From Paraburkholderia sp. Tr-20389 (GTDB taxonomy: Bacteria; Pseudomonadota; Gammaproteobacteria; Burkholderiales; Burkholderiaceae): 64,000 nucleotides of DNA. The stretch's first letter is position 1, and each line of letters starts with the position of its first letter. Shown piece after piece: positions 1 through 64,000 of this stretch. The stretch is taken from NCBI RefSeq assembly GCF_017104565.1, contig NZ_JAAGPD010000020.1:94972-158971 (forward strand), written 5' to 3'. The translations under genes were made by a program, and so were the position numbers. Below the pieces are notes generated by a model. It did no database searches and was not told the origin of the DNA. It saw nothing but the letters and a program-made list of their open reading frames with translations.

Positions 1-160
1 GGCTGTGTTCATGCAAACGCTCCGCACCATGCAATACAACGGCATCACCGGACATATCTCGTTCGATAAATACGGCGATCTGAATAATCCGACGTCGACG
101 CTTTATCAGGTCAAGTCGATGAAATGGCAACCGGTGACGACCATTGGTGCGGAGAAATGA
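1..160 (+). CDS. Branched-chain amino acid ABC transporter substrate-binding protein, C-terminal end only
   Basis: The window opens inside a gene whose last 53 codons read in frame 2 and stop at TGA 158-160. The fragment contains the stretch GHISFDKYGDLNNPTSTLYQ, typical of the C-terminal end of LivJ/LivK-type type I periplasmic binding proteins, where a 'G..G.i.FD..Gd......ly' block precedes the final strand. Such proteins bind leucine-type amino acids or other small polar ligands in the periplasm and feed a LivHMGF transporter. The start and most of the protein lie outside the window. A full-length relative is encoded at 62298, next to a cluster that resembles the one following here. Confidence 0.75.
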   Translation, partial: AVFMQTLRTMQYNGITGHISFDKYGDLNNPTSTLYQVKSMKWQPVTTIGAEK

Positions 161-769
161 ACGAGGTCGCGGCATATAGGCATGAATCAAGCTGCGAAGG
201 ATAAGCCCTGTTCAAAAAAGGGATCCCACACAGACCACGTCGACCTGGCAGTTGGCAAGCCGGTTTTGACCCAGAGGTTTGTGCTGTGCCCGATACCTTT
301 CGGATGCGGATGCCGAGTGCGCGTCATGACGCTTCCGAAGCAGGGGGCACGAACCTCTGGCGGCAGTCCCAAGCCCATCACGATTCGGCGTTGACAACCC
401 GTCGCGTCGCGGGACGCCGTACACAGCGAGGATGCTGACCATCGGCGTGTGACGACGACATCCACGCGATCTGCGACAGCGTCAGCTTCTACGGGTTTAC
501 ACCTGCCCATAACCAAAAGTACCGGTTCTTTCCAAAAAAATATCGTTAGTCGCGGCATTGGCGGTTCGATATCGTTTCATACATGATGCCGCGCTTCCCG
601 TGCTTTCCGATCGGGTTCCGCGATCGTTCAAATGCGGGCCACACCCGCCCATCTCTCTTCGCAAGTCGGATATGACGATGCCCGACCCGAAGGCACCGAT
701 TCATCCCGACCATGAGAACCGGCCGTCATGCCCGGTTCGACTCGAACACTGATATTCACGGAGACTAAT
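161..769. other. Long intergenic region with regulatory element
   Basis: About 600 bases without a convincing gene. Open frames here lack ribosome binding sites and family resemblance. The notable content is the conserved element at 507-580, described separately, which recurs before the oxidoreductase at 4594. Confidence 0.6.
507..580 (+). promoter_or_regulatory. Shared upstream element, copy 1 (before the aldehyde dehydrogenase)
   Basis: This stretch aligns without gaps to 4405-4478, with 51 of 74 positions identical by hand count. Identity falls in three blocks: CCATAACCARAAGT, AATATCGTTRGYCGCG and TTCGATATYGTT. The second and third contain the inverted pair AATATCG (539-545) and CGATAT (567-572), about 28 bp apart centre to centre; ATATCGTT also recurs as a direct repeat. 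The block pattern, kept while the sequence between has drifted, is what a promoter with a shared transcription factor site would look like. The regulator is not identified. The element ends about 190 bp before the ATG at 770. Confidence 0.6.
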
Positions 770-2269
770 ATGACGGATCTGCTTTCCGCGAGCGAGTATC
801 ACCGAATCGCTCACGACCTGAAGCTGCCGACCTCTGCCATCATCGATGGTAAGCCCTGTGGCGCCTTGTCAGGCGAGACGTTCACGACCACCAATCCCGC
901 GACGGGTGAGCGCCTCGCAGACCTGCCGGCCTGTTCGAAGGCAGATGTCGATGTGGCTGTCGCAAGCGCGCGCGCTGCATTCAATGACGGCCGCTGGTCG
1001 AAGCTGCATCCGGCTGAACGCAAGCAAGCCATTCTCCGTCTCGCGGATCTGATCGAGAAAAATGCGCTTGAGTTTGCGGTCATGGAAAGTCTCGACGCAG
1101 GCAAGACTATCTTCGACTGCCAGACGGTCGATGTCCCCGAAACCGTCCATGTGCTTCGCTGGCATGCCGAAGCCATCGACAAGATCTACGACCAGGTTTC
1201 CCCGGCGTCGGACAGTCACATCGCGATGATCGTGCGTGAACCCGTTGGTGTCGTGGGTCTGGTATTGCCGTGGAATTTCCCGCTGCTGATGCTGGCATGG
1301 AAGATCGGTCCGTCGCTCGCAGCGGGTTGCTCGCTCGTCGTGAAGCCCGCCGTGGAGACGTCTCTGACCACGATGCGAGTCGCCGAACTTGCGCTCGAGG
1401 CGGGCATTCCCGCGGGCGTTTTCAATGTCGTGACGGGAAGCGGCAGGGCGGTGGGCGAGTCCATTGGTCGTCATCCTGACATCGACATGGTGTCGTTCAC
1501 CGGTTCGACGGCGACTGGACGCCGATTCCTTGCTTACTCGTCGGAAAGCAATCTCAAGGAAGTCGTGCTCGAAATGGGCGGGAAGAACCCTTGCATCGTG
1601 ATGCCTGACGTAACGAATCTCGACGCGGTAGCAGGGCACATCGTCAACGGCGCGCTGTGGAACATGGGCGAGAACTGCTCGGCGATCACAAGGTTGATCG
1701 TGCATCGCGACATCAAGGCTGCGCTGCTTGACAAGATCGTGACGCTCGCTGCGGAATGGCAGGTCGGTGACCCGCTCGATCCCGCGAACCGGGTTGGACC
1801 GCTGGTTTCCAAACAGCATTACGAGAAGGTCCGTTCCTATCTCTCGGACGACATCAAGGTGCTGTTCGGCGGTCAGACTAGCGAAGGGCGCTATGTTCAC
1901 CCGACTATCATCGACGTTGAAAGCAACGACGCCAAGCCTGCGCGCGAGGAAATCTTCGGGCCCATTCTGTCGGTGATCACGGTGGATAGCCTGAAGGAAG
2001 CCATCGACGTGGCCAACGATACCGAATACGGCCTCTGTGCATCCGTGTTCGCTGGCAATGGCAAGCGGGCATTGCGCGCTGCGCGTGCGCTTCGGGCTGG
2101 CACCGTGACGGTGAACTCGTTCGGCGAAGGGGATATCACCACCCCGTTCGGCGGTTACAAGCAGTCGGGCTTCGGTGGGCGCGATAACTCCCTGCACGCG
2201 CACGACCAGTACACTCAACTCAAGACCATCTGGCTTGATCTGAACGATGACGAAGCGGATGAAGTATGA
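770..2269 (+). CDS. Aldehyde dehydrogenase, PuuC-like
   Basis: NAD(P)-dependent aldehyde dehydrogenase of 499 residues, the usual family length. The ATG at 770 is preferred over an upstream in-frame ATG at 728 because GGAG lies just before it and homology begins there. Visible motifs are the cofactor-binding PWNFPLLMLAWKIGP, the general base Glu in LEMGGKNP, the catalytic Cys in GENCSA and the C-terminal TPFGGYKQSGFGGRDNSLHA. That last block and AMIVREPVGV closely resemble PuuC, which oxidises gamma-glutamyl-aminobutyraldehyde in putrescine breakdown. It probably oxidises the aldehyde released by the amine oxidoreductase at 4594, since both carry the same upstream element. The exact substrate is not known. 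Confidence 0.9.
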   Translation: MTDLLSASEYHRIAHDLKLPTSAIIDGKPCGALSGETFTTTNPATGERLADLPACSKADVDVAVASARAAFNDGRWSKLHPAERKQAILRLADLIEKNALEFAVMESLDAGKTIFDCQTVDVPETVHVLRWHAEAIDKIYDQVSPASDSHIAMIVREPVGVVGLVLPWNFPLLMLAWKIGPSLAAGCSLVVKPAVETSLTTMRVAELALEAGIPAGVFNVVTGSGRAVGESIGRHPDIDMVSFTGSTATGRRFLAYSSESNLKEVVLEMGGKNPCIVMPDVTNLDAVAGHIVNGALWNMGENCSAITRLIVHRDIKAALLDKIVTLAAEWQVGDPLDPANRVGPLVSKQHYEKVRSYLSDDIKVLFGGQTSEGRYVHPTIIDVESNDAKPAREEIFGPILSVITVDSLKEAIDVANDTEYGLCASVFAGNGKRALRAARALRAGTVTVNSFGEGDITTPFGGYKQSGFGGRDNSLHAHDQYTQLKTIWLDLNDDEADEV

Positions 2270-2761
2270 GTACGTGAAAGAGATTCTTCTCTCACCGGTT
2301 ATGCACGGGTATGCCCGTCAGGCTGCAAGCCAGCGACACGTCGCAAACGTTCTAGCCGACTGATCTCTGTCTGACTTCAAATAGCGGTACGGGACTAACG
2401 TCCCGTCCGATCATGAACGAGCGGTGCAGTGGAACAGACTGCATCGCAATCAACTGCCAAAGACTTCTTTCGTTCGTACGCAATCTGACTTCGACATGGG
2501 GCGAACCGATTGCTCGCGTCGGGTCGCCGAATGTCGGCATATCGAAACGAATGGAATGGAATCCATACTGATTTGATGCTGTCTGTCTGCGGACAAAAAA
2601 CCATTGCTTCGCGCATTGTGAATCGAATAGAGCCCATTGCCTCGCCGAGATGATCGTGGGAGACAAAAAGGCCTTGCGTAGAGACCGTTCAGCGCTGCAG
2701 TAAGAGCGCACGGGCTGAGCATCCTCAGGTGCCGGCTGAATGAAAAATTGGAGGAGCTACT
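2270..2761. other. Intergenic region with a perfect hairpin
   Basis: No gene is apparent here. A perfect 7-bp stem, ACGGGAC, four-base loop, GTCCCGT, lies at 2389-2406, about 120 bases after the dehydrogenase stop. No run of T follows, so it could be a weak terminator or an operator. The rest holds the 5' leader of the MFS gene. Confidence 0.5.
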
Positions 2762-4123
2762 ATGTCATCGAACAGCAGAACCTTGAGCGCCATCGGCGAA
2801 ATCTCTCGAACAGAGACGTCCGTCGCATTCAAGCGACGTTTCATGAAAAGGCTGATTTTCGTCCTGTTGGGCGGAACGTTTCTCGACGGCTACATTCTGG
2901 GGATTGTCGGACCCGTGAGCGCCAGGTTGACTGCCGACCTTCACATTTCGGCGTTCTGGGAGGGGCTGATTGCCGCGGGCGCGTTGTTCGGCATTCTGTT
3001 CGGATCGCCGCTGGGCGGATGGGCATCCGACAAGTACGGTCGGAAGCCGCTGTTCATGGTGGATATGCTCGTGTTCGTGATTGCGTCGGCGGCACAGTTT
3101 TTCGTCGACTCACCCCTGCAGTTGTTCGTCGTACGTCTGTTAATGGGTGTCGCAATCGGGGTGGAGTATTCAGTCGGCTGGCCGCTCATGGCGGAGTTTG
3201 CCCCCGCCCGGCTACGAGGCATGCTCATGGGCGCGCTCACGATGACCTGGTATGGGGGATTCATGGTCGCCTTCATGGTGGGATACGTGTTGGACCAGTC
3301 GACACACCTGGACTGGCACGTCATCATCGGTTCGAGCACGTTTATCGCGCTGATCGTAGCGGTTGCACGGTTCGGCCTGCCCGAATCGCCACGCTGGCTG
3401 TGGAGGCAGAAACGCACGACCGAGGCACGCGCGATTGCCCGACGGTTCATAGAGAATGCCGAAGATAGAGCCGACATCGAGCACGAGCACACCCCGACGG
3501 GTGACGTGGGGCTTGGTACGCTTTTCTCCCGTAGGTACTGGCGTGCCACGTTGTTCATGTCCGGTTTCTGGTTCTGCGCCGTCACACCGTATTTCGCCAT
3601 CGGCACCTTTGCGGACAGCGTGCTGCAGAAATACGGCCTGAGCGGCGGATTGGCCGGTGGCATCGGACTCTCTGCACTCGCATTGGCCGGCGTTGCGATT
3701 ACGGTCCTGCTGATCGAGAAGGTAGGCCGTCGTACGCTGACCGTGCCGCCGCAGTGGCTGTGCACCGTGGTCCTCGCTGCCATTGCCCTGTGGTCGAGCG
3801 CGCCGCCCGCCGCCGTGCTGGCATTGTTCCTGATCTTCTCGTTCTTCAACGCCGGCTATAACACGCGGACGAGCGTCTATCCGGGCGAGGTCTTCCCAAC
3901 GGAAGCGCGAGGCATCGGGACGGGCTTCGCGGCCGCCGTCAGTCGCGTCGGAGCGGGTCTTGGGACGTTCCTTCTGCCGTGGTCGATGAGCCACATCGGC
4001 GCGTCTGGAACCATGCTGATCGCCGCCGGCATCGCCGGTCTTGGGGCAGCATTGTCGCAATGGCTCGCACCGGAAACCAAAGGCAAGAGCCTTTCAGAGA
4101 CGGCCGCTGGTTATACTCATTAG
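2762..4123 (+). CDS. MFS transporter, metabolite/sugar porter-like
   Basis: A 453-residue membrane protein with the twelve hydrophobic segments expected of the major facilitator superfamily. The loop motif GGWASDKYGRKP near residue 85 is the classic motif A between helices 2 and 3, and PESPRWL after helix 6 is typical of the sugar porter and metabolite:H+ symporter groups. GGAGGAGC just before the ATG supports this start. The N-terminal 35 residues are soluble. It sits between an aldehyde dehydrogenase and an amine oxidoreductase, so it probably imports the substrate of that pathway; the ligand cannot be read from the sequence. Confidence 0.85.
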   Translation: MSSNSRTLSAIGEISRTETSVAFKRRFMKRLIFVLLGGTFLDGYILGIVGPVSARLTADLHISAFWEGLIAAGALFGILFGSPLGGWASDKYGRKPLFMVDMLVFVIASAAQFFVDSPLQLFVVRLLMGVAIGVEYSVGWPLMAEFAPARLRGMLMGALTMTWYGGFMVAFMVGYVLDQSTHLDWHVIIGSSTFIALIVAVARFGLPESPRWLWRQKRTTEARAIARRFIENAEDRADIEHEHTPTGDVGLGTLFSRRYWRATLFMSGFWFCAVTPYFAIGTFADSVLQKYGLSGGLAGGIGLSALALAGVAITVLLIEKVGRRTLTVPPQWLCTVVLAAIALWSSAPPAAVLALFLIFSFFNAGYNTRTSVYPGEVFPTEARGIGTGFAAAVSRVGAGLGTFLLPWSMSHIGASGTMLIAAGIAGLGAALSQWLAPETKGKSLSETAAGYTH

Positions 4124-4174
4124 CTCGCGCTTGACGCCGGCGATGACCCAGTTGAACTTTCAAAGGAGCGGCAA

Positions 4175-4360
4175 TTGCAACGCGAACACAGCATCGATAC
4201 GAGGGGTCAGGCTTCTTCCAGTCGTGACCGGCGAGCCGAACATATCCTCAAGGCGGGCGAGACCGCTCGCAACTGGCCTTGGGCGGATGTCGGCAGGCAC
4301 TACGACTGGATGGATTGCCACTTACCGTTCGAAGAAGGTCTGACCCTGAACGAAATCTGA
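4175..4360 (+). CDS. Small protein with a TTG start, unknown
   Basis: An open frame of 61 codons starting with TTG at 4175, seven bases after a strong AAAGGAG. It lies 51 bases after the MFS gene on the same strand. The product is hydrophilic, with RNWPWADVGRHYDWMDCHLP in the middle, rich in Trp, Asp and His. I recognise no family. An overlapping frame starts at ATG 4143 and lacks a comparable ribosome site. It may be a genuine small operon gene or a remnant of a larger enzyme. Confidence 0.4.
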   Translation: MQREHSIDTRGQASSSRDRRAEHILKAGETARNWPWADVGRHYDWMDCHLPFEEGLTLNEI

Positions 4361-4404
4361 GGGCTGTGCGGATGGTGGCGAAGGCCACGACGCCATCATC
4401 TCTT

Positions 4405-4478
4405 CCATAACCAGAAGTCGCGCTACGCTCCAACAAAATATCGTTGGCCGCGTAGAGTTCATTTCGATATTGTTGTGT
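4405..4478 (+). promoter_or_regulatory. Shared upstream element, copy 2 (before the FAD oxidoreductase)
   Basis: Gap-free partner of the element at 507-580. The blocks CCATAACCAGAAGT, AATATCGTTGGCCGCG and TTCGATATTGTT are conserved at identical spacing. The inverted pair AATATCG (4437-4443) and CGATATT (4465-4471) is perfect in this copy. It ends about 120 bp before the ATG at 4594. A shared regulator of both genes is inferred. Confidence 0.6.
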
Positions 4479-4593
4479 CCATACTTCTCCAGACAGCGAC
4501 GCCGCTTATCTGGAGAAGATAGCCTTCGACGAGCCGATTCTGGAGACAAGGTTTGTCGTTCTGGATGCTTTAAAAACAGTAGAAGAGCGCGAA

Positions 4594-5919
4594 ATGGGAA
4601 TGCAGAAGGTCACTTCAACGCCTGCGGATGATTCCGCGTGTGGCTGGTATCACCTTAGCCCGCCCCGCGAACCACGGCCGTCGCACTCCGGGAAAAAGAA
4701 TGCTCGCTGGACGGTCGTTGGTGCCGGCTACACCGGCCTGGCCGCCGCTCGACAGCTTGCTCTGAATTTCCCTGACCAAGAGATCGTTCTCGTGGAAGCG
4801 CAGGAAGTAGGCTTCGGCACTGCCGGGCGAAATGCGGGCTTCGCAATCGATCTCCCGCACGACATCGGCGCCGACGACTATATCGGGGACATCGAGACGG
4901 CGAAGGCGACACTCCAGTTGAATCTTCTGGGGCAGTCCGTTCTCCGTAATATCGTTGAAAAGTACGGTATCGACTGTGCGATGCGTTCGTCCGGAAAGTA
5001 TCAAGCGGCAGTCGAAAGCCGGGGGCTCGCCGCGCTCGATGCCTATCGTCGCGGTCTCGACAAGCTCGGTCAGCAATACGAGATGATCGAAGGACGTGAC
5101 TTGCCTGGGCATATCGGCACGCACTTCTACAAACGCGCCCTTTACACGCCGGGAACGATCCTCGTGCAGCCATCCGCGCTTGTCAAAGGTCTTGCTGACA
5201 GTTTGCCGGCCAACGTGACGCTGTACGAACGCACTCCGATTACGGAAGTGGAGTACGGTGAAAAGGTCGTGTTAGGACATGCCCAAGGGCAGATAGTCAC
5301 CGATAAACTCATCCTGGCTAACAACGCATTCGGCATGAGGTTCGGATTCCTCAGACGTTCCATGCTGCCGGTTTTCCTGTACGCAAGCCTCAGCAGACCA
5401 TTGTCGGCGCAGGAGCAAGAGGCTTTAGGCGGCAAAGACTTCTGGGGCGTCATTCCTGCGGACCCGTTCGGAAGCACGGTGCGGCGCACGCATGACAATC
5501 GGATTCTGATCCGCAACAGCTTTAGCTTCAATCCAGATGGACGCCCGAAGCAACAGTACCTGGCGCGGATGGCGAAGCGGCATGAATTGTCCTTCCAGCG
5601 AAGATTTCCGATGCTGCCCGATGTCGGCTTCGACTACACCTGGAGCGGATCCCTGGCGCTTTCGCAAAACCACGAGGGCTTCTTTGGTCAGCTCGGCCCC
5701 AACGTGTACGGGGCGCTGTGCTGCAACGGTCTGGGGATCACGCGAGGGACGGTGACGGGAACGCTGCTCGCCGACTGGATTGCCGGAAAGCGCAATGCGC
5801 TCATCGAGCATCTGTTGAGATCGCCGGGACCAAAGGCCGCTCCGCCGGAACCATTCCTTTCGCTGGGCGTGAACGCAACGTTATGGTGGGGGCAGCAAAT
5901 GGCCGGTCTTGAGAGTTGA
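4594..5919 (+). CDS. FAD-dependent amine oxidoreductase, PuuB-like (DAO family)
   Basis: A 441-residue flavoprotein of the D-amino acid oxidase (DAO) fold. The dinucleotide-binding start VVGAGYTGLAAARQLAL lies after about 40 residues of N-terminal extension and is followed by VEAQEVGFGTAGRNAGFA, the motif seen in gamma-glutamylputrescine oxidases and related amine oxidases. The C-terminal GALCCNGLGITRGT matches the second FAD-contact region. It should oxidise a primary or secondary amine to an imine or aldehyde, with the PuuC-like dehydrogenase at 770 as the natural partner. It resembles the protein at 60414 but is not close enough to be a recent copy. The substrate is unassigned. Confidence 0.85.
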   Translation: MGMQKVTSTPADDSACGWYHLSPPREPRPSHSGKKNARWTVVGAGYTGLAAARQLALNFPDQEIVLVEAQEVGFGTAGRNAGFAIDLPHDIGADDYIGDIETAKATLQLNLLGQSVLRNIVEKYGIDCAMRSSGKYQAAVESRGLAALDAYRRGLDKLGQQYEMIEGRDLPGHIGTHFYKRALYTPGTILVQPSALVKGLADSLPANVTLYERTPITEVEYGEKVVLGHAQGQIVTDKLILANNAFGMRFGFLRRSMLPVFLYASLSRPLSAQEQEALGGKDFWGVIPADPFGSTVRRTHDNRILIRNSFSFNPDGRPKQQYLARMAKRHELSFQRRFPMLPDVGFDYTWSGSLALSQNHEGFFGQLGPNVYGALCCNGLGITRGTVTGTLLADWIAGKRNALIEHLLRSPGPKAAPPEPFLSLGVNATLWWGQQMAGLES

Positions 5920-5991
5920 GCGTGGTTTCTGTCAGCGACTGACGAACCGCAACGAGAAGCGCACTTATCCTTTTTTAGCAGAGGCAGGAAC

Positions 5992-6897
5992 ATGAAATTC
6001 GAAGGCATTTACACCCCCGCGATCACGCCCTTGTCGAGCGACGGAAGCATCGACAAGGCAGCGTTTGCTGAGGTCATCGAGCATCTGATTGGTTCGAAGG
6101 TGCATGGCATCATCATCGGCGGATCCACCGGCGAATACTATTCGCATACGCCTCAGGAGCGATTCGAGTTGGCATCGCATGCCAGGGAAATCATCGGTTC
6201 ACGGCTGCCGCTGATTATCGGAACGGGCGCAGTCCGCACGGAAGACTCGGTCGAGTACGCAAAGGCGGCGAAGTCGATCGGGGCAGATGCGATTCTGGTC
6301 AGTTCGCCCCCTTACGCGCTGCCGACCGAGGAAGAGAATGCAATCCACGCGCTTGCGGTCGATCAGGCAGCCGGTCTGCCCGTCATGCTCTACAACTATC
6401 CCGGACGCACGAATGCGCTGATGGGGCGAAAGTTCTTTGAAACGGTCGTTTCGAAATCGAAGAACTTTATTGCGATCAAGGAGAGCTCGGGCAGTACGGG
6501 CCAGTTACACATGCTCGCGCGATACTTTCCTGGCATCAATCTCTCTTGCGGCTGGGACGATCAGGCACTCGAGTTTTTTGCGTGGGGCGCACGCAGCTGG
6601 GTATGCGCAGGCTCCAACTTCCTGCCAGACGAACATATCGCGCTGTACGAAGCGTGCGTCGTCAAGAAGGATTTCGACAAGGGCCGCCGGATCATGTCTG
6701 CGATGATGCCGTTGATGGACTTCCTCGAGGACGCCGGCAAGTTCGTTCAATCGATCAAGCAAGGATGCGAATTTGCGGGGCTGCGTACTGGCGGCTTGCG
6801 AACACCGTTGCAGCCTCTCGACGACGAGCAAAAGCAGACGCTGCAGCGGATCGTAACCGCGCTCAAAGAAGAGGTAAAAGCGGTCACTGCTGCATAG
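5992..6897 (+). CDS. DapA/NAL-family lyase (dihydrodipicolinate synthase-like)
   Basis: A 301-residue class I aldolase-type TIM barrel. Visible are GGSTGEYYSHT near residue 45, YNYPGRTNALM with the conserved Tyr near 133, and IAIKESSG with the Schiff-base Lys near 162. The family covers DapA, N-acetylneuraminate lyase, keto-deoxy sugar acid dehydratases and the deaminase of hydroxyproline breakdown. The phosphate-binding GTGEG-type loop of true DapA is altered to GGSTGEYYSH, so a catabolic role is likelier than lysine synthesis. It follows the oxidoreductase by 72 bases, with AGGA before the ATG. The substrate is unknown. Confidence 0.85.
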   Translation: MKFEGIYTPAITPLSSDGSIDKAAFAEVIEHLIGSKVHGIIIGGSTGEYYSHTPQERFELASHAREIIGSRLPLIIGTGAVRTEDSVEYAKAAKSIGADAILVSSPPYALPTEEENAIHALAVDQAAGLPVMLYNYPGRTNALMGRKFFETVVSKSKNFIAIKESSGSTGQLHMLARYFPGINLSCGWDDQALEFFAWGARSWVCAGSNFLPDEHIALYEACVVKKDFDKGRRIMSAMMPLMDFLEDAGKFVQSIKQGCEFAGLRTGGLRTPLQPLDDEQKQTLQRIVTALKEEVKAVTAA

Positions 6898-6918
6898 TTT
6901 TGCCGGTTGTAGAAAGAA

Positions 6919-6978
6919 TGACTCTGCGCTAGAAAGCCACCATCTAATTTTCGGCGATTTAGAACTGGCGCAGAGTCA
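6919..6978. repeat. Perfect 11-bp inverted repeat spanning 60 bp
   Basis: TGACTCTGCGC (6919-6929) pairs exactly with GCGCAGAGTCA (6968-6978) across a 38-base AT-rich loop. It lies 21 bases after the lyase stop. It could act as a terminator stem, be an operator pair, or be the remains of a tiny inverted-repeat element. No T-run follows directly. Confidence 0.55.
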
Positions 6979-7138
6979 CTTACGATGCTTAGCCCACTCG
7001 TTGCTTCTGAAGATATCGTCACAGTTGCGCATGCCGCTCGGTGTCGAAAATAGATGAGTCGGTGTCGGAAACATACTAGCCCCAGTAACGCGATTGAACT
7101 AAGGTGATGGACCGATTATTCAATCGTTTGGAGCCGAC

Positions 7139-7483
7139 ATGTCCGATTTCATAACCGTTTTGCGCGAAACCTGCCCGATTCCCGTCCTTGACGCCACCAA
7201 GTGGAAGCGTATCGGAGGCGATCCTCACACCGTGAACCTCAACGCTTACCTCTCCAAGGACGGCAGCAAGATCATGGGCACCTGGATCTGCACGCCAGGC
7301 AAGTTCGAGGTGAACTACGAGAAATGGGAGTTCTGCCATTTCCTCGACGGCTACTGCATTATCACGCCGGAAGGCGAGGAGGCGGTGCACCTGAAGGCCG
7401 GCGACGTGTTCGTGATTGAACCCGGCATGAAAGGGACTTGGGAGGTGGTGGAGACGGTGCGCAAGTACTTCGTCTTCGCCTGA
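7139..7483 (+). CDS. Cupin protein, DUF861/EutQ-like
   Basis: A 114-residue single-domain cupin. Motifs WEFCHFLDGYCIITPEG and VHLKAGDVFVIEPGMKGTWE are the paired strands of the DUF861 group that includes EutQ-like and ureidoglycine aminohydrolase-type cupins. The glycines and prolines of the barrel are kept, but the metal-binding His cluster of catalytic cupins is reduced, so catalysis is uncertain. GGAG precedes the ATG. Small DUF861 cupins commonly accompany PuuB-like amine oxidases, and the window repeats that pairing at 60414/61811. A sensor or accessory function in amine catabolism is inferred. Confidence 0.8.
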   Translation: MSDFITVLRETCPIPVLDATKWKRIGGDPHTVNLNAYLSKDGSKIMGTWICTPGKFEVNYEKWEFCHFLDGYCIITPEGEEAVHLKAGDVFVIEPGMKGTWEVVETVRKYFVFA

Positions 7484-7794
7484 GCAGACCTTTAGATTCG
7501 ACTGGCGTATATCGTTGTCTGGATATGCTGCCGGTTCGGGGCCTATCTCATCCTGGCCCCGGCATGTCGCTGGGCGGTTTCGTCTGCGGACGGCAAACGC
7601 GTCCCTATCCCGCCCCTGGCGAAAGGGCGACATTGGTGGCCGCTCCCACTGGGCGGCCTCTCCAGTTGCGACGGCATACAGGCGGGTGTTGCCTCATTCC
7701 TCCTGCTGTCCGCACTTGACGTACCCCTGGCGCTATCCTCGCCAATTATCTGGAACCGAAGCACTGGAACCGACGACTCGTCCAGGGGCGGCAC
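7484..7794. other. Convergent intergenic region
   Basis: Roughly 310 bases between the cupin stop and the permease stop on the other strand. I see no gene, and no strong hairpin followed by a T-run. Open frames here lack start signals. Confidence 0.5.
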
Positions 7795-9240
7795 TCAGTG
7801 CCTGCACCGCCTTTGCAGATACAGGCCAAAAAGCGCAAGGACTACCGATGCGCCAAGTGTTGCAACTACTTCCTGGTGATGATCCGGCGCGCGAACCATA
7901 ACGACAAACGCAGCCAGAATCAACAGGATGGTGATCGTCGAAAGGTAGGGATGAGCCCACATGCGAACTTTCAACGTACCTTCGCGTACGAGGTGGGAGC
8001 GCAAGAGAACCTGGCTAAGCGCGATGATGAAGTAGACCAGCAACGCGATGGCTCCCGTCGTGCTCAGCAAGGTGTCGAATACATACTTTGGTGCAATGTA
8101 GTTCGCTGCACATCCGGCGAAAGCGACCAGGGTCGAGCCGATAACCGCGTTGGCGGGAACGCCGGATTTCGTGGTCAGGGTGACGATCGATGGCGCCTGT
8201 CGCCGTGTCCCAAGAGAAAACAGCATCCGCGAGGCGGTATAGAGCGCGCTATTCAGGCAGCTTGCAACTGCAATGAGGATGAGTGAGTCGATCATCAGCT
8301 TTGCGTGCGGTACGTGAAAGACCTCGAGTACTGCCTGATAGGATCCGACGCGAAGCAGCGCAGGGTCGTTCCATGAAACGGCCGAGATGATGACGGCGAT
8401 CGAACCAATATAGAAAAGTGAAATTCTCCACACAACGGATGTGATCGCTTTCGCAATCTCCTTCGCGGGGTTTTCGGATTCTGCTGCGGCAATGGTGACG
8501 ACCTCGGTGCCGAGGAAGGTGAACATGGTCGTGAGCAAGGCGCCGACGACGGGCGAGAATCCGCGAGGAAGGAAACCGCCACGCTCCGTGAGATTCTCGA
8601 GCGGATGCAGATGCACATTGGGCAGGCCGCCCGCGAGCGCAATGACGCCAAGAATGACAAAGCCCGCAATCGCGACAACCTTGACGAGAGCAAACCAGAA
8701 TTCCAGTTCGCCGTAGTTCTTGACACTGGCGAGGTTTGCGGCGGTGAGTAGCACGGTCACGAGAACACTGAACTGCCACACGGCTATCTGGGGAAACCAG
8801 CTGTTCAGGATGTTGGCTGCTGCAGTGGCCTCAAGCGGAACGAGCAGAACCCAGAACCACCAGTACATCCACCCGATGGTGAATCCGGCCCACGGGCCAA
8901 TTGCCTTCGAAGCATACGTCGAGAAAGATCCGGAATCCGGCATTGCACACGCCATTTCACCCAGCATGCGCATGACGAGGATAACCAGGATGCTTGCGAA
9001 GATATACGCCAGAATCGCCCCTGGTCCTGCTTCGGCGATCGCATGACCCGAGCCCACGAAGAGTCCGGCGCCGATGCTGCCGCCGATCGACAGCATGACG
9101 ACATGCCGCTGTCGAAGTCCGTGTCCGAGATTGCTCTCACCGGGCACGCTATTGGTCGAATCGCGCGAGCGATGAGGCTGAGTTGTCGTCGCTCTTTTTG
9201 CTGAACTGGCTTTCGTACCGCTACCTGATGAAGCTGCCAT
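7795..9240 (-). CDS. APC-family amino acid permease
   Basis: A 481-residue, twelve-helix secondary transporter. After a soluble N-terminal stretch of about 45 residues comes HVVMLSIGGSIGAGLFVGSG, the unwound helix 1 substrate motif of the amino acid transporter (AAT) branch of APC, followed by AYASKAIGPWAGF-like helix 3 features. AAT members import GABA, aromatic or basic amino acids by proton symport. GAAAGGAG precedes the ATG at 9240. It is transcribed toward the amine oxidoreductase cluster and could supply an amino acid substrate to it. A second, related permease sits at 58913 beside the other oxidoreductase/cupin pair. Confidence 0.88.
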   Translation of the reverse strand: MAASSGSGTKASSAKRATTTQPHRSRDSTNSVPGESNLGHGLRQRHVVMLSIGGSIGAGLFVGSGHAIAEAGPGAILAYIFASILVILVMRMLGEMACAMPDSGSFSTYASKAIGPWAGFTIGWMYWWFWVLLVPLEATAAANILNSWFPQIAVWQFSVLVTVLLTAANLASVKNYGELEFWFALVKVVAIAGFVILGVIALAGGLPNVHLHPLENLTERGGFLPRGFSPVVGALLTTMFTFLGTEVVTIAAAESENPAKEIAKAITSVVWRISLFYIGSIAVIISAVSWNDPALLRVGSYQAVLEVFHVPHAKLMIDSLILIAVASCLNSALYTASRMLFSLGTRRQAPSIVTLTTKSGVPANAVIGSTLVAFAGCAANYIAPKYVFDTLLSTTGAIALLVYFIIALSQVLLRSHLVREGTLKVRMWAHPYLSTITILLILAAFVVMVRAPDHHQEVVATLGASVVLALFGLYLQRRCRH

Positions 9241-9721
9241 AACGGGTTGTCTCCTTTCAAGCTTCGATTTTTATGCCGTCTTTCTCAGTCCCTTCGTGGA
9301 GTGACCTATTTATTCGCTGTTGTATCGATCACCCGTGTTATCGGCGCTTGACGAAACTGGGCGTGGCGGCATCGAACGCGTGGATCAGCGTAGCGATCGG
9401 CAAATACTGTCACAAGCGAATTTATCGACTTGTGCATTCCGGCCGGGAATAAATCCCGTCGCGGCTGCCCTCGGTGAGGGGAGAGAGTTTGCCGTCGAAG
9501 AGCCGGTAATTTTCCAGATGATGACGGAGTGACGCGTGAGCGTTCTGACGGGCTTATACACGAAGGTTGGCGAAATTATCCTAGTCCATGCACTCCATGC
9601 AGCGTCATGATGTGCATTGCAAGCCGCTCTGCGACGCAGATTTTGCTTCGTGCGCCAAAGATCGAATAGATAGCCGAACGGATCATGGTTCGGCCCGTAA
9701 CTCACTCCTCACGGACTGCCC
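9241..9721. promoter_or_regulatory. Divergent intergenic region between permease and glyA
   Basis: This 480-base region must hold promoters for both divergent genes. It contains CGGGA-ATAAA-TCCCG at 9444-9458 and, nearer glyA, a longer inverted repeat listed separately. I could not place convincing -35/-10 boxes. No gene is seen. Confidence 0.5.
9673..9694. repeat. Inverted repeat just before glyA
   Basis: GCCGAAC (9673-9679) and GTTCGGC (9688-9694) are exact reverse complements around an 8-base centre, ending 27 bases before the glyA ATG. The 22-bp length suits a repressor operator; it could also form a leader hairpin. Confidence 0.5.
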
Positions 9722-10972
9722 ATGTTTGAATATTCTTCCAGCACTGTATCGAAGGTCGACCCGGAACTCTGGCACGCAATCGAAGAGGAAAACCGTCGCC
9801 AGGAAGATCACATTGAGCTGATCGCATCGGAAAACTATACGAGTCCGGCCGTCATGGCTGCGCAAGGTTCGCAACTCACGAACAAGTACGCAGAAGGCTA
9901 TCCTGGCAAGCGTTACTATGGGGGCTGCGAGTACGTCGACGTTGTCGAGCAGTTGGCTATCGACCGCGTGAAGCAACTGTTCGGAGCCGAAGCCGCCAAC
10001 GTGCAACCGAATTCCGGCTCGCAGGCGAATCAGGGGGTTTTCTTCGCGATGCTTAAGCCCGGCGACACGATCATGGGTATGAGCCTTGCCGAAGGTGGTC
10101 ACCTGACGCACGGTTCTCCCGTCAACATGTCCGGCAAATGGTTCAATGTCGTGAGCTACGGCTTGAACGAGGCCGAAGATATCGATTATGACAAGGCTGC
10201 AGCGCTGGCCGCTGAACACAAGCCCCGGCTGATCGTTGCGGGCGCATCGGCGTTCGCGCTGCGCATCGACTTCGAGCGCCTTGCGAAGATCGCGAAGAGC
10301 GTAGGCGCCTACCTGATGGTCGATATGGCCCACTACGCGGGCTTGATCGCGGCGGGTCTCTATCCGAATCCGGTGCCGCACGCGGACTTCGTCACCACGA
10401 CGACGCACAAGAGCCTGCGTGGACCACGCGGCGGCGTGATCCTGATGAAGGCCGAGTACGAAAAGCAGATCAATTCGGCGATCTTTCCGGGAATTCAGGG
10501 TGGTCCACTGATGCATGTCATCGCTGCGAAGGCGGTTGCTTTCAAGGAAGCGTTGTCGCCTGAGTTCAAGGACTATCAGACGCGTGTCGTGGAGAACGCA
10601 CGCGTGCTGGCTGAAACCTTGGTGAAGCGTGGACTGCGCATCGTGTCGGGACGCACGGAAAGCCACGTCATGCTGGTCGATCTTCGCGCAAAGAAGATCA
10701 CAGGCAAGGCGGCTGAGGCTGCGCTCGGCGCCGCGCATATTACGGTCAACAAAAACGCGATTCCGAACGACCCGGAAAAGCCCTTCGTCACGAGCGGCGT
10801 GCGTCTCGGTTCGCCAGCCATGACTACGCGCGGCTTCGGTATCAAGGAAGCCGAGCTGGTCGGCAACCTCATCGCCGATGTCCTCGAGGCTCCAGAGGAC
10901 GAAGAAACGCGCAATCGTGTGAAGGCCGAAGTGGCAGCGCTGACGCGCCGGTTCCCCGTCTACGGCCGCTAA
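9722..10972 (+). CDS. glyA: Serine hydroxymethyltransferase
   Basis: PLP enzyme interconverting serine and glycine with tetrahydrofolate, in the cytoplasm. The 416-residue length is standard. Recognisable blocks are [17 protein letters not shown] near residue 24, [20 protein letters not shown], the PLP-site [13 protein letters not shown] and the Schiff-base lysine in [14 protein letters not shown] near 230. Most Burkholderiaceae carry a housekeeping glyA elsewhere, so this may be an accessory copy serving catabolism of methylated glycines, where formaldehyde-derived C1 units and glycine meet. That role is inferred from neighbours. The ribosome site is weak; the inverted repeat before the gene suggests control. 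Confidence 0.95.
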
Positions 10973-11021
10973 CTGAAATCGGGTCCAGCGATATAAGCGG
11001 TTGTGGCTGGTATGAGAGCTC

Positions 11022-11050
11022 GTGGCGCCGCATCGCCGATGCGGCGCCAC
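11022..11050. terminator. Strong hairpin after glyA
   Basis: GTGGCGCCGCAT and ATGCGGCGCCAC form a perfect 12-bp GC-rich stem with a 5-base loop, 49 bases after the glyA stop and 20 bases before the LysR start. There is no T-run, so it is a stem-loop that may stop or stabilise the glyA transcript rather than a standard intrinsic terminator. Confidence 0.55.
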
Positions 11051-11070
11051 TGGGATGATGGATAGGGCGA

Positions 11071-11976
11071 ATGAGCACGTTCAACGCGCGACGCCTGTCA
11101 GCGCTTCCCCCGCTTGAGACGCTCATGTGCTTCGAAGCGGTGGCGCGGCTGGGGAGCTTTACCCGCGCAGCCCATGAGCTATCGATAACCCAGAGCGCGG
11201 CGAGCAAACAGATACGAACGCTCGAAACCCTTCTAGGGTGCTCGCTTTTCGAGCGGCACACCCGCGCACTCAAACTCAACGAAAGTGGTCTTCGCCTTTT
11301 CGGCGAATTGCGGCCGCTTCTTTCCAGACTTCAGCACACGATTTCGCGCGTCAGGGACGACGATGAAAGAGACGCGATATCGGTCGTCTGTACACATGCC
11401 GTTGCGCAGTATTGGCTGCTGCCGCGACTGGCGGATTTTATCGATCGCTTTCCAGCTGTCTCGATCGACGTGAAGTCAACCAACTCGATCAACGAAAAAC
11501 TGTGCGCCGAGTATGCGTTTGGAATCCTCTATGGAGAGGGTGAGTGGAAGTCGCTGGAAAGCGCCAAGCTGTTTCCGGAAATCGTATATCCCGTCTACAG
11601 CGTCTCCGGGTACACGAAAGGTATTCCCGGCACGTTAGGCGAACTGGCGCAGGCGCCGCTGATCCATCTCGACTCGAGCGAATGGGACTGTCTCGACTGG
11701 AAAGACTGGTTCGCGCAGCTTTCCTTCGACTACACACCGACGCCCTCGCTTATCTTCAATCAGACCGCGCTCGTTTATGAAGCGGCACAAAGAGGCCTCG
11801 GCATCGGATTGGGCTGGGATTTCATCGTGAGCCCAGCCATTCAGGCAGGCACGCTCAGCGCGATCCCCGACATGTCGCTGATAACAGGACGGCATGACTA
11901 TCTGGTGCATCCGCGCGGAAAATCGCTCAACGTGGATGAAATCAGGTTTCGCGACTGGCTGATCGAGAGCGTCTAA
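11071..11976 (+). CDS. LysR-family regulator, GcvA-like
   Basis: A 301-residue LysR-type transcription factor. The N-terminal helix-turn-helix contains FEAVARLGSFTRAAHELSIT and QSAASKQIRTLETLLG near residues 20-60, close to GcvA and AmpR style. The C-terminal effector domain has WLLPRLADFIDRFP and GLGIGLGWDF. GcvA relatives often regulate glycine or amine metabolism, which fits its place directly after glyA on the same strand. The ATG at 11071 is preceded by AGGG. Its target could be glyA or the permease; the sequence does not decide. Confidence 0.88.
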   Translation: MSTFNARRLSALPPLETLMCFEAVARLGSFTRAAHELSITQSAASKQIRTLETLLGCSLFERHTRALKLNESGLRLFGELRPLLSRLQHTISRVRDDDERDAISVVCTHAVAQYWLLPRLADFIDRFPAVSIDVKSTNSINEKLCAEYAFGILYGEGEWKSLESAKLFPEIVYPVYSVSGYTKGIPGTLGELAQAPLIHLDSSEWDCLDWKDWFAQLSFDYTPTPSLIFNQTALVYEAAQRGLGIGLGWDFIVSPAIQAGTLSAIPDMSLITGRHDYLVHPRGKSLNVDEIRFRDWLIESV

Positions 11977-12023
11977 TCGCATGGAAATAGCGCGCGGCGC
12001 GTTCGTGCAGTGCGCAGTGCAAT

Positions 12024-12797
12024 TCAACTTTTATCAGGTGCGAGCTGATTGAAAACATGATCGCACGCAGCTTTCCATGCGGCGTACCCCCCATTTTCAA
12101 TCAGTAGATCTCGTCCTCCCGCTGTGTAAGTCCCGGGAGTCGCGATGGACAGCCCCAATTCGTCGATTGGCGTCGATGACTTGTACCGCGAGTACGCAAC
12201 GCAATCCTCGACACTGCTGAACACCAACGCTCTTGCGGCTTCCGGTGGCATGCCGTTTTGAGTGAGCCACTGCTGCAATTCGTGAATCAGGAAATAGAAC
12301 CATCCGTTCATACACGCAGCAATCATGGCGAGTTCGAATTCGCGCTCGGTCTCCAGATTCACGACGTTTCCGAGCGGCGCAAACAACTGCGCTCCCTTGG
12401 AATTGGCGGGATGAACCGCGACCGTCGATCGATTGATCTCAGCTGCGTAGGACATCATCACACGGCTATAGTCACGGTTACCAAACAACCGCGACAGATC
12501 TTCGATCGAAACGCCCGCCACGACGGAGATCAATGGCTGAAGAGGCTTCAAGGTCACTTGCCGGGCGAGTTCCGCGAGGTGTGCCGGGCGTACGCCGACG
12601 AGCACGACGTCGGCATCATTCACGACGTCCTGGTTGCTCGCCATCACCATGCAGTCGAGATCTTTTGCTAGCGCTGCTGCCTTCCCCTCGTTTCTCGGCG
12701 AAAGAAGAAGCTGTATGGCGGCGCTGCCGTCGCGACTCAAGCCGCGAATCATCTTGTCGGTGAGGTCGCCTACGCCGAGCACGCCAAGCTTGATCAT
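12024..12797 (-). CDS. ProC-like NAD(P)-dependent dehydrogenase
   Basis: A 257-residue protein of the pyrroline-5-carboxylate reductase family. The Rossmann start IKLGVLGVGDLTDKMIRGL has the family glycine pattern with G-x-G-x-x-x in place of the usual G.GNM; ADVVLVGVRPAHL and ISVVAGVSIEDL match ProC strands 4 and 5. The C-terminal ProC signature is weak (IATPGTYTAGG in place of the usual V.SPGGTT), so it is a divergent member and may reduce another cyclic imine. It is followed in transcription by nothing close, and a TetR gene lies 42 bases upstream on the same strand. Confidence 0.75.
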   Translation of the reverse strand: MIKLGVLGVGDLTDKMIRGLSRDGSAAIQLLLSPRNEGKAAALAKDLDCMVMASNQDVVNDADVVLVGVRPAHLAELARQVTLKPLQPLISVVAGVSIEDLSRLFGNRDYSRVMMSYAAEINRSTVAVHPANSKGAQLFAPLGNVVNLETEREFELAMIAACMNGWFYFLIHELQQWLTQNGMPPEAARALVFSSVEDCVAYSRYKSSTPIDELGLSIATPGTYTAGGRDLLIENGGYAAWKAACDHVFNQLAPDKS

Positions 12798-12839
12798 GGT
12801 TTCGCTATTCCCGCAAAAGTGGTGGTCGGTCCGTTCCCG

Positions 12840-13463
12840 TCAAGCCGTGCCCAGATTCCTGCGGGCGAAAAACCGCTGTAATTCCCGCTCTTCAGGTCGC
12901 ACGCCTGTAAACACAGTGACGTATTCGGCGATCCGCGTCATGCGTACCGCCAACTCCTCATTCGGATGTGTCGACACGTATCCCAGTTGCGTGAAATACA
13001 GCGCCCTTGCCCGCACGTCCGCCGCAAGCGGTTGGTAGTCGAAACGCAGGAACATGTTGGTGAGGGCGGCGACACGGCGCTCGTCGTCGTCAGCGGCCTC
13101 GCGGGCGATCTCCGGCGACTGCTGCGCCCAACTCCGGATCGCGGCTTCGAATCGCGAGTCGAAGATCGTGTCGTCGAACCAGCAGTCGAACACGTTCAAT
13201 ACCGCTTCGCAGATGGTCTCCGCATAGGCGTCTGCGCGCTTGATCCAGTTGCCCGTGTTGGTCGACTTCCAACGGCTCAGTAGCGCGGCCAACAACTCTT
13301 CGCGGTCGGTAAAGAACCAGTAGAAACTGGTTCTCGACAGATTGAGCTTCTTCGCAAGAGGCAGGATGCGGACCGATTCGACCCCGCCTTCGAGAAGGCT
13401 TTCGTAGGCGGCATCGAGCCACATTTCGACAGAGCCGCGTACGGCATCGACGGCTTCTTCCAT
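12840..13463 (-). CDS. TetR-family repressor
   Basis: A 207-residue regulator. The N-terminal helix-turn-helix reads GGVESVRILPLAKKLNLSRT and SFYWFFTDREELLAALL around residues 26-65, the standard TetR pattern. The remaining helices are a ligand pocket with no readable specificity. AAAGGAAC precedes the ATG. It is divergent from the NADH:flavin oxidoreductase at 13668, and TGTACA half-sites overlay that gene's promoter, so it is the likely repressor of the oxidoreductase. It is also in line with the ProC-like gene downstream of it. Confidence 0.85.
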   Translation of the reverse strand: MEEAVDAVRGSVEMWLDAAYESLLEGGVESVRILPLAKKLNLSRTSFYWFFTDREELLAALLSRWKSTNTGNWIKRADAYAETICEAVLNVFDCWFDDTIFDSRFEAAIRSWAQQSPEIAREAADDDERRVAALTNMFLRFDYQPLAADVRARALYFTQLGYVSTHPNEELAVRMTRIAEYVTVFTGVRPEERELQRFFARRNLGTA

Positions 13464-13565
13464 GAGAACAGTTCCTTTGTAACGAGTCCGGTAAGCGCGT
13501 GTCGGCTCTGGCGATTGTGCCGGAACGAAGCCAAAGAGGCATTCACACAGGGTTTACACGGGTAA

Positions 13566-13602
13566 TGTACATCAATGTCCTTGTACTTGACACAAGTGTA
13601 CA
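13566..13602. promoter_or_regulatory. Three TGTAC(A) half-sites, probable TetR operator
   Basis: TGTACA at 13566-13571, TGTAC at 13582-13586 and TGTACA at 13597-13602 lie at 15-16 bp steps. The last two flank and overlap the -35 box at 13587. Binding there would block RNA polymerase. The divergent TetR gene is the obvious candidate regulator. Confidence 0.55.
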
Positions 13603-13615
13603 GCGGTCTTAATCT
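13587..13615 (+). promoter_or_regulatory. Sigma70 promoter of the NADH:flavin oxidoreductase
   Basis: A perfect TTGACA (13587-13592), a 17-bp spacer and TAATCT (13610-13615). Transcription would start near 13622, which excludes the in-frame ATG at 13575 and supports translation from 13668. Confidence 0.75.
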
Positions 13616-13667
13616 GCAATCAAACACCATAGTTGAGACGTCCCCACCTGCGACAAGAGGCACTTCC

Positions 13668-15704
13668 ATGTCGACTGATCCGCTGCTGCAACCGTACACG
13701 CTCAAGCACGTCACTTTCCGCAATCGAATCATGACGACGTCGCACGAGCCGGCGTACGCAGAGGACGGTATGCCGAAAGAGGCGTACCGTGCGTACCACG
13801 TCGAGCGGGCGAAGGCCGGCATCGCGCTGACGATGACGGCCGGTTCGGCGGCCGTTTCGAAAGACAGTCCGCCCGTCTTCAACAACATTCTTGCCTACAA
13901 GGATGAGGTCGTTCCGTGGATGAAGGATCTCGTCGACGAATGCCACGAGCACGGCGCGAAGGTGATGATCCAGTTGACGCATCTCGGCAGGCGCACGCGA
14001 TGGGACAAGGGAGACTGGCTCCCCGCCGTGTCGCCATCGCATGCGCGCGAGCCCGCGCATCGTGCGTTCCCGAAGAAGATCGAGGAATGGGATATCGACC
14101 GTATCATTCGCGACTTTGCCGATGCCGCCGAGCGCATGAAAGCGGCGGGCCTCGATGGCCTCGAAATTGAATCCTATGGTCATCTGATGGACCAGTTCTG
14201 GTCGCCGCTGACCAACACGCTCGACTCGCCTTACGGCGGCTCGCTCGACAACCGTCTGCGCTTCACTTTCGAAGTACTGAGGGCGATCCGCGAGCGGGTT
14301 GGAGACAACTTCCTGCTGGGACTCCGCTATACCGCGGACGAAATCATCGCGGGCGGTATCACCAAAACAGAAGGTATCGAGATTTCCCAGCGGTTAGCCA
14401 AAAGCGGTCTGGTCGATTATCTGAACGTGATTCGCGGACACCTCGAAACCGATGCAGGATTGACCGACATCATTCCGATCATGGGAATGAAGAGCGCTCC
14501 GCATCTGGACTTTGCAGGGGAAATCCGCGAAGCGACGGGCTTCCCGACCTTTCACGCTGCGCGTATCCAGGACGTGGCCACCGCGAGATATGCGATCGAG
14601 TCGCGCAAGATCGATATGGTGGGCATGACGCGCGCGCACATGACGGATCCGCACATCGTCAGGAAGATCATCGAGCGCAGGGAGGACGATATCCGGCCGT
14701 GCGTGGGCGCGAACTACTGTCTCGATCGAATCTATCAGGGAGGCGCGGCTTACTGCATTCACAACGCCGCGACGGGGCGCGAACTGACGATGCCCCACAC
14801 GATTGCGCGAGCCGCGACGAAGCGCAAGATCGTTATCGTGGGCGCGGGTCCCGCGGGGTTGGAAGCCGCACGGGTTGCGGGCGAACGAGGCCATGATGTG
14901 CTCGTGCTCGAAGCGATGAACGATCCGGGCGGCCAGATTCGCCTGACTGCACAGAGCGAGCGCCGCAAGGAGATGCTGGGCATCATCGACTGGCGTATGT
15001 CCCAGTGCGAGCGGCTCGGCGTGCGATTCGCGTTCAACACATGGGCCGATGCCGACACCGTGAAAGCGGAGAGCCCGGACGTCGTGATCGTTGCGACGGG
15101 CGGCATGCCGCACACGGAAGTGCTGACGGAAGGCAACGAACATGTCGTCTCTTCGTGGGACGTCATTTCCGGCGACGTAAAGCCCGGCAAGAACGTGTTG
15201 ATCTTCGACGATGCCGGCGACCACGCCGCCCTGCAAGCTGCCGAAACGATCGCTCAGGCAGGCGGCAGCGTGGAAGTGATGACGCCCGATCGCGCATTCT
15301 CGCCCGAGGTCATGAGCATGAATCTCGTGCCCTACATGCGTACGCTGCAAAAGCTGAAGACGAAGTTCACGGTGACTTACCGGCTCGAAGCGGTGCGCAG
15401 AGAAGGGCAGGAATTTGTCGCGGTCATCGGCAGCGATTACGGCGGCGTGCGAAATGAGCAACGCTACGATCAGATTGTCGTGAATCACGGAACCATTCCG
15501 ATGGACGAACTGTATTTCGAACTGAAGCCATTGTCGAAAAATCTGGGTGCCGTGAATTACGAGAACCTGATAAACGGCAAGGTGCAGGCAGAAGAGAAGA
15601 ATCCGGAAGGACTTTTCCAGCTCTTCAGAATCGGCGACGCAGTATCGGCGCGAAACACGCATGCGGCTATCTATGACGCGCTCCGTCTCGTCAAGGATCT
15701 ATGA
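13668..15704 (+). CDS. NADH:flavin oxidoreductase, DgcA/StcD-type demethylase family
   Basis: A 678-residue fusion of an Old Yellow Enzyme-type FMN barrel and a C-terminal FAD/NAD-binding part. The barrel shows RNRIMTTSHEPAYAEDGMP and QLTHLGRRTRWDKGDWL; the Cys-rich RPCVGANYCLDR and AAYCIHNA should hold a 4Fe-4S cluster, and IVIVGAGPAGLEAARVAGER is the FAD site. The family includes 2,4-dienoyl-CoA reductase, trimethylamine dehydrogenase, dimethylglycine demethylase DgcA and N-methylproline demethylase StcD; the N-terminal region looks most like the last two. Demethylation of an N-methylated amino acid is therefore the favoured role, given the ProC-like neighbour. The start is set by the promoter and a weak AGAGG. 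Confidence 0.82.
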   Translation: MSTDPLLQPYTLKHVTFRNRIMTTSHEPAYAEDGMPKEAYRAYHVERAKAGIALTMTAGSAAVSKDSPPVFNNILAYKDEVVPWMKDLVDECHEHGAKVMIQLTHLGRRTRWDKGDWLPAVSPSHAREPAHRAFPKKIEEWDIDRIIRDFADAAERMKAAGLDGLEIESYGHLMDQFWSPLTNTLDSPYGGSLDNRLRFTFEVLRAIRERVGDNFLLGLRYTADEIIAGGITKTEGIEISQRLAKSGLVDYLNVIRGHLETDAGLTDIIPIMGMKSAPHLDFAGEIREATGFPTFHAARIQDVATARYAIESRKIDMVGMTRAHMTDPHIVRKIIERREDDIRPCVGANYCLDRIYQGGAAYCIHNAATGRELTMPHTIARAATKRKIVIVGAGPAGLEAARVAGERGHDVLVLEAMNDPGGQIRLTAQSERRKEMLGIIDWRMSQCERLGVRFAFNTWADADTVKAESPDVVIVATGGMPHTEVLTEGNEHVVSSWDVISGDVKPGKNVLIFDDAGDHAALQAAETIAQAGGSVEVMTPDRAFSPEVMSMNLVPYMRTLQKLKTKFTVTYRLEAVRREGQEFVAVIGSDYGGVRNEQRYDQIVVNHGTIPMDELYFELKPLSKNLGAVNYENLINGKVQAEEKNPEGLFQLFRIGDAVSARNTHAAIYDALRLVKDL

Positions 15705-16012
15705 CGACAAGCTTCACCTGACTTTCATGCACGAGAACGGCGATTGACCTGACGGTCTTCGCCGCTTTCACCCTCCAGATTCGCGTCCCCAGTTATATCT
15801 GGGCCGCGATGTATCCGCTATTGGCGATTAAAAAAATGAATGCAAACGCCGCGTGAAGGAACGCGGGTTGAGCGTATTACGAGCTCGCGGGTAAACACCA
15901 TTTTTGACGCGTTGACAGTTGGTTCCACGTGGTACTAATCTGAATTCGCACTGGATGCCTTCTTTTCGCGCGTTCGCAGTTCTCCACAACCGCAGAACGT
16001 CAAGGAGCCGAA
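15705..16012. other. Intergenic region before the M24 gene
   Basis: This region holds the promoter and palindrome listed below and no gene. The first half is featureless apart from short AT-rich runs near 15830. Confidence 0.5.
15912..15941 (+). promoter_or_regulatory. Sigma70 promoter with an operator palindrome in the spacer
   Basis: TTGACA (15912-15917), an 18-bp spacer and TAATCT (15936-15941). The spacer contains GTTCCACGTGGTAC (15922-15935), a palindrome with only one mismatched pair around CCACGTGG. A dimeric repressor bound there would occlude the promoter. The MarR regulator encoded at 18353, in the same operon, is a candidate. Confidence 0.65.
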
Positions 16013-17323
16013 ATGAGCACCATCAATGGGATCACCGATCTTCATCGCCATAGAGCAGAATCAAAGCTCGCCTACAGAACCGATGACGCGGTTCTCGGCT
16101 GCCGGGCTGGAGTAATCGACGGTTCACTGGTACGCGCATTTGAAGATCTCGATCGCAAATCGATGAGAGCATTCCGACTGGCGCGCCTGCGTGAGCAACT
16201 GCGTTCTCACGACTACGCCGGCATGCTGCTATGCGATCCGCTGAACATTCGCTACGCAACCGACACCAACAATCTCGGGCTGTGGGTCATGCATTCGCCG
16301 AGTCGCTATGTATTCGTCGCGACGGATGGGCCCGTGATCCTGTTCGACTTCACCAGCAGCCGGCACAACAGCGAAGGCATCGAGACAATCGACGAAATCC
16401 GTCCCGCCACGCCGTGGATCTATTTCCTTGCGGGTCCGCGCGTCGAAGAGAAGGCGGAGTTGTGGGCAAAAGAGATCGCGGATATCGTCCGCACCTATGG
16501 TTCCGGCAATCGCCGGCTGGCTGTCGACCGTTGTGATCCCTGGGGTGCCGAACGGCTCAAGCGTAACGGAATCGAATTGTTCGATGCGCAGCCTTTGACG
16601 GAGCAGGCTCGCGTCATCAAGGGGCCGCAAGAGATCGAACAGCATCGGATATCGATGGGCGTGTGCGACCTGGGCATCGCAAGAATGCGCGAGGCTCTCA
16701 CGCCGGGCATCACGGAAAATCAGCTGTGGAGCGTCTTTCACGCGACCAACATCGCACACGGCGGCGAGTACGCGGAGTCCCGGTTGCTCACTTCCGGCGA
16801 GCGAACCAACCCATGGTTTCAGGACACATCGAATCGCATCATCGAGGCCGGCGATATGGTCGCGTTCGACACGGATATGGTCGGGCCAGGCGGATCGCTC
16901 TCGGATATCTCACGTAGCTTCGTCTGTCCGGGTAAGGCGGCAACTGGACATCAGCGAGATCTTTTCGGTTTTGCGGCGGATCAGATCGCGCACAACGTCA
17001 GTTTGCTGAAGGCAGGGCTGTCGTTCCGCGAGTTTGCCGAGCATTGCTGGCCCGTACCCGATCAATACGTGCACAACCGCTACATGATGATGCTGCACGG
17101 TGTTGGACTCGTCGACGAATATCCGAGCGTTGCGTATGCGGTGGATTTCGATGCCTGGGGATACGACGGCGTGTTCCAGGAGAACATGGTCGTCTCGGTT
17201 GAAAGCTATATCGGCGAACACGGCGGGAAAGAGGGCGTCAAGCTGGAAGAGCAGGTGTTGATCACCGCGACGGGTGCCGTCGTGCTTTCGAGCTGTCCGC
17301 TTCTGAACGATCTGAATGCTTGA
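16013..17323 (+). CDS. M24 metallopeptidase-fold protein, DddP-like (copy 1)
   Basis: A 436-residue pita-bread protein. The metal ligands of the fold are all present: FDTDMVG and SDISRSF give three Asp, MMLHGVGLVDEYP gives His, VVSVESYIGE and KLEEQVLIT give two Glu. The first domain carries DPLNIRYATDTNNLGLWVMH. This combination, including an Asp six residues after the ligand His, matches my recollection of the DMSP lyase DddP better than creatinase, prolidase or ectoine hydrolase. DddP cleaves DMSP to acrylate and dimethyl sulfide. Activity here is inferred. It starts an operon-like run with the cyclodeaminase 28 bases later. A close paralogue lies at 55617. Confidence 0.75.
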   Translation: MSTINGITDLHRHRAESKLAYRTDDAVLGCRAGVIDGSLVRAFEDLDRKSMRAFRLARLREQLRSHDYAGMLLCDPLNIRYATDTNNLGLWVMHSPSRYVFVATDGPVILFDFTSSRHNSEGIETIDEIRPATPWIYFLAGPRVEEKAELWAKEIADIVRTYGSGNRRLAVDRCDPWGAERLKRNGIELFDAQPLTEQARVIKGPQEIEQHRISMGVCDLGIARMREALTPGITENQLWSVFHATNIAHGGEYAESRLLTSGERTNPWFQDTSNRIIEAGDMVAFDTDMVGPGGSLSDISRSFVCPGKAATGHQRDLFGFAADQIAHNVSLLKAGLSFREFAEHCWPVPDQYVHNRYMMMLHGVGLVDEYPSVAYAVDFDAWGYDGVFQENMVVSVESYIGEHGGKEGVKLEEQVLITATGAVVLSSCPLLNDLNA

Positions 17324-17351
17324 GTCTGCAAGATAAACAGGTGCCGATTCG

Positions 17352-18356
17352 ATGCACGCAAGCAAACTTCCGCTGTTGATCGACTCTGATGCCGTTCTGG
17401 GTGACATCCCGCCGGAGCAGATGGTCGACGCGCTCGCGCGGGGACATCTTCAGCAATACGTCTCCGCGGCGCGAGTCCATTCCCGGATAGGCCGGACATC
17501 GAGGCCGGACGCGGAAGTGCTCGTATGGGTCGCATCGCGGGAAGACGGCGGATTGGGTATGAAGTTCGTGACGCTCTCGCGTGACAACAAGGATCGATCG
17601 GAAAGTACCGCGGACACGATTCATTCGGCGATCCTGCTGTGCGATGCCGACGATGCAAGTATCAAGTGCTTTATCGTGGGCAACAGCTTCACGCGATACA
17701 AAACAGCGGCGGATTCGGCACTCGCGGCGCGATTCCTCGCGCCGCGAGAACCTCGACGCTTACTGATGATCGGTGCGGGCTCGCAAGCGCCCATTCATCT
17801 GAAAGTCATGTGCGCGGAGTTTCCGTCGCTTGAGCGAATTGAAGTGTGGAACCGCAATGCGGATCGCGCGGCAAAGGTCGTCGAGCGATCTGAGTTTTCT
17901 GGGGATACGCGGGTATCCAGAGCACTGGAGCAGAGCGTACGCGAAGCGGACATCGTCATCTGCACGACAAGCTCGACGATGCCCATATTCAAGGGGGAAT
18001 GGCTGAAACCCGGCACACATGTAGATCTGGTAGGTGGCTATACGCCACAGATGCGCGAGGCCGACGACGCGGCTGTGCTCAAGGCGAGCGTCTATGTCGA
18101 TCACCGAGCGCTCGTGATGGAAAACTGCGGCGACATCGTGCAACCGCTGGAAACCGGTGTGATCGACGCATCGCACGTTCGCGGAGATCTGTTCGATCTT
18201 TGCGCAAAGACAGTGGAGGGACGCCGAAGCGATCACGAGATCACGCTGTTCAAGAACGGCGGCGGTGGTCATCTCGATCTGATGTTCGCCGAATGGCTGT
18301 TTGCGAACCAGCGGCCGGACGAACAACGATTGGTCGAAGCACCAACGCGAGGATGA
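17352..18356 (+). CDS. Ornithine cyclodeaminase/mu-crystallin family protein
   Basis: A 334-residue Rossmann protein. LLMIGAGSQAPIHLKVM around residue 137 is the NAD site, with the GAGxQA pattern of the family, followed by RIEVWNRNADRA and ADIVICTTSSTMPIF. Members convert ornithine to proline, reduce ketimines, or make opine-like metabolites. It follows the DddP-like gene by 28 bases and shares its last bases with the MarR gene, so all three are probably one transcript. In ectoine-utilising bacteria an M24 enzyme and a cyclodeaminase homologue also sit together with a polar amino acid ABC transporter, but the other ectoine genes are missing here. Confidence 0.82.
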   Translation: MHASKLPLLIDSDAVLGDIPPEQMVDALARGHLQQYVSAARVHSRIGRTSRPDAEVLVWVASREDGGLGMKFVTLSRDNKDRSESTADTIHSAILLCDADDASIKCFIVGNSFTRYKTAADSALAARFLAPREPRRLLMIGAGSQAPIHLKVMCAEFPSLERIEVWNRNADRAAKVVERSEFSGDTRVSRALEQSVREADIVICTTSSTMPIFKGEWLKPGTHVDLVGGYTPQMREADDAAVLKASVYVDHRALVMENCGDIVQPLETGVIDASHVRGDLFDLCAKTVEGRRSDHEITLFKNGGGGHLDLMFAEWLFANQRPDEQRLVEAPTRG

Positions 18357-18892
18357 AACGCGATATGGAATTGAGCATGAGAAGCGCGAGCCAGGCCGAC
18401 AAACGCGCGGATGCCGATGGTGACGCCGTGTCGCTCGCCGACGATGTATTCGACAAGGTCGTCATAAGGGGCCCGCTGAGCGACATGTGGCGCCTGACGT
18501 TGTGGGCGAACTGCTACTGCGAACCCATTTTCGCAGCGATGGCGCAGGAGTTCGACGTTGGGCGAGATGAGTTCAATGTACTGAGTTGCCTGGCATCTTA
18601 TGGATCGATGGTTGCGAAAAACATTTGCGATGTGACGGGCCGCCCGAAGAACAGTATCAGCCGCGCCGTGAACAGTCTGATTACACGCAAGATGATCAGG
18701 CGGAAGACCAATGCTCACGATCGCCGCGAGAGTCTGCTGATGCTCAACGATAGCGGACGGCGCCTCTACGAGAAGGTGTTGCCGGTTGCCGTCGATCGCC
18801 AGACGCTGATGCTCAGGGTGCTGAACACTCAGGAGAGAGCCATGCTGGACAGCATCCTCAACAAGATGATGAGTACGCGGCACGAGTGGTGA
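18353..18892 (+). CDS. MarR-family regulator
   Basis: A 179-residue winged-helix regulator. The ATG at 18353 overlaps the upstream TGA as ATGA, indicating translational coupling. MAQEFDVGRDEFNVLSCLAS, VAKNICDVTGRPKNSISRAV and the wing RKTNAHDRRESLLMLNDSGR near residue 115 are the MarR pattern with the conserved DxR wing. The N-terminal 40 residues are poorly conserved, and ATG codons at 18365 or 18377 could also serve. It may act at the CCACGTGG palindrome before the operon. Confidence 0.82.
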   Translation: MKRDMELSMRSASQADKRADADGDAVSLADDVFDKVVIRGPLSDMWRLTLWANCYCEPIFAAMAQEFDVGRDEFNVLSCLASYGSMVAKNICDVTGRPKNSISRAVNSLITRKMIRRKTNAHDRRESLLMLNDSGRRLYEKVLPVAVDRQTLMLRVLNTQERAMLDSILNKMMSTRHEW

Positions 18893-18970
18893 ATTCGGCC
18901 GTGTGTTAATCCGGTGTTCGGGAATATTTCGACCAGCTCAGAGTCTGGAAGTCGTTGACGGAGAGAGTTC

Positions 18971-19783
18971 ATGAACAGCATTACATCGCCCTGGCTCGAA
19001 TCAGGACCGGCACCGGAATGTGCGTCGAGATCCGATGCGCCGATTCTGTGCGTGGATGGCGTCGGTAAGATGTTCGGGGCGCATAGAGTGCTCGAAGACG
19101 TCAGTTTCCAGATGCGAACGGGCGAAGTGATTGCCATCATCGGCCCGAGCGGATCCGGCAAAAGCACGCTGCTGCGCTGTATCAATCAACTGGAACCGCC
19201 CACGGAGGGGCGCGTCACGATCGACGATATGACGATCGAAGCGGGTCACGCACCGTCCCGTCGCGAACTCGTGACGTTACGTCGACGTATCGGAATGGTT
19301 TTCCAGTCGTTCAATCTCTTTCCGCATCTGTCCGTGCTGCGGAACGTCAGCCTCGCGCAGGAACGCACGATGGGCCGCAGTCGCAAGGAGGCCGACGAGC
19401 GGTCGCTCGAATTGCTGGAGAGGGTCGGGCTCGCCAACAAGGCGTCGCAGTATCCCGCGCGGTGCTCAGGCGGTCAGCAGCAACGCATTGCCATCGCGCG
19501 TGCGTTGGCGCTCGAGCCGGAAATCATGCTGTTCGACGAGCCTACGTCTGCACTCGACCCGGAACTCGGGCTCGAAGTACTGACCGTGATGAAAGAACTC
19601 GCGACGTCTGGCATGACGATGATCGTCGTGACTCACGAAATGCACTTTGCAGAAAGCGTGTCCGACCGGGTCATCATCATGGCCGACGGCCGCATTCTCG
19701 AACAGGGCGACAGTGAAGAGGTGATGCGACGTCCCAAGACCGAGCGAGCCGCCAAATTCCTCAGTGCAGTGAGGGACAGGTAA
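18971..19783 (+). CDS. Polar amino acid ABC transporter ATP-binding protein
   Basis: A 270-residue ATPase of the GlnQ/HisP type, driving import at the inner membrane. Walker A is GPSGSGKST, the Q-loop is MVFQSFNLFPH, the signature is CSGGQQQRIA (Cys for the usual Leu), Walker B is IMLFDEPTSALDPE and the switch His is in VVTHEMHFA. The first gene of four in one transporter operon; its stop touches the following permease start. The 32-residue N-terminal extension before the core is slightly long. Confidence 0.92.
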   Translation: MNSITSPWLESGPAPECASRSDAPILCVDGVGKMFGAHRVLEDVSFQMRTGEVIAIIGPSGSGKSTLLRCINQLEPPTEGRVTIDDMTIEAGHAPSRRELVTLRRRIGMVFQSFNLFPHLSVLRNVSLAQERTMGRSRKEADERSLELLERVGLANKASQYPARCSGGQQQRIAIARALALEPEIMLFDEPTSALDPELGLEVLTVMKELATSGMTMIVVTHEMHFAESVSDRVIIMADGRILEQGDSEEVMRRPKTERAAKFLSAVRDR

Positions 19784-20425
19784 ATGATGATCGACCTCTC
19801 CGCAATTCTGAAAGGCGTCCCCTGGACCGTTGCGTTGACCATCGCAACTTTTACGCTCGGGTCGATTCTCGGCCTGCCGCTGTGCGCAATGCGCCTTTCG
19901 AGAAATTTCATCCTTCGTGGCGTCGCAACGGGGATCGTGGTGGTGTGCCGCTCGATCCCGCCCATCGTGTGGCTGTTCTTCGTGTTCTTCGGCATCGGCA
20001 ACGACCTGCTTGCGATGAGCCCGTTCGTCGCTGCGGCTGTCGGACTTGGCATCGTGACGGCGGCCAATATGTCGGAGATCTATCGCGGCGCGCTCACGGC
20101 AATTCATCCCGGGCAATACGAGGCAGCGAAGGTGCTCAACCTGACTCGTGTCCAGCAATTCCGCGACGTCGTGTTTCCGCAGTTGGTCCGGATCGCGTTA
20201 CCGACAGCTGCGACGTATCTGATCGGGCTTCTTAAGGACTCGGCGGTCGCGTCGACGATCGGTGTCACCGAACTGGCATTCCAGGCTTATCACGTTTCCC
20301 AGGCGACCTTCCGTGGGCTGAGCGTCTATGGTTCCGCGGCCTTGCTTTACATCGCGTTGAGTATTCCCGTCGCGTGGGCTTCGCGGTGGGCCGACGTTCA
20401 CCTTCGTTCGCGGGTGTCACGATGA
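19784..20425 (+). CDS. Amino acid ABC transporter permease 1
   Basis: A 213-residue inner membrane permease of the HisM/GlnP family with about five helices. The cytoplasmic coupling loop reads GQYEAAKVLNLTRVQQFRDV followed by VFPQ, the EAA motif that contacts the ATPase. It begins immediately after the ATPase stop (TAA ATG ATG), so translation is coupled. Paired with the second permease to form a heterodimeric channel. Confidence 0.9.
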   Translation: MMIDLSAILKGVPWTVALTIATFTLGSILGLPLCAMRLSRNFILRGVATGIVVVCRSIPPIVWLFFVFFGIGNDLLAMSPFVAAAVGLGIVTAANMSEIYRGALTAIHPGQYEAAKVLNLTRVQQFRDVVFPQLVRIALPTAATYLIGLLKDSAVASTIGVTELAFQAYHVSQATFRGLSVYGSAALLYIALSIPVAWASRWADVHLRSRVSR

Positions 20426-21084
20426 ACAATCTGCTCGAACAATGGAAAGGCTGGTTACCCGATCTTCTGGACGGTTATCGGATTTCACTGGAGGTGACGG
20501 CAGTCACGCTGGCGGTCGGCATTCCGTTGGGGCTGGCACTCGCATTGATGGTGTCAGCACGATCGCGTCCGATCCGTACCTTCGCGCTGATCTTCGTTGA
20601 AATAGGGCGCGGTGCGCCTGCGCTGATCCTGCTGCAGTTCTGCTATTTCGGGCTGCCCGCGGCGGGCTTGACACTGTCTTCGTTTGCGTCCGCCTGCGTC
20701 GCGCTGGCATGCTGCACGGGTGCCTATACAAGCGAGATGATTCGCGCGGGCTTCGAGGCGGTGCCGTATGGCCAGAAAGAGGCGGCGCTCGTTATCGGCC
20801 TGAACGGCGTGGACGCGTTGCGCTTCGTCATCATTCCGCAAGGCATGCGCGTTGCCCTGCCATCGCTGCTTGGCTTCTCCATCATGATGCTTCAGGCGAC
20901 CTCGCTGTGCTTCACGATTGCGCTGCCGGAACTGGTGAGCCGCGCTTCGAATATCGGCTCGTCGACATTCGAGTACATGCCCGTATTGATACTGGCCGGT
21001 TTGCTGTTTGCCGTCATTTGCGTTCCATCGACGTTCGCTGTGTCGGCGCTGGAACGCAGGTTGGGACGCCACGCGGTTCGATAG
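20422..21084 (+). CDS. Amino acid ABC transporter permease 2
   Basis: A 220-residue HisQ/GlnP-type permease. The ATG at 20422 overlaps the preceding stop as ATGA; an upstream in-frame start at 20374 would overlap the first permease by 50 bases and is less likely. The coupling loop is YGQKEAALVIGLNGVDALRF followed by VIIPQ. Five hydrophobic segments are visible. It forms the transporter with the genes at 18971, 19784 and 21144. Confidence 0.9.
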   Translation: MNNLLEQWKGWLPDLLDGYRISLEVTAVTLAVGIPLGLALALMVSARSRPIRTFALIFVEIGRGAPALILLQFCYFGLPAAGLTLSSFASACVALACCTGAYTSEMIRAGFEAVPYGQKEAALVIGLNGVDALRFVIIPQGMRVALPSLLGFSIMMLQATSLCFTIALPELVSRASNIGSSTFEYMPVLILAGLLFAVICVPSTFAVSALERRLGRHAVR

Positions 21085-21143
21085 TGCGTCGATATTTCCA
21101 CGCTCCAAAGCGCCACCCTGTGTATGTCACGTGAGGATAGACC

Positions 21144-21983
21144 ATGAATGCTTTGTTGAAACGTCTTGCCGTGCTTGGCTGTTCCGTTTCCCTGCTCGGC
21201 TTTGGCGCCGCTGCACATGCTGCGGGAAGTTGCACGCCCGCGCACAAGTTCTCGACGATCAAACCGGGCACACTTTCCGTCGCAACATGGGACTTCCCGC
21301 CGTATTCCATTCCTGTGAGTGGGAGCGAAGTCAACGGGGTCGACGGTGCGATCCTCAGGCTGATTGCGGCCAAAGAGTGTCTGACGCTCTCTTTCGCGAA
21401 CGTCGATGCAGCGGCGGTGATTCAATCGGTGGTGTCCGGGAAAGCCGACATCGCGATGGGTGACTGGTATCGCACCGCCGACCGGGCGAAGGTACTCGGA
21501 TTGAGTGCGCCGATGTACCTAGATCAGATGGGTGTCATTTCGGGTCAGGGAAGCGACACGATCAACGGTATGCAGGGAAAGCGGGTCGGTGCCGTCGCGG
21601 GATACCTGTGGACGGGCGATTTGCAGAAGGTCTTCGGAACCAGTCTGACCATCTATCCGAATCCGGTTGCAATGGCACAAGATCTGTCAGCGGGGCGCAT
21701 CGACGTCGGCACGGATAGCTATGCCGTCGCCGTCTACGATCAAAAGAAGGGCGGTTACAAGGCAATGAAAATCGATGTCGTCAAACCTGACAAGCGAGTG
21801 CCTGCGACGATTCAGCCTGGGCAGACGGCCTTCCCGTACACCAAGTCGAATCAGGCGCTTGGAGATGCGCTTTCGGCCGATATCGAGGCACTGCATCAGT
21901 CCGGCGATATTGCGCGCATCCTTAAAGAACACGGGCTGGATCCGAACGCCGAAAAGGTCGGCACACCGCGACTGGTGCAGTGA
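21144..21983 (+). CDS. Amino acid ABC transporter substrate-binding protein
   Basis: A 279-residue periplasmic protein of the type II (SBP_bac_3) class. The signal peptide runs to about AAHAAGS near residue 27. Mature motifs are SVATWDFPPYSIP, GKADIAMGDWYRTADRA (where polar amino acid binders usually have D...GMTIT..R) and GRIDVGTDSYAVAVY. The GDWYRT variation hints at an aromatic cage for a methylated or cyclic ligand rather than a plain amino acid; this is inference. It is last in the transporter set and overlaps the exporter gene by 4 bases. Confidence 0.88.
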   Translation: MNALLKRLAVLGCSVSLLGFGAAAHAAGSCTPAHKFSTIKPGTLSVATWDFPPYSIPVSGSEVNGVDGAILRLIAAKECLTLSFANVDAAAVIQSVVSGKADIAMGDWYRTADRAKVLGLSAPMYLDQMGVISGQGSDTINGMQGKRVGAVAGYLWTGDLQKVFGTSLTIYPNPVAMAQDLSAGRIDVGTDSYAVAVYDQKKGGYKAMKIDVVKPDKRVPATIQPGQTAFPYTKSNQALGDALSADIEALHQSGDIARILKEHGLDPNAEKVGTPRLVQ

Positions 21984-22972
21984 GAGTCCCGCTAAAGACG
22001 ATGACCGATAGCGGGCGGTTGCTTGGCAAGCCACTGTCTTCGCGAGGGCCGATCGGTTCGATGATCGGCGCGACCGGTCTTTGGGCGATCTCGTTGATTG
22101 CGCCTCTGATACTGGCCGCATTTTCTCCGACCGAGATCACGGCGGCCCGGTACTTGTGGTACGGCATCGTCTCCGCTGCGATTCTTCTCGTGCGATATCG
22201 CCATCGTCGACTCGGTGTCCGACGTTGGATACGTGCTGCGTTCTATGGCTTGTCAGGAAACGTTGCCGTCTCTATTCTCGTCAGCTTTGCGGTCCAGAAT
22301 ACGGGCGCAGAGGTCGTCATACCGATCATCGGGCTATTGCCGATCAGCATCTCCGTAGCAGGCAGCAGACATCTGCCTGTTGCAACATGGCGCCGGTTGT
22401 TGATTCCGTTCGCGTTGGTCACGGTGGGGCTGATCGTCGTGCTGACGGTGCAGTCTGGCGCGCTTGGCGGGAATGCGAAGCTAACGTGGGCGGGTACGGC
22501 GGCAGCGCTATTAACGGTGGCGCTATGGACGTGGTACGCGCTATCGAATGCGCGCTTTCTGCAGAACAATCCATCCATCACGAGCACACATTGGTCGTGT
22601 GCAGTCGGCGTTGCGACCTTGTTGTTCTGTCTGGTGATGGCTGCCGTACAGCTCTACGGTGACAATGGTGTCGTGCTCGTTAAGAACATCCGGCAGGAAT
22701 GGCCGATCTTCGCGCTGGTCACGATCAGCCTTGGCGCAGGAACCTCATGGCTCGCAACGGCGCTTTTTAATCGTGCGTCACACGAGTTGCCAATGGGACT
22801 GGTGGGTCAACTGGTCGTTCTTGAAACGCTCTTTGGAATTCTTTACATCTGCCTGTACAAACACACGATACCGCCGTTGACGCAGACAGTGGGCATGTTG
22901 CTCGCGATCGCCGGGATCTGGCTTTCCGCCAGAGTGCTATTGCGTGATGTCGAGCAGGCGAACTGCCATTAG
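21980..22972 (+). CDS. EamA/DMT-family transporter
   Basis: A 330-residue membrane protein with about ten hydrophobic segments in two EamA-like halves. The first helix region is GSMIGATGLWAISLIAPLIL with TAARYLWYG after it, and the second half ends LAIAGIWLSARVLL. Such proteins export amino acids or metabolites. A GTG at 21980 overlaps the preceding stop; an ATG at 22001 is an alternative start. Its operon position suggests efflux of a product or excess substrate of the pathway. Confidence 0.75.
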   Translation: MRVPLKTMTDSGRLLGKPLSSRGPIGSMIGATGLWAISLIAPLILAAFSPTEITAARYLWYGIVSAAILLVRYRHRRLGVRRWIRAAFYGLSGNVAVSILVSFAVQNTGAEVVIPIIGLLPISISVAGSRHLPVATWRRLLIPFALVTVGLIVVLTVQSGALGGNAKLTWAGTAAALLTVALWTWYALSNARFLQNNPSITSTHWSCAVGVATLLFCLVMAAVQLYGDNGVVLVKNIRQEWPIFALVTISLGAGTSWLATALFNRASHELPMGLVGQLVVLETLFGILYICLYKHTIPPLTQTVGMLLAIAGIWLSARVLLRDVEQANCH

Positions 22973-23490
22973 CGATCTTCGAACAAAGGCTCTTGAACGC
23001 AGTGGATAAGGATTTTCCGGCAGGAACGAGACGCGTGATTTAACGCGAAATGATCGACAAAATATGTTTATCTGGACATCGACTTGACGATATCTTGCAC
23101 CGCCGCGTGAGCTTTCTGAACGGCTTGGCGGGGTAAGCGCACGGGTCGGATACACCGTGCGGAAGCGGGAAGGGTAACGGGGGCAATTGATCGGCCATTG
23201 CGGACGTTGGAGTTCGGCCACTGCGAGGCTGCAGAGAGGCGCTTTGCCGCCGTTCGCGCCGTAGTAGCCTCGCATGTCAGGTGCTGATGCGAGTGAACGA
23301 GTACTTGCGGCCCTGCGCAGCCATACACACCCCAAACGTCCGGATGCCCGCTTTTAGAGGTACAGCGGTCATACTTACTGTCGGGTCGATTGATGACTCG
23401 AAGCCACTGCGGTCGTTGTCCCCCGATGTTGCTCCACACTTGACAAACGTCCCTTACGAGCGCCCCTGGGAAGAATGGAGGCGCCGGGAA
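22973..23490. other. Convergent gap between exporter and T6SS unit
   Basis: About 520 bases between converging genes. Several overlapping minus-strand frames (for example 23068-23439) are open but lack start signals and family resemblance. No strong hairpin with a T-run was found. Confidence 0.45.
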
Positions 23491-23925
23491 TCATTGCCAG
23501 TCGCAGCTGCCTGTGTCAGTCGCCGCGCCGGACTTCAATCCAAACGCAGTTTTCTTGCCGCTTTTCCTGTTGATATAAACCATCGACGGGACCATCGTTC
23601 CCTGACTCACCATCTGATATTCACCCGTGACCTGCTTTCCGTAGACCTCGATCCACGTCGTTGTAATTTCATCAGGCGCATTCTTGTCAAGTGTTTCCGA
23701 TGTTGATTCGGCCAGTATCAACGGAATGGTTTGCCGGGAGTTTTGATACTTGACGAACCCCCACGACAACCTACTCGACGAATCAGAATACGTCTGCAGT
23801 TCGAAATTGGTTGATTTCGCCCCGCCTGAACCAAAGCAAAACGTGTCGTGACTGATTTCCGCATGAGCGATCAAAGGAACGAAAAGCAAAGAGGCCGTAA
23901 AAATTAGTGCCTTCATAGGTGTCAT
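23491..23925 (-). CDS. Putative periplasmic immunity protein of the T6SS effector
   Basis: A 144-residue protein with a clear signal peptide, MKALIFTASLLFVPLIAHAE, giving a mature protein of about 120 residues with two Cys. ATG 23925 starts 4 bases after the effector stop; an ATG at 23916 gives the same signal peptide. I recognise no family. A small secreted protein directly after a VgrG-linked peptidoglycan hydrolase is the usual layout of an immunity protein that protects the periplasm from its own effector. That role rests on position and export signal. Confidence 0.6.
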   Translation of the reverse strand: MTPMKALIFTASLLFVPLIAHAEISHDTFCFGSGGAKSTNFELQTYSDSSSRLSWGFVKYQNSRQTIPLILAESTSETLDKNAPDEITTTWIEVYGKQVTGEYQMVSQGTMVPSMVYINRKSGKKTAFGLKSGAATDTGSCDWQ

Positions 23926-23929
23926 GGAA

Positions 23930-26341
23930 TCAAGGTTTTTGCAGTGTCAAAAAGGCATCGATTGTGTGCTGGGTAGCATAGAACTTTGTCTTGATCTTCG
24001 GGTGCGGCGGATTACCCGTCATGACGACATGCGGTGGAGTGCCGGCCGTTACCGCTACCGGTTGCCCTTGCGCATCAAGAACAGGTTCCTTCGCACTATT
24101 GCGCCGCCACACGAACGTAAGTGGAGTCGTACTGCCTGAGAATACATCGTCGAGCAATGCATTTCGCAAATAGAGAACGGCCTGCAGCCTGACATCATAG
24201 CCATTCAGATTCTCAATGCTTACGTTGCCGTTGACATCCCTGCTGACTGCGGCGGCGTCATCCTGAGTGACACCCGCGTCCATGTGATGGAGCATGCCAG
24301 ACCGATTCGCCACATAGAAGCAGGAACTGTCGACACAGTTTTCCTTGTTGCTATCGCCATCGTTATTGCGAGCAATCAGCGCATTCGGGTCCCAGCCAAG
24401 CTGGGAAAACGTAGCGGGAACAGTACCCGTCGGAAATTTTCGAAACTCACCGTAAGGCTTGTAGTTCTCCAAGTGCGTCAACTGAATCAGGCCGCGGCCA
24501 TAGTAAGGGTTGTACGAGGCGTGCTCTCCGCCGAGTTCCTTGACGTAGTGAAGACTGTCCGTTTCTGGAACGACGTGCGCAAAAAAATGGGCTAAACGCT
24601 GTCGGCTGGCCGATACGCCGTACTTCCTGGTACCCTTGTTGAACGCCAAAACCCACTCGCCGGCACGGCTTCTCGCTGTGCTCCATCGCGTCGTCGATTG
24701 CGCGAACTGGGTTCCTTGCAGATAAAGCCATTTTGGCGGAAAGCATCTCGCCATTTCATCCGCGCTCAACCAGCCGCATCGCCTGAAATAGCGGATAAAC
24801 TGCAATGGATGAAAGAACCAGAGCTTGTCTTCACTCAAGCCCGTCTTGTCCCAGAACTGGAATTTCTTCAGCAATTCCAGGAAGTCGTGATATCCGTCGG
24901 GATTCGTGCTCTTCTGCTTCCCATAAAAGCCATCCGGCTCGTTGAGCTTCGCATATCGGACGTCGTTGTGCGCGCTGTTCCATTCGGTCGGCGCTTCACA
25001 AATGAATCCGCGCAACTTCTCGCGAATGGCAGCATGTCCCCTGACGTAGCTGCTCAATGCATCTTCATCGACAGACTCGTTCGCATTGGATGCCTGCGGC
25101 GCCACGTCGTCGACGATCTTCTTTAGTTGATCGACATCGCACAGTCCGTCGTCGCTGAAGGGCGTGTTGCCTTCGCTGATCTTCTGCCAGCCGGTGAAGA
25201 ATGGAAAATCGGCATCCGATAGCTTGATGATGCTATCCGCGTTGATGTCGATATATCCCTCCTGCCCTTGCGCGAAAGTCACGCGCATCCACGTCGTACG
25301 CGGGCCAGGCGCGCTGATGGGATGCGGATTGCCCGCCACGCCAGGCGCAACGCCAGCGGGTGTATCGGTTGTGCCGCTGGCCAGCACCGGCTGGTCTGCG
25401 AGAATGCGCCCGAACCGCAGCAACTCGTAGCCGTCGTTCGGGCCATCCTTATAAAGTTGTGTCGCGCGCGCAATCATGCTGTATTCGTAGCCAGACTCGC
25501 TGACCGGTTGCGGCGTCAGCAGCGTACGCACCCCGTCGCTTCCCACCTGCCATGTCGACGTATATTTCGTGCCCTTGTGAAAATACGATTCGACATGAAG
25601 CGCGCCACCCTGGTTAGTACCACCTTGAAGCGGCTGGAATAGCACACCATGCAGCTTGTTGTGACTGTCCGTGCCTGGCGGCTTCGCGAGGAAGGTCTGA
25701 TCCGCTGGAATGATGTAGTAGGTATGCCCCCAGCAATCCTTGCTGGTCGGTGTTGCGGGCCCCTTGTTGTCCAACTGGGTGCTGCCGAAATATGCGTTGA
25801 AGTCGGCAGGCAGCATGAACACTTCGAAGTGGACATGCATTTGCCCGTGACAGCGCCCGGGCAGCCCCAATACGTCCTTCCGGTAGATCTTCTTTCCGCC
25901 GCCCACCTGGCCATCCTCAGGTGTGGGTGTGCGCAGGTACTCGGGCAATGTATTCAGCTGCACGCCTAGCCCCGTGTATCCATCGAGTTCGAGCAGATGC
26001 ATGTAGAGCGAATAGAACGTGATCGAACGCCCGTCGCCCGTTTCGGTCGAGTGCTTGATAAGAACGAAGCCGGCATTGCTGTCAGGTGTGCCGCTCCCGC
26101 CGTCGATTGCTTTCTGACACACGCGATACGCAACGATCTCGCCGTCCGCGATCGCCCTGACGCGTTCGTTCTGCGTCGCGGGCATCAAATGGACGCCCGT
26201 GTGCCACCGCCGGTCAAAGGCAACAGGATAGATGCCGTGCGCTAACTGGAACTGGTCAACCGCATCCATCATCGGATCCAGCGCATTGGCATCGTTTGAT
26301 GTCATGCCTGTTGCGGGCAAAAAAGGGGGGCTGATAATCAT
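23930..26341 (-). CDS. T6SS peptidoglycan-hydrolase effector, M23-like plus GH19-like
   Basis: An 803-residue protein starting 5 bases after the VgrG stop. The N-terminal third resembles LytM/M23 endopeptidases: RWHTGVHLMPA, then GRCHGQMHVHFEVF, which holds the H-x-H metal pair. The C-terminal part around residues 600-670 is chitinase/lysozyme-like (GH19): FFAHVVPETDSLHYVKELGG with a candidate catalytic Glu, then YYGRGLIQLTHLENYKPYGE. Together these suggest cleavage of both peptide and glycan of peptidoglycan in a competitor's periplasm. No signal peptide is seen, as expected for VgrG-delivered cargo. Between the domains is a region with an SH3-like WMRVTFAQGQEGYI. Confidence 0.75.
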   Translation of the reverse strand: MIISPPFLPATGMTSNDANALDPMMDAVDQFQLAHGIYPVAFDRRWHTGVHLMPATQNERVRAIADGEIVAYRVCQKAIDGGSGTPDSNAGFVLIKHSTETGDGRSITFYSLYMHLLELDGYTGLGVQLNTLPEYLRTPTPEDGQVGGGKKIYRKDVLGLPGRCHGQMHVHFEVFMLPADFNAYFGSTQLDNKGPATPTSKDCWGHTYYIIPADQTFLAKPPGTDSHNKLHGVLFQPLQGGTNQGGALHVESYFHKGTKYTSTWQVGSDGVRTLLTPQPVSESGYEYSMIARATQLYKDGPNDGYELLRFGRILADQPVLASGTTDTPAGVAPGVAGNPHPISAPGPRTTWMRVTFAQGQEGYIDINADSIIKLSDADFPFFTGWQKISEGNTPFSDDGLCDVDQLKKIVDDVAPQASNANESVDEDALSSYVRGHAAIREKLRGFICEAPTEWNSAHNDVRYAKLNEPDGFYGKQKSTNPDGYHDFLELLKKFQFWDKTGLSEDKLWFFHPLQFIRYFRRCGWLSADEMARCFPPKWLYLQGTQFAQSTTRWSTARSRAGEWVLAFNKGTRKYGVSASRQRLAHFFAHVVPETDSLHYVKELGGEHASYNPYYGRGLIQLTHLENYKPYGEFRKFPTGTVPATFSQLGWDPNALIARNNDGDSNKENCVDSSCFYVANRSGMLHHMDAGVTQDDAAAVSRDVNGNVSIENLNGYDVRLQAVLYLRNALLDDVFSGSTTPLTFVWRRNSAKEPVLDAQGQPVAVTAGTPPHVVMTGNPPHPKIKTKFYATQHTIDAFLTLQKP

Positions 26342-26346
26342 TGTTG

Positions 26347-28872
26347 CTATCGCGATATGGGATATGCGTTGCTGATCTTCACATCGCCTTGCGGAAGAAC
26401 GGGGAGCGGGGTCTCGAGACTGGCCGGCCCGGCAAAGGAATGCTGCGCGCCCTTAATGTCGATTTTTCCGGGGGCGTGAATTTCGATCCCACCATCCTTA
26501 ATGCGGATATAGGCACCGCCCGACGTGAGCAAAACCTCCTGCTTCGCCACCGCTTCGATACTTTCCGTGGCGGAAAGCAGCGTGATGCTTTTCTGCGCTG
26601 TCATTTCGATGTTGTCCGAATGCGCCCGAATCTCGACTTTGCCCTTGGCAGCGAAGAGCTTCATGCCTGCGTTCTGCACGAACAGGCTCAACTTTTCAGC
26701 AACGCTCACAATGAGCGACTTGCCAGATGCAATGTGCGTGCTTTGTCCGCTCACCAGGTTGGTGTGCGCGCTACTGGCGATATGCAGGGAATTCTGTGTC
26801 GACAGCGCGATGCCCGACGGGCTGCCGAACAGCATGACAGGTTGCTTGAACGCATTGGCAGCGCCGGTGCCGCCGCCCGCCGTGTTTCCGCAAGACGAAG
26901 AACCCGTTACGCTACTTTCAGTCGCATCGGTGAGCGACTTCAGTGCGTCGTGGCCCTCTTTGAGGTTTTCTCCCTGATGCGCGGTGCTCGCATCCGACAT
27001 CGCGTCAAGCACGCTCTGCGCATTCACCAGTTGCGTGCGTGATGCGCCTGCATCGAGCGGCTGGCTGACGGCAGGATGGGTCGTAATATACAAACCTTGC
27101 GCCGCGCGCACCGCGCCATATGCATCCGACTTCAGATCGAAGCCGCTGCCCAGATAACTGCCTCTCTCATTGCCATTCTGTGCGATCAGGTAGCCCAGAT
27201 GCAGATACGAGTTCGCGCTGCTGCTATAAAGCTGCAGACGGTTCTGCCCGGTCGCATCATCCATCACGAACTGGTTGTATCCGCTGCCGCCATACTCTTT
27301 CGACCGGTAGCCGGACAGCAAGCCATTCGAATGCCACTGCGGTTTGGTAGCGCCGTTGTAGACTCGGGCAACCACGATCGGCCGGTCACAGTCTCCATCG
27401 ACATAGTCGACGAGGACTTCCTCGCCAACGCGCGGAAGATGCACCCCGCCATAACCACCGCCCGTGTCCGACTGCACGACGCGCAGCCAGCACGAAGCGC
27501 GTTCGCCGCCGCTATTGAGCCGGTCCCAGATGAAGCGGACCTTGACGCGATTCAGTTCGTCGGTATAGACCTCTTCGTTCTGCGGGCCGACGATGATGGC
27601 CGATTCGAGTTGCACATCCGGTTTCTCATGTTCGAACGGACTCCGATAGGGCACCGTCGAACGCTGAGCCTCGATATCAACCCGGTAGAAGCCTTCAGAC
27701 GCATTGCCTGACGCCACGCCGGACCCTGCATCGGCCTGATGCCGTGCCCGCACAGCCGCCACCGTCTCCTGAAGACTATGAGGGAACACCGGCGCATCGC
27801 TGCTCACAGGCAGATTGTTCTCAATCGTCCATATGGCCTCAATCACGGCAAACTCCCGTTGATCGGCTGCGTCGCTATCGTGATCGGGATGGCCGGTCAA
27901 CGTGAAGCGCCGTCCAGCATCGACGCCACGCGCACCGCCCGCGCCGTGGAACCGCTTTGCTCGTGACTCCCACTCCTCCATGCGGATGCGCGAGAGCGCG
28001 TCACCCCGATCCTGCGCGCCGTACGTGTAAGCACCCGTGTATTCGTAGACTTCAGCTTGTGCCGGCAACGCGCCTTGCGCGGGCATGGTCGGGATGCTGG
28101 TGCCTTTCGGGTTATACACGCCGGACGGGCTTTTATAGTCGAACGTGCGCGTGGTTAATAGCGCGCTTTGCAAGGTACGCGTGCCAGACCATAGAGTGAG
28201 CGCGTCAGCTTCGCTGCGGGTTCCCGCGCGATAGAACGGTAACGTCCCAGGTGACATCGCCGCGAGCGCCGAGAGATTGTCGGTAATCGTCAGCGTGTGC
28301 GATTTACCGTCCTCTGCCTGCTGCCAGAAACCATAAAGGCCTTCCGATTCCAGCAAGCGATGCACGAAGTTCCAGTCATACTCGTCCTGTCGGCAATACG
28401 AACGAGTCGGCAGCGGCGTGGACAATTGAAACTGGAATCGCCCTTGCGCTTGAGGATGCGAATTGAACACGTCGCTGACGATGTCCTCAACGCTGGCATC
28501 CTGCCAGATACGCTGATCGCGCCTGAACCTGAGAAAATGCATCCACGACGCAAAGCCGACCTGATAGCTGGTTAGCGTGCCATCCGAGCCAAGCCGCCGC
28601 GCGGTATGGACGAAGCCGTTATGCGGCAGATAAGACTTGTCGGATTGCTGGACCCAGAGCGTGACGGGCTGTGCGATCAGTTTCTTGAGTTCGATACTGG
28701 ACGACGTCGAAACGACATCAACGGTGAATTCGAAGTGCCGTCCAAGGCGCGAACTGCCCACCGCGCGCTGCGGAATCACCACGTCGCTGCCCAGCGGAGT
28801 GTCCAGCTTCAACAGCCGGTCGCCTTGCGCAAGCCCACCCGTGACGGCCGCGATGAAATCCTGCGCCCCCAT
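26347..28872 (-). CDS. vgrG: Type VI secretion spike protein VgrG
   Basis: An 841-residue spike protein. The gp27-like N-terminal region includes YRQDEYDWNFVHRLLESEG-type sequence (here CRQDEYDWNFVHRLLESEGL), and the gp5 OB region VKVRFIWDRLNSGGERASCW and VRVGEEVLVDYVDGDCDRPI-like residues follow. The C-terminal DUF2345 extension contains repeated beta-strand units such as IRIKDGGIEIHAPGKIDIKG, seen in Burkholderia VgrGs that carry cargo. No structural T6SS genes lie nearby, so this is an orphan VgrG island that would use a secretion machine encoded elsewhere. GAGG precedes the ATG. Confidence 0.92.
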   Translation of the reverse strand: MGAQDFIAAVTGGLAQGDRLLKLDTPLGSDVVIPQRAVGSSRLGRHFEFTVDVVSTSSSIELKKLIAQPVTLWVQQSDKSYLPHNGFVHTARRLGSDGTLTSYQVGFASWMHFLRFRRDQRIWQDASVEDIVSDVFNSHPQAQGRFQFQLSTPLPTRSYCRQDEYDWNFVHRLLESEGLYGFWQQAEDGKSHTLTITDNLSALAAMSPGTLPFYRAGTRSEADALTLWSGTRTLQSALLTTRTFDYKSPSGVYNPKGTSIPTMPAQGALPAQAEVYEYTGAYTYGAQDRGDALSRIRMEEWESRAKRFHGAGGARGVDAGRRFTLTGHPDHDSDAADQREFAVIEAIWTIENNLPVSSDAPVFPHSLQETVAAVRARHQADAGSGVASGNASEGFYRVDIEAQRSTVPYRSPFEHEKPDVQLESAIIVGPQNEEVYTDELNRVKVRFIWDRLNSGGERASCWLRVVQSDTGGGYGGVHLPRVGEEVLVDYVDGDCDRPIVVARVYNGATKPQWHSNGLLSGYRSKEYGGSGYNQFVMDDATGQNRLQLYSSSANSYLHLGYLIAQNGNERGSYLGSGFDLKSDAYGAVRAAQGLYITTHPAVSQPLDAGASRTQLVNAQSVLDAMSDASTAHQGENLKEGHDALKSLTDATESSVTGSSSCGNTAGGGTGAANAFKQPVMLFGSPSGIALSTQNSLHIASSAHTNLVSGQSTHIASGKSLIVSVAEKLSLFVQNAGMKLFAAKGKVEIRAHSDNIEMTAQKSITLLSATESIEAVAKQEVLLTSGGAYIRIKDGGIEIHAPGKIDIKGAQHSFAGPASLETPLPVLPQGDVKISNAYPISR

Positions 28873-29200
28873 AACGCCTCTTTTTGTTCGTTACTGTTTA
28901 ACCCGCGCGATTCTACAATATTGAAACGAAAAATAATCGTTGATCTTTAAAATGGCTTCGAGGGTATAGATTGAAATGTAAAATATGCCATTCGCATTTT
29001 CATTGAATGGCAATAACTACGTTGCATTTATAAAGAGTGGCAATTGTGACCGGAATTCACATGAACCGACGGCGCACTCAAAATCAACTACATAGAATGC
29101 CCCCAAGCTGAGAACACTGGAACGCGAAACATCATCTTCCGTGCAACCAGTGGTGTCCTTATTCAAGCATCAGGAACCCAATTAACATATATATCGACGC
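28873..29200. other. AT-rich gap upstream of vgrG
   Basis: This stretch is more AT-rich than the rest of the window and must contain the vgrG promoter on the minus strand. I could not fix its -10/-35 boxes. No gene is seen. Confidence 0.45.
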
Positions 29201-29225
29201 CCTGCCACTCAGACACTCAAGCGGC

Positions 29226-29640
29226 ACGCTAATTGGGATTTTCAGAAGGCCCGCATCCGTATTTCGCATACAGACAGTTTTCCCGATTGCTGCCTACACC
29301 GTCGCCATGACCCTCCGCAACGGATGCGCCGATGCGGGGAGGTGGCAATTTCGAGCGGCGCGGGGCCTGTATTAACGGCGACGGTTATCTTGGGCTGAGC
29401 GCAGAGGCCTCTGATCTCACTGCAACGATTTGCAGCGCGAACGTCCGCTCTTCCGGGACAAGCCAACATTCGGAGCATCATCAGGCCGAGCCGGCGTATG
29501 GCTGAAACTGGCCGACTGTACTCATTCACTGCAGCCACCCTGAGCAGCTGTTGAAGATTCCAATAACTGCAGTTCTTCGGATCTTCCATTGAACTGCTGC
29601 TCTCGGCCAGAGAGACATTCGCGAATACTTGCACCCGGCC
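29226..29640 (-). pseudogene. Decayed coding sequence, unknown
   Basis: On the minus strand, protein-like sequence continues across different frames. One frame gives AQPKITVAVNTGPAPLEIA; near 29340 the sense moves to another frame ending GSNRENCLYAKYGCGPSENP and a TAG at about 29231. Another frame gives WLVPEERTFALQIVAV around 29440. No single frame reads through. This suggests a former gene with frameshifts, possibly part of the T6SS island. The family is unknown. Confidence 0.3.
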
Positions 29641-29876
29641 GCTCGAAAGTCTGATCGTTCTCCAGGACTGGACATTCCAGCTGATATTTCGGATGCCAAT
29701 GCGTGCGCGGATTCGGCCCGCATCGGCATCCGGGCTTTCCTGTCAGATCGCGGCGATCAGCCAGTCGCGGAAAATTGAGGCTTTGCTATTGAGTGGACGA
29801 TGGTTGGCATCCACGAGGTGATCTGCGCGCTCCGTTTCATATTCGAACTCTCCAAGCATTTTCAGCGTTCCAGCTT

Positions 29877-30499
29877 CTATCGCCTGGCGCGCCATCGAAT
29901 CTCATATGGACTGCGCCCGAGTCCTTCAAGCGCGGCATTAAACGTGAGCGTCACCTGAGTAAAGGTGATTGCGTCGTGGGGAATCTGGTAGTCCAGTCGA
30001 AGAAGTGCCATTGACGCGCGTCGAGCCAAATCAATTGCAGTGCGCGCAGTTCAGAGGGCGAAGCGGGGGGCGGGACGTGCTCTGCGTAAGCTGTCAATGC
30101 TCGGCGCGCATCCTCCAGATTCTGGCGCGCCCTCTCGCGATATATGCCTGTCAACCCCTCCACGGTATGGGAATGTGAGGCATGCCAGGCTTAAGGTCAA
30201 CGCCGCCCGAAATGGTTCGGAACAGCTTATCGGCCTGTAGCGCGTACTGCCATCGTCGCAAGGATTCGACCCGAGCGCCGGTGGTCTGATGAGATTCATT
30301 CAGGCGGATTGCGAAGTTTTTCGCGCCGCTCCTGTCGTTGGGCACGAGCGAGAAGGGCTGAACAGTTGTTACACTGATGCTGCTGCGAGGTGGACGCAGA
30401 AGCATTTCTGATGCTCGCCACGATCCGCCCCGTCGCTGGACTGTAAATGGTCTGTGCATCGGCCACGCCGGGCACGGCATCCACATCGCCGTTCGCCAT
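29877..30499 (-). pseudogene. Frameshifted hypothetical gene
   Basis: Three frames in succession carry sensible protein sequence. ATG 30499 begins [20 protein letters not shown]; a second frame continues LRRWQYALQADKLFRTISGG and PGMPHIPIPW; a third gives GIYRERARQNLEDARRALTA and IWLDARQWHFFDW; a fourth reading ends DAITFTQVTLTFNAALEGLG and stops at 29877. Joined, they give a protein of roughly 200 residues with one long Arg/Glu-rich helix. At least three frameshifts are needed, so the gene is dead or the sequence has errors. I do not recognise the family. Confidence 0.45.
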
Positions 30500-30527
30500 T
30501 ACTGCCGGATCTCAACGAAGGAAAAAA

Positions 30528-30740
30528 TTGACTACCGTAATTCTGAAACCCGATGAGCCCGTGGAAGTCGCTTTGCGCCGTTTTCGTCGCGCGATCGAGC
30601 GCACCGGCTTGATACCGGAGCTTCGTGCCCGGACAGCCTATGAAAAACCCACCACTGAACGCAAACGCAAAAAGGCTGCTGCAGTGGCACGCCTGCGCAA
30701 GCAGATCAAGCGGTCGTTACCGCCGAAAAAGAGGTACTGA
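30528..30740 (+). CDS. rpsU: 30S ribosomal protein S21
   Basis: A 70-residue basic protein beginning [20 protein letters not shown] and ending [10 protein letters not shown], the standard S21 pattern, of usual length. The start is TTG at 30528, with GAAGGA about 7 bases upstream; the frame stays open further upstream to ATG 30447 but homology begins at the TTG. S21 helps 30S subunits initiate translation. Burkholderiaceae often have several rpsU copies; this one, near a cold-shock gene, may be an accessory copy for stress. Confidence 0.92.
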
Positions 30741-31208
30741 CCGGGAGCGGGCCGGGCGGCGTTGCTGGAGCGGCCGTCCGGCGCCGAGCCCGGTTTCTCG
30801 CGTGGATCCTTGGCAAGCAGCCATTAGGCCAGCCGATACTTGGCGGCGGCGAGTGAAGATTCGCTGTTGTCGGAGCGAGAGCCGCCAAATCAATGGCAGC
30901 GCGATGGTTCCTCAAGGAGCGGCGGTGTGCGTTCGCAATGCAAGGTCTGCCGTCAACGCACCCTGTGCGCCATGCCAGGTAGGGCCACATCGCTTCGGTC
31001 GCAAAACGAACCGCTCGGTGAATCGGTTACAAGATAAGTGTTGACACAAGTGGTGCCGGACAGTTAGTGTTCGCTTCGAAGTTCAAGAAGTTCGATTGCT
31101 GTTCATCAATTGCTCGCTCCTCAGCGGTATTCGTTGTCCTCTCCCTCCTTGACGCTTCACGCGCTCTTTAACAGAGCATCTCTTCGTATTTTTCCTCAAG
31201 GATTCTTC
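30741..31208. other. rpsU 3' region and long csp leader
   Basis: About 470 bases. GC-rich stems follow rpsU: GCCGGGCGGC near 30751 pairs with GCCGTCCGGC near 30775 with one mismatch, a possible terminator. The last 130 bases before the cold-shock ATG are probably its long 5' leader, as is usual for cspA-type messages. No gene is seen. Confidence 0.45.
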
Positions 31209-31412
31209 ATGGATACCGGTATCGTTAAGTGGTTCAACGACAGCAAAGGCTTTGGCTTCATCACCCCGGACAAGGGCGGCGACGATCTGTTCGCTCATTT
31301 CTCCGAAATCAGGGCCGACGGCTTCAAGACGCTGGCTGAAAATCAGAAGGTGAGCTTCGAAACGAAGCAAGGCCCGAAGGGTCTGCAAGCGGCTAACATC
31401 AAGCCGCTGTAA
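31209..31412 (+). CDS. cspA: Cold-shock protein
   Basis: A 67-residue OB-fold RNA chaperone. It opens [20 protein letters not shown] with the RNP1-like GFGFI motif, followed by [10 protein letters not shown] (RNP2-like) and ends [13 protein letters not shown]. The usual Csp length is about 67-70. The ATG at 31209 is chosen because homology starts there, although the frame is open from 31110. The sequence around 31420-31452 has complementary GGCCCGG/CCGGGCT arms and may form its terminator. Confidence 0.95.
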
Positions 31413-31690
31413 AGTTTGAAGGGCCCGGCCTCCGGCGACGGACACCGGGCTGCAGCGACACCCTCGCGGAGCGTTGTCTCCCAAAGTTGGCGCGATCGTT
31501 CTTAGCTGCATCTGTTTATTCAGCAGCTTGCCATCCGTCATACGCCTCGTTGCACCTCATTCTCCCCTCTGGCTTCAACGCCCTTTTATTGCTTTTGATC
31601 GCGTGAGATTCGGCTTGCAATGGCTTTGAATCGGCTCGCCCGTGGACATTTCGCACGGCACAAGCGCACTCGAACATTATTAAAACTAAA

Positions 31691-31915
31691 ATGCAGAACA
31701 AACACATTCAGCTGTACAACGGCTATGCCGTCCAACCTTCCGCTCATCGGTTGCCCGATGGAAGTTTTTCATCCAACCTGCTGCTCGAACGCACCGATAG
31801 CGCGCGCGCCGAAAGCCGCTACCAGTTCTATTCGCTCGATTACTTCACGAGTGAAGAACAGGCGCTGCAGCACTCGACACGCTGGGCACGCAACTGGGTC
31901 GACACTCGCGGTTGA
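31691..31915 (+). CDS. Small conserved-looking protein, unknown
   Basis: A 74-residue soluble protein, MQNKHIQLYNGYAVQPSAHR at the start and RWARNWVDTRG at the end. The layout (an early Tyr-x-Gly segment, a central beta region, a final helix with W..NW) recalls the small Burkholderia stress-type proteins also encoded at 32442 and 33193 in this window. There is no clear ribosome site; the upstream bases are AT-rich (TTATTAAAACTAAA). Function unknown. Confidence 0.6.
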   Translation: MQNKHIQLYNGYAVQPSAHRLPDGSFSSNLLLERTDSARAESRYQFYSLDYFTSEEQALQHSTRWARNWVDTRG

Positions 31916-32104
31916 AGGCGACGCCCGGGCTCGAAACACGCGACGCGTCTGAGGCACCAGGGCGCGCGCAACAGGGCGCGTCCCAGCACGTTGCCGGCAG
32001 CCGCGCACACAACGCAACCGTGGTCGGCGTATGCAACGTTCCGTCGCGCGACCTTCCTTGAATCGGGTCAAGGGTAGACCAACAGCTTCACGCGATGAAG
32101 GTGC

Positions 32105-32404
32105 CTACATCAGCGAAAAAACAATCGCGCCGCGGTCCTCGAAATGTGTGGCGCGCCGGACAAAGCGATATTTCTGTCCGTCGATTTCAATCCGATTGGA
32201 ACCGGAACGGGTCATTTTGAGAATGTCGCACGCAATGAGCGCCGCGATCGTGCCACTGTATTCCCAATGCCCCTGATCCTCCATGGCATTTCCGATGTAA
32301 ATTGCGCAAAGGTCATCGCACCTCTGCATCATGATGACGCTGCCGGTTGTGCCGAGCGAAAGATCAAGATACCCGGCTAGCGTCGAGAGCGGCTCGGACG
32401 TCAT
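32105..32404 (-). CDS. Small hypothetical protein
   Basis: A 99-residue protein starting MTSEPLSTLAGYLDLSLGTT and containing CDDLCAIYIGNAMEDQGHWE. ATG 32404 is preferred because GGAGAAGG lies upstream; a longer frame extends to 32566 and would overlap the next gene. It is soluble, with no signal peptide. The order with the gene at 32442 suggests co-transcription. I recognise no family. Confidence 0.55.
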   Translation of the reverse strand: MTSEPLSTLAGYLDLSLGTTGSVIMMQRCDDLCAIYIGNAMEDQGHWEYSGTIAALIACDILKMTRSGSNRIEIDGQKYRFVRRATHFEDRGAIVFSLM

Positions 32405-32441
32405 CACAAACCTTCTCCATTTGCCATCGACACCATGCGTG

Positions 32442-33014
32442 TCATTGACGGTGATCGCCGGATAGCAACTGACGCGAACCGCAGTGAGTCTCGAGCCATT
32501 CGGTCGCCCACTCGGCGGCAAACCGTACGGCATCTTCGCGTGCATCAAAGCCACACAAGTCGCCACTCAGATGCACATCGTATTCATGCCCATCGGTGCC
32601 GCTGCGACTGATCCTCGCATGGGCGATATATTCGCCGTCGGCCCGACGCGGGGTAGTATCGATGTGGAAAGCTTCAGCATAGTCGTACATGTGTTTCTCC
32701 TCGCGGCATGCAACGGACATGCCCCTGCGCCCTGGGCAGCGGTTCCGCGGCTTGATTCGATGCGCCCCCGATGCGTTCACCATCAGTCCGGTCGCGCATC
32801 GTCCGATCGCAAGACGCAATCGCTCGCGTTTGAGTTTCCACTGACGCAGTTGCGCTTCCAGAAATGTGAGCGTGTTGAGGCGCGGGATTGCCGACGTACC
32901 TGTCGCCACCAACTCATCGATCGAGAGTCGGCAAGTGTTCAGTTCCACTTCACGGAGTGCTATTTCTGCCTCCACACTGCGATGCTGCATGATCAGATCG
33001 GCGAGTTGAGACAT
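32442..33014 (-). CDS. Two-part small protein: coiled coil plus stress-type domain, or two genes in one frame
   Basis: One uninterrupted frame of 190 codons. Residues 1-75 form an Arg/Leu/Glu-rich helix (MSQLADLIMQHRSVEAEIAL...). Residues 109-190 form a separate domain beginning MYDYAEAFHIDTTPRRADGE and ending near FAAEWATEWLETHC. Both possible starts have ribosome sites: GAGGTG before 33014, and a stronger GAGGAG before an internal ATG at 32690. It may be two genes without an intervening stop, or one protein also made in a short form. Function unknown; the second part resembles the protein at 31691. Confidence 0.5.
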   Translation of the reverse strand: MSQLADLIMQHRSVEAEIALREVELNTCRLSIDELVATGTSAIPRLNTLTFLEAQLRQWKLKRERLRLAIGRCATGLMVNASGAHRIKPRNRCPGRRGMSVACREEKHMYDYAEAFHIDTTPRRADGEYIAHARISRSGTDGHEYDVHLSGDLCGFDAREDAVRFAAEWATEWLETHCGSRQLLSGDHRQ

Positions 33015-33192
33015 AACACCTCATTAGACAAGTAGTTCGATCTGTCGGAAGTTATGCTTCACGAGGCGGTGCATGCGTGATGTGCATTCGACCGGACGCA
33101 TGCCGGGAAGCATCGGCAAATACCGTTCTGCTTCTCTTGCGGATCATGCAGATAACGCGGACAGTAACCGGGCTTGGAAAGGACGCGCGTTG

Positions 33193-33480
33193 CTACTCAC
33201 CATCCCAGATGGTGTTGCCTTGCGCGCTTCGGTCGATTAGCAGCTTGCCGTAAGCGGTTGAGGCGCGCCTTGCGTCACCGGCACTCGGAAACGGGATATC
33301 GACCTGGAGCCGAAAAACGCGGCTTCTCCCCTCGAGGCCGTCGGCACCGCGTTCTCTGATCCGCACAGCCGCATCGAAGCCCGCATCGTAGTCGTGGGCA
33401 AAGCCTGCCCGCGTTGGCGTGTGCGGAAAAACAAGCGGACAAACCTCCAGCCCCTTATACACGTAGATACCGTCTGCCAT
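33193..33480 (-). CDS. Small conserved-looking protein, unknown
   Basis: A 95-residue protein starting MADGIYVYKGLEVCPLVFPH, with FDAAVRIRERGADGLEGRSR and a final AYGKLLIDRSAQG. ATG 33480 has GAGGTG seven bases before it; the frame is open to 33567 but this start is better. The Y-x-G-x-x-V-x-P opening recalls small proteins that cluster near csp genes in Burkholderiaceae. Function unknown. Confidence 0.6.
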   Translation of the reverse strand: MADGIYVYKGLEVCPLVFPHTPTRAGFAHDYDAGFDAAVRIRERGADGLEGRSRVFRLQVDIPFPSAGDARRASTAYGKLLIDRSAQGNTIWDGE

Positions 33481-34087
33481 GGACACCTCTGCTTCGCCGC
33501 GGAAACGCGGCAGGATTTCAGGAGGCTGATGGCAACCGGCCTTTGTCATCCAACCATATTGACGCACAAACCCTGGAGGCGCCCTCGGACGGCATCATCG
33601 CCGACTGACCTGGCATTCGCCGACGAGGCGAATGCCAGTCAACGAACTCATACTACGCGCAATGCGGATACGTGTCGCGAAATATTCTGGAAAGGAAACC
33701 TTCGTTCATCGGCTGCGTAAGTCTTGCTGATCGATGTCTGGCGCCGGGCGGTTTGACCGCATCTGCATTGATGTTTCATTCTTCCGGTTGGCGTTCGAGT
33801 TCGCAATGCAAATACATCGACAACCCGGACGCCGTTGCCGCTATCATCGTGCGCATTCCTGCGCAGGCAGATGGCGCCAGGCTAGTACCGCTAGAATCAA
33901 CAGTGGATATTAGTTCGACATCGGTCCTTCGTGACGAGGCGTCGATTCACCAGGCGACAGATGAACACCAGTGACCAGGACCCGACGTCTGCCGAGCAAT
34001 TCCGCTCGCTTATTAAATAAGGCATCCTGACGATTTGGTGCCTATAAAAACCCACTGCCTTATCGTGACAGAGCCGTCCTGCGCGCG
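33481..34087. other. Intergenic region with a stem-loop
   Basis: About 600 bases without a credible gene. It holds the promoter side of the small gene at 33480 and the 3' side of the peptide-binding protein. The main feature is the stem-loop at 33606-33641. Confidence 0.5.
33606..33641. repeat. 15-bp stem-loop
   Basis: TGAC(C)TGGCATTCGCC pairs completely with GGCGAATGCCAGTCA across the loop GACGA, with one bulged C. It lies between two minus-strand genes. With no T-run on either strand it may be a Rho-assisted or bidirectional terminator, or part of a structured RNA. Confidence 0.6.
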
Positions 34088-35773
34088 TCATTTCCGCGAC
34101 ACGCCAAGGAAGAGCGTCGGCCCGAACGGATCGATCCTGAAGCCTCTGACGTCGCGAGCAAGCGGCTGATAAACGGTCGCATGCGCAATCGGCGTAAATG
34201 GCACCTGCTCCTTGAAGATCTGTTGCGCACGCTGATAGAGTGTCGCGCGCGAGTTAGTGTCGATGGTGGCGCGAGCCTGCGTGATGAGGTCATCGAATGG
34301 CTTGTAGCACCACTTCGAGAAGTTGCTGCTCTTCAACGCGTCGCAGCCAAGCAGCATGCCGAGCCAGTCGTCGGGATCGGCGAAATCACCGGTCCAACCG
34401 ACCAGCAGTGTGTCAAACGCGCCCCTGCGCGCGCGTTGGAGGAATTCTCCAACCTCATAGGTGACGACGTTCACGCGTACGCCGATCTTTGCCCAGTCCT
34501 GCTGGATCAGTTGGGCCATGAGCGCCGCATTGGGGTTATAAGGTCGTTGGTTCGTCATCGCCAACAGATCGAGGGTCAAGCCATCGGGATGGCCCGCTTC
34601 GGCCAGCAGCGCCTTCGCAAGCACGGGGTCGTAGGGGGCATCCTTGATGCTTTTATCGTAAGACCATTGCGCTGGCGGCATGGGGTTCGTCGCCACCTGG
34701 GCCTCACCCTGATAGACGGCATTGAGAATCGCGCGTTTGTCGATCGCCATGTCGAGCGCGCGGCGGACCAGCAGCGAATCGAATGGTTGTTTCGCGGTGT
34801 TGTACGCGAGAAAGGCGAGGTTGAATCCGACCACGCTCGGCAACTGCAGTTTCGGATCGGCGCGGATCGCGGCGATGTCGGCGGGACGCGGATAGCTCAT
34901 CACCTGACAATCGCCCGTGCGCATTTTTTGCAGACGCACCGCCGCATCGACAGTGATATCGAACACGAGTTTGTCGACCTTCACTATGCCGGGTCTCCAG
35001 TAATCCGGATTACCGTCGAGATAAATCGACGCGTCCTTCGTATATTCACTGAATATGAAGGGTCCTGTTCCCACGGGAAACCGATTGATGTCGCTCGCTC
35101 TTTGCTTGTCGAGCAGGATGTTGGCGTATTCAAGCGACAGGATCGACGCGAACGCCATCGCGACTTTATGCAGAAACGGCGCATCGATGTTCGCGAGCAT
35201 GAAGCGCACGGTGTAGGGATCGATGGCCTCGATGCGCGTGATGTTCTTCGCCAACCCGAGTCCCTGAAAGTAGGGAAACGTAGTCGGATATGCCTTTCGA
35301 AACGGATGCTCGGGATTGAGCATGCGCTCGAAAGTGAACACGACGTCGTCAGCGTTGAACTCGCGCGTGGGCTTGAACACCTCGATTGCCGGGGCGTTGT
35401 CCCTGGCCATCCCGGGCATCCGCTTGAACTTGACGGTCTGGAACTTCACGCCGTGGCGCAGATGAAATGTGTACTCGCGGCCATCAGCCGAGATCTCCCA
35501 GCTTTCTGCGAGACCAGGACTAACCCCGGAGCCGTCGAGGTTCAGTTCGACGAGGCGGTCATATAGGGTGAAAGCGACGGTGGCATCATAGCTGGTTGCG
35601 TACTGCGCATCGTCGAAGCCCTGGGGATTGGCTTCCGAGCAATAGACGAGCGTGGCGTCGGGCAGTTTCGCCGGCTGTCCGTGGCCGGGCCATAACAGAC
35701 ACAGCCATGCGAAGGCGTGAAGTAGCATCTTCATGGGGCCGCCGCGCAAGCATGTCGCGAAAGAGCCTTTCAT
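34088..35773 (-). CDS. Peptide/nickel-type ABC substrate-binding protein (DppA-like), orphan
   Basis: A 561-residue SBP_bac_5 protein. Homology includes VYCSEANPQGFDDAQYATSY, the signature GLAESWEISADGREYTFHLR with HGVKFQ after it, VGTGPFIFSEYTKDASIYLD and NPDYWRPG. Starts at 35773 or 35734 both give an export signal (MKMLLHAFAWLCLLWPGHG); a longer frame to 35917 has no hydrophobic lead. The ribosome sites are weak, so the start is uncertain. No DppBCDF permease or ATPase genes adjoin, so it is an orphan binding protein likely to share a transporter encoded elsewhere. Confidence 0.85.
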   Translation of the reverse strand: MKGSFATCLRGGPMKMLLHAFAWLCLLWPGHGQPAKLPDATLVYCSEANPQGFDDAQYATSYDATVAFTLYDRLVELNLDGSGVSPGLAESWEISADGREYTFHLRHGVKFQTVKFKRMPGMARDNAPAIEVFKPTREFNADDVVFTFERMLNPEHPFRKAYPTTFPYFQGLGLAKNITRIEAIDPYTVRFMLANIDAPFLHKVAMAFASILSLEYANILLDKQRASDINRFPVGTGPFIFSEYTKDASIYLDGNPDYWRPGIVKVDKLVFDITVDAAVRLQKMRTGDCQVMSYPRPADIAAIRADPKLQLPSVVGFNLAFLAYNTAKQPFDSLLVRRALDMAIDKRAILNAVYQGEAQVATNPMPPAQWSYDKSIKDAPYDPVLAKALLAEAGHPDGLTLDLLAMTNQRPYNPNAALMAQLIQQDWAKIGVRVNVVTYEVGEFLQRARRGAFDTLLVGWTGDFADPDDWLGMLLGCDALKSSNFSKWCYKPFDDLITQARATIDTNSRATLYQRAQQIFKEQVPFTPIAHATVYQPLARDVRGFRIDPFGPTLFLGVSRK

Positions 35774-36084
35774 GTTGATCGCCTGTGACGGATGACCGTG
35801 CGGGCGCCGAGGTGACGTACATCGCCGGATGCCGGCGGAGGCGTCACGTGCATCCGTCGGCGGAAACGAGTATAGGTAACAAAAGGCGAGGTGACAAAGA
35901 CCTTGCGTCGAACACACGTGCGTCAGTTCGGTGCCGGAGAATCGGGAAATTCAATATTTTGTATGCCTAAGATTGAACGTTAGTTTAGCGTGTGTACGCA
36001 TCGGACTCGCGAATGTGCAAGCCTGCGAATTTTTGCGCGGTATAAGCTTACGCGGGAGCACAGCGCTGACCTCAGGGATGGCAT
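35774..36084. other. Divergent gap with AT-rich stretch
   Basis: This region carries the promoter of the peptide-binding gene and the leader of the truncated regulator. AT-rich sequence around 35950-35990 may be promoter DNA. No gene is seen. Confidence 0.4.
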
Positions 36085-36270
36085 ATGCATATGCTGTTCA
36101 TCGCACCGGCCCGGCTGTACCGCGACGGAATCGCGAGGCTGCTGCGCGACTTTGCGCCCGATTGGGTCGTGGTCGACGAAGCCGTGGTGCAGCGGGATGA
36201 CGCCGGTTTCGATGTGTTGCGTGACTGCGCACGCTTGCCGCCGGTTGTGGTGCTGGTCGATCAGTCGTAG
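36085..36270 (+). pseudogene. Truncated response-regulator receiver domain
   Basis: A 61-residue frame, MHMLFIAPARLYRDGIARLL, then VVVDEAVVQRDDAGFDVLRD and VVVLVDQS before a TAG. This is the start of a LuxR-type receiver domain: first strand, then the pair of regions ending where the phospho-acceptor Asp should be. The following codons (LIRLLASR) continue sense past the stop. The phosphorylation site and output domain are missing. It is probably the remnant of a two-component regulator. Confidence 0.5.
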
Positions 36271-36540
36271 CTGATCCGGCTGCTCGCGAGCCGTCAGCAT
36301 GCCGATCAGGCGAGGCACGCCTGAGGCGCGGCGTTGCGCAGAACATGTGAGGTCCAAACGCTGCTTGATATTCCTGGATTCAATGTATGCGGTAAATGAC
36401 GCGGCCTGTAAGACAAACTATTCAATTCGCCTTCCCAAGGCATTGTCAGGCGGCCCATAAGAAGTCCGGTGAGTTCAACAATTATCATAAATCCCGGGCA
36501 CTTCGTCCGTTCTATAACAACAGCGCTTCGGTGGAACGAC

Positions 36541-38328
36541 ATGGACCTGGAAATCGCCGCGCCGGCCTATGAACTTCAGAGGGTGGTTCGCACTATTCTC
36601 TTTGCCGACCTCGTCGAGTCGTGCCAGCTCGCCGAAGCCGATGAGGAAGGCACTGCGGCGCGCTGGCGCAGCCTGCGCATGACGATAGAAACGCGTATCG
36701 TGCCGGGGCATCGTGGCAGGCTTGTTCGCACGGAAGGCGACGGTCTCATGATCGTCTTCGAGGAAGCGCTGACGGCGGCGCGCTGCGCGCTCGACATCCA
36801 GCGCATCTGTCGGCTCGGTTCGGCGACGCAGGGCGGCGGCGAGCCGCTGATGCTGCGCGAGAGCCTGCACGAAACGGATCTGCTCGCCGATGAGCGCGAC
36901 GTGTACGGACGCGGCGTGAATCTGGCGGCACGACTTTACAATTTGGCGGGTCCCGGCGAAATCGTGATAAGCGAGCGCATGCGAGACCGGCTTTCGGGCT
37001 CCTATGACGAGCAGATTGAAGACCTCGGCGAATGCCATCTTCGGCATCTCGCCAATCCGGTGCATGCGTACCGGCTCGGTGGTCCCGGCCCGCGTCCGCT
37101 GATCGAGCCTGGCTGTGCCTGCGCACCGCATCTGCGGCCCTCCATCGCGGTGATTCCGTTTGCGGCGCGCGTGATCCAGCCGGGGCATGAGGCGCTCGGC
37201 GAAATTCTGGCCGATGAAGTGATCGGCACGCTGTCGCGCTCCGACGAGATCAAGGTGATTTCGCGGCTCTCGACCACGGCGCTGCGCGGACGCGGCACCA
37301 GCGCGCGCGAGACCGCCGCGCTGCTTGGCACACGCTACATCCTGTCGGGCGCGTATCGCACGACCTCGGACAGGCTGCTGCTCGCGGCCGAGCTTGCGGA
37401 TGCGGTCGAGGATCGCGTTCTGTGGGCGCAGACGCTTGACGACCGCATCGGCTCCATCGTGCTCGGTGAAAGCGATCTCTCTACCCGGCTACTGCAGGAG
37501 ATCGGCGCGGTGATCATTTCTCATGAACTCGATCGCGCGCGCTCGCATTCCTTGCAGACGCTAGAAAGCTCGACCCTGCTACTGAGCGCGATCGCGCTCA
37601 TGCATCGCGACGTCTACGACGAGTTCACACGCGCAGGCCAGATGCTCGAGGTGCTGTCCGAGCGCGCGCGCCGCCAGTCGGCGCCGCACGCGTGGCTTGC
37701 CAAGTGGCACGTGCTGGGATTCAAGAACGGATGGACGGCCGACCGGAAGGCCGCGGCGCTCGCGGGGCTCGACTGTGCGAGGCGTGCGCTCGACGCGGAT
37801 TCGCAATCGTCCCTCGCGCTCGCTGTCGAAGGCTTCGTGCAGACTCATCTGCTCAAGCAGCTCGATGTCGGCGAAGACTGCTATGCACGCGCACTCGAGG
37901 TCAATCCCAACGATTCGCTCGCATGGCTGCTCAAGGGCACACTGCATGCCTTCAAGGGTGAAGGCGACGAGGCCGTGGCGGCGACCGGTCACGCGCTGTC
38001 GCTTTCGCCGCTCGATCCGATGCGCAACTTCTACGAATCGCTCAGAGCGACAGCTGCGCTTTCCGCGGGTGATTACGCGCACGCGATCCAGCTGGCGCAG
38101 CACGCGCTCAGGGGTGGCCCGAACAACACGTCCACCTTGCGCGCGATGGCGATCGCACAATCCGAGCTCGGCCTGCTCGACGACGCCCGCGCCACGGTCG
38201 CCCGCGTGCTGGCTATCGACCCGACGCTCACCGTCAGGTCTTATCTGGAGCGCCAGCCGAGCGAGGGCTTCGAGACTGGCCGGATCTGGTCGGCCGCGCT
38301 CGCGCGAGCGGGTCTGCCGCTCAAGTGA
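36541..38328 (+). CDS. Class III adenylate/guanylate cyclase with TolB-like and TPR regions
   Basis: A 595-residue protein. The cyclase domain (about 15-180) shows TILFADLVESCQL with the first metal Asp, RTEGDGLMIVFEEAL with the second, and YGRGVNLAARLYNLAGPGEI. Next is a TolB-like N-terminal region, PSIAVIPFAARVIQPGHEAL with LGTRYILSGAYR. The C-terminal 200 residues are helical TPR-like repeats (DVGEDCYARALEVNPNDSLA, then LLKGTLHAFKGEGDEAVAAT). This architecture is common in soil proteobacteria. ATG 36541 has GGTGG before it; a GTG at 36469 is possible. It is cytosolic, with no membrane helix. Ligand and target unknown. Confidence 0.85.
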   Translation: MDLEIAAPAYELQRVVRTILFADLVESCQLAEADEEGTAARWRSLRMTIETRIVPGHRGRLVRTEGDGLMIVFEEALTAARCALDIQRICRLGSATQGGGEPLMLRESLHETDLLADERDVYGRGVNLAARLYNLAGPGEIVISERMRDRLSGSYDEQIEDLGECHLRHLANPVHAYRLGGPGPRPLIEPGCACAPHLRPSIAVIPFAARVIQPGHEALGEILADEVIGTLSRSDEIKVISRLSTTALRGRGTSARETAALLGTRYILSGAYRTTSDRLLLAAELADAVEDRVLWAQTLDDRIGSIVLGESDLSTRLLQEIGAVIISHELDRARSHSLQTLESSTLLLSAIALMHRDVYDEFTRAGQMLEVLSERARRQSAPHAWLAKWHVLGFKNGWTADRKAAALAGLDCARRALDADSQSSLALAVEGFVQTHLLKQLDVGEDCYARALEVNPNDSLAWLLKGTLHAFKGEGDEAVAATGHALSLSPLDPMRNFYESLRATAALSAGDYAHAIQLAQHALRGGPNNTSTLRAMAIAQSELGLLDDARATVARVLAIDPTLTVRSYLERQPSEGFETGRIWSAALARAGLPLK

Positions 38329-38584
38329 GCGACGTGCATTGCGCGGCTCTGTCGCGATAACGCGTCGCCCGCGCATCAAAAGCGTTTCAATCGACGGGAA
38401 TATTTACTTATCGGATGCGTGTGTAAGTCATTTTTTCCGAAAAGAACTTTCTGTTGTCCGTTTTCATGGGGAGAAAGCAGGTCTACTAGAGCACGGCAGT
38501 ACTGGCAACTCAGCAGTGATCTCGCCTTAAACCTGCGCAAGCGAATGCGCGAGTAGTCCGGACGAATCCATCGCGGAGTCTGTT

Positions 38585-41188
38585 ATGAAACGTGCGCTAC
38601 TCACGCTTGCACGCGTAGGCGGCTTGCTAGCCGGAACCGCACACGCGCAAAGCTCGTTGACGATCAACGGAACGACTTACGCCTACTGCGCAGCGGAGAA
38701 TCAATACTGCTCGTTCAGCGGTAGCGCACGGGTCGTATACGGCACGACTACGCCGGCGCTTCAATACGATATCAACGGGCCATTCACGAATGGCGTGCAA
38801 TGTTCGACGGGGGCCGTTTCGCAAACCGATCCTGCGTTCGGCCATGCGAAGAGCTGCTGGTACGCGAGCACCTCCGCGGCGCCTGCACCGACACCGACTC
38901 CGACTCCGACTCCGACTCCGACACCTTCGCCTTCGGGCTGGACGCAATGCGCCGTCGAAAACAGGTACTGCTCGTTCTCGGGTACCAAGACAGTCCTGTA
39001 TGGCGGAAGTACGACCGCAAATAATGTCTCGAAGGTCTTTACGAATGGCACCGCTTGCACAAATGCGGCATTCGGTACAGATCCTGATTTTGGGAGTGGG
39101 AAGTTCTGTTGGATTCCTTCGGGGGCAACGCCAACGCCAACGCCAACGCCAACGCCAACGCCAACGCCAACGCCAACGCCGACACCAACGCCGACACCAA
39201 CGCCGACGCCAACGCCAACACCAACACCAACGCCGACGCCAACGCCAACGCCAACGCCAACGCCGACACCAACGCCGACACCAACGCCGACGCCAACGCC
39301 AACGCCAACGCCAACACCAACACCAACGCCAACACCAACACCAACACCAACACCAACACCGACGCCAACACCAACACCAACACCAACACCGACGCCAACA
39401 CCAACGCCAACACCAACAGGCTCAATCGCTTGCAGCAATCCGACTTCCGCATCGGGCGGAACCGCGAACGGCCTGATCACCGTCGATACGCCGAGCAGCG
39501 ACGGCACGCGCCTTTTCAATCAAGGGACCGCGTTCAAGGTGTCGTTCGTCACGGCAGCGACATCCACCGATACGGTCGTCTGGTCGATGCAGGATCAGTT
39601 GGGCAACGTCAAAGGCAGTGGCTCGTTCACGGTTTCGAGCGGCAAACTCACGAGTACGCTTTCATGCACGGCATCCATTGGGGGCTACTTCGCGATCACG
39701 GCGACGCTTTCACACGCGGGTGGCACGCTGCCCCAAGCGGGGACGCGACCCATGGGCATCGCGACGTTCGGCGTTCTACCTAACCTGTCCAGTACGATTC
39801 CGGCCGTCAGTTTTGCGCATCAGGAACAACACCGTTTCGGCATGCAGGGCTTTAACGACAACGGCCCGATGCTGGCCGCAATCGGCATTTCGCAGACCAT
39901 CGACGATCGCGAGCTGTCCGCAATGGAGCCGAACGCCGCGAATACATGGACACCGTCTTTATCCGATCTCGACTCGTTCTATACGAATGGAAAGATCATG
40001 CGTCTTATCCGGCTCGACGGCGTTCCGGCGTGGGCGAGCCCAACAGGCGGCTTCCAGGATGACACTAACGCGCCAACGAATCTGACCTACTACCAGAATT
40101 ACATGGGGCGCGTTGGTAGCGATAGCGACGCAATCAGAAAGGCGTATTTCCCCAATCAGCAGAACAACTATTACCAGGTGACGTGGGAACCGCAATGGGC
40201 GGATTCCAATGCCAACTTCATCGCAATGTACTCAGCGGTGTACAAGGGCCTGCATTCGACCGATGCGAATGCCGTCGTCATGGGCACGACGAATGTCTTT
40301 CCGGCGAATTGCACGACGCAATGCACGCAAGGCTTTCTCGCGACCTATGGACCGCTTGGAATCGGCAACTACCTGGACGGCGTCACGACGCACGGCTATT
40401 ACAACGCGGGCACCTACGCAGGTCATCCGCCCGAGCAATACGACACCGATCCAAATCCCGCGAACGTAGCCAATGCGCTCGATCAGCAGATGCGTTCGTT
40501 GCGCGCGCAAATGCAGACGATCAAGCCGAACATGCGGCTGTGGATGACGGAACTCGGCATCAGCTACGATGCGGGTGCTGCATACGGCGCGTCATATCCG
40601 TCCGCAAATCAGCTATACGGGCAAGCTGCCGTGGCGCTGCGCGCGCATCTGATCATTCTCGGCGAGGGTGCTCAAGTCACGTACTTCTTCTACGGCGCGG
40701 ACTATCCAGTCGATATCGGTGAGGGCACATTCTTCGATATCGTCAACCCGCAAGGTCAGTATGGCGCCACGAACGTGAGCCCGAAACCCGAAGCACTTGC
40801 GTTCGCCGCGCTGACGCGCGTACTCGACGGCACGCAGACACTGGGACGCCTGAACGGACTGCCGTCGATGGTGTATGGCTATGCATTCCAGCAGTTGAAC
40901 AATGGTCCTGTCATTACCGCGCTATGGACGCACAACAATGCGTACTGGCCGACCGCGTCGGGCGCTTACAGTCCAACCTATAGCACCAGCTACGCGCTGA
41001 CAGTCGATTCGCCCGGCACCAGCGGCCATGTGACGGTGATCGATATGATGGGCAACCCGGTATCTGTGGCATACACGAATGGAGTTGTGAATTTGACACT
41101 CACAGAATCGCCGATTTACGTCGTGTCGACGAATGCGAATGCATTTGCCGGACAGTACACGGCGCCCGTCGGCTATACGGGGCAATAG
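38585..41188 (+). CDS. Secreted glycoside-hydrolase-like protein with long Thr-Pro linker
   Basis: An 867-residue exported protein (signal peptide ends near GTAHAQS). Two related domains follow, with [18 protein letters not shown] and [18 protein letters not shown], each ending in a CW pair; these Cys-rich modules are often found on cellulose-active enzymes. A 97-codon (TP)n linker spans residues 182-278. A beta-sandwich segment then leads to a clan-A type TIM barrel with [14 protein letters not shown] (candidate acid/base Glu) and [15 protein letters not shown] (candidate nucleophile Glu). A polysaccharide or glycoside target outside the cell is inferred; the exact family is unassigned. Confidence 0.7.
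39128..39418 (+). repeat. Imperfect hexanucleotide array encoding (Thr-Pro)n
   Basis: About 48 tandem copies of ACN CCA/CCG with ACG/ACA and CCA/CCG variation, in frame and giving a 97-residue Thr-Pro run. Six-base units change length without frameshift, so the linker can vary between strains. A shorter PT/PS run occurs at about 38890-38935. Confidence 0.9.
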
Positions 41189-41201
41189 GTGGGTCGATGC
41201 A

Positions 41202-41220
41202 GATGCAGCAACGCTGCATC
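41202..41220. terminator. Hairpin after the glycoside-hydrolase gene
   Basis: GATGCAG, loop CAACG, CTGCATC: a perfect 7-bp stem 13 bases after the stop codon at 41188. No T-run follows, so termination is only probable. Confidence 0.4.
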
Positions 41221-41318
41221 GCGCGGATGCTCACAATAATCGTGTGATTCCCGACCCTTGCGTGCTCGCTCTCTGCCGGTTTCCACGTTCGCTGTACAAA
41301 ACGGTCGATGCTATTGGT

Positions 41319-41756
41319 TTACCCGCCCTTATCGGACGCCCGGATTGAAATGACAACAGTGTTGGCAAGACGGTCATGCAAAGCTTGCTTCCTCGGGTTA
41401 AACAGGACCCACAGAAAGCCGGCGCCGAATGTAGCGAACGTGAGCAAGTACCCGATTGTCCTCAGCGCGGCTTGTGTGACGGTTATCGCCTGTCCAGAGT
41501 CCGCATCCACGATTCGAAGATGAACCGCCCGCTTTCCTGGAGACGTTCCCCACACTGCCCACATCATGCCAGTGGCCAGTATCGGGATGCATTGACCGAC
41601 CAGGAGCCAGAGAACGATGGACGTAGTGAAGGTCTCCGGTGCAGCGAGGATGTCGTCGGTTGACGGGCCAAGAGGGATGAACAGTACGATGACCGTCCAC
41701 CATATTGAGTCAATGCACAGGGCTCGGGCACGCTGCGAATAGGTCGCGTAGGGCAT
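41319..41756 (-). CDS. RDD-family membrane protein
   Basis: A 145-residue membrane protein. It begins with RARALCIDSIWWTVIVLFIP (the Arg-Asp features that name the family), has a middle helix with GTSPGKRAVHLRIVDADSGQ and ends with NPRKQALHDRLANTVVI. Three hydrophobic segments. RDD proteins are small inner membrane proteins with poorly known roles, some linked to ion exchange or stress. It is not clearly coupled to neighbours. Confidence 0.85.
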   Translation of the reverse strand: MPYATYSQRARALCIDSIWWTVIVLFIPLGPSTDDILAAPETFTTSIVLWLLVGQCIPILATGMMWAVWGTSPGKRAVHLRIVDADSGQAITVTQAALRTIGYLLTFATFGAGFLWVLFNPRKQALHDRLANTVVISIRASDKGG

Positions 41757-41842
41757 CGGGAGTGTTGCTTCTCAGGATGAAGGGGTACCGTCTGAAATAC
41801 GACTCCGTTCCAGGCAGCGTCAGCTTCGAACGATGACGGGGG

Positions 41843-42077
41843 CTATGTCGCCGCGCCTTCGCATTTCGCTGTTTCGCCATTCAGAACGAGGTCGCGCAGA
41901 AACCATTGCGCGACGCGTTCGGGTTCGGTACGTGCCATACGCTCCGAATCTCACCTCGCCGCGCCAATAGACGATAACCGAACCGGACATCATCCGATAC
42001 GTTCCCGAATGCCTGACGCCATCGATTTCGACCTCGAGCGGTCGACGGCTTTCAAATCCGGTAGTCACGACGTCCAT
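41843..42077 (-). pseudogene. Small hypothetical gene with one frameshift
   Basis: The first frame from ATG 42077 reads MDVVTTGFESRRPLEVEIDG, then SGSVIVYWRGEVRFGAYG. At about 41945 the sensible continuation is in the neighbouring frame: MARTEPERVAQWFLRDLVLN, ending at a TAG at 41843. Without the shift, the frame instead runs into Arg-rich sequence to 41820. Related small Burkholderia proteins as I recall them have a GMxR.E.VA.W..DDL ending, which fits the shifted reading. It is either a recent pseudogene or a sequence error. Confidence 0.5.
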
Positions 42078-42154
42078 CTTTCGGGGCCTTCGATCTGCGC
42101 GATGCACTCAGCACGGTAACCGCTAGAATTGCGGCTTTAGCCCGGAATACGCCA

Positions 42155-43597
42155 ATGTCTTTTGCCTCGCTTGGCCTGATCGATCCCTTGCTGCGTAACG
42201 TGCAGGCCCTCAATTACCAGACACCTACGCCGGTGCAGACCAAGGCGATCCCCGCTGTGCTCAGTGGCAAGGACGTCATGGCCGGGGCACAGACCGGCAC
42301 TGGCAAAACGGCGGGCTTTGCGCTGCCTTTGTTGCAACGGCTCGTGCAACACGGCCCGGCAGTCTCCAGCAACCGCGCGCGTGTTCTGGTGCTGGTGCCC
42401 ACGCGTGAATTGGCCGAACAGGTGCTGCAAAGCTTTATCGCTTATGGCAAAGGCCTCGACTTACGATTTTTGGCCGCCTACGGCGGCGTGAGTATCAACC
42501 CGCAGATGATGAAGTTGCGCAAAGGCGTGGATGTGCTCGTTGCCACGCCGGGCCGTTTGCTGGATCTCAATCGCCAGAACGCAGTGCAGTTTGATCAGGT
42601 ACAAACGCTGGTGCTGGATGAAGCGGACCGCATGCTGGATCTGGGTTTCGCGCGCGAACTCAACGCGGTCTTTGCCGCCTTGCCCGTTCAGCGCCAGACC
42701 CTGCTGTTCTCTGCCACGTTTACCGACGATATCCGCGCCATGGCGGCGAGCATTCTGCGCGGGCCGGTCAATATCAGCGTCAGCCCGCCCAATGCCACGG
42801 CCAGCAAGATCAGGCAGTGGGTGGTGCCGGTGGATAAAAAGAACAAGCCTGACCTCTTCATGCACCTCGTGGCCGAGAACAATTGGGAACACGCGCTGGT
42901 GTTCGTCAAAACCCGCAATGGCGTGGATTACCTGGCGGCCATGCTGGATGAAGCGGGCTATGCGGTCGACACTATCCACGGCGACAAGCCGCAACCCGCG
43001 CGCCTTCGGGCGCTAGAGCGCTTCAAGACACGCGAAGTACAGATGCTGGTAGCCACCGATGTGGCTGCGCGCGGACTGGATATCGACGACCTGCCGCTGG
43101 TGATCAACGTTGATCTGCCCATCGTGGCGCAAGACTATGTGCACCGTATTGGCCGTACCGGCCGCGCGGGTGCCAGCGGCGTGGCGGTGTCCCTTGTGTG
43201 TGCCGATGAAGCGCCACAACTGGCCGCGATTGAAGCGCTGATCCGGCAAACGCTGCCCCGTGAAGAAGAACCAGGTTTTGAAGCCGAACACCGCGTGCCG
43301 CAAACCAGCGCGACGGGCCAGATCATCAAGAAACCCAAAAAGCCCAAGAAGTCCAAGGTGCCGCAAGCTGCGCCTGGCGGCATGCCTGTGCTCAGCAAAA
43401 AGCCGCGCCCGCCGCAAAGCGGCGAAAACAAACACAAGCCTGGGACGCAGCGCGCTGTGGTCGCGGGTAAAGGCACAAGCTTGACCAGCGGTAGCCCGTT
43501 CAGTGTGCAAAAGCCACGCAGCAAGCCTGCCAGCAAGTCAGCTGCGGGTTCACGCAAGCCGGCTGGCAAACCAGCTGGCAGCCGCGGCAAACGCTAA
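42155..43597 (+). CDS. rhlE: DEAD-box RNA helicase, RhlE-like
   Basis: A 480-residue ATP-dependent RNA helicase. Motifs in order: Q motif YQTPTPVQTKAIP, Walker A AQTGTGKTAGFA, Ia PTRELAEQV, DEAD box VLDEADRMLDLGFA, SAT as LLFSATF, and in the second domain ATDVAARGLDI and HRIGRTGRAG. The C-terminal tail of about 90 residues is Lys/Pro/Ser-rich and disordered, typical for RNA binding in RhlE. Codon and base style look somewhat different from neighbours, which may indicate transfer, but that was judged only by eye. It is likely monocistronic. Confidence 0.9.
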   Translation: MSFASLGLIDPLLRNVQALNYQTPTPVQTKAIPAVLSGKDVMAGAQTGTGKTAGFALPLLQRLVQHGPAVSSNRARVLVLVPTRELAEQVLQSFIAYGKGLDLRFLAAYGGVSINPQMMKLRKGVDVLVATPGRLLDLNRQNAVQFDQVQTLVLDEADRMLDLGFARELNAVFAALPVQRQTLLFSATFTDDIRAMAASILRGPVNISVSPPNATASKIRQWVVPVDKKNKPDLFMHLVAENNWEHALVFVKTRNGVDYLAAMLDEAGYAVDTIHGDKPQPARLRALERFKTREVQMLVATDVAARGLDIDDLPLVINVDLPIVAQDYVHRIGRTGRAGASGVAVSLVCADEAPQLAAIEALIRQTLPREEEPGFEAEHRVPQTSATGQIIKKPKKPKKSKVPQAAPGGMPVLSKKPRPPQSGENKHKPGTQRAVVAGKGTSLTSGSPFSVQKPRSKPASKSAAGSRKPAGKPAGSRGKR

Positions 43598-44159
43598 CCC
43601 TGATCCGTGGGAATGAGTAACGCCAGTCTTGGGACAGGCTGGCGGTTCGCGGGCCGCTAGTTGACAGTGGCGCGGCTTCGACGTGCTTCAGGTCGGCGGG
43701 CAACGGCGCACTGAATCACGGATCTGTAACAGCGTTGGGTCCGAACGGACGTTGAATCGCGCGCGGCTAGCGCCCGATCGAGGTCGTCTCTGGCCTATGT
43801 GCCCGCTTCCCACCCGTCCCTGCCACACCATCGAAGCCAGACTCGCGTCTCGTCAGGAAACTCGCCCATTCGATGATTGGCTCATCCCACGCGTAAATTC
43901 TCCCGCGTTCTGGGGGATTCGCCCGCGGGGACTTCGCGCGGCCGGCCGAGGCATGGTCGCCCGCTTGGCGAGCCCGCTCTTTGATAAGCCAGGCTTTACA
44001 TCCCTCCTTTATTTTCCTGCGTTTACGGCGGCTGGCGTCGCTCCTAAGATGCAGTTACTTACTCACCTGCCAGGTCGGCGCGTCGTAATGGGCCGGTCAG
44101 GTGAGGATGGTCCTTGCATTCCACTTTGCGACGGTTTGATCGAGAAACCAGAGGATACG
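43598..44159. promoter_or_regulatory. Long leader before the monooxygenase operon
   Basis: About 560 bases. The frame of the monooxygenase is open from 43683 but has no homology there. At 44012-44027 it contains TTTTCCTGCGTTTACG, repeated exactly upstream of the M24 gene at 55617. No other gene is seen; this is presumably the operon promoter region. Confidence 0.5.
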
Positions 44160-45488
44160 ATGAGCAAGAAGCAGATGAAACTTGGCCTGTCAATGAGATA
44201 CATGGGTTATCACCTCGGTGCGTGGCGTCACCCGGACTTGCGCGCCGACGCTGCATCACGGTTCGACTCGTATTTGAACGTCGCGAAAGTAGCAGAGGAA
44301 AACAAGTTCGATCTACTTTTCCTCGCGGACGGCATCGGGATCCGGTATGACGATGTTCCGAAAGGCTCGCTCTGTCGAGCCAGCCACAACGTGGAACTCG
44401 AACCTCTGACGCTTCTGTCAGCCCTTGCGAGTCGCACGCATCGCATCGGTCTCGTGGCGACTGCCTCGACGACCTACAACGAGCCATACCATATCGCCCG
44501 GAAGTACGGCTCACTCGACCAGATCAGTGCGGGGCGATGCGGATGGAACGTCGTCACATCCTGGTCGGAACAGGAAGCATGGAATTTCAATCGCGCCAAG
44601 CATCTCGATTACGACACGCGATATGAGCGGGCAGCGGAATTCGTCGACGTCGTGACCGGACTATGGGACAGCTGGGATGCCGACGCTTTCGTGCACGACA
44701 AGGAATCGAGCGTTTTCTACGACGAATCAAAACTCCATGTGCTTGGTCACGTCGGCAAGCATTTTTCTGTGCGCGGTCCACTCAGCGTGCGCCGCTCCGT
44801 GCAGGGTCGGCCGATCCTGGTTCAGGCGGGGACCTCTGAAGTCGGGCAGCAGATTGCCGCAAAGCATTGCGACATCGTTTTCGCTGCCCAGCAGAACATT
44901 GAATCGGCGAAGAAGTACTATGCGTCGGTCAAAAGCCGGCTCCCTTCGCATGGGCGAACCGAAGACGATCTTCTGCTGATGGTCGGATTGACGCCGATCG
45001 TCGGTCGGACGCGAGAGGAAGCGCAAGAAAAATACCGGCAGCTCGAAGAGCTCATTGATCCACTCGTCGGCCTGTCCATTTTGAAGCGTTCATTCGGCGA
45101 TCTGTCGCATCTCGATCTCGATGGTCCCGTGCCGAAGCCGGATCTCGAGAACGCAGGTTTGCGCAGCAGTGCCCAGATGTACTACGAAACCGCCCAACGC
45201 GAAGGGCTCTCGATTCGCCAGCTCTACAAGCGGATTGCGATGGCGCAGGAGCATCTGACTGTCGTTGGAACGGCGAGCGACGTTGCGGATGCGATGGAGC
45301 AATGGATGGACGGAAAGGCTGCAGATGGCTTCAACATCGCGCCGACCCATTTGCCTCACGCACTGAACGATTTTGTCGAGCTCGTACTTCCGGAATTGCG
45401 CAGACGGGGAAGATTTCGTGAAGAGTACGAAGGCCAGACCCTGCGTCAGAACCTCGGCCTCAAGGAGCCGCGCAGCATGTATGCCTGA
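44160..45488 (+). CDS. LLM-class FMN-dependent monooxygenase (NtaA/DmoA/SnaA family)
   Basis: A 442-residue flavin monooxygenase using FMNH2 from a partner reductase. It begins KQMKLGLSMRYMGYHLGAWR, with FDLLFLADGIGIRYDD, GRCGWNVVTSWSEQEAWNFN and RPILVQAGTSEVGQQIAAKH, all standard for the NtaA branch (nitrilotriacetate, EDTA, dibenzothiophene sulfone, pristinamycin and dimethyl sulfide monooxygenases). The ATG at 44160 follows AGAGGATACG. The next gene is a flavin reductase, giving a complete two-component system. With a DddP-like protein in the same island, dimethyl sulfide oxidation is an attractive but unproven role. Confidence 0.85.
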   Translation: MSKKQMKLGLSMRYMGYHLGAWRHPDLRADAASRFDSYLNVAKVAEENKFDLLFLADGIGIRYDDVPKGSLCRASHNVELEPLTLLSALASRTHRIGLVATASTTYNEPYHIARKYGSLDQISAGRCGWNVVTSWSEQEAWNFNRAKHLDYDTRYERAAEFVDVVTGLWDSWDADAFVHDKESSVFYDESKLHVLGHVGKHFSVRGPLSVRRSVQGRPILVQAGTSEVGQQIAAKHCDIVFAAQQNIESAKKYYASVKSRLPSHGRTEDDLLLMVGLTPIVGRTREEAQEKYRQLEELIDPLVGLSILKRSFGDLSHLDLDGPVPKPDLENAGLRSSAQMYYETAQREGLSIRQLYKRIAMAQEHLTVVGTASDVADAMEQWMDGKAADGFNIAPTHLPHALNDFVELVLPELRRRGRFREEYEGQTLRQNLGLKEPRSMYA

Positions 45489-45539
45489 TTGCATCCCAAT
45501 CAGTCCATCGATATCTAAACGAAACGAGAGAGCGGCAAA

Positions 45540-46556
45540 ATGATGCGTTCTTCTGATCAGCAGGCTTTCCGCGGTGCGACGCCCGTCGAGCAGGGCAACC
45601 CGGCCGACGACCTCCGGATGTTCCGGCGTTGCCTGAGCCAATACGGCACGGGCGTTGCCATTGTGACCACATCGGATGGCACCAGCCGATTCGCAGTCAC
45701 GGTCAATTCATTTTCGTCGCTGTCGCTTGATCCACCGTTGCTGCTATGGTCAATCGACCGGAAATCGCGGAGCTTCGACGCTTTTTCTTCTTGCGAGCAT
45801 TTCGCCGTCAACATACTGTCGTCGGAGCAGATCGAGCTCTCGCGGCACTTTTCAAGCAAGGTGACTGACAAGTTCGCGAACGTCGACTGGATTCCGGGGC
45901 GGTTCGGGTCCCCGTTGCTTTCCGGCTGCATCGCACGCTTCGAGTGCAGCGCCGAAGCGCGACACGATGGCGGCGATCATCTGATTCTCATCGGCCGCGT
46001 GCAGCAGCTGGAGAGGTACGACGGGATGCCGCTTATATTCAGCCAGGGCCAGTACAGCATACCGCTCGAGCATCCCGATGCGCCCGGTGAGCCGGCGGCG
46101 ATGGCTGCTGAGAAGCCGAACACGCTCGCGAACAACGTGCTGCAACTGATCTTCAATGCTCATCATGCACTCTCCGAAGCGTTCGAAGAGCATCGGCGCG
46201 CCGAAGGCGTCAGCATAGCCGTGGCGAGAGTACTCGCCACCGTGTATGGGCATCCCGGCATCAAAGTGGACGGCATCGCCGCTCAAACCTATCTCGGGCA
46301 GCGCGACGTCGAGGACGCCGTTGTCGAACTTGCGCGGAAGTCATTGCTGGTTCATGCACAAGACGGTGGGATGCGGCTGACCCCTTCGGGCGTTGCACTT
46401 CGCGAGGCGATCGGCGAGCGTTGGATCGCTTTTCAGAACGCGCGACTCGAGAGCATCCCGTCCTCGGATATCTCCGTTCTCATGCGCACCCTGACGCGGT
46501 TGATCGATCCAGCCGCGCAGGAACGCGCTGCGACGGCGGCGGTGAGCGGCGGATAA
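45540..46556 (+). CDS. Flavin reductase fused to a MarR-like winged-helix domain
   Basis: A 338-residue two-domain protein. Residues 20-180 are a flavin reductase-like domain: LRMFRRCLSQYGTGVAIVTT, RFAVTVNSFSSLSLDPPLLL and HFAVNILSSEQIELSRHFSS. Residues 200-330 are helical with NNVLQLIFNAHHALSEAFEE, GHPGIKVDGIAAQTYLGQRD and a wing LVHAQDGGMRLTPSGVALRE, resembling MarR-type DNA-binding or a reductase-regulatory tail known in HpaC-like two-component systems. It should supply reduced FMN to the monooxygenase 51 bases upstream. The fusion could sense an aromatic or onium ligand. Confidence 0.82.
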   Translation: MMRSSDQQAFRGATPVEQGNPADDLRMFRRCLSQYGTGVAIVTTSDGTSRFAVTVNSFSSLSLDPPLLLWSIDRKSRSFDAFSSCEHFAVNILSSEQIELSRHFSSKVTDKFANVDWIPGRFGSPLLSGCIARFECSAEARHDGGDHLILIGRVQQLERYDGMPLIFSQGQYSIPLEHPDAPGEPAAMAAEKPNTLANNVLQLIFNAHHALSEAFEEHRRAEGVSIAVARVLATVYGHPGIKVDGIAAQTYLGQRDVEDAVVELARKSLLVHAQDGGMRLTPSGVALREAIGERWIAFQNARLESIPSSDISVLMRTLTRLIDPAAQERAATAAVSGG

Positions 46557-46667
46557 GGTATCGTCTTCAGATGCGACGAACGTCGCTTTGCGGCGAGCCA
46601 GGCCTGGCATCCGTTTGCAGACGACGATGAGTTGACCCACACACATCACCGGACTAGACACAAGACA

Positions 46668-48269
46668 ATGACCTGGGATTTCATCATCATCGGTGCTGGT
46701 TCAGCTGGATGTGTACTGGCCAACCGCTTGAGCGCCGATCCCCAGCACAAGGTGTTGCTTCTGGAAGCGGGAGGCGACGACAATCGCTTTGCCATCAAGA
46801 TACCGGCGCTGGCGATGAAGGCGATGAACAATCCCGAAACGGACTGGATGTTTCCAACCGAGCCCGATCCCACACGAAACAACCGGACCGAGATCGTTCC
46901 GAGGGGCAGGGTGCTTGGCGGGTCGAGCTCCATCAACGCTACATGGTACGTCCGAGGTAATCGCGGCGACTATGATCACTGGGCGGAACTTGGAAACAAG
47001 GGATGGTCATACGACGAACTGCTTCCTTATTTCCACAAGGTCGAGTGCAATCGCGATGGAGTGAGCGACGCTTACGGTAAGTCGGGTTCCATCGTCATCG
47101 GCGAAATTCGCGGCGTGCCAAAGTTGACGCGAGTCTTCCTCGACGCGATGGAGGAGATCGGCTATCGGAAGAACGCATCGTTCAATGCCGAGCCCACCGA
47201 AGGCGTCGCGATTCTGCATTCGACGCAACATCGAGGCATCAGGTGGAGCGCGGCAAGAGGCTATCTCCATCCGGTAAAAGACAGAGCGAATCTAAAGATC
47301 GTCACGGGAGCACTCGTACGCCGGATCATCATCGAGAACGGCACGGCAGTCGGCGTTGAATTCGACATGGATGGATGCACACATGTCGAGCATTGCACCG
47401 GAGAAGTCATCCTCAGCGCGAGTGCGATCAATTCGCCAAAGATCCTCATGCATTCCGGCATCGGACCGCATGAGCAATTGGCCCTCGCGGGGATCAAGAC
47501 CATCGTCGGCAATGAGGCAGTCGGACGCAATCTGCAGGAACATCCTGCGTGCCAGGTCAAGGCGTTTGTCAACGTTCGCACGGCGAATCAGGAGTTCAAC
47601 GCGATGGGGATGATCAAGTACGGCTCCCGCTTCATCGTGTCGCGATCAGGTCAGGCCACGTTCTCGTATAGCGGCATAGGTCTTGTCCGTACCAGGCCCG
47701 AGCTTTTCTATCCGGATATCCAGTATCACTTCGGCGCGTTCTCTTCGAGCTACACCGACGAGGGAATACGCATGGAGAAGGAAGCCGCGGTGAACCTGCA
47801 GCCGAACGTGAACCGCTCGAGGAGCCGGGGTTATATCCGTCTCAAGTCCGCTGATCCGTTCGCACCGCCGGGCATCCAGTTCAACATGCTGAGCGACCCA
47901 TACGATTGCGAGACGTTGATTGCGGGCGCCCGGATCGCGAGGTCGGCGCTTCGTTCAAAGGCGTTCGCCCCATACGTGACGGGTGAATGCAAGCCAGGCG
48001 ACGATGTTCAGACAGATGACGAGTGGCTTGGCTACCTTCGGGAGAACGCTGGCGGAAGTTTCCATCCTTGCGGGACCTGCAAGATGGGTACTGACGCGGA
48101 CGCAGTTGTCACGCCGGATCTCAAGGTGATCGGGATAGACCGTTTGCGCGTAGTGGATTCGTCGATCATTCCACAGATTCCAAGTGGCAACCTGAATGCA
48201 ATCAGCCTGGTGATCGGGGAAAAGGGCGCCGATATGATTCTGGCAGAGCGAGCCCGCGCCAGGAACTGA
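46668..48269 (+). CDS. GMC oxidoreductase, choline dehydrogenase-like
   Basis: A 533-residue FAD enzyme of the glucose-methanol-choline family. FIIIGAGSAGCVLANRLSAD is the FAD site; RGRVLGGSSSINATWYVRGN is GMC signature 1; EVILSASAINSPKILMHSGI with GP is signature 2; FHPCGTCKMG holds the catalytic His. It resembles BetA and other alcohol dehydrogenases that oxidise choline-like alcohols to aldehydes. ATG 46668 is chosen over TTG 46632 because the FAD fold starts there. The aldehyde dehydrogenase at 51757 would complete oxidation to the acid. Confidence 0.85.
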   Translation: MTWDFIIIGAGSAGCVLANRLSADPQHKVLLLEAGGDDNRFAIKIPALAMKAMNNPETDWMFPTEPDPTRNNRTEIVPRGRVLGGSSSINATWYVRGNRGDYDHWAELGNKGWSYDELLPYFHKVECNRDGVSDAYGKSGSIVIGEIRGVPKLTRVFLDAMEEIGYRKNASFNAEPTEGVAILHSTQHRGIRWSAARGYLHPVKDRANLKIVTGALVRRIIIENGTAVGVEFDMDGCTHVEHCTGEVILSASAINSPKILMHSGIGPHEQLALAGIKTIVGNEAVGRNLQEHPACQVKAFVNVRTANQEFNAMGMIKYGSRFIVSRSGQATFSYSGIGLVRTRPELFYPDIQYHFGAFSSSYTDEGIRMEKEAAVNLQPNVNRSRSRGYIRLKSADPFAPPGIQFNMLSDPYDCETLIAGARIARSALRSKAFAPYVTGECKPGDDVQTDDEWLGYLRENAGGSFHPCGTCKMGTDADAVVTPDLKVIGIDRLRVVDSSIIPQIPSGNLNAISLVIGEKGADMILAERARARN

Positions 48270-48449
48270 TCGTCGGGCCGCCCGACGACACCGTAAAAAA
48301 GATGCGACGCGTTGAATGGGAGCAGATCGCCGATCGTCGATCGACCTGCTCAACGCAAACCAGCGCCTTTGAAGTATGAAATTCGCAGCACGTTGCAAGC
48401 GGGAAAAGAAAGTAACCACACAACGGAACTCAACACAGGAAACCATTGT

Positions 48450-49418
48450 ATGAAATCGTTACTCGCACTGTCCGCAGCTTTCTTGCTCGGTTCGATTTCC
48501 GCTCCAGCGATGTCCGCGGAATGTGGCTCCGTGACCATTACGGAGATGAACTGGTCGTCGGCGGCCGTGGTGACCGCCGTTTCGGGTTTTCTCATGGAAC
48601 AGGGGTACGGATGCAAGGTGCAGAAGGTGCCGACGTCGACAGTTCCCGCATTGACCTCACTTGCCGAAACCGGTAAGCCCGACATCCTGACCGAAGTCTG
48701 GCCGGCTGTGGCCGACGTCTACTACACGCTCGAGAAGCAGGGCAAAATCGTGCCAGTCGCCAAGGTGCTCTCCGATGGCGGCCAGGACGGTTGGTGGGTG
48801 CCGAAGTACCTCGTGGACAAGCATCCTGAACTCAAAACGCTGAGTGGCATCCTCGCGCATCCGGATCTCGTCGGGGGGCAGTTCAACAACGGGCCGCCGG
48901 GATGGGGGTCGACCGTTTCCAACAATAACCTTGTGAAGGCCTTCGATCTGCAGGGGCACGGCATCAAGGTAGTCAGCTTCGGGTCCGGTGAAACGCTTGC
49001 AGCTTCGCTTGCCGCAGCTTACAAGGATCAGAAACCCTGGTTCGGTTACTACTGGGCACCGACCTCCCTGCTGGGCAAGTATCCGATGGTGAGTGTGGAT
49101 ATGGGCCCCATCGCTCCCGAGATCGCGAAGTGCAATGCCCGTCTGGATTGCGCTTCACCGGGCAAGACGGGATGGCCCCCGGCGCCCGTCCTCACGACGA
49201 TGTCCAAGCCGTTTCATGACGCGCATCCCGACATCGTTGCCCTGATGAGCCATGTTTCGTTTACCAATGCAACCATGAACCAGCTGCTTTCGTGGCAAGA
49301 GGCGAACAAGGCTACAGCTGACGAGACTGCCGCATATTTTTTGACGCATTATAAAGACCTCTGGAAAGGCTGGCTGTCACCCGACGCGGCTGCGAAGGTC
49401 GGTGCAGTGATCAAATAG
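48450..49418 (+). CDS. Glycine betaine-type ABC substrate-binding protein (ProX/OpuAC family)
   Basis: A 322-residue exported protein, signal peptide ending near APAMSAEC. Mature blocks are VTITEMNWSSAAVVTAVSGF, PDILTEVWPAVADVYYTLEK, QDGWWVPKYL and KPWFGYYWAPTSLLGKYPMV, with many Trp and Tyr that could cage a quaternary ammonium or sulfonium group. AGGA precedes the ATG. It is the first of three transporter genes for an onium compound such as glycine betaine, carnitine, choline or DMSP. Confidence 0.9.
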   Translation: MKSLLALSAAFLLGSISAPAMSAECGSVTITEMNWSSAAVVTAVSGFLMEQGYGCKVQKVPTSTVPALTSLAETGKPDILTEVWPAVADVYYTLEKQGKIVPVAKVLSDGGQDGWWVPKYLVDKHPELKTLSGILAHPDLVGGQFNNGPPGWGSTVSNNNLVKAFDLQGHGIKVVSFGSGETLAASLAAAYKDQKPWFGYYWAPTSLLGKYPMVSVDMGPIAPEIAKCNARLDCASPGKTGWPPAPVLTTMSKPFHDAHPDIVALMSHVSFTNATMNQLLSWQEANKATADETAAYFLTHYKDLWKGWLSPDAAAKVGAVIK

Positions 49419-49536
49419 CGTGACCGTGGCCGTTCACCGGCCGCGCTGCCTGCCTTGTTCTTTGATTGCTTGCGTTGCACCTCATCGGGTTGGGGCGAAA
49501 TGTGAGTGCTGAAAACACGGACGCCGGATCAAGTCT

Positions 49537-50580
49537 ATGAACATCTACAACGCAATTTTCGGATCGCCGGCTGTCCGGCAGTGGTGCGACGCTGACGCAC
49601 AGACGGGACCGGTGTCGCTTGCACAACTGATCGCGAAATCGGCGTCTGCGACGTCAAAAGACGGGAGCGGATGGAATGTGCCGTTTCCTTCCCTGGATGC
49701 GCTCAACGCAGACTGTCCGGCAATCCCACGGACCCGCGATTTCACTTCGGGAATCGAGCACGGCTTCCTGCACATCCGCAACGCGTTGAAGCTGGTTCTG
49801 GATCCGTTGACGCAACCGTTGTCATGGCTGCTGGATTTCTCGTTGCATGTGGTGGATGTGGTTCCGTGGTGGCTCATCACGGTAGCCCTTTTGCTCGTGA
49901 CTTACGGACTGTCGCGTTCGAAAAGGATTACGGCGCTCGCCGCCGGGATCCTGTTTTGCCTCGGCCTGGTCGATCATCTGCATTACGCGTTGCAGACCAC
50001 AGCGATCGTTTTCACCTGCACCATCATCTGTATCGTTGTGGGCATGCCGATCGGCATTGCGATGTCGAAGAGCGACAAGCTGAAGAGCAGTCTTTTGCCC
50101 GTGCTGGACATGCTCCAGACGCTGCCTTCGTTCGTCTATCTGATTCCGCTGATTTTCCTGTTCAGTGTCACGGAACCCAAGCTTTACGGGATCGCCATCA
50201 TTCTCTATGCAATCGTTCCCATGATAAGGCTGACCGATCTGGGCGTCCGTCAGGTCGACGGGAGCGTTGGGGAAGCGGCATCTGCGTTTGGCATGAGCTG
50301 GTTCCAGAAGCTGCTCGGCGTAGAGCTTCCGCTGGCGCTTCCAAGCATCATGGCCGGTGTCAACCAGACAATCATGATGTCATTGTCGATGGTGGTGATT
50401 GCCTCGCTCGTATCGGCTCCTGGACTTGGCGTGCTGGTGCTTCGAGGAATCAACAATCTCGAGCTTGGCGTAGGTTTGGTAGCAGGTCTTTCGATCGTCT
50501 TTCTGGCGATACTTTTTGATCGCGTTACCAAGGCGTCGATGTCGCGCCTTAGCGCCCACACTCAGGGAGAACGCACATGA
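49537..50580 (+). CDS. Glycine betaine-type ABC permease (ProW/OpuAB family)
   Basis: A 347-residue permease. An N-terminal soluble part of about 85 residues (with TRDFTSGIEHGFLHIRNALK) leads to six or seven helices; the EAA-like coupling loop reads VGEAASAFGMSWFQKLLGVE followed by LPLALPSIMAG. This long N-terminal region is typical of ProW-type permeases. The final ATGA overlap joins it to the ATPase gene. Together with the binding protein it imports an onium substrate. Confidence 0.9.
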   Translation: MNIYNAIFGSPAVRQWCDADAQTGPVSLAQLIAKSASATSKDGSGWNVPFPSLDALNADCPAIPRTRDFTSGIEHGFLHIRNALKLVLDPLTQPLSWLLDFSLHVVDVVPWWLITVALLLVTYGLSRSKRITALAAGILFCLGLVDHLHYALQTTAIVFTCTIICIVVGMPIGIAMSKSDKLKSSLLPVLDMLQTLPSFVYLIPLIFLFSVTEPKLYGIAIILYAIVPMIRLTDLGVRQVDGSVGEAASAFGMSWFQKLLGVELPLALPSIMAGVNQTIMMSLSMVVIASLVSAPGLGVLVLRGINNLELGVGLVAGLSIVFLAILFDRVTKASMSRLSAHTQGERT

Positions 50581-51683
50581 GCGGCGAGGTGAAAATATCG
50601 GTCCAGAACTGTTTCAAGGTTTTCGGACCGAACGCCAAAGCGATGATGCCCCTCGTCCGCGATGGCGTCGGCAAATCGGAACTGCTCGAAAAGCATGGTC
50701 ACGTCATTGGTCTGCACGACATCAACGTCGACATGCGCGCGGGAGAGATCACCGTCATCATGGGGCTTTCAGGATCGGGAAAGTCGACGCTCATTCGTCA
50801 TCTGAACGGCCTGATTGTGCCCACCGCCGGGCAGATCCTCATGGACGGTCGGGATATCACGGAGCTGTCAGGCCGTGCATTGCTGGAATTCAGGCGATCT
50901 TGCGTGTCGATGGTATTTCAGAACTTTGCCTTGATGCCGCATCTCACCGTGCTCGAGAACGTGGGGCTTGCGAAGAAGGTATGCGGCAAGTCCAGAGAAG
51001 CCACGACGGCGGATGCCCGGCGCTGGATAGACCGCCTCGGCCTGAGTGGCTTCGAGAGCCGGTATCCGCATCAGCTGTCGGGCGGGATGCAGCAGCGGGT
51101 CGGAATTGCACGGGCGTTGACCTCGGATGCGGGCGTGCTGTTGATGGACGAAGCGTTTTCCGCTCTCGATCCTTTGACGCGTGCCGACATGCAGGATCTG
51201 CTCATCGAGCTTCAACGCGAGCTCTTCAAGACGATCGTATTCATTACACACGATCTCGAGGAAGCGCTAAAGATCGCCGATCATATCGTCATTCTCAAGG
51301 ACGGCAAGATCGTTCAGCAGGGGGCACCGCAAAGCATCATCCTGAATCCGCGCGACGAATATATCGAGCGCTTCGTCAACGACATCAACCGGGCGCGCGT
51401 ACTCAGAGTCAGGTCAGTGATGCAGCCGGGCCTGTCCACCGTGGCACAGACGACAGACGTCATCGACGGCAATGAGACGCTCGAGTCCGCCATGGTGAAA
51501 GCGCAAGGCGACCCGGACCGGACGTTCACCGTCACCGAGGCGGGCTCGCCGATCGGTACGCTGGCCATGCGGGACCTGATCCGCGCGATCGTGCCGCGCA
51601 GTGTGCGCGGCGGGCCGCAGCGAGAGGACGAAGCTGCAGCCGGCACGCCAGCGGTCACCTTCGTGCACACGACGGCCGCCTGA
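50577..51683 (+). CDS. Glycine betaine-type ABC ATPase (ProV/OpuAA family)
   Basis: A 368-residue ATPase. It starts ISVQNCFKVFGPNAKAMMPL, then Walker A GLSGSGKST, signature LSGGMQQRVGIARALT, Walker B LLMDEAFSALDPLTRADMQD and H-loop FITHDLEEAL, all ProV-like. Residues 280-350 are a shortened CBS-like region (TFTVTEAGSPIGTLAMRDLI) that in ProV senses osmotic or ionic state. It overlaps the permease stop by 4 bases. Cytoplasmic face of the inner membrane. Confidence 0.93.
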   Translation: MSGEVKISVQNCFKVFGPNAKAMMPLVRDGVGKSELLEKHGHVIGLHDINVDMRAGEITVIMGLSGSGKSTLIRHLNGLIVPTAGQILMDGRDITELSGRALLEFRRSCVSMVFQNFALMPHLTVLENVGLAKKVCGKSREATTADARRWIDRLGLSGFESRYPHQLSGGMQQRVGIARALTSDAGVLLMDEAFSALDPLTRADMQDLLIELQRELFKTIVFITHDLEEALKIADHIVILKDGKIVQQGAPQSIILNPRDEYIERFVNDINRARVLRVRSVMQPGLSTVAQTTDVIDGNETLESAMVKAQGDPDRTFTVTEAGSPIGTLAMRDLIRAIVPRSVRGGPQREDEAAAGTPAVTFVHTTAA

Positions 51684-51756
51684 ATCCGGTAGGACCACGC
51701 CATGAGGTACGAGTCGTAACGCCGTACCCAAACCCGTATCGAACCGAGGAAACGCA

Positions 51757-53175
51757 GTGCGCTATCTTGACCATTTTTACATCGACGGGAAGTTTGTTCC
51801 TGCCACGGATCGTGCGCGCCGCGCGGTCATCAATCCTGCGACCCTCGAACCGGTTGGCGAGATCGCGATGGGAACCCAGGCGGATACCGACGCCGCTGTC
51901 AACGCGGCGAGACGCGCTTTCGAATCGTTTTCGAAATCGGATGTCCGTTTCAGGCTGGAGATGCTTCGCCGTATCGCGGCGATGTTCGAAGAGCGACGGG
52001 AGGAATTCGCGAGGCTGATGACATTGGAGATGGGCACTCCGATTTCTTTTTCCCGATCGGCCCAGGTGGGAGGATCCGAGGCTCACATCCAGAATGGAAT
52101 CGAGATTCTTCAACGATTCGAGTTCGAGAAAAAGCAAGGCAAGACAACACTGGTTATGGAGCCTGCGGGCGTGTGCGGACTGATCACACCCTGGAACTTT
52201 CCAGTCTTGCAGATCATCACCAAGCTCATCCCCGCGTTGGCTGTAGGTTGCACCGTTGTTCTCAAGCCGAGTGAATATTCCCCGCTGAGCGCAATACGTC
52301 TCGCTGAGTTGCTGCACGATGCGGACGTACCCGCGGGGGTGTTCAATCTGGTCAACGGTGATGGCGCGACGGTGGGTGCCGCAATGTCGGCGCATCCGGG
52401 GTTGGACATGATCTCGTTCACGGGTTCTACCCGAGCAGGGGTGCTTGTCGCCAAGGCGGCGGCCGACACGGTGAAGCGCGTGCACCAGGAACTCGGTGGA
52501 AATTCGGCGAACATCATCTTGCCCGACGCCGATATAAGGACAGCAGTCAAGGCGGGTGTGCATGCTGCCTATCGCAATGCCGGGCAGTCATGTACGGCGC
52601 CCGGAAGAATGCTGGTTCATCGTACCCAGTACGAACAGGCAATCGAAGTGGCCCGGCACGCCGCTGGGGATTTTCGTTGCGGTGACACATTCGATGAAGC
52701 CACATTGCTCGGCCCGGTCGTGAACGAAGCACAGTACACCCGCGGCAGGGCATTGATCGCCTCCGCATTGGAAGAGGGCGCGACGTTGGTGACGGGCGGT
52801 GCGGAGCTTCCCGCCGGCATCGAGACAGGGTATTTCATCCAGCCGACGGTGTTCGCCAATGTGACTCGAAACATGCGGATCGCGAGGGAAGAAACCTTCG
52901 CTCCCATCGTGTCGTTGATTGCCTACGACGATGTCGACGAGGCTGTCGATATCGCGAACGATACCCCATACGGGCTTGCAGGGTACGTGCAGGGAAGCGA
53001 TGAAGGCGCCTCAAGAGTCGCGGCCCGCTTGCGCGTGGGGCAGGTGCAGATCAATCAGCCGCAATGGGATCCGTCCGCACCGTTTGGTGGCTTCAAGCAG
53101 TCAGGCAACGGACGGGAATGCGGTGAAGCGGGTTTTGAAGCCTATCTGGAGATCAAGGCAATTCTCAAGCCCTGA
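51757..53175 (+). CDS. Aldehyde dehydrogenase
   Basis: A 472-residue NAD(P)-dependent enzyme starting at GTG 51757, with CGAGGAAACG before it. PWNFPVLQIITKLIPALAVG, the Glu in HQELGGNSANI and the catalytic Cys in NAGQSCTAPGRMLVHR are present, as is the C-terminal APFGGFKQSGNGRECGEAGF. It lies between the onium transporter and the regulator genes, so it should oxidise the aldehyde made by the GMC enzyme. It is not a typical BetB by end sequence; the substrate is open. In the same island as a DddP-like lyase it could also handle malonate semialdehyde or a related acid aldehyde. Confidence 0.88.
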   Translation: MRYLDHFYIDGKFVPATDRARRAVINPATLEPVGEIAMGTQADTDAAVNAARRAFESFSKSDVRFRLEMLRRIAAMFEERREEFARLMTLEMGTPISFSRSAQVGGSEAHIQNGIEILQRFEFEKKQGKTTLVMEPAGVCGLITPWNFPVLQIITKLIPALAVGCTVVLKPSEYSPLSAIRLAELLHDADVPAGVFNLVNGDGATVGAAMSAHPGLDMISFTGSTRAGVLVAKAAADTVKRVHQELGGNSANIILPDADIRTAVKAGVHAAYRNAGQSCTAPGRMLVHRTQYEQAIEVARHAAGDFRCGDTFDEATLLGPVVNEAQYTRGRALIASALEEGATLVTGGAELPAGIETGYFIQPTVFANVTRNMRIAREETFAPIVSLIAYDDVDEAVDIANDTPYGLAGYVQGSDEGASRVAARLRVGQVQINQPQWDPSAPFGGFKQSGNGRECGEAGFEAYLEIKAILKP

Positions 53176-53185
53176 TTCACGAAAA

Positions 53186-54262
53186 GTGTTCTCCGTCGAC
53201 AACAGGAACCTGCAAGCGTCTGCTCTAAACGACCCGCATTACGGGGCAAGACTGCGGTCGGCAAGACATTTCGCTTTTTTGCTTGTCCCGAACTTCAGCA
53301 TGATCGCGTTCGTGAATGCGCTCGAAGTACTGCGTATGGCGAATCAGGTCAGCGGCAGTGACATTTTCGAATGGTCGGTGGCGGGTATAGACGGATTCCC
53401 CGTCCGGGCGAGTAACGGCTTGACGGTCCCCGCGTTTTCCGGCGACCGGATGGACCGGGCGGATGTTGTTTTCGTCTGTGGGGGGAACGATATCGAGCGA
53501 ACGACAACGGTGGCGCATCTCAATCTGGTGAAGCAGTACGCCCGAAGCGGCAAGTTCATCGGCGGGATATGCACCGGCGCCTATGTCCTCGCAAAGGCCG
53601 GGCTGCTAAGAGGCTACACGTGCGCAATCCACTGGGAATATCTCTATGCTCAAGCAGAGAGATTTTTCGAAGTCGGATTTGAGGAGCGCGTATTCAGGAT
53701 CGACCGGGACAGGCTGACCTGCGCAGGCGGGATCGCGCCGGTGGACATGATGCTGGATATCGTTAGGCGATCGATGGGATCGGAAATCGTCGCAATGATA
53801 TCGAGTCAATTTTCCTTGAATGGCATCAGAAGCACCGATGCAAGGCAGAAGACGACACGTTACGGATCGTCGAGAAGCCTGGTGTCCGCCATCACCGAGC
53901 TGATGGAACGCAACATCGAAACGCCGCTGTCGCTCGACGCCTTATCCGGGCGTAGCGGTCTGTCCGAGCGGCAGCTCTCGCGTACATTCAGGAATGCGGT
54001 GGGTCAGCCCGTGATGAAATACTACCGCTCGCTCCGGCTGCATCACGCAAGGCAGCTCTTGTTGCAAAGCAGCTTCTCTCTCACGGAGGTATGCGTCGCG
54101 TGCGGATTTCAATCGCACGCTCACTTCGCGACCGCGTACAGAAAGGAATTCGGCCTGACACCCGGTCAGGAAAGGGAGCGTGGGGACCGCAGGCCCGCGG
54201 GCGGGGAATCAGGCTACAATTCAGACGGCGGATCGGCGGTTGCATCGCTGGTTGCACCATAG
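53186..54262 (+). CDS. AraC-family regulator with DJ-1/PfpI-like domain, GbdR/CdhR-like
   Basis: A 358-residue regulator. The N-terminal DJ-1/PfpI-like part has FAFLLVPNFSMIAFVNALEV, LRMANQVSG and FIGGICTGAYVLAKAGLLRG; the C-terminal AraC double helix-turn-helix runs from about 240 with IETPLSLDALSGRSGLSERQ, LSRTFRNAVG and VCVACGFQSHAHFATAYRKE. This is the layout of GbdR and CdhR, which sense glycine betaine-like or carnitine-derived ligands. There is no good ATG; GTG 53186 is the most plausible start, 10 bases after the dehydrogenase stop. It likely controls this island. Confidence 0.82.
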   Translation: MFSVDNRNLQASALNDPHYGARLRSARHFAFLLVPNFSMIAFVNALEVLRMANQVSGSDIFEWSVAGIDGFPVRASNGLTVPAFSGDRMDRADVVFVCGGNDIERTTTVAHLNLVKQYARSGKFIGGICTGAYVLAKAGLLRGYTCAIHWEYLYAQAERFFEVGFEERVFRIDRDRLTCAGGIAPVDMMLDIVRRSMGSEIVAMISSQFSLNGIRSTDARQKTTRYGSSRSLVSAITELMERNIETPLSLDALSGRSGLSERQLSRTFRNAVGQPVMKYYRSLRLHHARQLLLQSSFSLTEVCVACGFQSHAHFATAYRKEFGLTPGQERERGDRRPAGGESGYNSDGGSAVASLVAP

Positions 54263-54290
54263 CGTGAGGGCCAACAGGGAGATTGTGCAG

Positions 54291-55205
54291 ATGGGTTCAT
54301 TGAAGGCAACACTTCCTCCGCCAAACATGCTGATCACGTTCGAAGCCGCCGGGCGCCATCTGAGTTTTTCGCGTGCAGCCGTCGAGCTGGACGTTTCGCG
54401 GGTCGCGGTAAGCCAGCAGGTTCAGGCTTTAGAGACCTTTCTGGGTGTTCAGCTCTTCCATCGCGTCGACCGTGCTGTCAGGCTGACAGATAACGGCGCC
54501 CGCTATCATGCCGCGATTTCATCCGCTTTGCGGCAGGTTCTTCACGCAACCACGGAAGTCAGTTCACGCCCCATCGATAACATCGTGACGATCAGTGCCA
54601 CGGCGGGCTTCACGACCTACTGGCTTTTGCCGAACCTTGGTGCGTTTCGCGCGCTGCATCCGGACATCGAACTTCGGTTTATCGTCGCTGACCAGTACGC
54701 GGACGGCGACAGCAGTGTCGACATCGCCGTTACCTACGGGCTGACGCCGCCGGAAGGGGATTCGGTTCTTCTCACGTCACAGACGATCGCGCCAACGTGT
54801 TCGGCCACCTATCTCGCGAACAGGGAGGCACCGGAAAAGCCGGCTGATCTGCTCAAGCATCAGTTGATTCATCTCGAGGGGCCTTTTGACCGGTTGACGC
54901 GATGGTCGACCTGGTTTACCAACCAGGGCGTCAACATGGATGCCGCCAAGTCCACGATCACTGTGAACACCTATACGAATCTGGTCCAGGCCGTGTTCGA
55001 TGGACAGGGATTCGCGCTGATCGGGCCTCCGCTCATGGAGCGGTTCCTCACCAACAAAACGCTTGTACAGCCCATCAGAATGGAGCCGGTTCGCTGCCAC
55101 GGGTTTCATCTGACCGTGCTCCGACATTCACCAGTTGCGGCGGCCACTGGCGCCGTGGCCGACTGGATCAAGGGTTCGTTTCTTTGCAATCGCAGCGCCG
55201 CATAG
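54291..55205 (+). CDS. LysR-family regulator, GcvA-like
   Basis: A 304-residue LysR regulator. The helix-turn-helix reads FEAAGRHLSFSRAAVELDVS and RVAVSQQVQALETFLG. The effector domain has YWLLPNLGAFRALHPDIELR. ATG 54291 has GGGAG before it; the frame is open from 54180 but overlaps the AraC gene. It lies between the AraC gene and the DddP-like gene and may control the latter from the direct-repeat sites at 55263-55281. Confidence 0.87.
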   Translation: MGSLKATLPPPNMLITFEAAGRHLSFSRAAVELDVSRVAVSQQVQALETFLGVQLFHRVDRAVRLTDNGARYHAAISSALRQVLHATTEVSSRPIDNIVTISATAGFTTYWLLPNLGAFRALHPDIELRFIVADQYADGDSSVDIAVTYGLTPPEGDSVLLTSQTIAPTCSATYLANREAPEKPADLLKHQLIHLEGPFDRLTRWSTWFTNQGVNMDAAKSTITVNTYTNLVQAVFDGQGFALIGPPLMERFLTNKTLVQPIRMEPVRCHGFHLTVLRHSPVAAATGAVADWIKGSFLCNRSAA

Positions 55206-55616
55206 GCCGCGCGCCTGTTATCGATCGATAGCGACCGGCAACAATCCCAATCATCCGATTGCGTTAACCTTGAGTTAACCTCGCCGGTTTTTTTTCCTGC
55301 GTTTACGACGCAATAGTCAACGCGCACCATCTGTCAGTCTCGGGCGTTGCGAGGCATGGCGCTGCGTGCTGATCTGCTCGCACATGTCCGCAAAGCTGGT
55401 CGGGCTTTCCGATGGATGGATGAGAGCGCGATACGGCAGAGACGAAAGAGCGTCGAGAACGTCGGCCGGAAGCGAGCCCCACGCAACCGCATATGCCTTT
55501 GCGCAGTCCGTTGATGGATGCGAAAGGCGCACTCGCCATGCCGGCTTTCTTCCAGACAAACGGTAACTCGTGGTGGCGTCTGTTTGCGATCGTCTACCAC
55601 CGATACAGGTAACCCT
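55206..55616. promoter_or_regulatory. Regulatory gap before the second M24 gene
   Basis: GTTAACCT occurs at 55263-55270 and again at 55274-55281, one helical turn apart, followed by a T-run and TTTTCCTGCGTTTACG at 55292-55307. That 16-mer also precedes the monooxygenase gene. A minus-strand frame at 55317-55559 has protein-like residues but no start signal and is not called. The M24 start at 55617 has AGGT before it. Confidence 0.5.
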
Positions 55617-56930
55617 ATGAACAGCCGCGATAACAACGAAGCCAATGCGTCTAACTCACACCATGCAGCCGACCGGCTTTTCCGTAGCGACGGCCTGGTT
55701 GCAATACATCAGGTCAGCAAGATCGACAGTTCGATCATTGCCGCGTTCGAAGGTATCGATCGCCCGGCTTTGCGCGCATATCGCGTGGAACGACTGCGCG
55801 CTCAACTGCGTCTGCACGACTATGCCGGGATGTTGCTGGCGGATCCGATCAACATTCGGTATGCGACGGATACGAACAGCCTGGGCGTATGGGTGATGCA
55901 CGCTCCGAGTCGATACGTTTTCGTCGCGACCGATGGTCCAGTCATCTTGTTCGATTTCACGACCAGCCGACACAACAGCGAAGACATCGAGTCGATCGAT
56001 GAAATCCGTCCTACGATTGCATGGAATTATTTTCTTGCAGGGCCGCGCGTCCAGGAAAAAGCGGGAGATTGGGCCCGGTGCATCGCCGACGTCGTGCGTC
56101 AGCATGGATGCGGAAACAGGCGTTTGGCCGTCGACAAGTGCGATCCCTGGGGGGCCGACCTGCTGAGGGCCGAAGGGATATCGCTTCATGACGCACAACC
56201 GCTCACGGAAATGGCGCGCCTGATAAAAGGCCCGCAAGAGATCGAGCAGCACAGAGTGTCGATGGCCGTATGTGATCTTGGCGTTTCTAGAATGCGGGAG
56301 GCACTGCGGCCCGGCATCACGGAGAATCAGCTTTGGAGCGTGCTCCAGGATACGAACACGGCCCACGGAGGGGAGTGGAGTGAGGCGCGCCTTCTGAGTT
56401 CCGGACCTCGGACGAATCCGTGGTTCAGGGATGTCTCGAACCGCGTCATCAACGCTGGCGATATCGTCGGGTTCGATACCGACATGGTGGGTCCTGGCGG
56501 ATACTTGTCCGATATTTCCAGAAGCTTCATCTGCCCGGGGAAAAGTCCATCGTCGGAGCAAAGGACGCTGTTTGGTCATGCGAGGGATCAGATCGCTCAT
56601 AACAGCGCACTGCTCAAACCCGGCGTGACGTTTCGGGAGTTTGCCGGGAAGTGTTGGGACGTGCCGGAAAAGTACGTGCACAACCGCTACATGATGATGG
56701 TGCACGGATGTGGTCTCGTCGACGAATATCCGAGCGTCGCCTATGCCGTAGATTTCGAGGAATGGGGTTACGACGGTACGTTCGAAGAAAATATGGTGGT
56801 GTCGGTTGAGAGCTTCATCGGAGAGAAGGGTGGCCAGGAGGGCGTCAAACTGGAAGAGCAGGTCCTGATCACGGCGAACGGACCCGTACCACTGTCGAGT
56901 TGCCCGTTGCTCGGCGATCTTTTGATCTGA
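55617..56930 (+). CDS. M24 metallopeptidase-fold protein, DddP-like (copy 2)
   Basis: A 437-residue homologue of the protein at 16013, with clear identity throughout (for example DPINIRYATDTNSLGVWVMH against DPLNIRYATDTNNLGLWVMH). The six metal ligands lie in GFDTDMVG, SDISRSF, VHGCGLVDEYP, VVSVESFIGE and KLEEQVLIT, and the Asp six residues after the His is kept. It resembles DMSP lyase DddP. The N-terminal 25 residues differ most between copies. The betaine-type transporter in the same island would suit DMSP uptake. Alternative roles include another onium or amide hydrolase; activity is unproven. Confidence 0.75.
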   Translation: MNSRDNNEANASNSHHAADRLFRSDGLVAIHQVSKIDSSIIAAFEGIDRPALRAYRVERLRAQLRLHDYAGMLLADPINIRYATDTNSLGVWVMHAPSRYVFVATDGPVILFDFTTSRHNSEDIESIDEIRPTIAWNYFLAGPRVQEKAGDWARCIADVVRQHGCGNRRLAVDKCDPWGADLLRAEGISLHDAQPLTEMARLIKGPQEIEQHRVSMAVCDLGVSRMREALRPGITENQLWSVLQDTNTAHGGEWSEARLLSSGPRTNPWFRDVSNRVINAGDIVGFDTDMVGPGGYLSDISRSFICPGKSPSSEQRTLFGHARDQIAHNSALLKPGVTFREFAGKCWDVPEKYVHNRYMMMVHGCGLVDEYPSVAYAVDFEEWGYDGTFEENMVVSVESFIGEKGGQEGVKLEEQVLITANGPVPLSSCPLLGDLLI

Positions 56931-57326
56931 TTGGTGGTGGAAAGCGTCGGTGCCGCGATCGAGGTCACGCGTATCGCGGCACGCGCGTTTTGCGAATACC
57001 CGTCGGCACACATACGATCCGTTCGTATGGCAGGCCATAGCTACGACTGCCTTGAGCGCACTTGCGACAGTTCAGAGCCGGTCGTTGTTATCGTCCAGTC
57101 CGCAGTGCCGACGGTTCCGACCAGTGGGCATGCAAGGAGACTGCACCGTCGCTTGATGATGACCCTAGGCTCATCGCCCCCGCCATGCCATGCTCAACCC
57201 GTTCTGGTTTGGTACGCTTCAAAGTGACGGCCTGACGCAACGGATGCCGACGAGGGTCGGCGGGATTGTTAAAGGCGTTCGGACCATTTCCGCCATCTAC
57301 CTGTCAATACCTACCAAGCGCAAGCG
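56931..57326. other. Intergenic gap
   Basis: About 400 bases. It holds the terminator at 56950-56992 and the presumed promoter of the PucR gene. The open frame at 56931-57227 has no start signal and is not called. Confidence 0.5.
56950..56992 (+). terminator. Terminator after the second M24 gene
   Basis: GTGCCGCGAT (56950-56959) pairs exactly with ATCGCGGCAC (56973-56982) across 13 bases, and a short TTTT follows at 56988. It lies 20 bases after the stop. A fair intrinsic terminator. Confidence 0.55.
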
Positions 57327-58796
57327 ATGATTACCGTGCAGGAGTTGCTCGATACCCGATCCCTGAAACTAACGGCCCTTGCTGGATTGTCCGGACTGAC
57401 GCGGACAATCACCTGGGCCCATGCTGTTGACCTTCCCGATCCCTGGAGATGGATTGCCGCCGGCAATCTGGTCATGACAACGGGTGTAGGCGTGCCGCGC
57501 AATGCGCCGGACCAGATTGCCTGGCTGGAGAAGCTGGCGCGTAGCAATGCAAGTGCATTAGTTGTCGCACGCCAGGCCGATGCGCCGGAACTGTCACGCG
57601 AGATGCTAGATGCAGCAGACCGTCTTATGTTTCCGGTACTGGAAGGGAGCTTCGAGCTTGAATTCGTGCAGTTGTCGAAGCATGTGATCGAGAGTGTGCT
57701 GCAGGCCCAGCGCGATCGCTTCAGAGCCAGCGAACAACTGTTCGAGACTTATGCGGCCGCACTGCGCGAAGTGCCGGACATGGCGGGACGACTGACTGTT
57801 CTATCAGAACGGTTGCGACTCGGGCTGGCAATCGAAGATGCCCGCAGCGGTTCGATCATCGTATCCTCAAGTCCCTTGCCATCTTCTGTCGAGACCAGCC
57901 CGGTCTTTATAGAGCGCGTCGCTATCGGTGGCCGGGCAAAAGCGGACCTGGTCATTCATCGTCGAGACTCGGAAGCGATGCAGGATCCGCTGCTGGTGCG
58001 CTCTCTTCTCGGCCTGCTCGAGATCGAGCTGGAGCGGATGATGATCGACCGCGACAACCTGCGAGAAGAAGGCGCGGCACTCTTACGCGGGCTGTTGAAG
58101 GGCGAGGCCGAGTTTTCCTTTCGTCCCATGCTGGAGCGCCGCGGGTTGACGGGCACACTGGTCGTGCTCGCAGTCTCTCCCGGAAAGCAAGGGCCATGGA
58201 GCGTAGCAGAGATCCACCATGCGCCACCTTTGCATGCCCGCACCCCCTTGCTGCTCGAAGATGAGGTGCTGCTCGTGCTGGCTCAGGATCACGTCGACAC
58301 GCTGGAATGCCTGCGGTTCGGCTTGGGCGAAGGCACCGTGGCCGGCATCAGCGGGCCCGTCACGGAGGCAGCCGGCTTTCGAGAGAGCGTGCGCCAGGCG
58401 CGTCTGGCGCTGGGACAGGCACACGAAGTCGGAAAGGATCTCGTGCGCTACGGAGAGATCGAAACCGGCTACATCACGATGCCGAGGTCACTTGCCGAGG
58501 CGAGCGCTTTGGTTGGCCGCTATCTCGGTCCTGTGATCGAGTACGACCGCGTCCACGGTACGGCACTGCTCTCGACGCTTATGACGTTTCTCGAGAACGA
58601 CGGCAACTGGAAATCCACCGCCTTCGACCTGGCGATCCACCGCCAGACCCTTGTCTACCGCCTGAAACATATCGAGCAGCTGACGGGCGTCAAACCGACC
58701 ACGACCGACGGGATCACGCGGTTGTGGCTCGCCTTACAGGCTGGAAAGGCTGCCAATCTGTTGTCCGATGCCCCTTTGAAATCATCGGATGGTTAG
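57327..58796 (+). CDS. PucR-family regulator
   Basis: A 489-residue regulator. The N-terminal PucR domain starts ITVQELLDTRSLKLTALAGL with LTRTITWAHAVDLPDPWRWI. A GGDEF-like middle region (about 270-370) contains LLLEDEVLLVLAQDHVDTLE. The C-terminal helix-turn-helix region has LLSTLMTFLENDGNWKSTAF and LAIHRQTLVYRLKHIEQLTG, the PucR/CdaR output motif. Such proteins control purine, GABA or polyamine use. It is divergent to nothing and lies just before the permease of the third cluster, its likely target. Confidence 0.88.
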   Translation: MITVQELLDTRSLKLTALAGLSGLTRTITWAHAVDLPDPWRWIAAGNLVMTTGVGVPRNAPDQIAWLEKLARSNASALVVARQADAPELSREMLDAADRLMFPVLEGSFELEFVQLSKHVIESVLQAQRDRFRASEQLFETYAAALREVPDMAGRLTVLSERLRLGLAIEDARSGSIIVSSSPLPSSVETSPVFIERVAIGGRAKADLVIHRRDSEAMQDPLLVRSLLGLLEIELERMMIDRDNLREEGAALLRGLLKGEAEFSFRPMLERRGLTGTLVVLAVSPGKQGPWSVAEIHHAPPLHARTPLLLEDEVLLVLAQDHVDTLECLRFGLGEGTVAGISGPVTEAAGFRESVRQARLALGQAHEVGKDLVRYGEIETGYITMPRSLAEASALVGRYLGPVIEYDRVHGTALLSTLMTFLENDGNWKSTAFDLAIHRQTLVYRLKHIEQLTGVKPTTTDGITRLWLALQAGKAANLLSDAPLKSSDG

Positions 58797-58912
58797 TCAT
58801 ACATTTGTATAAGAGCCGTCTCTCAAGACGACATTTTGCGCATAGCCTGCCCCGCGCGTTTTGCTTTTAATGGAGGTAACAAAAGACAAATTTCGTTTCC
58901 AGGAGACAACCG

Positions 58913-60304
58913 ATGCCTATCCAGACGGAGCTCGATCCACGGCTGAAACATTCTCTGAAAACCCGGCACATCAGTATGCTGGCGCTCGGAGGTGTGATCG
59001 GAGCAGGCTTGTTCGTAGGCTCTAGCGCAGTCATCGCATCGACCGGCCCCGGCGCGTTCATCACCTACGCCATTACCGGGTTGATCGTCGCCCTGATCAT
59101 GCGCATGTTGGGAGAAATGGCGGCGGCTCACCCCATGAAGGGTTCATTCGTCGACTATGCGCGCCTCGCTTACGGCGATGTCGCCGGCTATGCGATGGGA
59201 TGGCTCTACTGGTATTTCTGGGTGATCGTGGTCGGCTTCGAGGCCGTCGTAGGTGGGCAAACCATCCATGCGTGGCTTCCCACTATTCCCGTCTGGATCA
59301 TCTCGCTAGGGCTGATGGCGATGATGACGGCGCTCAATCTGTTGTCCGTCAAATCGTTCGGCGAAGCCGAATACTGGTTCGCGGGCGTCAAGATCGTAGC
59401 CATTGCTGCTTTCCTGATCATCGCGGGCGCCTACGTCTTCCATTTCTGGCCAGGATCGACGGCAACGTTCTCCAATCTGACCGCACACGGTGGCTTCTTT
59501 CCCAAAGGAGTGGGGACGCTGTTCACAGGCGTCGTGGTCGTGATCTTCTCCATGACAGGGGTGGAAGTCGCCACCATTGCCGCTGCCGAATCCGAGCATC
59601 CTGAGCGCAACGTTCGCCGTGCAGTCAACACGGTGATGGCCCGCATCCTGATCTTCTTCGTTCTTTCAGCGTTCTTCATTGTCGTTGCCCAGCCTTGGAC
59701 GGACATCGTGCCAGGCAAATCCCCGTTCGTGGCGACGCTCGAGAAGATCGGCATCCCGGGCGCCGCAACCGTATTGACAGCCGTCATCCTCGTGGCCGTG
59801 CTGTCCGTGCTCAACGCTGGACTGTATACGTCGTCGCGTCTGCTCCTGGTCCTCAGTTCGAACGACGAGGCACCGAAGTGGATGGGGCGTGTCAATGGAC
59901 GTGGCGGGGGAGTCATCGCTTCGACACTCGTCGGATATGGCTGTGTGGTGATCGCGGCGCTTTGGCCCGACACGGTCTTCCTGTTCCTGATCAATTCTTC
60001 GGGTGCGGTGTTTCTGTTCGTCTATCTGATGATCTGTCTGTCGCAACTCAAGCTGAGGAGCGAATGGGAACGTCGCGGCGTGCTGAAGCTGCGCATGTGG
60101 GGCCATCCGTGGCTGCCGCTCCTCGTGACTGTCGCCATCGTCGCCGTACTGGTAAGCATGGCGCTGGATCCGAAGACCCAGGTCAGCCTTCTGCAAAGCG
60201 TCATCGCCCTGATCGTTATCCTGGCCTCCTACCCGGTGTTCTGCGTCAAGGGCAAGCGAAAGCAGATGCGGACAGCGGCACCATCGGCGGCGAATCGAAC
60301 GTGA
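58913..60304 (+). CDS. APC-family amino acid permease
   Basis: A 463-residue twelve-helix transporter, AAT branch of APC. It starts with HSLKTRHISMLALGGVIGAG (helix 1 motif) and includes MKGSFVDYARLAYGDVAGYA and GVEVATIAAAESEHPERNVR. AGGAG precedes the ATG. It is the first structural gene after the PucR regulator and would import the substrate of the oxidoreductase at 60414. Similar to the permease at 7795 in family and neighbourhood. Confidence 0.9.
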   Translation: MPIQTELDPRLKHSLKTRHISMLALGGVIGAGLFVGSSAVIASTGPGAFITYAITGLIVALIMRMLGEMAAAHPMKGSFVDYARLAYGDVAGYAMGWLYWYFWVIVVGFEAVVGGQTIHAWLPTIPVWIISLGLMAMMTALNLLSVKSFGEAEYWFAGVKIVAIAAFLIIAGAYVFHFWPGSTATFSNLTAHGGFFPKGVGTLFTGVVVVIFSMTGVEVATIAAAESEHPERNVRRAVNTVMARILIFFVLSAFFIVVAQPWTDIVPGKSPFVATLEKIGIPGAATVLTAVILVAVLSVLNAGLYTSSRLLLVLSSNDEAPKWMGRVNGRGGGVIASTLVGYGCVVIAALWPDTVFLFLINSSGAVFLFVYLMICLSQLKLRSEWERRGVLKLRMWGHPWLPLLVTVAIVAVLVSMALDPKTQVSLLQSVIALIVILASYPVFCVKGKRKQMRTAAPSAANRT

Positions 60305-60413
60305 CGTCGGAATCGACGAATCAATATACGCCTCGCATCTGCACGGTAATCGTCGCAACGGGAAACGCCCCCCGAACTGCATTAACAGGAACCTTGATTG
60401 GTAGGAGAGACGG

Positions 60414-61796
60414 ATGCCATCCGTACAAGAACTGACGCAACTTCCTAACCGCCCGCTGTGGCATGAACCCTCGCGCGCGCGGGACATGCTGGACCGGGAA
60501 GAGCAGGCCGATGTCGTGATCGTCGGCGCAGGCTACACAGGGTTATGGACTGCGTACTATCTGCTGAAGGCGCAGCCATCGCTAAAGGTCGTCCTGCTGG
60601 AGCGGGAGGCAGTCGGCTTCGGCGCTTCGGGCCGCAACGGAGGGTGGGCGTCGGCGATATTTCCGATTTCGCTCGAACGCGTGGCGCAAATGTATTCGCA
60701 CGCCGCGGCATTGCATTTGCAGACTGCGATGAATGAGACCGTGAACGAAATTGGGCGCGTGCTCGATCTTGAAGGCATCGAGGCCGACTATGCAAAGCAA
60801 GGCTTTCTTTCCCTTGCGCGAAGTCAGCCCCAGTTCGATCGGATTCAGGCTTCGGTCGATGCGTCGGTTCGCTTTGGATTGCCGGATCAATGGCGCGCGC
60901 TCGATGCGAAGGAAGCTTCGACGCGGATCGGCGCCGGGCGTGTGCTGGGAGGCCTCTACACCGAGCATTGCGCCTTGATCCATCCCGGCAAGCTCGTGCG
61001 TGGACTGGCAGCCGTTGTGGAGGGAATGGGCGCCCGCATTTTCGAAAAGACGGCCGCTCTCCACATCGCGCCTGGGCAAGTGACTACAGCGCATGGTGGC
61101 GTCAAGGCAAGAACGGTGGTGCGCGCAACGGAGGCATTCTCCTGCCAGCTGCCGGAGAACAGCCGCGCTGTCATTCCACTGTACTCCCTGGTACTGGCGA
61201 CAGAGCCCTTGCCCCAAGCGCTTCGCCAGCGGTTGAGGCTCGATCATCGCCTGGCATTCAATGACATGCGCCATCTGAGGGTGTATGGGCAGGTGACGGC
61301 GGAAGGCCGACTGGTGTTTGGTGGTCGCGGCGCTCCATACCGCTTCGGCTCCCGAATGTCACCGGAAGATGACCTGGTCGACAAAGTGCATGCCAACATC
61401 CACGCCGCAATGCTCGAGTTCTTTCCCGGTCTGGCCGATGCCCGCATCACGCATCGCTGGGGCGGCGCGCTCGGCGTATCGCGGGACTGGTGCCCGACCG
61501 TGAGTATGGACAAAGACGCGCGCATTGCCTGGGCGGGAAACTACGTCGGCGATGGCGTCGCAACGAGTAACCTGGCCGGCCGCATCCTGCGCAATCTGAT
61601 CCTCGATCGCAATGAGGAGATCAACCAGTTGCCTGTGGTCAACCATCGCTCACCGGCGTGGGAACCGGAGCCTTTTCGCTGGATTGGCGTCAACGGCGGT
61701 CTCACAGCGGCGGGCTTCAGTGATTTTGAAGAACGTGTTACCAACCAGCCATCGCGTACAGCACGAGTCCTCGAAAAGCTGACGGGTGCCCATTGA
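60414..61796 (+). CDS. FAD-dependent amine oxidoreductase, PuuB-like (DAO family)
   Basis: A 460-residue flavoprotein. VVIVGAGYTGLWTAYYLLKA is the FAD site around residue 35, followed by LEREAVGFGASGRNGGWASA. The C-terminal NYVGDGVATSNLAGRILRNL is the second cofactor contact. It resembles gamma-glutamylputrescine oxidase-type enzymes. GGAGAGACGG precedes the ATG. It is followed by a DUF861 cupin 14 bases after its stop, repeating the pairing seen at 4594/7139. No aldehyde dehydrogenase adjoins here, so the one at 770 or elsewhere may serve it. Confidence 0.87.
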   Translation: MPSVQELTQLPNRPLWHEPSRARDMLDREEQADVVIVGAGYTGLWTAYYLLKAQPSLKVVLLEREAVGFGASGRNGGWASAIFPISLERVAQMYSHAAALHLQTAMNETVNEIGRVLDLEGIEADYAKQGFLSLARSQPQFDRIQASVDASVRFGLPDQWRALDAKEASTRIGAGRVLGGLYTEHCALIHPGKLVRGLAAVVEGMGARIFEKTAALHIAPGQVTTAHGGVKARTVVRATEAFSCQLPENSRAVIPLYSLVLATEPLPQALRQRLRLDHRLAFNDMRHLRVYGQVTAEGRLVFGGRGAPYRFGSRMSPEDDLVDKVHANIHAAMLEFFPGLADARITHRWGGALGVSRDWCPTVSMDKDARIAWAGNYVGDGVATSNLAGRILRNLILDRNEEINQLPVVNHRSPAWEPEPFRWIGVNGGLTAAGFSDFEERVTNQPSRTARVLEKLTGAH

Positions 61797-61810
61797 AAAA
61801 GGAGTGATAG

Positions 61811-62161
61811 ATGACGAAGTTCACCATCGTCAAAGCCGCCGATATTGCTTCGGCCCGACTCGCCTCGGCCGGTCAGCGCGCCGGGGCCGATAGCGGCGAT
61901 CCCCAGATCGCCGTCAAGACTGTTGCGCCCGAGGCGGTTGGCAATCTGGGGATATGGGAATGTCAGCCGGGAGGCTGGCCAGTGATAAACCGTCCCGATA
62001 CCGAATTCACGTACATCATTTCTGGCCGTGCGAGGCTCACCGATGATTCGACGGGTGAAGTGACCGAGATAGTCGGTGGAGATCTCGTGATCTTGCCGCC
62101 CGGCTGGACAGGGCGCTGGGATGTACTGGAACCCGTTCGCAAGATCTACGCGATTTATTGA
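61811..62161 (+). CDS. Cupin protein, DUF861/EutQ-like
   Basis: A 116-residue cupin with NLGIWECQPGGWPVINRPDT, EFTYIISGRARLTDDSTGEV and GGDLVILPPGWTGRWDVLEP. AAAGGAG precedes the ATG, 14 bases after the oxidoreductase stop, so they are co-expressed. It is related to the cupin at 7139 at the family level. The catalytic metal His set is not evident. An accessory or ligand-binding role in amine oxidation is inferred. Confidence 0.82.
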   Translation: MTKFTIVKAADIASARLASAGQRAGADSGDPQIAVKTVAPEAVGNLGIWECQPGGWPVINRPDTEFTYIISGRARLTDDSTGEVTEIVGGDLVILPPGWTGRWDVLEPVRKIYAIY

Positions 62162-62297
62162 ACCTGATCCGCGAGCATCGAAGAGAGCGACGAGAGCGAC
62201 GAGTTGACGATGCCGACGGGCAGTTGACGTTTTATAGAGTTGAGAAGCACAGACGGCAGGGTATTCATAAAACCGACCTATTGTTTGGAGACTAAGC

Positions 62298-63422
62298 ATG
62301 CGTAAATTCATTATCCTTGGCGCGACAGCCTGCACAGCGGTCACGCTAACGCTGCCGGCAATGGCACAGGAAGTTGTCGTGATCGGACATTCGGCTCCGC
62401 TAACGGGGCCTCAAGCGGCAAACGGCAAGGACAATGAATATGGCGCCCGGATGGCCGTCGACGAACTGAATAAACAAGGGGTGGTGATAGCAGGCAAGAA
62501 GGTGACTTTCAAGTTGGAGTCGCAAGATGACCAGGCCGACCCCAAAACCGGCGTTCAGGTTGCGCAGAACCTCATCGACCGCAACGTCGTCGCGGTCCTC
62601 GGGCCGTACAACTCGGGCGTGGCCATCCCTGCGTCCCGTGTCTATAACAATGCGGGCGTTCCTCTCCTGCCTGTCGCATCAAACCCAGCGATTACCAAGC
62701 AGGGCTTTAAGAACATTTTCCGGATTGGTGCCAGTGATGCCCAACTTGGTGGGACGATGGGGGACTTTGCAGCCAAGGAGTTGAAAGCCAAAACGGTTGC
62801 CATCATCGACGATCGTTCTGCGTATGGGCAAGGAATTGCGGAACAGTTTGAGGAATCGGCCAAGGCAAACGGTCTGGAAATTGTCGATAAGCAATTCACC
62901 AACGGCCAGGCAACCGATTTCCTTGGCATCCTCACTGCTCTCAAAGCCAGGAACCCCGATGTAATTTTCTTCGGCGGCTACGCGTCTCAAGCTGCGCCGA
63001 TGGTTAAGCAGATGCGGCAGCGCGGTCTGCGGGCCAAGTTACTTGGAGGCGATGCCATCTGTACGGCCGACATGGGAAAAGTGGCAGGCGAAGCAGCCTC
63101 GATTGTCTATTGCTCTCAAGGCGGGACCGCTCTGGACCAGACTGAGGAAGGTCGGAAATTCATTAAGAAGTACAAAGACACCTATCATGCAGACATGCAA
63201 GTTTATGCAGTCAACTACTACGACGGCGTCAAAATGTTGGCCGATGCCATGACGAAAGCAGCGACGACGAGTGACAAGAGCAAACTGATCGCACAGCTGG
63301 CGAACGAACAATACAAGGGAATAGCCGGAACGTACTCCTTTGATGCCGAAGGAAATCTGAAAGGCGCGCCAACGACTGTGTATGTCATTCGAAGCGGCTT
63401 GCCTGTTCCTTATGTCAGGTAA
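62298..63422 (+). CDS. Branched-chain amino acid ABC substrate-binding protein
   Basis: A 374-residue type I periplasmic binding protein. The signal peptide ends at LPAMAQE. Core blocks are VVVIGHSAPLTGPQAANGKD, VAVLGPYNSGVAIPASRVYN, VPLLPVASNPAITKQGFKNI and IIDDRSAYGQGIAEQFEESA, all LivJ-like. No LivHMGF genes follow within the window, so it is an orphan or the transporter lies beyond. It trails the cupin by 136 bases and probably supports the same catabolic cluster; the ligand need not be leucine. Confidence 0.9.
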   Translation: MRKFIILGATACTAVTLTLPAMAQEVVVIGHSAPLTGPQAANGKDNEYGARMAVDELNKQGVVIAGKKVTFKLESQDDQADPKTGVQVAQNLIDRNVVAVLGPYNSGVAIPASRVYNNAGVPLLPVASNPAITKQGFKNIFRIGASDAQLGGTMGDFAAKELKAKTVAIIDDRSAYGQGIAEQFEESAKANGLEIVDKQFTNGQATDFLGILTALKARNPDVIFFGGYASQAAPMVKQMRQRGLRAKLLGGDAICTADMGKVAGEAASIVYCSQGGTALDQTEEGRKFIKKYKDTYHADMQVYAVNYYDGVKMLADAMTKAATTSDKSKLIAQLANEQYKGIAGTYSFDAEGNLKGAPTTVYVIRSGLPVPYVR

Positions 63423-63933
63423 GCGAAGACTCCACGGACTTCGCGTCGAAATGGCCGGGTACCGGTTCAAGCGTACCCGGTCGATAGTTCTCACCCACGA
63501 AGGGCGTTTTTTGTGCAAGCGATGTGCAAGAACAATTGGTGAACTCGAGGACACGCTGCTGGACCAGAATGACCGTCATGGTGAATAGCACGAGGGTCGC
63601 CCACGATCGAGATTGAACATTCATTGCGACTGTGTCGCAGTCTCTTTGCGTTGTCGCGCGACAAGCGCTCGATCGGCACTGAAGGTATTGGCACGACGGC
63701 GGCATAGAGTCGGGCCAACTGCCATCGAAGTCCGAGCCATGATGAATTCACATTGCCTTGCCGCGCGAAGAGACAGGCCGTCGAAATTGTCGGCCCGTCA
63801 AGGCGACACGAAATGGTTGGACATGGAGCGGGCCGGTGCAAAATCGGCGGGCTCGACCCGTCAAAAACGACACGAACTGGATGTCAAACCGCGACATCGA
63901 ACGTTGAACGCTACGTGGCAACGCGGCCGTCGA
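63423..63933. other. Intergenic region near the right edge
   Basis: About 510 bases. A perfect 8-bp stem CCGGGTAC/GTACCCGG lies at 63455-63480 after the binding-protein stop and is a probable terminator without a T-run. Open frames such as 63613-63942 are low quality and not called. Confidence 0.5.
63455..63480. terminator. Hairpin after the binding-protein gene
   Basis: CCGGGTAC (63455-63462) and GTACCCGG (63473-63480) form a perfect stem with a 10-base loop, 32 bases after the stop. No T-run follows on the plus strand. Confidence 0.45.
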
Positions 63934-64000
63934 TTATCGTGACCCGCCTCCGCCATTGCCGCCTCCACCTCCGCCGTTCCCGCCTCCGCCGTTGCCGTTG
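63934..64000 (-). CDS. C-terminal end of a glycine-rich protein
   Basis: Reading leftward from the right edge, the frame gives NGNGGGGNGGGGGNGGGGSR and a TAA at 63934-63936. This is a low-complexity Gly/Asn tail, as seen at the C-terminus of some RNA-binding and surface proteins. The start and the rest lie outside the window, so no function can be given. Confidence 0.5.
   Translation of the reverse strand, partial: NGNGGGGNGGGGGGNGGGGSR

Follow-up and report, generated by a model that had tools for sequence, protein, structure and literature searches.

DmpXWV is an ABC transporter for DMSP described from Roseovarius, Ruegeria and SAR11 (PMC10030565). The same report describes the structure of its binding protein RnDmpX complexed with DMSP (7yle) and a pocket made of W35, T64, W84, E113, W152, A153, Y200 and W202 (PMC10030565). 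For the lyase DddP, the published residues are the metal ligands D295, D297, D307, H371, E406 and E421, together with Y366 and D377 (PMC4108388). Here, we compare these proteins, and several others, with a locus of ten genes in Paraburkholderia sp. Tr-20389, located in a stretch of 64,000 nucleotides (referred to below as the window) of contig NZ_JAAGPD010000020.1; the source genome assembly measures 9.0 Mb.

Two other groups of genes resemble parts of this locus. The flavin monooxygenases of family TIGR03860, to which DmoA and NtaA belong, act on widely differing substrates, and the member YtnJ is an enzyme of sulfur compounds; flavin oxygenases also carry out ring opening of the trigonelline/homarine type, a chemistry that we considered for the cluster. 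Clusters like that of Rhizobium anhuiense, which encode a Rieske oxygenase, a hydroxyproline epimerase and an M24 protein and which we take to be of the (hydroxy)proline betaine type, share with our locus a DddP-like M24 protein, an onium ABC transporter, a GlxA regulator and an aldehyde dehydrogenase (ALDH), but carry a Rieske oxygenase and its reductase where the window has an FMN oxygenase and a flavin reductase.

A rare and conserved gene unit

The original prediction had named an onium ABC transporter, a GMC oxidase, an ALDH, a DddP-like lyase, an FMN monooxygenase, its reductase and a GbdR-like sensor, and the genes meant are indeed all found on the + strand between 44160 and 56930. The ten genes, and a second M24 gene elsewhere in the window, are as follows:

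44160..45488, + strand: FMN-dependent group C monooxygenase of the NtaA/DmoA/YtnJ family (FMO; TIGR03860, 539 bits against a cut-off of 280; ATG at 44160)
45540..46556, + strand: two-domain flavin reductase of 338 aa, NtaB / HPA-hydroxylase C1 type (FRed; Flavin_Reduct PF01613; HPAH reductase 5zc2, 163 bits)
46668..48269, + strand: GMC flavoprotein alcohol dehydrogenase/oxidase (betA, 479 bits against a cut-off of 732)
48450..49418, + strand: DmpX-like periplasmic onium-binding protein, OpuAC (SBP; 7yle, 393 bits; pocket comparison)
49537..50580, + strand: ABC permease, ProW/ChoW type (W; choXWV permease, 216 bits, cut-off 363)
50577..51683, + strand: ABC ATPase, ProV/ChoV type (V; 320 bits, cut-off 484)
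51757..53175, + strand: aldehyde dehydrogenase (Aldedh, 513 bits; BADH, 396 bits against a cut-off of 669)
about 53201..54262 (start codon approximate), + strand: GlxA/GbdR-type AraC regulator (GbdR model, 311 bits against 480)
54291..55205, + strand: LysR regulator, GcvA/choline-sulfate type (GcvA, 219 against 288; choline-sulfate regulator, 202 against 325)
55617..56930, + strand: M24 pita-bread protein, DddP-like, outside the DddP clade, accessory (DddP model, 340 against 600 bits)
16013..17323, + strand: paralogous M24 protein, also DddP-like and with 73% identity to the preceding one, within its own OYE/OCD/amino-acid-ABC cluster

Among the models listed for the ten proteins (no more than the 25 top-scoring ones for each), TIGR03860 is the only one whose curated cut-off is passed; the betA, BADH, GbdR, choXWV and DddP models all score under theirs. 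The earlier labels "DddP-like", "GbdR-like" and "family containing DmoA" thus hold as wide family names and not beyond.

The cluster is a real, conserved gene unit, more than a product of chance. With the M24 protein as query against species genomes, 19 loci were retrieved, two of which carry all ten genes collinearly, in Burkholderia sp. Nafp2/4-1b (L021) and B. latens LMG 24064 (L033). Both have the order FMO-FRed-GMC-SBP-W-V-ALDH-GbdR-LysR-M24, and their proteins are 57-86% identical to those of the window; the stretches examined include only the final 11-12% of the oxygenase, which is complete and 87% identical in genome G251, counted with L021 as one locus. Plasmid p5 of Rhizobium sp. NZLR1 encodes nine of the ten genes in a rearranged form (36-74% identical), the M24 gene being the missing one: LysR is divergent from SBP-W-V-ALDH, which faces GlxA-GMC-FRed-FMO. 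Identity there is highest for the oxygenase (74%), permease (71%), GMC protein (70%), binding protein (70%) and ALDH (65%), and lower for the ATPase (61%), reductase (55%), LysR (53%) and GlxA (36%) proteins. The fifth locus, in genome G769, has SBP-W-V (65-71%) divergent from LysR-FMO-FRed-GMC (53-75%). In both Rhizobium and G769 the reductase gene directly adjoins the GMC gene or overlaps it, which makes co-expression of the two probable.

The core of the unit is made of the transporter, the LysR regulator, the oxygenase, the reductase and the GMC protein. An M24 gene adjoins it in three of the five loci and is absent from the other two within the stretches examined, with no M24 in 28.9 kb around the core of NZLR1 p5 and no M24, ALDH or GbdR in 19.9 kb around that of G769. 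Away from its locus, G769 encodes three DddP-like M24 proteins (at most 47% identical) and an ALDH that is, at best, 52% identical.

The cluster is also rare. A close binding protein occurs in one of 299 family genomes besides the window's own (86%; the next is at 43%), and the best match among 369 class genomes reaches 54%. A GMC search at E 1e-160 in 398 genomes retrieved, beyond the genome itself, only G769 and G1067, and the stretch of the latter holds weak GMC and ATPase matches and is otherwise without core genes. Plasmid GMC matches in Sphingomonas and Agrobacterium lie in different gene contexts, and the plasmid collection yielded no record with an M24 protein at 60% identity or more. 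No cluster of such make-up was found in the open-access literature searched.

Relationship of the M24 protein to DddP

The M24 protein scores far under the 600-bit cut-off of the DddP model (NF043017) and falls outside the DddP clade, and we reject its identification as DddP. In the phylum sample, 17 of 398 genomes exceed 600 bits (635-903), the next match reaching 483, and none of the 150 Burkholderiaceae genomes sampled exceeds it; the second copy in the window scores 347 and a third copy in the genome 379. Identity to RlDddP is 36.6% over 382 positions, and of the 144 positions that hardly vary across 18 DddP rows, 53 carry a different residue in each of the three cluster M24 proteins. An assignment as ectoine hydrolase was also rejected (28 bits against 575).

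Two trees, one of 112 and one of 41 sequences, group the window M24 protein with those of the OYE/OCD/amino-acid-ABC cluster. The cluster M24 proteins form their own branch of three rows (SH-aLRT 100), and the window clade and DddP are separate branches with support of 100/100 and 100/99. DddP itself groups with M24 proteins encoded beside MttB and DMGDH (three with 112 sequences, two with 41) and with one whose gene adjoins a Rieske gene. A tree joining the window M24 clade to DddP was rejected by the AU test (p 0.0012), for a group picked after the 112-sequence tree was known. An OYE/OCD/amino-acid-ABC cluster is present in the window as well, at 13.6-22 kb, and its M24 protein is sister to that of the ten-gene cluster.

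The window M24 protein shares with DddP the complete set of six metal ligands, as well as Tyr366 and the proposed catalytic base, Asp377. The same eight residues are complete in 33 of 33 M24 proteins of Rieske contexts, so they are not diagnostic for DMSP lyases; in MttB contexts the other seven are present in all seven proteins and Asp377 in five. Across 112 rows, the Asp377 column holds Asp in 83, Gly in 24, Val in two, Gln in one and a gap in two, that is, Asp is lacking in 27 of the 110 rows with a residue there, while the other seven residues are present in 108-112 of 112 rows, the metal ligands being nearly invariant. These residues would fit a chemistry common to the window, Rieske-linked and DddP clades.

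Gene neighborhoods differ as well. We counted as a demethylase module any gene for a Rieske oxygenase, a Rieske reductase, MttB, DMGDH or an OYE protein. Such a gene occurs at a distance of up to 8 kb in 53 of 92 non-DddP M24 rows, compared with one of 18 DddP rows (Fisher p = 4e-5, no more than a guide, because some of the reference proteins were taken from these very loci and the rows are related to one another). The tally omits the two window rows and one duplicate; of the 53 module-linked rows, 14 belong to OYE loci that almost all repeat a single type of cluster, and the FMN oxygenase counts zero, its one full locus having been dropped as the duplicate.

Oxygenase, transporter and candidate pathways

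The oxygenase can be placed more closely within TIGR03860. Among solved structures, phmmer returns YtnJ at 345 bits, 3sdo at 320 and DmoA (6ak1) at 241, DmoA being the seventh sequence in the match list, behind YtnJ, 7e36, 3sdo and DszA. Two oxygenases of Aminobacter aminovorans (pAA02 and pAA03) score 409-416 bits at 44-46% identity, and each of their genes lies about 3 kb or less from one for a long flavin reductase that shares 39% identity with the reductase of the window. The window oxygenase is likewise paired with a long two-domain reductase, as in the NtaA/NtaB type, and reductase length (322-338 aa) agrees; unlike the window, the Aminobacter stretches examined have no DmpX-like, GMC or M24 gene annotated. 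Although the oxygenase shares the NtaA/DmoA family and the same match list with DmoA, we reject its assignment as DmoA on these scores. The pAA02 genes are divergent and adjoin a GntR gene; from their lengths and arrangement we take them to be ntaA/ntaB, the NTA monooxygenase operon. The pAA03 locus also carries FAD oxidoreductase, ALDH and BhcR/BhcA (glyoxylate) genes, a set fitting a glyoxylate-releasing route. The NtaA/NtaB-type pairing is not tight, since a Neorhizobium oxygenase outside the cluster (60% identical) is encoded beside a short reductase of 170 aa and a transporter of the spermidine/putrescine type, while a Bradyrhizobium long reductase (40%) lies near an oxygenase of only 33% identity. 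On balance, these relationships favor a role in C-N dealkylation; sulfur chemistry is possible as well, because YtnJ is also close.

The binding protein has 7yle as its closest solved structure (393 bits; the next scores 52), at 53% identity to RnDmpX (the five loci range from 51 to 54%). Of the eight RnDmpX pocket residues, six are identical (W35, T64, W84, W152, Y200 and W202), and the substitutions E113D and A153G are present in all five loci, whereas the DmpX proteins of the class sample (L096-L098) keep E113 and A153. D113 and G153 are not confined to the cluster, because two DmpX-like proteins of Mesorhizobium and Sulfitobacter (58-59%), whose genes adjoin mandelate-racemase-type genes, carry both. 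In related Burkholderiaceae loci of the (hydroxy)proline betaine type (Rieske/FADox/DHDPS clusters), the pockets of the DmpX-like proteins differ, with A84 and V or I at position 200 in eight of eight rows (L085, L087-L093). The ligand is probably an onium carboxylate the size of DMSP, perhaps of slightly different shape.

From gene content, conservation, relatedness, and pocket and catalytic residues, we infer a substrate class, a dealkylation and an order of steps. A small onium carboxylate would, with good reason, be expected to enter through the DmpX-type ABC transporter. The two-component FMN monooxygenase of NtaA/NtaB type could then plausibly dealkylate the onium center, with C-N or C-S cleavage giving an aldehyde and a smaller amine or sulfide, and the GMC and aldehyde dehydrogenases could plausibly oxidize the alcohol and aldehyde fragments. 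In Burkholderia-type loci, the added accessory M24 protein might conceivably act as an onium-carboxylate lyase or hydrolase. Regulation would involve the GlxA/GbdR-type and LysR proteins. This reading, in which the locus serves to take up a DMSP-like onium carboxylate and to dealkylate it oxidatively, with an accessory M24 protein in Burkholderia-type loci, has in our estimation an even chance of being right. It is favored by the conservation of the unit in Burkholderia, Rhizobium and G769 despite differing gene order, by the separability of the M24 gene, by the DmpX-like pocket, by the match of both the oxygenase and the long reductase to the Aminobacter pairs, and by the frequent adjacency of M24 relatives to other onium-demethylase modules. 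Against it, the dealkylase label draws on 44-46% identity to the Aminobacter pair, in a family of widely differing substrates, the oxygenase-reductase pairing is loose, and the G769 stretch lacks ALDH and GbdR.

The alternatives differ in substrate or in the part given to the M24 protein. A choline-like onium alcohol could be imported and converted by the GMC protein and ALDH to a betaine, from which the FMN monooxygenase or the M24 protein would remove the onium group. Choline dehydrogenases are the best models for the GMC protein, BADH is among the best for the ALDH, choXWV is best for the permease and ATPase and GbdR for the AraC regulator, but each match is under its curated cut-off, the binding protein keeps T64, the DmpX carboxylate contact, and the choline-binding model fits it weakly (43 bits against 379); we consider this route possible, if on the unlikely side. 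The choline/glycine-betaine pathway as annotated was rejected on the betA, BADH and GbdR scores given above. The locus may also combine a transporter/oxygenase/GMC/ALDH unit with an unrelated M24 gene, neighbors by chance or through shared regulation. The M24 gene may be a separate unit because 411 bp divide it from the LysR gene in the window, and its absence from the Rhizobium NZLR1 and G769 stretches points the same way; its constant position in three genomes and the distinct branch of the three proteins make such an arrangement improbable.

The original prediction had proposed that the lyase makes DMS and that the monooxygenase removes it: DMSP would be imported and cleaved by the M24 protein to DMS and acrylate, the FMN monooxygenase would oxidize DMS, and the GMC protein and ALDH would take the C3 product. 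The DmpX-like binding protein with its aromatic cage and Tyr200, the DddP residues of the M24 protein, including an Asp377 that more than a few relatives lack, and the kinship of the oxygenase to DmoA are consistent with such a route. However, the M24 protein is placed apart from DddP, its eight residues recur throughout Rieske contexts, the oxygenase is nearer to NtaA and YtnJ types than to DmoA and, with its 338-aa reductase, matches the Aminobacter pair better, the binding pocket of all five loci carries two substitutions among its eight residues, and the ten family assignments include no acrylate- or 3-hydroxypropionate-CoA enzyme. Because two of the five loci have no adjoining lyase gene, the oxygenase need not rely on DMS derived from the M24 protein. 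We therefore regard the coupled route as possible but improbable: the proposal of an onium catabolic island is supported, with its own transporter and regulators in a conserved unit, and the coupling of DMSP cleavage to DMS oxidation is not. DMSP or a close analogue is still a possible substrate because the binding protein is DmpX-like and the M24 protein keeps the proposed base; DMSP itself would be a possible but unlikely substrate, a minority option beside oxidative dealkylation of a DMSP-like compound.

Implications for onium catabolism

In genomes of bacteria that live in soil or with plants, DddP-like genes may be misread as DMSP lyases; our data oppose such a reading for the clade of the window, and the published catalytic residues of DddP cannot settle the identity of a DMSP lyase. 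A wider generalization, which we hold to be doubtful, is that DddP-like M24 proteins are general partners of onium demethylation modules, marine DddP being one DMSP-cleaving offshoot, and that two-component flavin monooxygenases serve as onium dealkylases besides the Rieske, cobalamin (MttB) and OYE-type routes. If true, the flavin-oxygenase reading would add a further route for the breakdown of onium compounds.

Other features of the window

Besides the main onium-type cluster, the window carries the following features.

728-6897: aldehyde dehydrogenase (ALDH), MFS, FAD amine oxidase and DHDPS-family genes
12840-22972: second M24 cluster, in which a DddP-like M24 gene lies among TetR, OYE-type flavoenzyme, OCD-type imine reductase, MarR and polar amino-acid ABC transporter genes
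23930-28872, minus strand: two large genes, one of which resembles VgrG on visual inspection
38585-41188: protein of 867 aa that contains a very long Pro-Thr repeat
57327-63422, downstream of the main cluster: PucR regulator, APC permease, FAD amine oxidoreductase and branched-chain binding protein

Comparison of related loci shows that the second M24 cluster is kept in Caballeronia, Paraburkholderia and Burkholderia. We speculate that it might act on an onium amino acid by β-elimination followed by imine reduction. Judged from sequence, the downstream unit is a further catabolic unit of amine type, whose FAD amine oxidoreductase scores 241 bits with TIGR03329, against a cut-off of 633. The genes at 728-6897 resemble those of hydroxyproline catabolism; the ALDH, oxidase and DHDPS have homologues of 73-89% within the Rieske-type clusters of relatives, where the MFS counterpart reaches just 36%. 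The VgrG-like gene and its large neighbor point to a spike island of type VI secretion.

M24 genes in other genomes

The M24 gene of Burkholderia latens LMG 24064 (L033, 10001-11303) aligns as two overlapping segments, as a frameshifted gene would. On a plasmid of Pseudomonas sp. MPC6, an M24 gene (52%) adjoins BCCT, Rieske and FAD oxidoreductase genes; farther out lie 2517-bp CoA transferase, BCCT, Fe-ADH and MMSDH genes, a set resembling a dddD cluster, dddD being assigned from the 2517-bp size. In Paracoccus yeei, a dddP-annotated gene, placed inside the DddP clade of the M24 tree, has genes for hydantoinase/oxoprolinase, mandelate racemase and PucR as neighbors.

DddP-like proteins lacking Asp377

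Loci L115-L122 and L135, together with further deep M24 branches, encode DddP-like proteins without Asp377, the proposed catalytic base of DddP; glycine replaces it in 24 of the 112 aligned M24 sequences. Several of the proteins lacking Asp377 adjoin onium transporters. These Asp377-lacking proteins would have to catalyze a reaction different from the one proposed for DddP.
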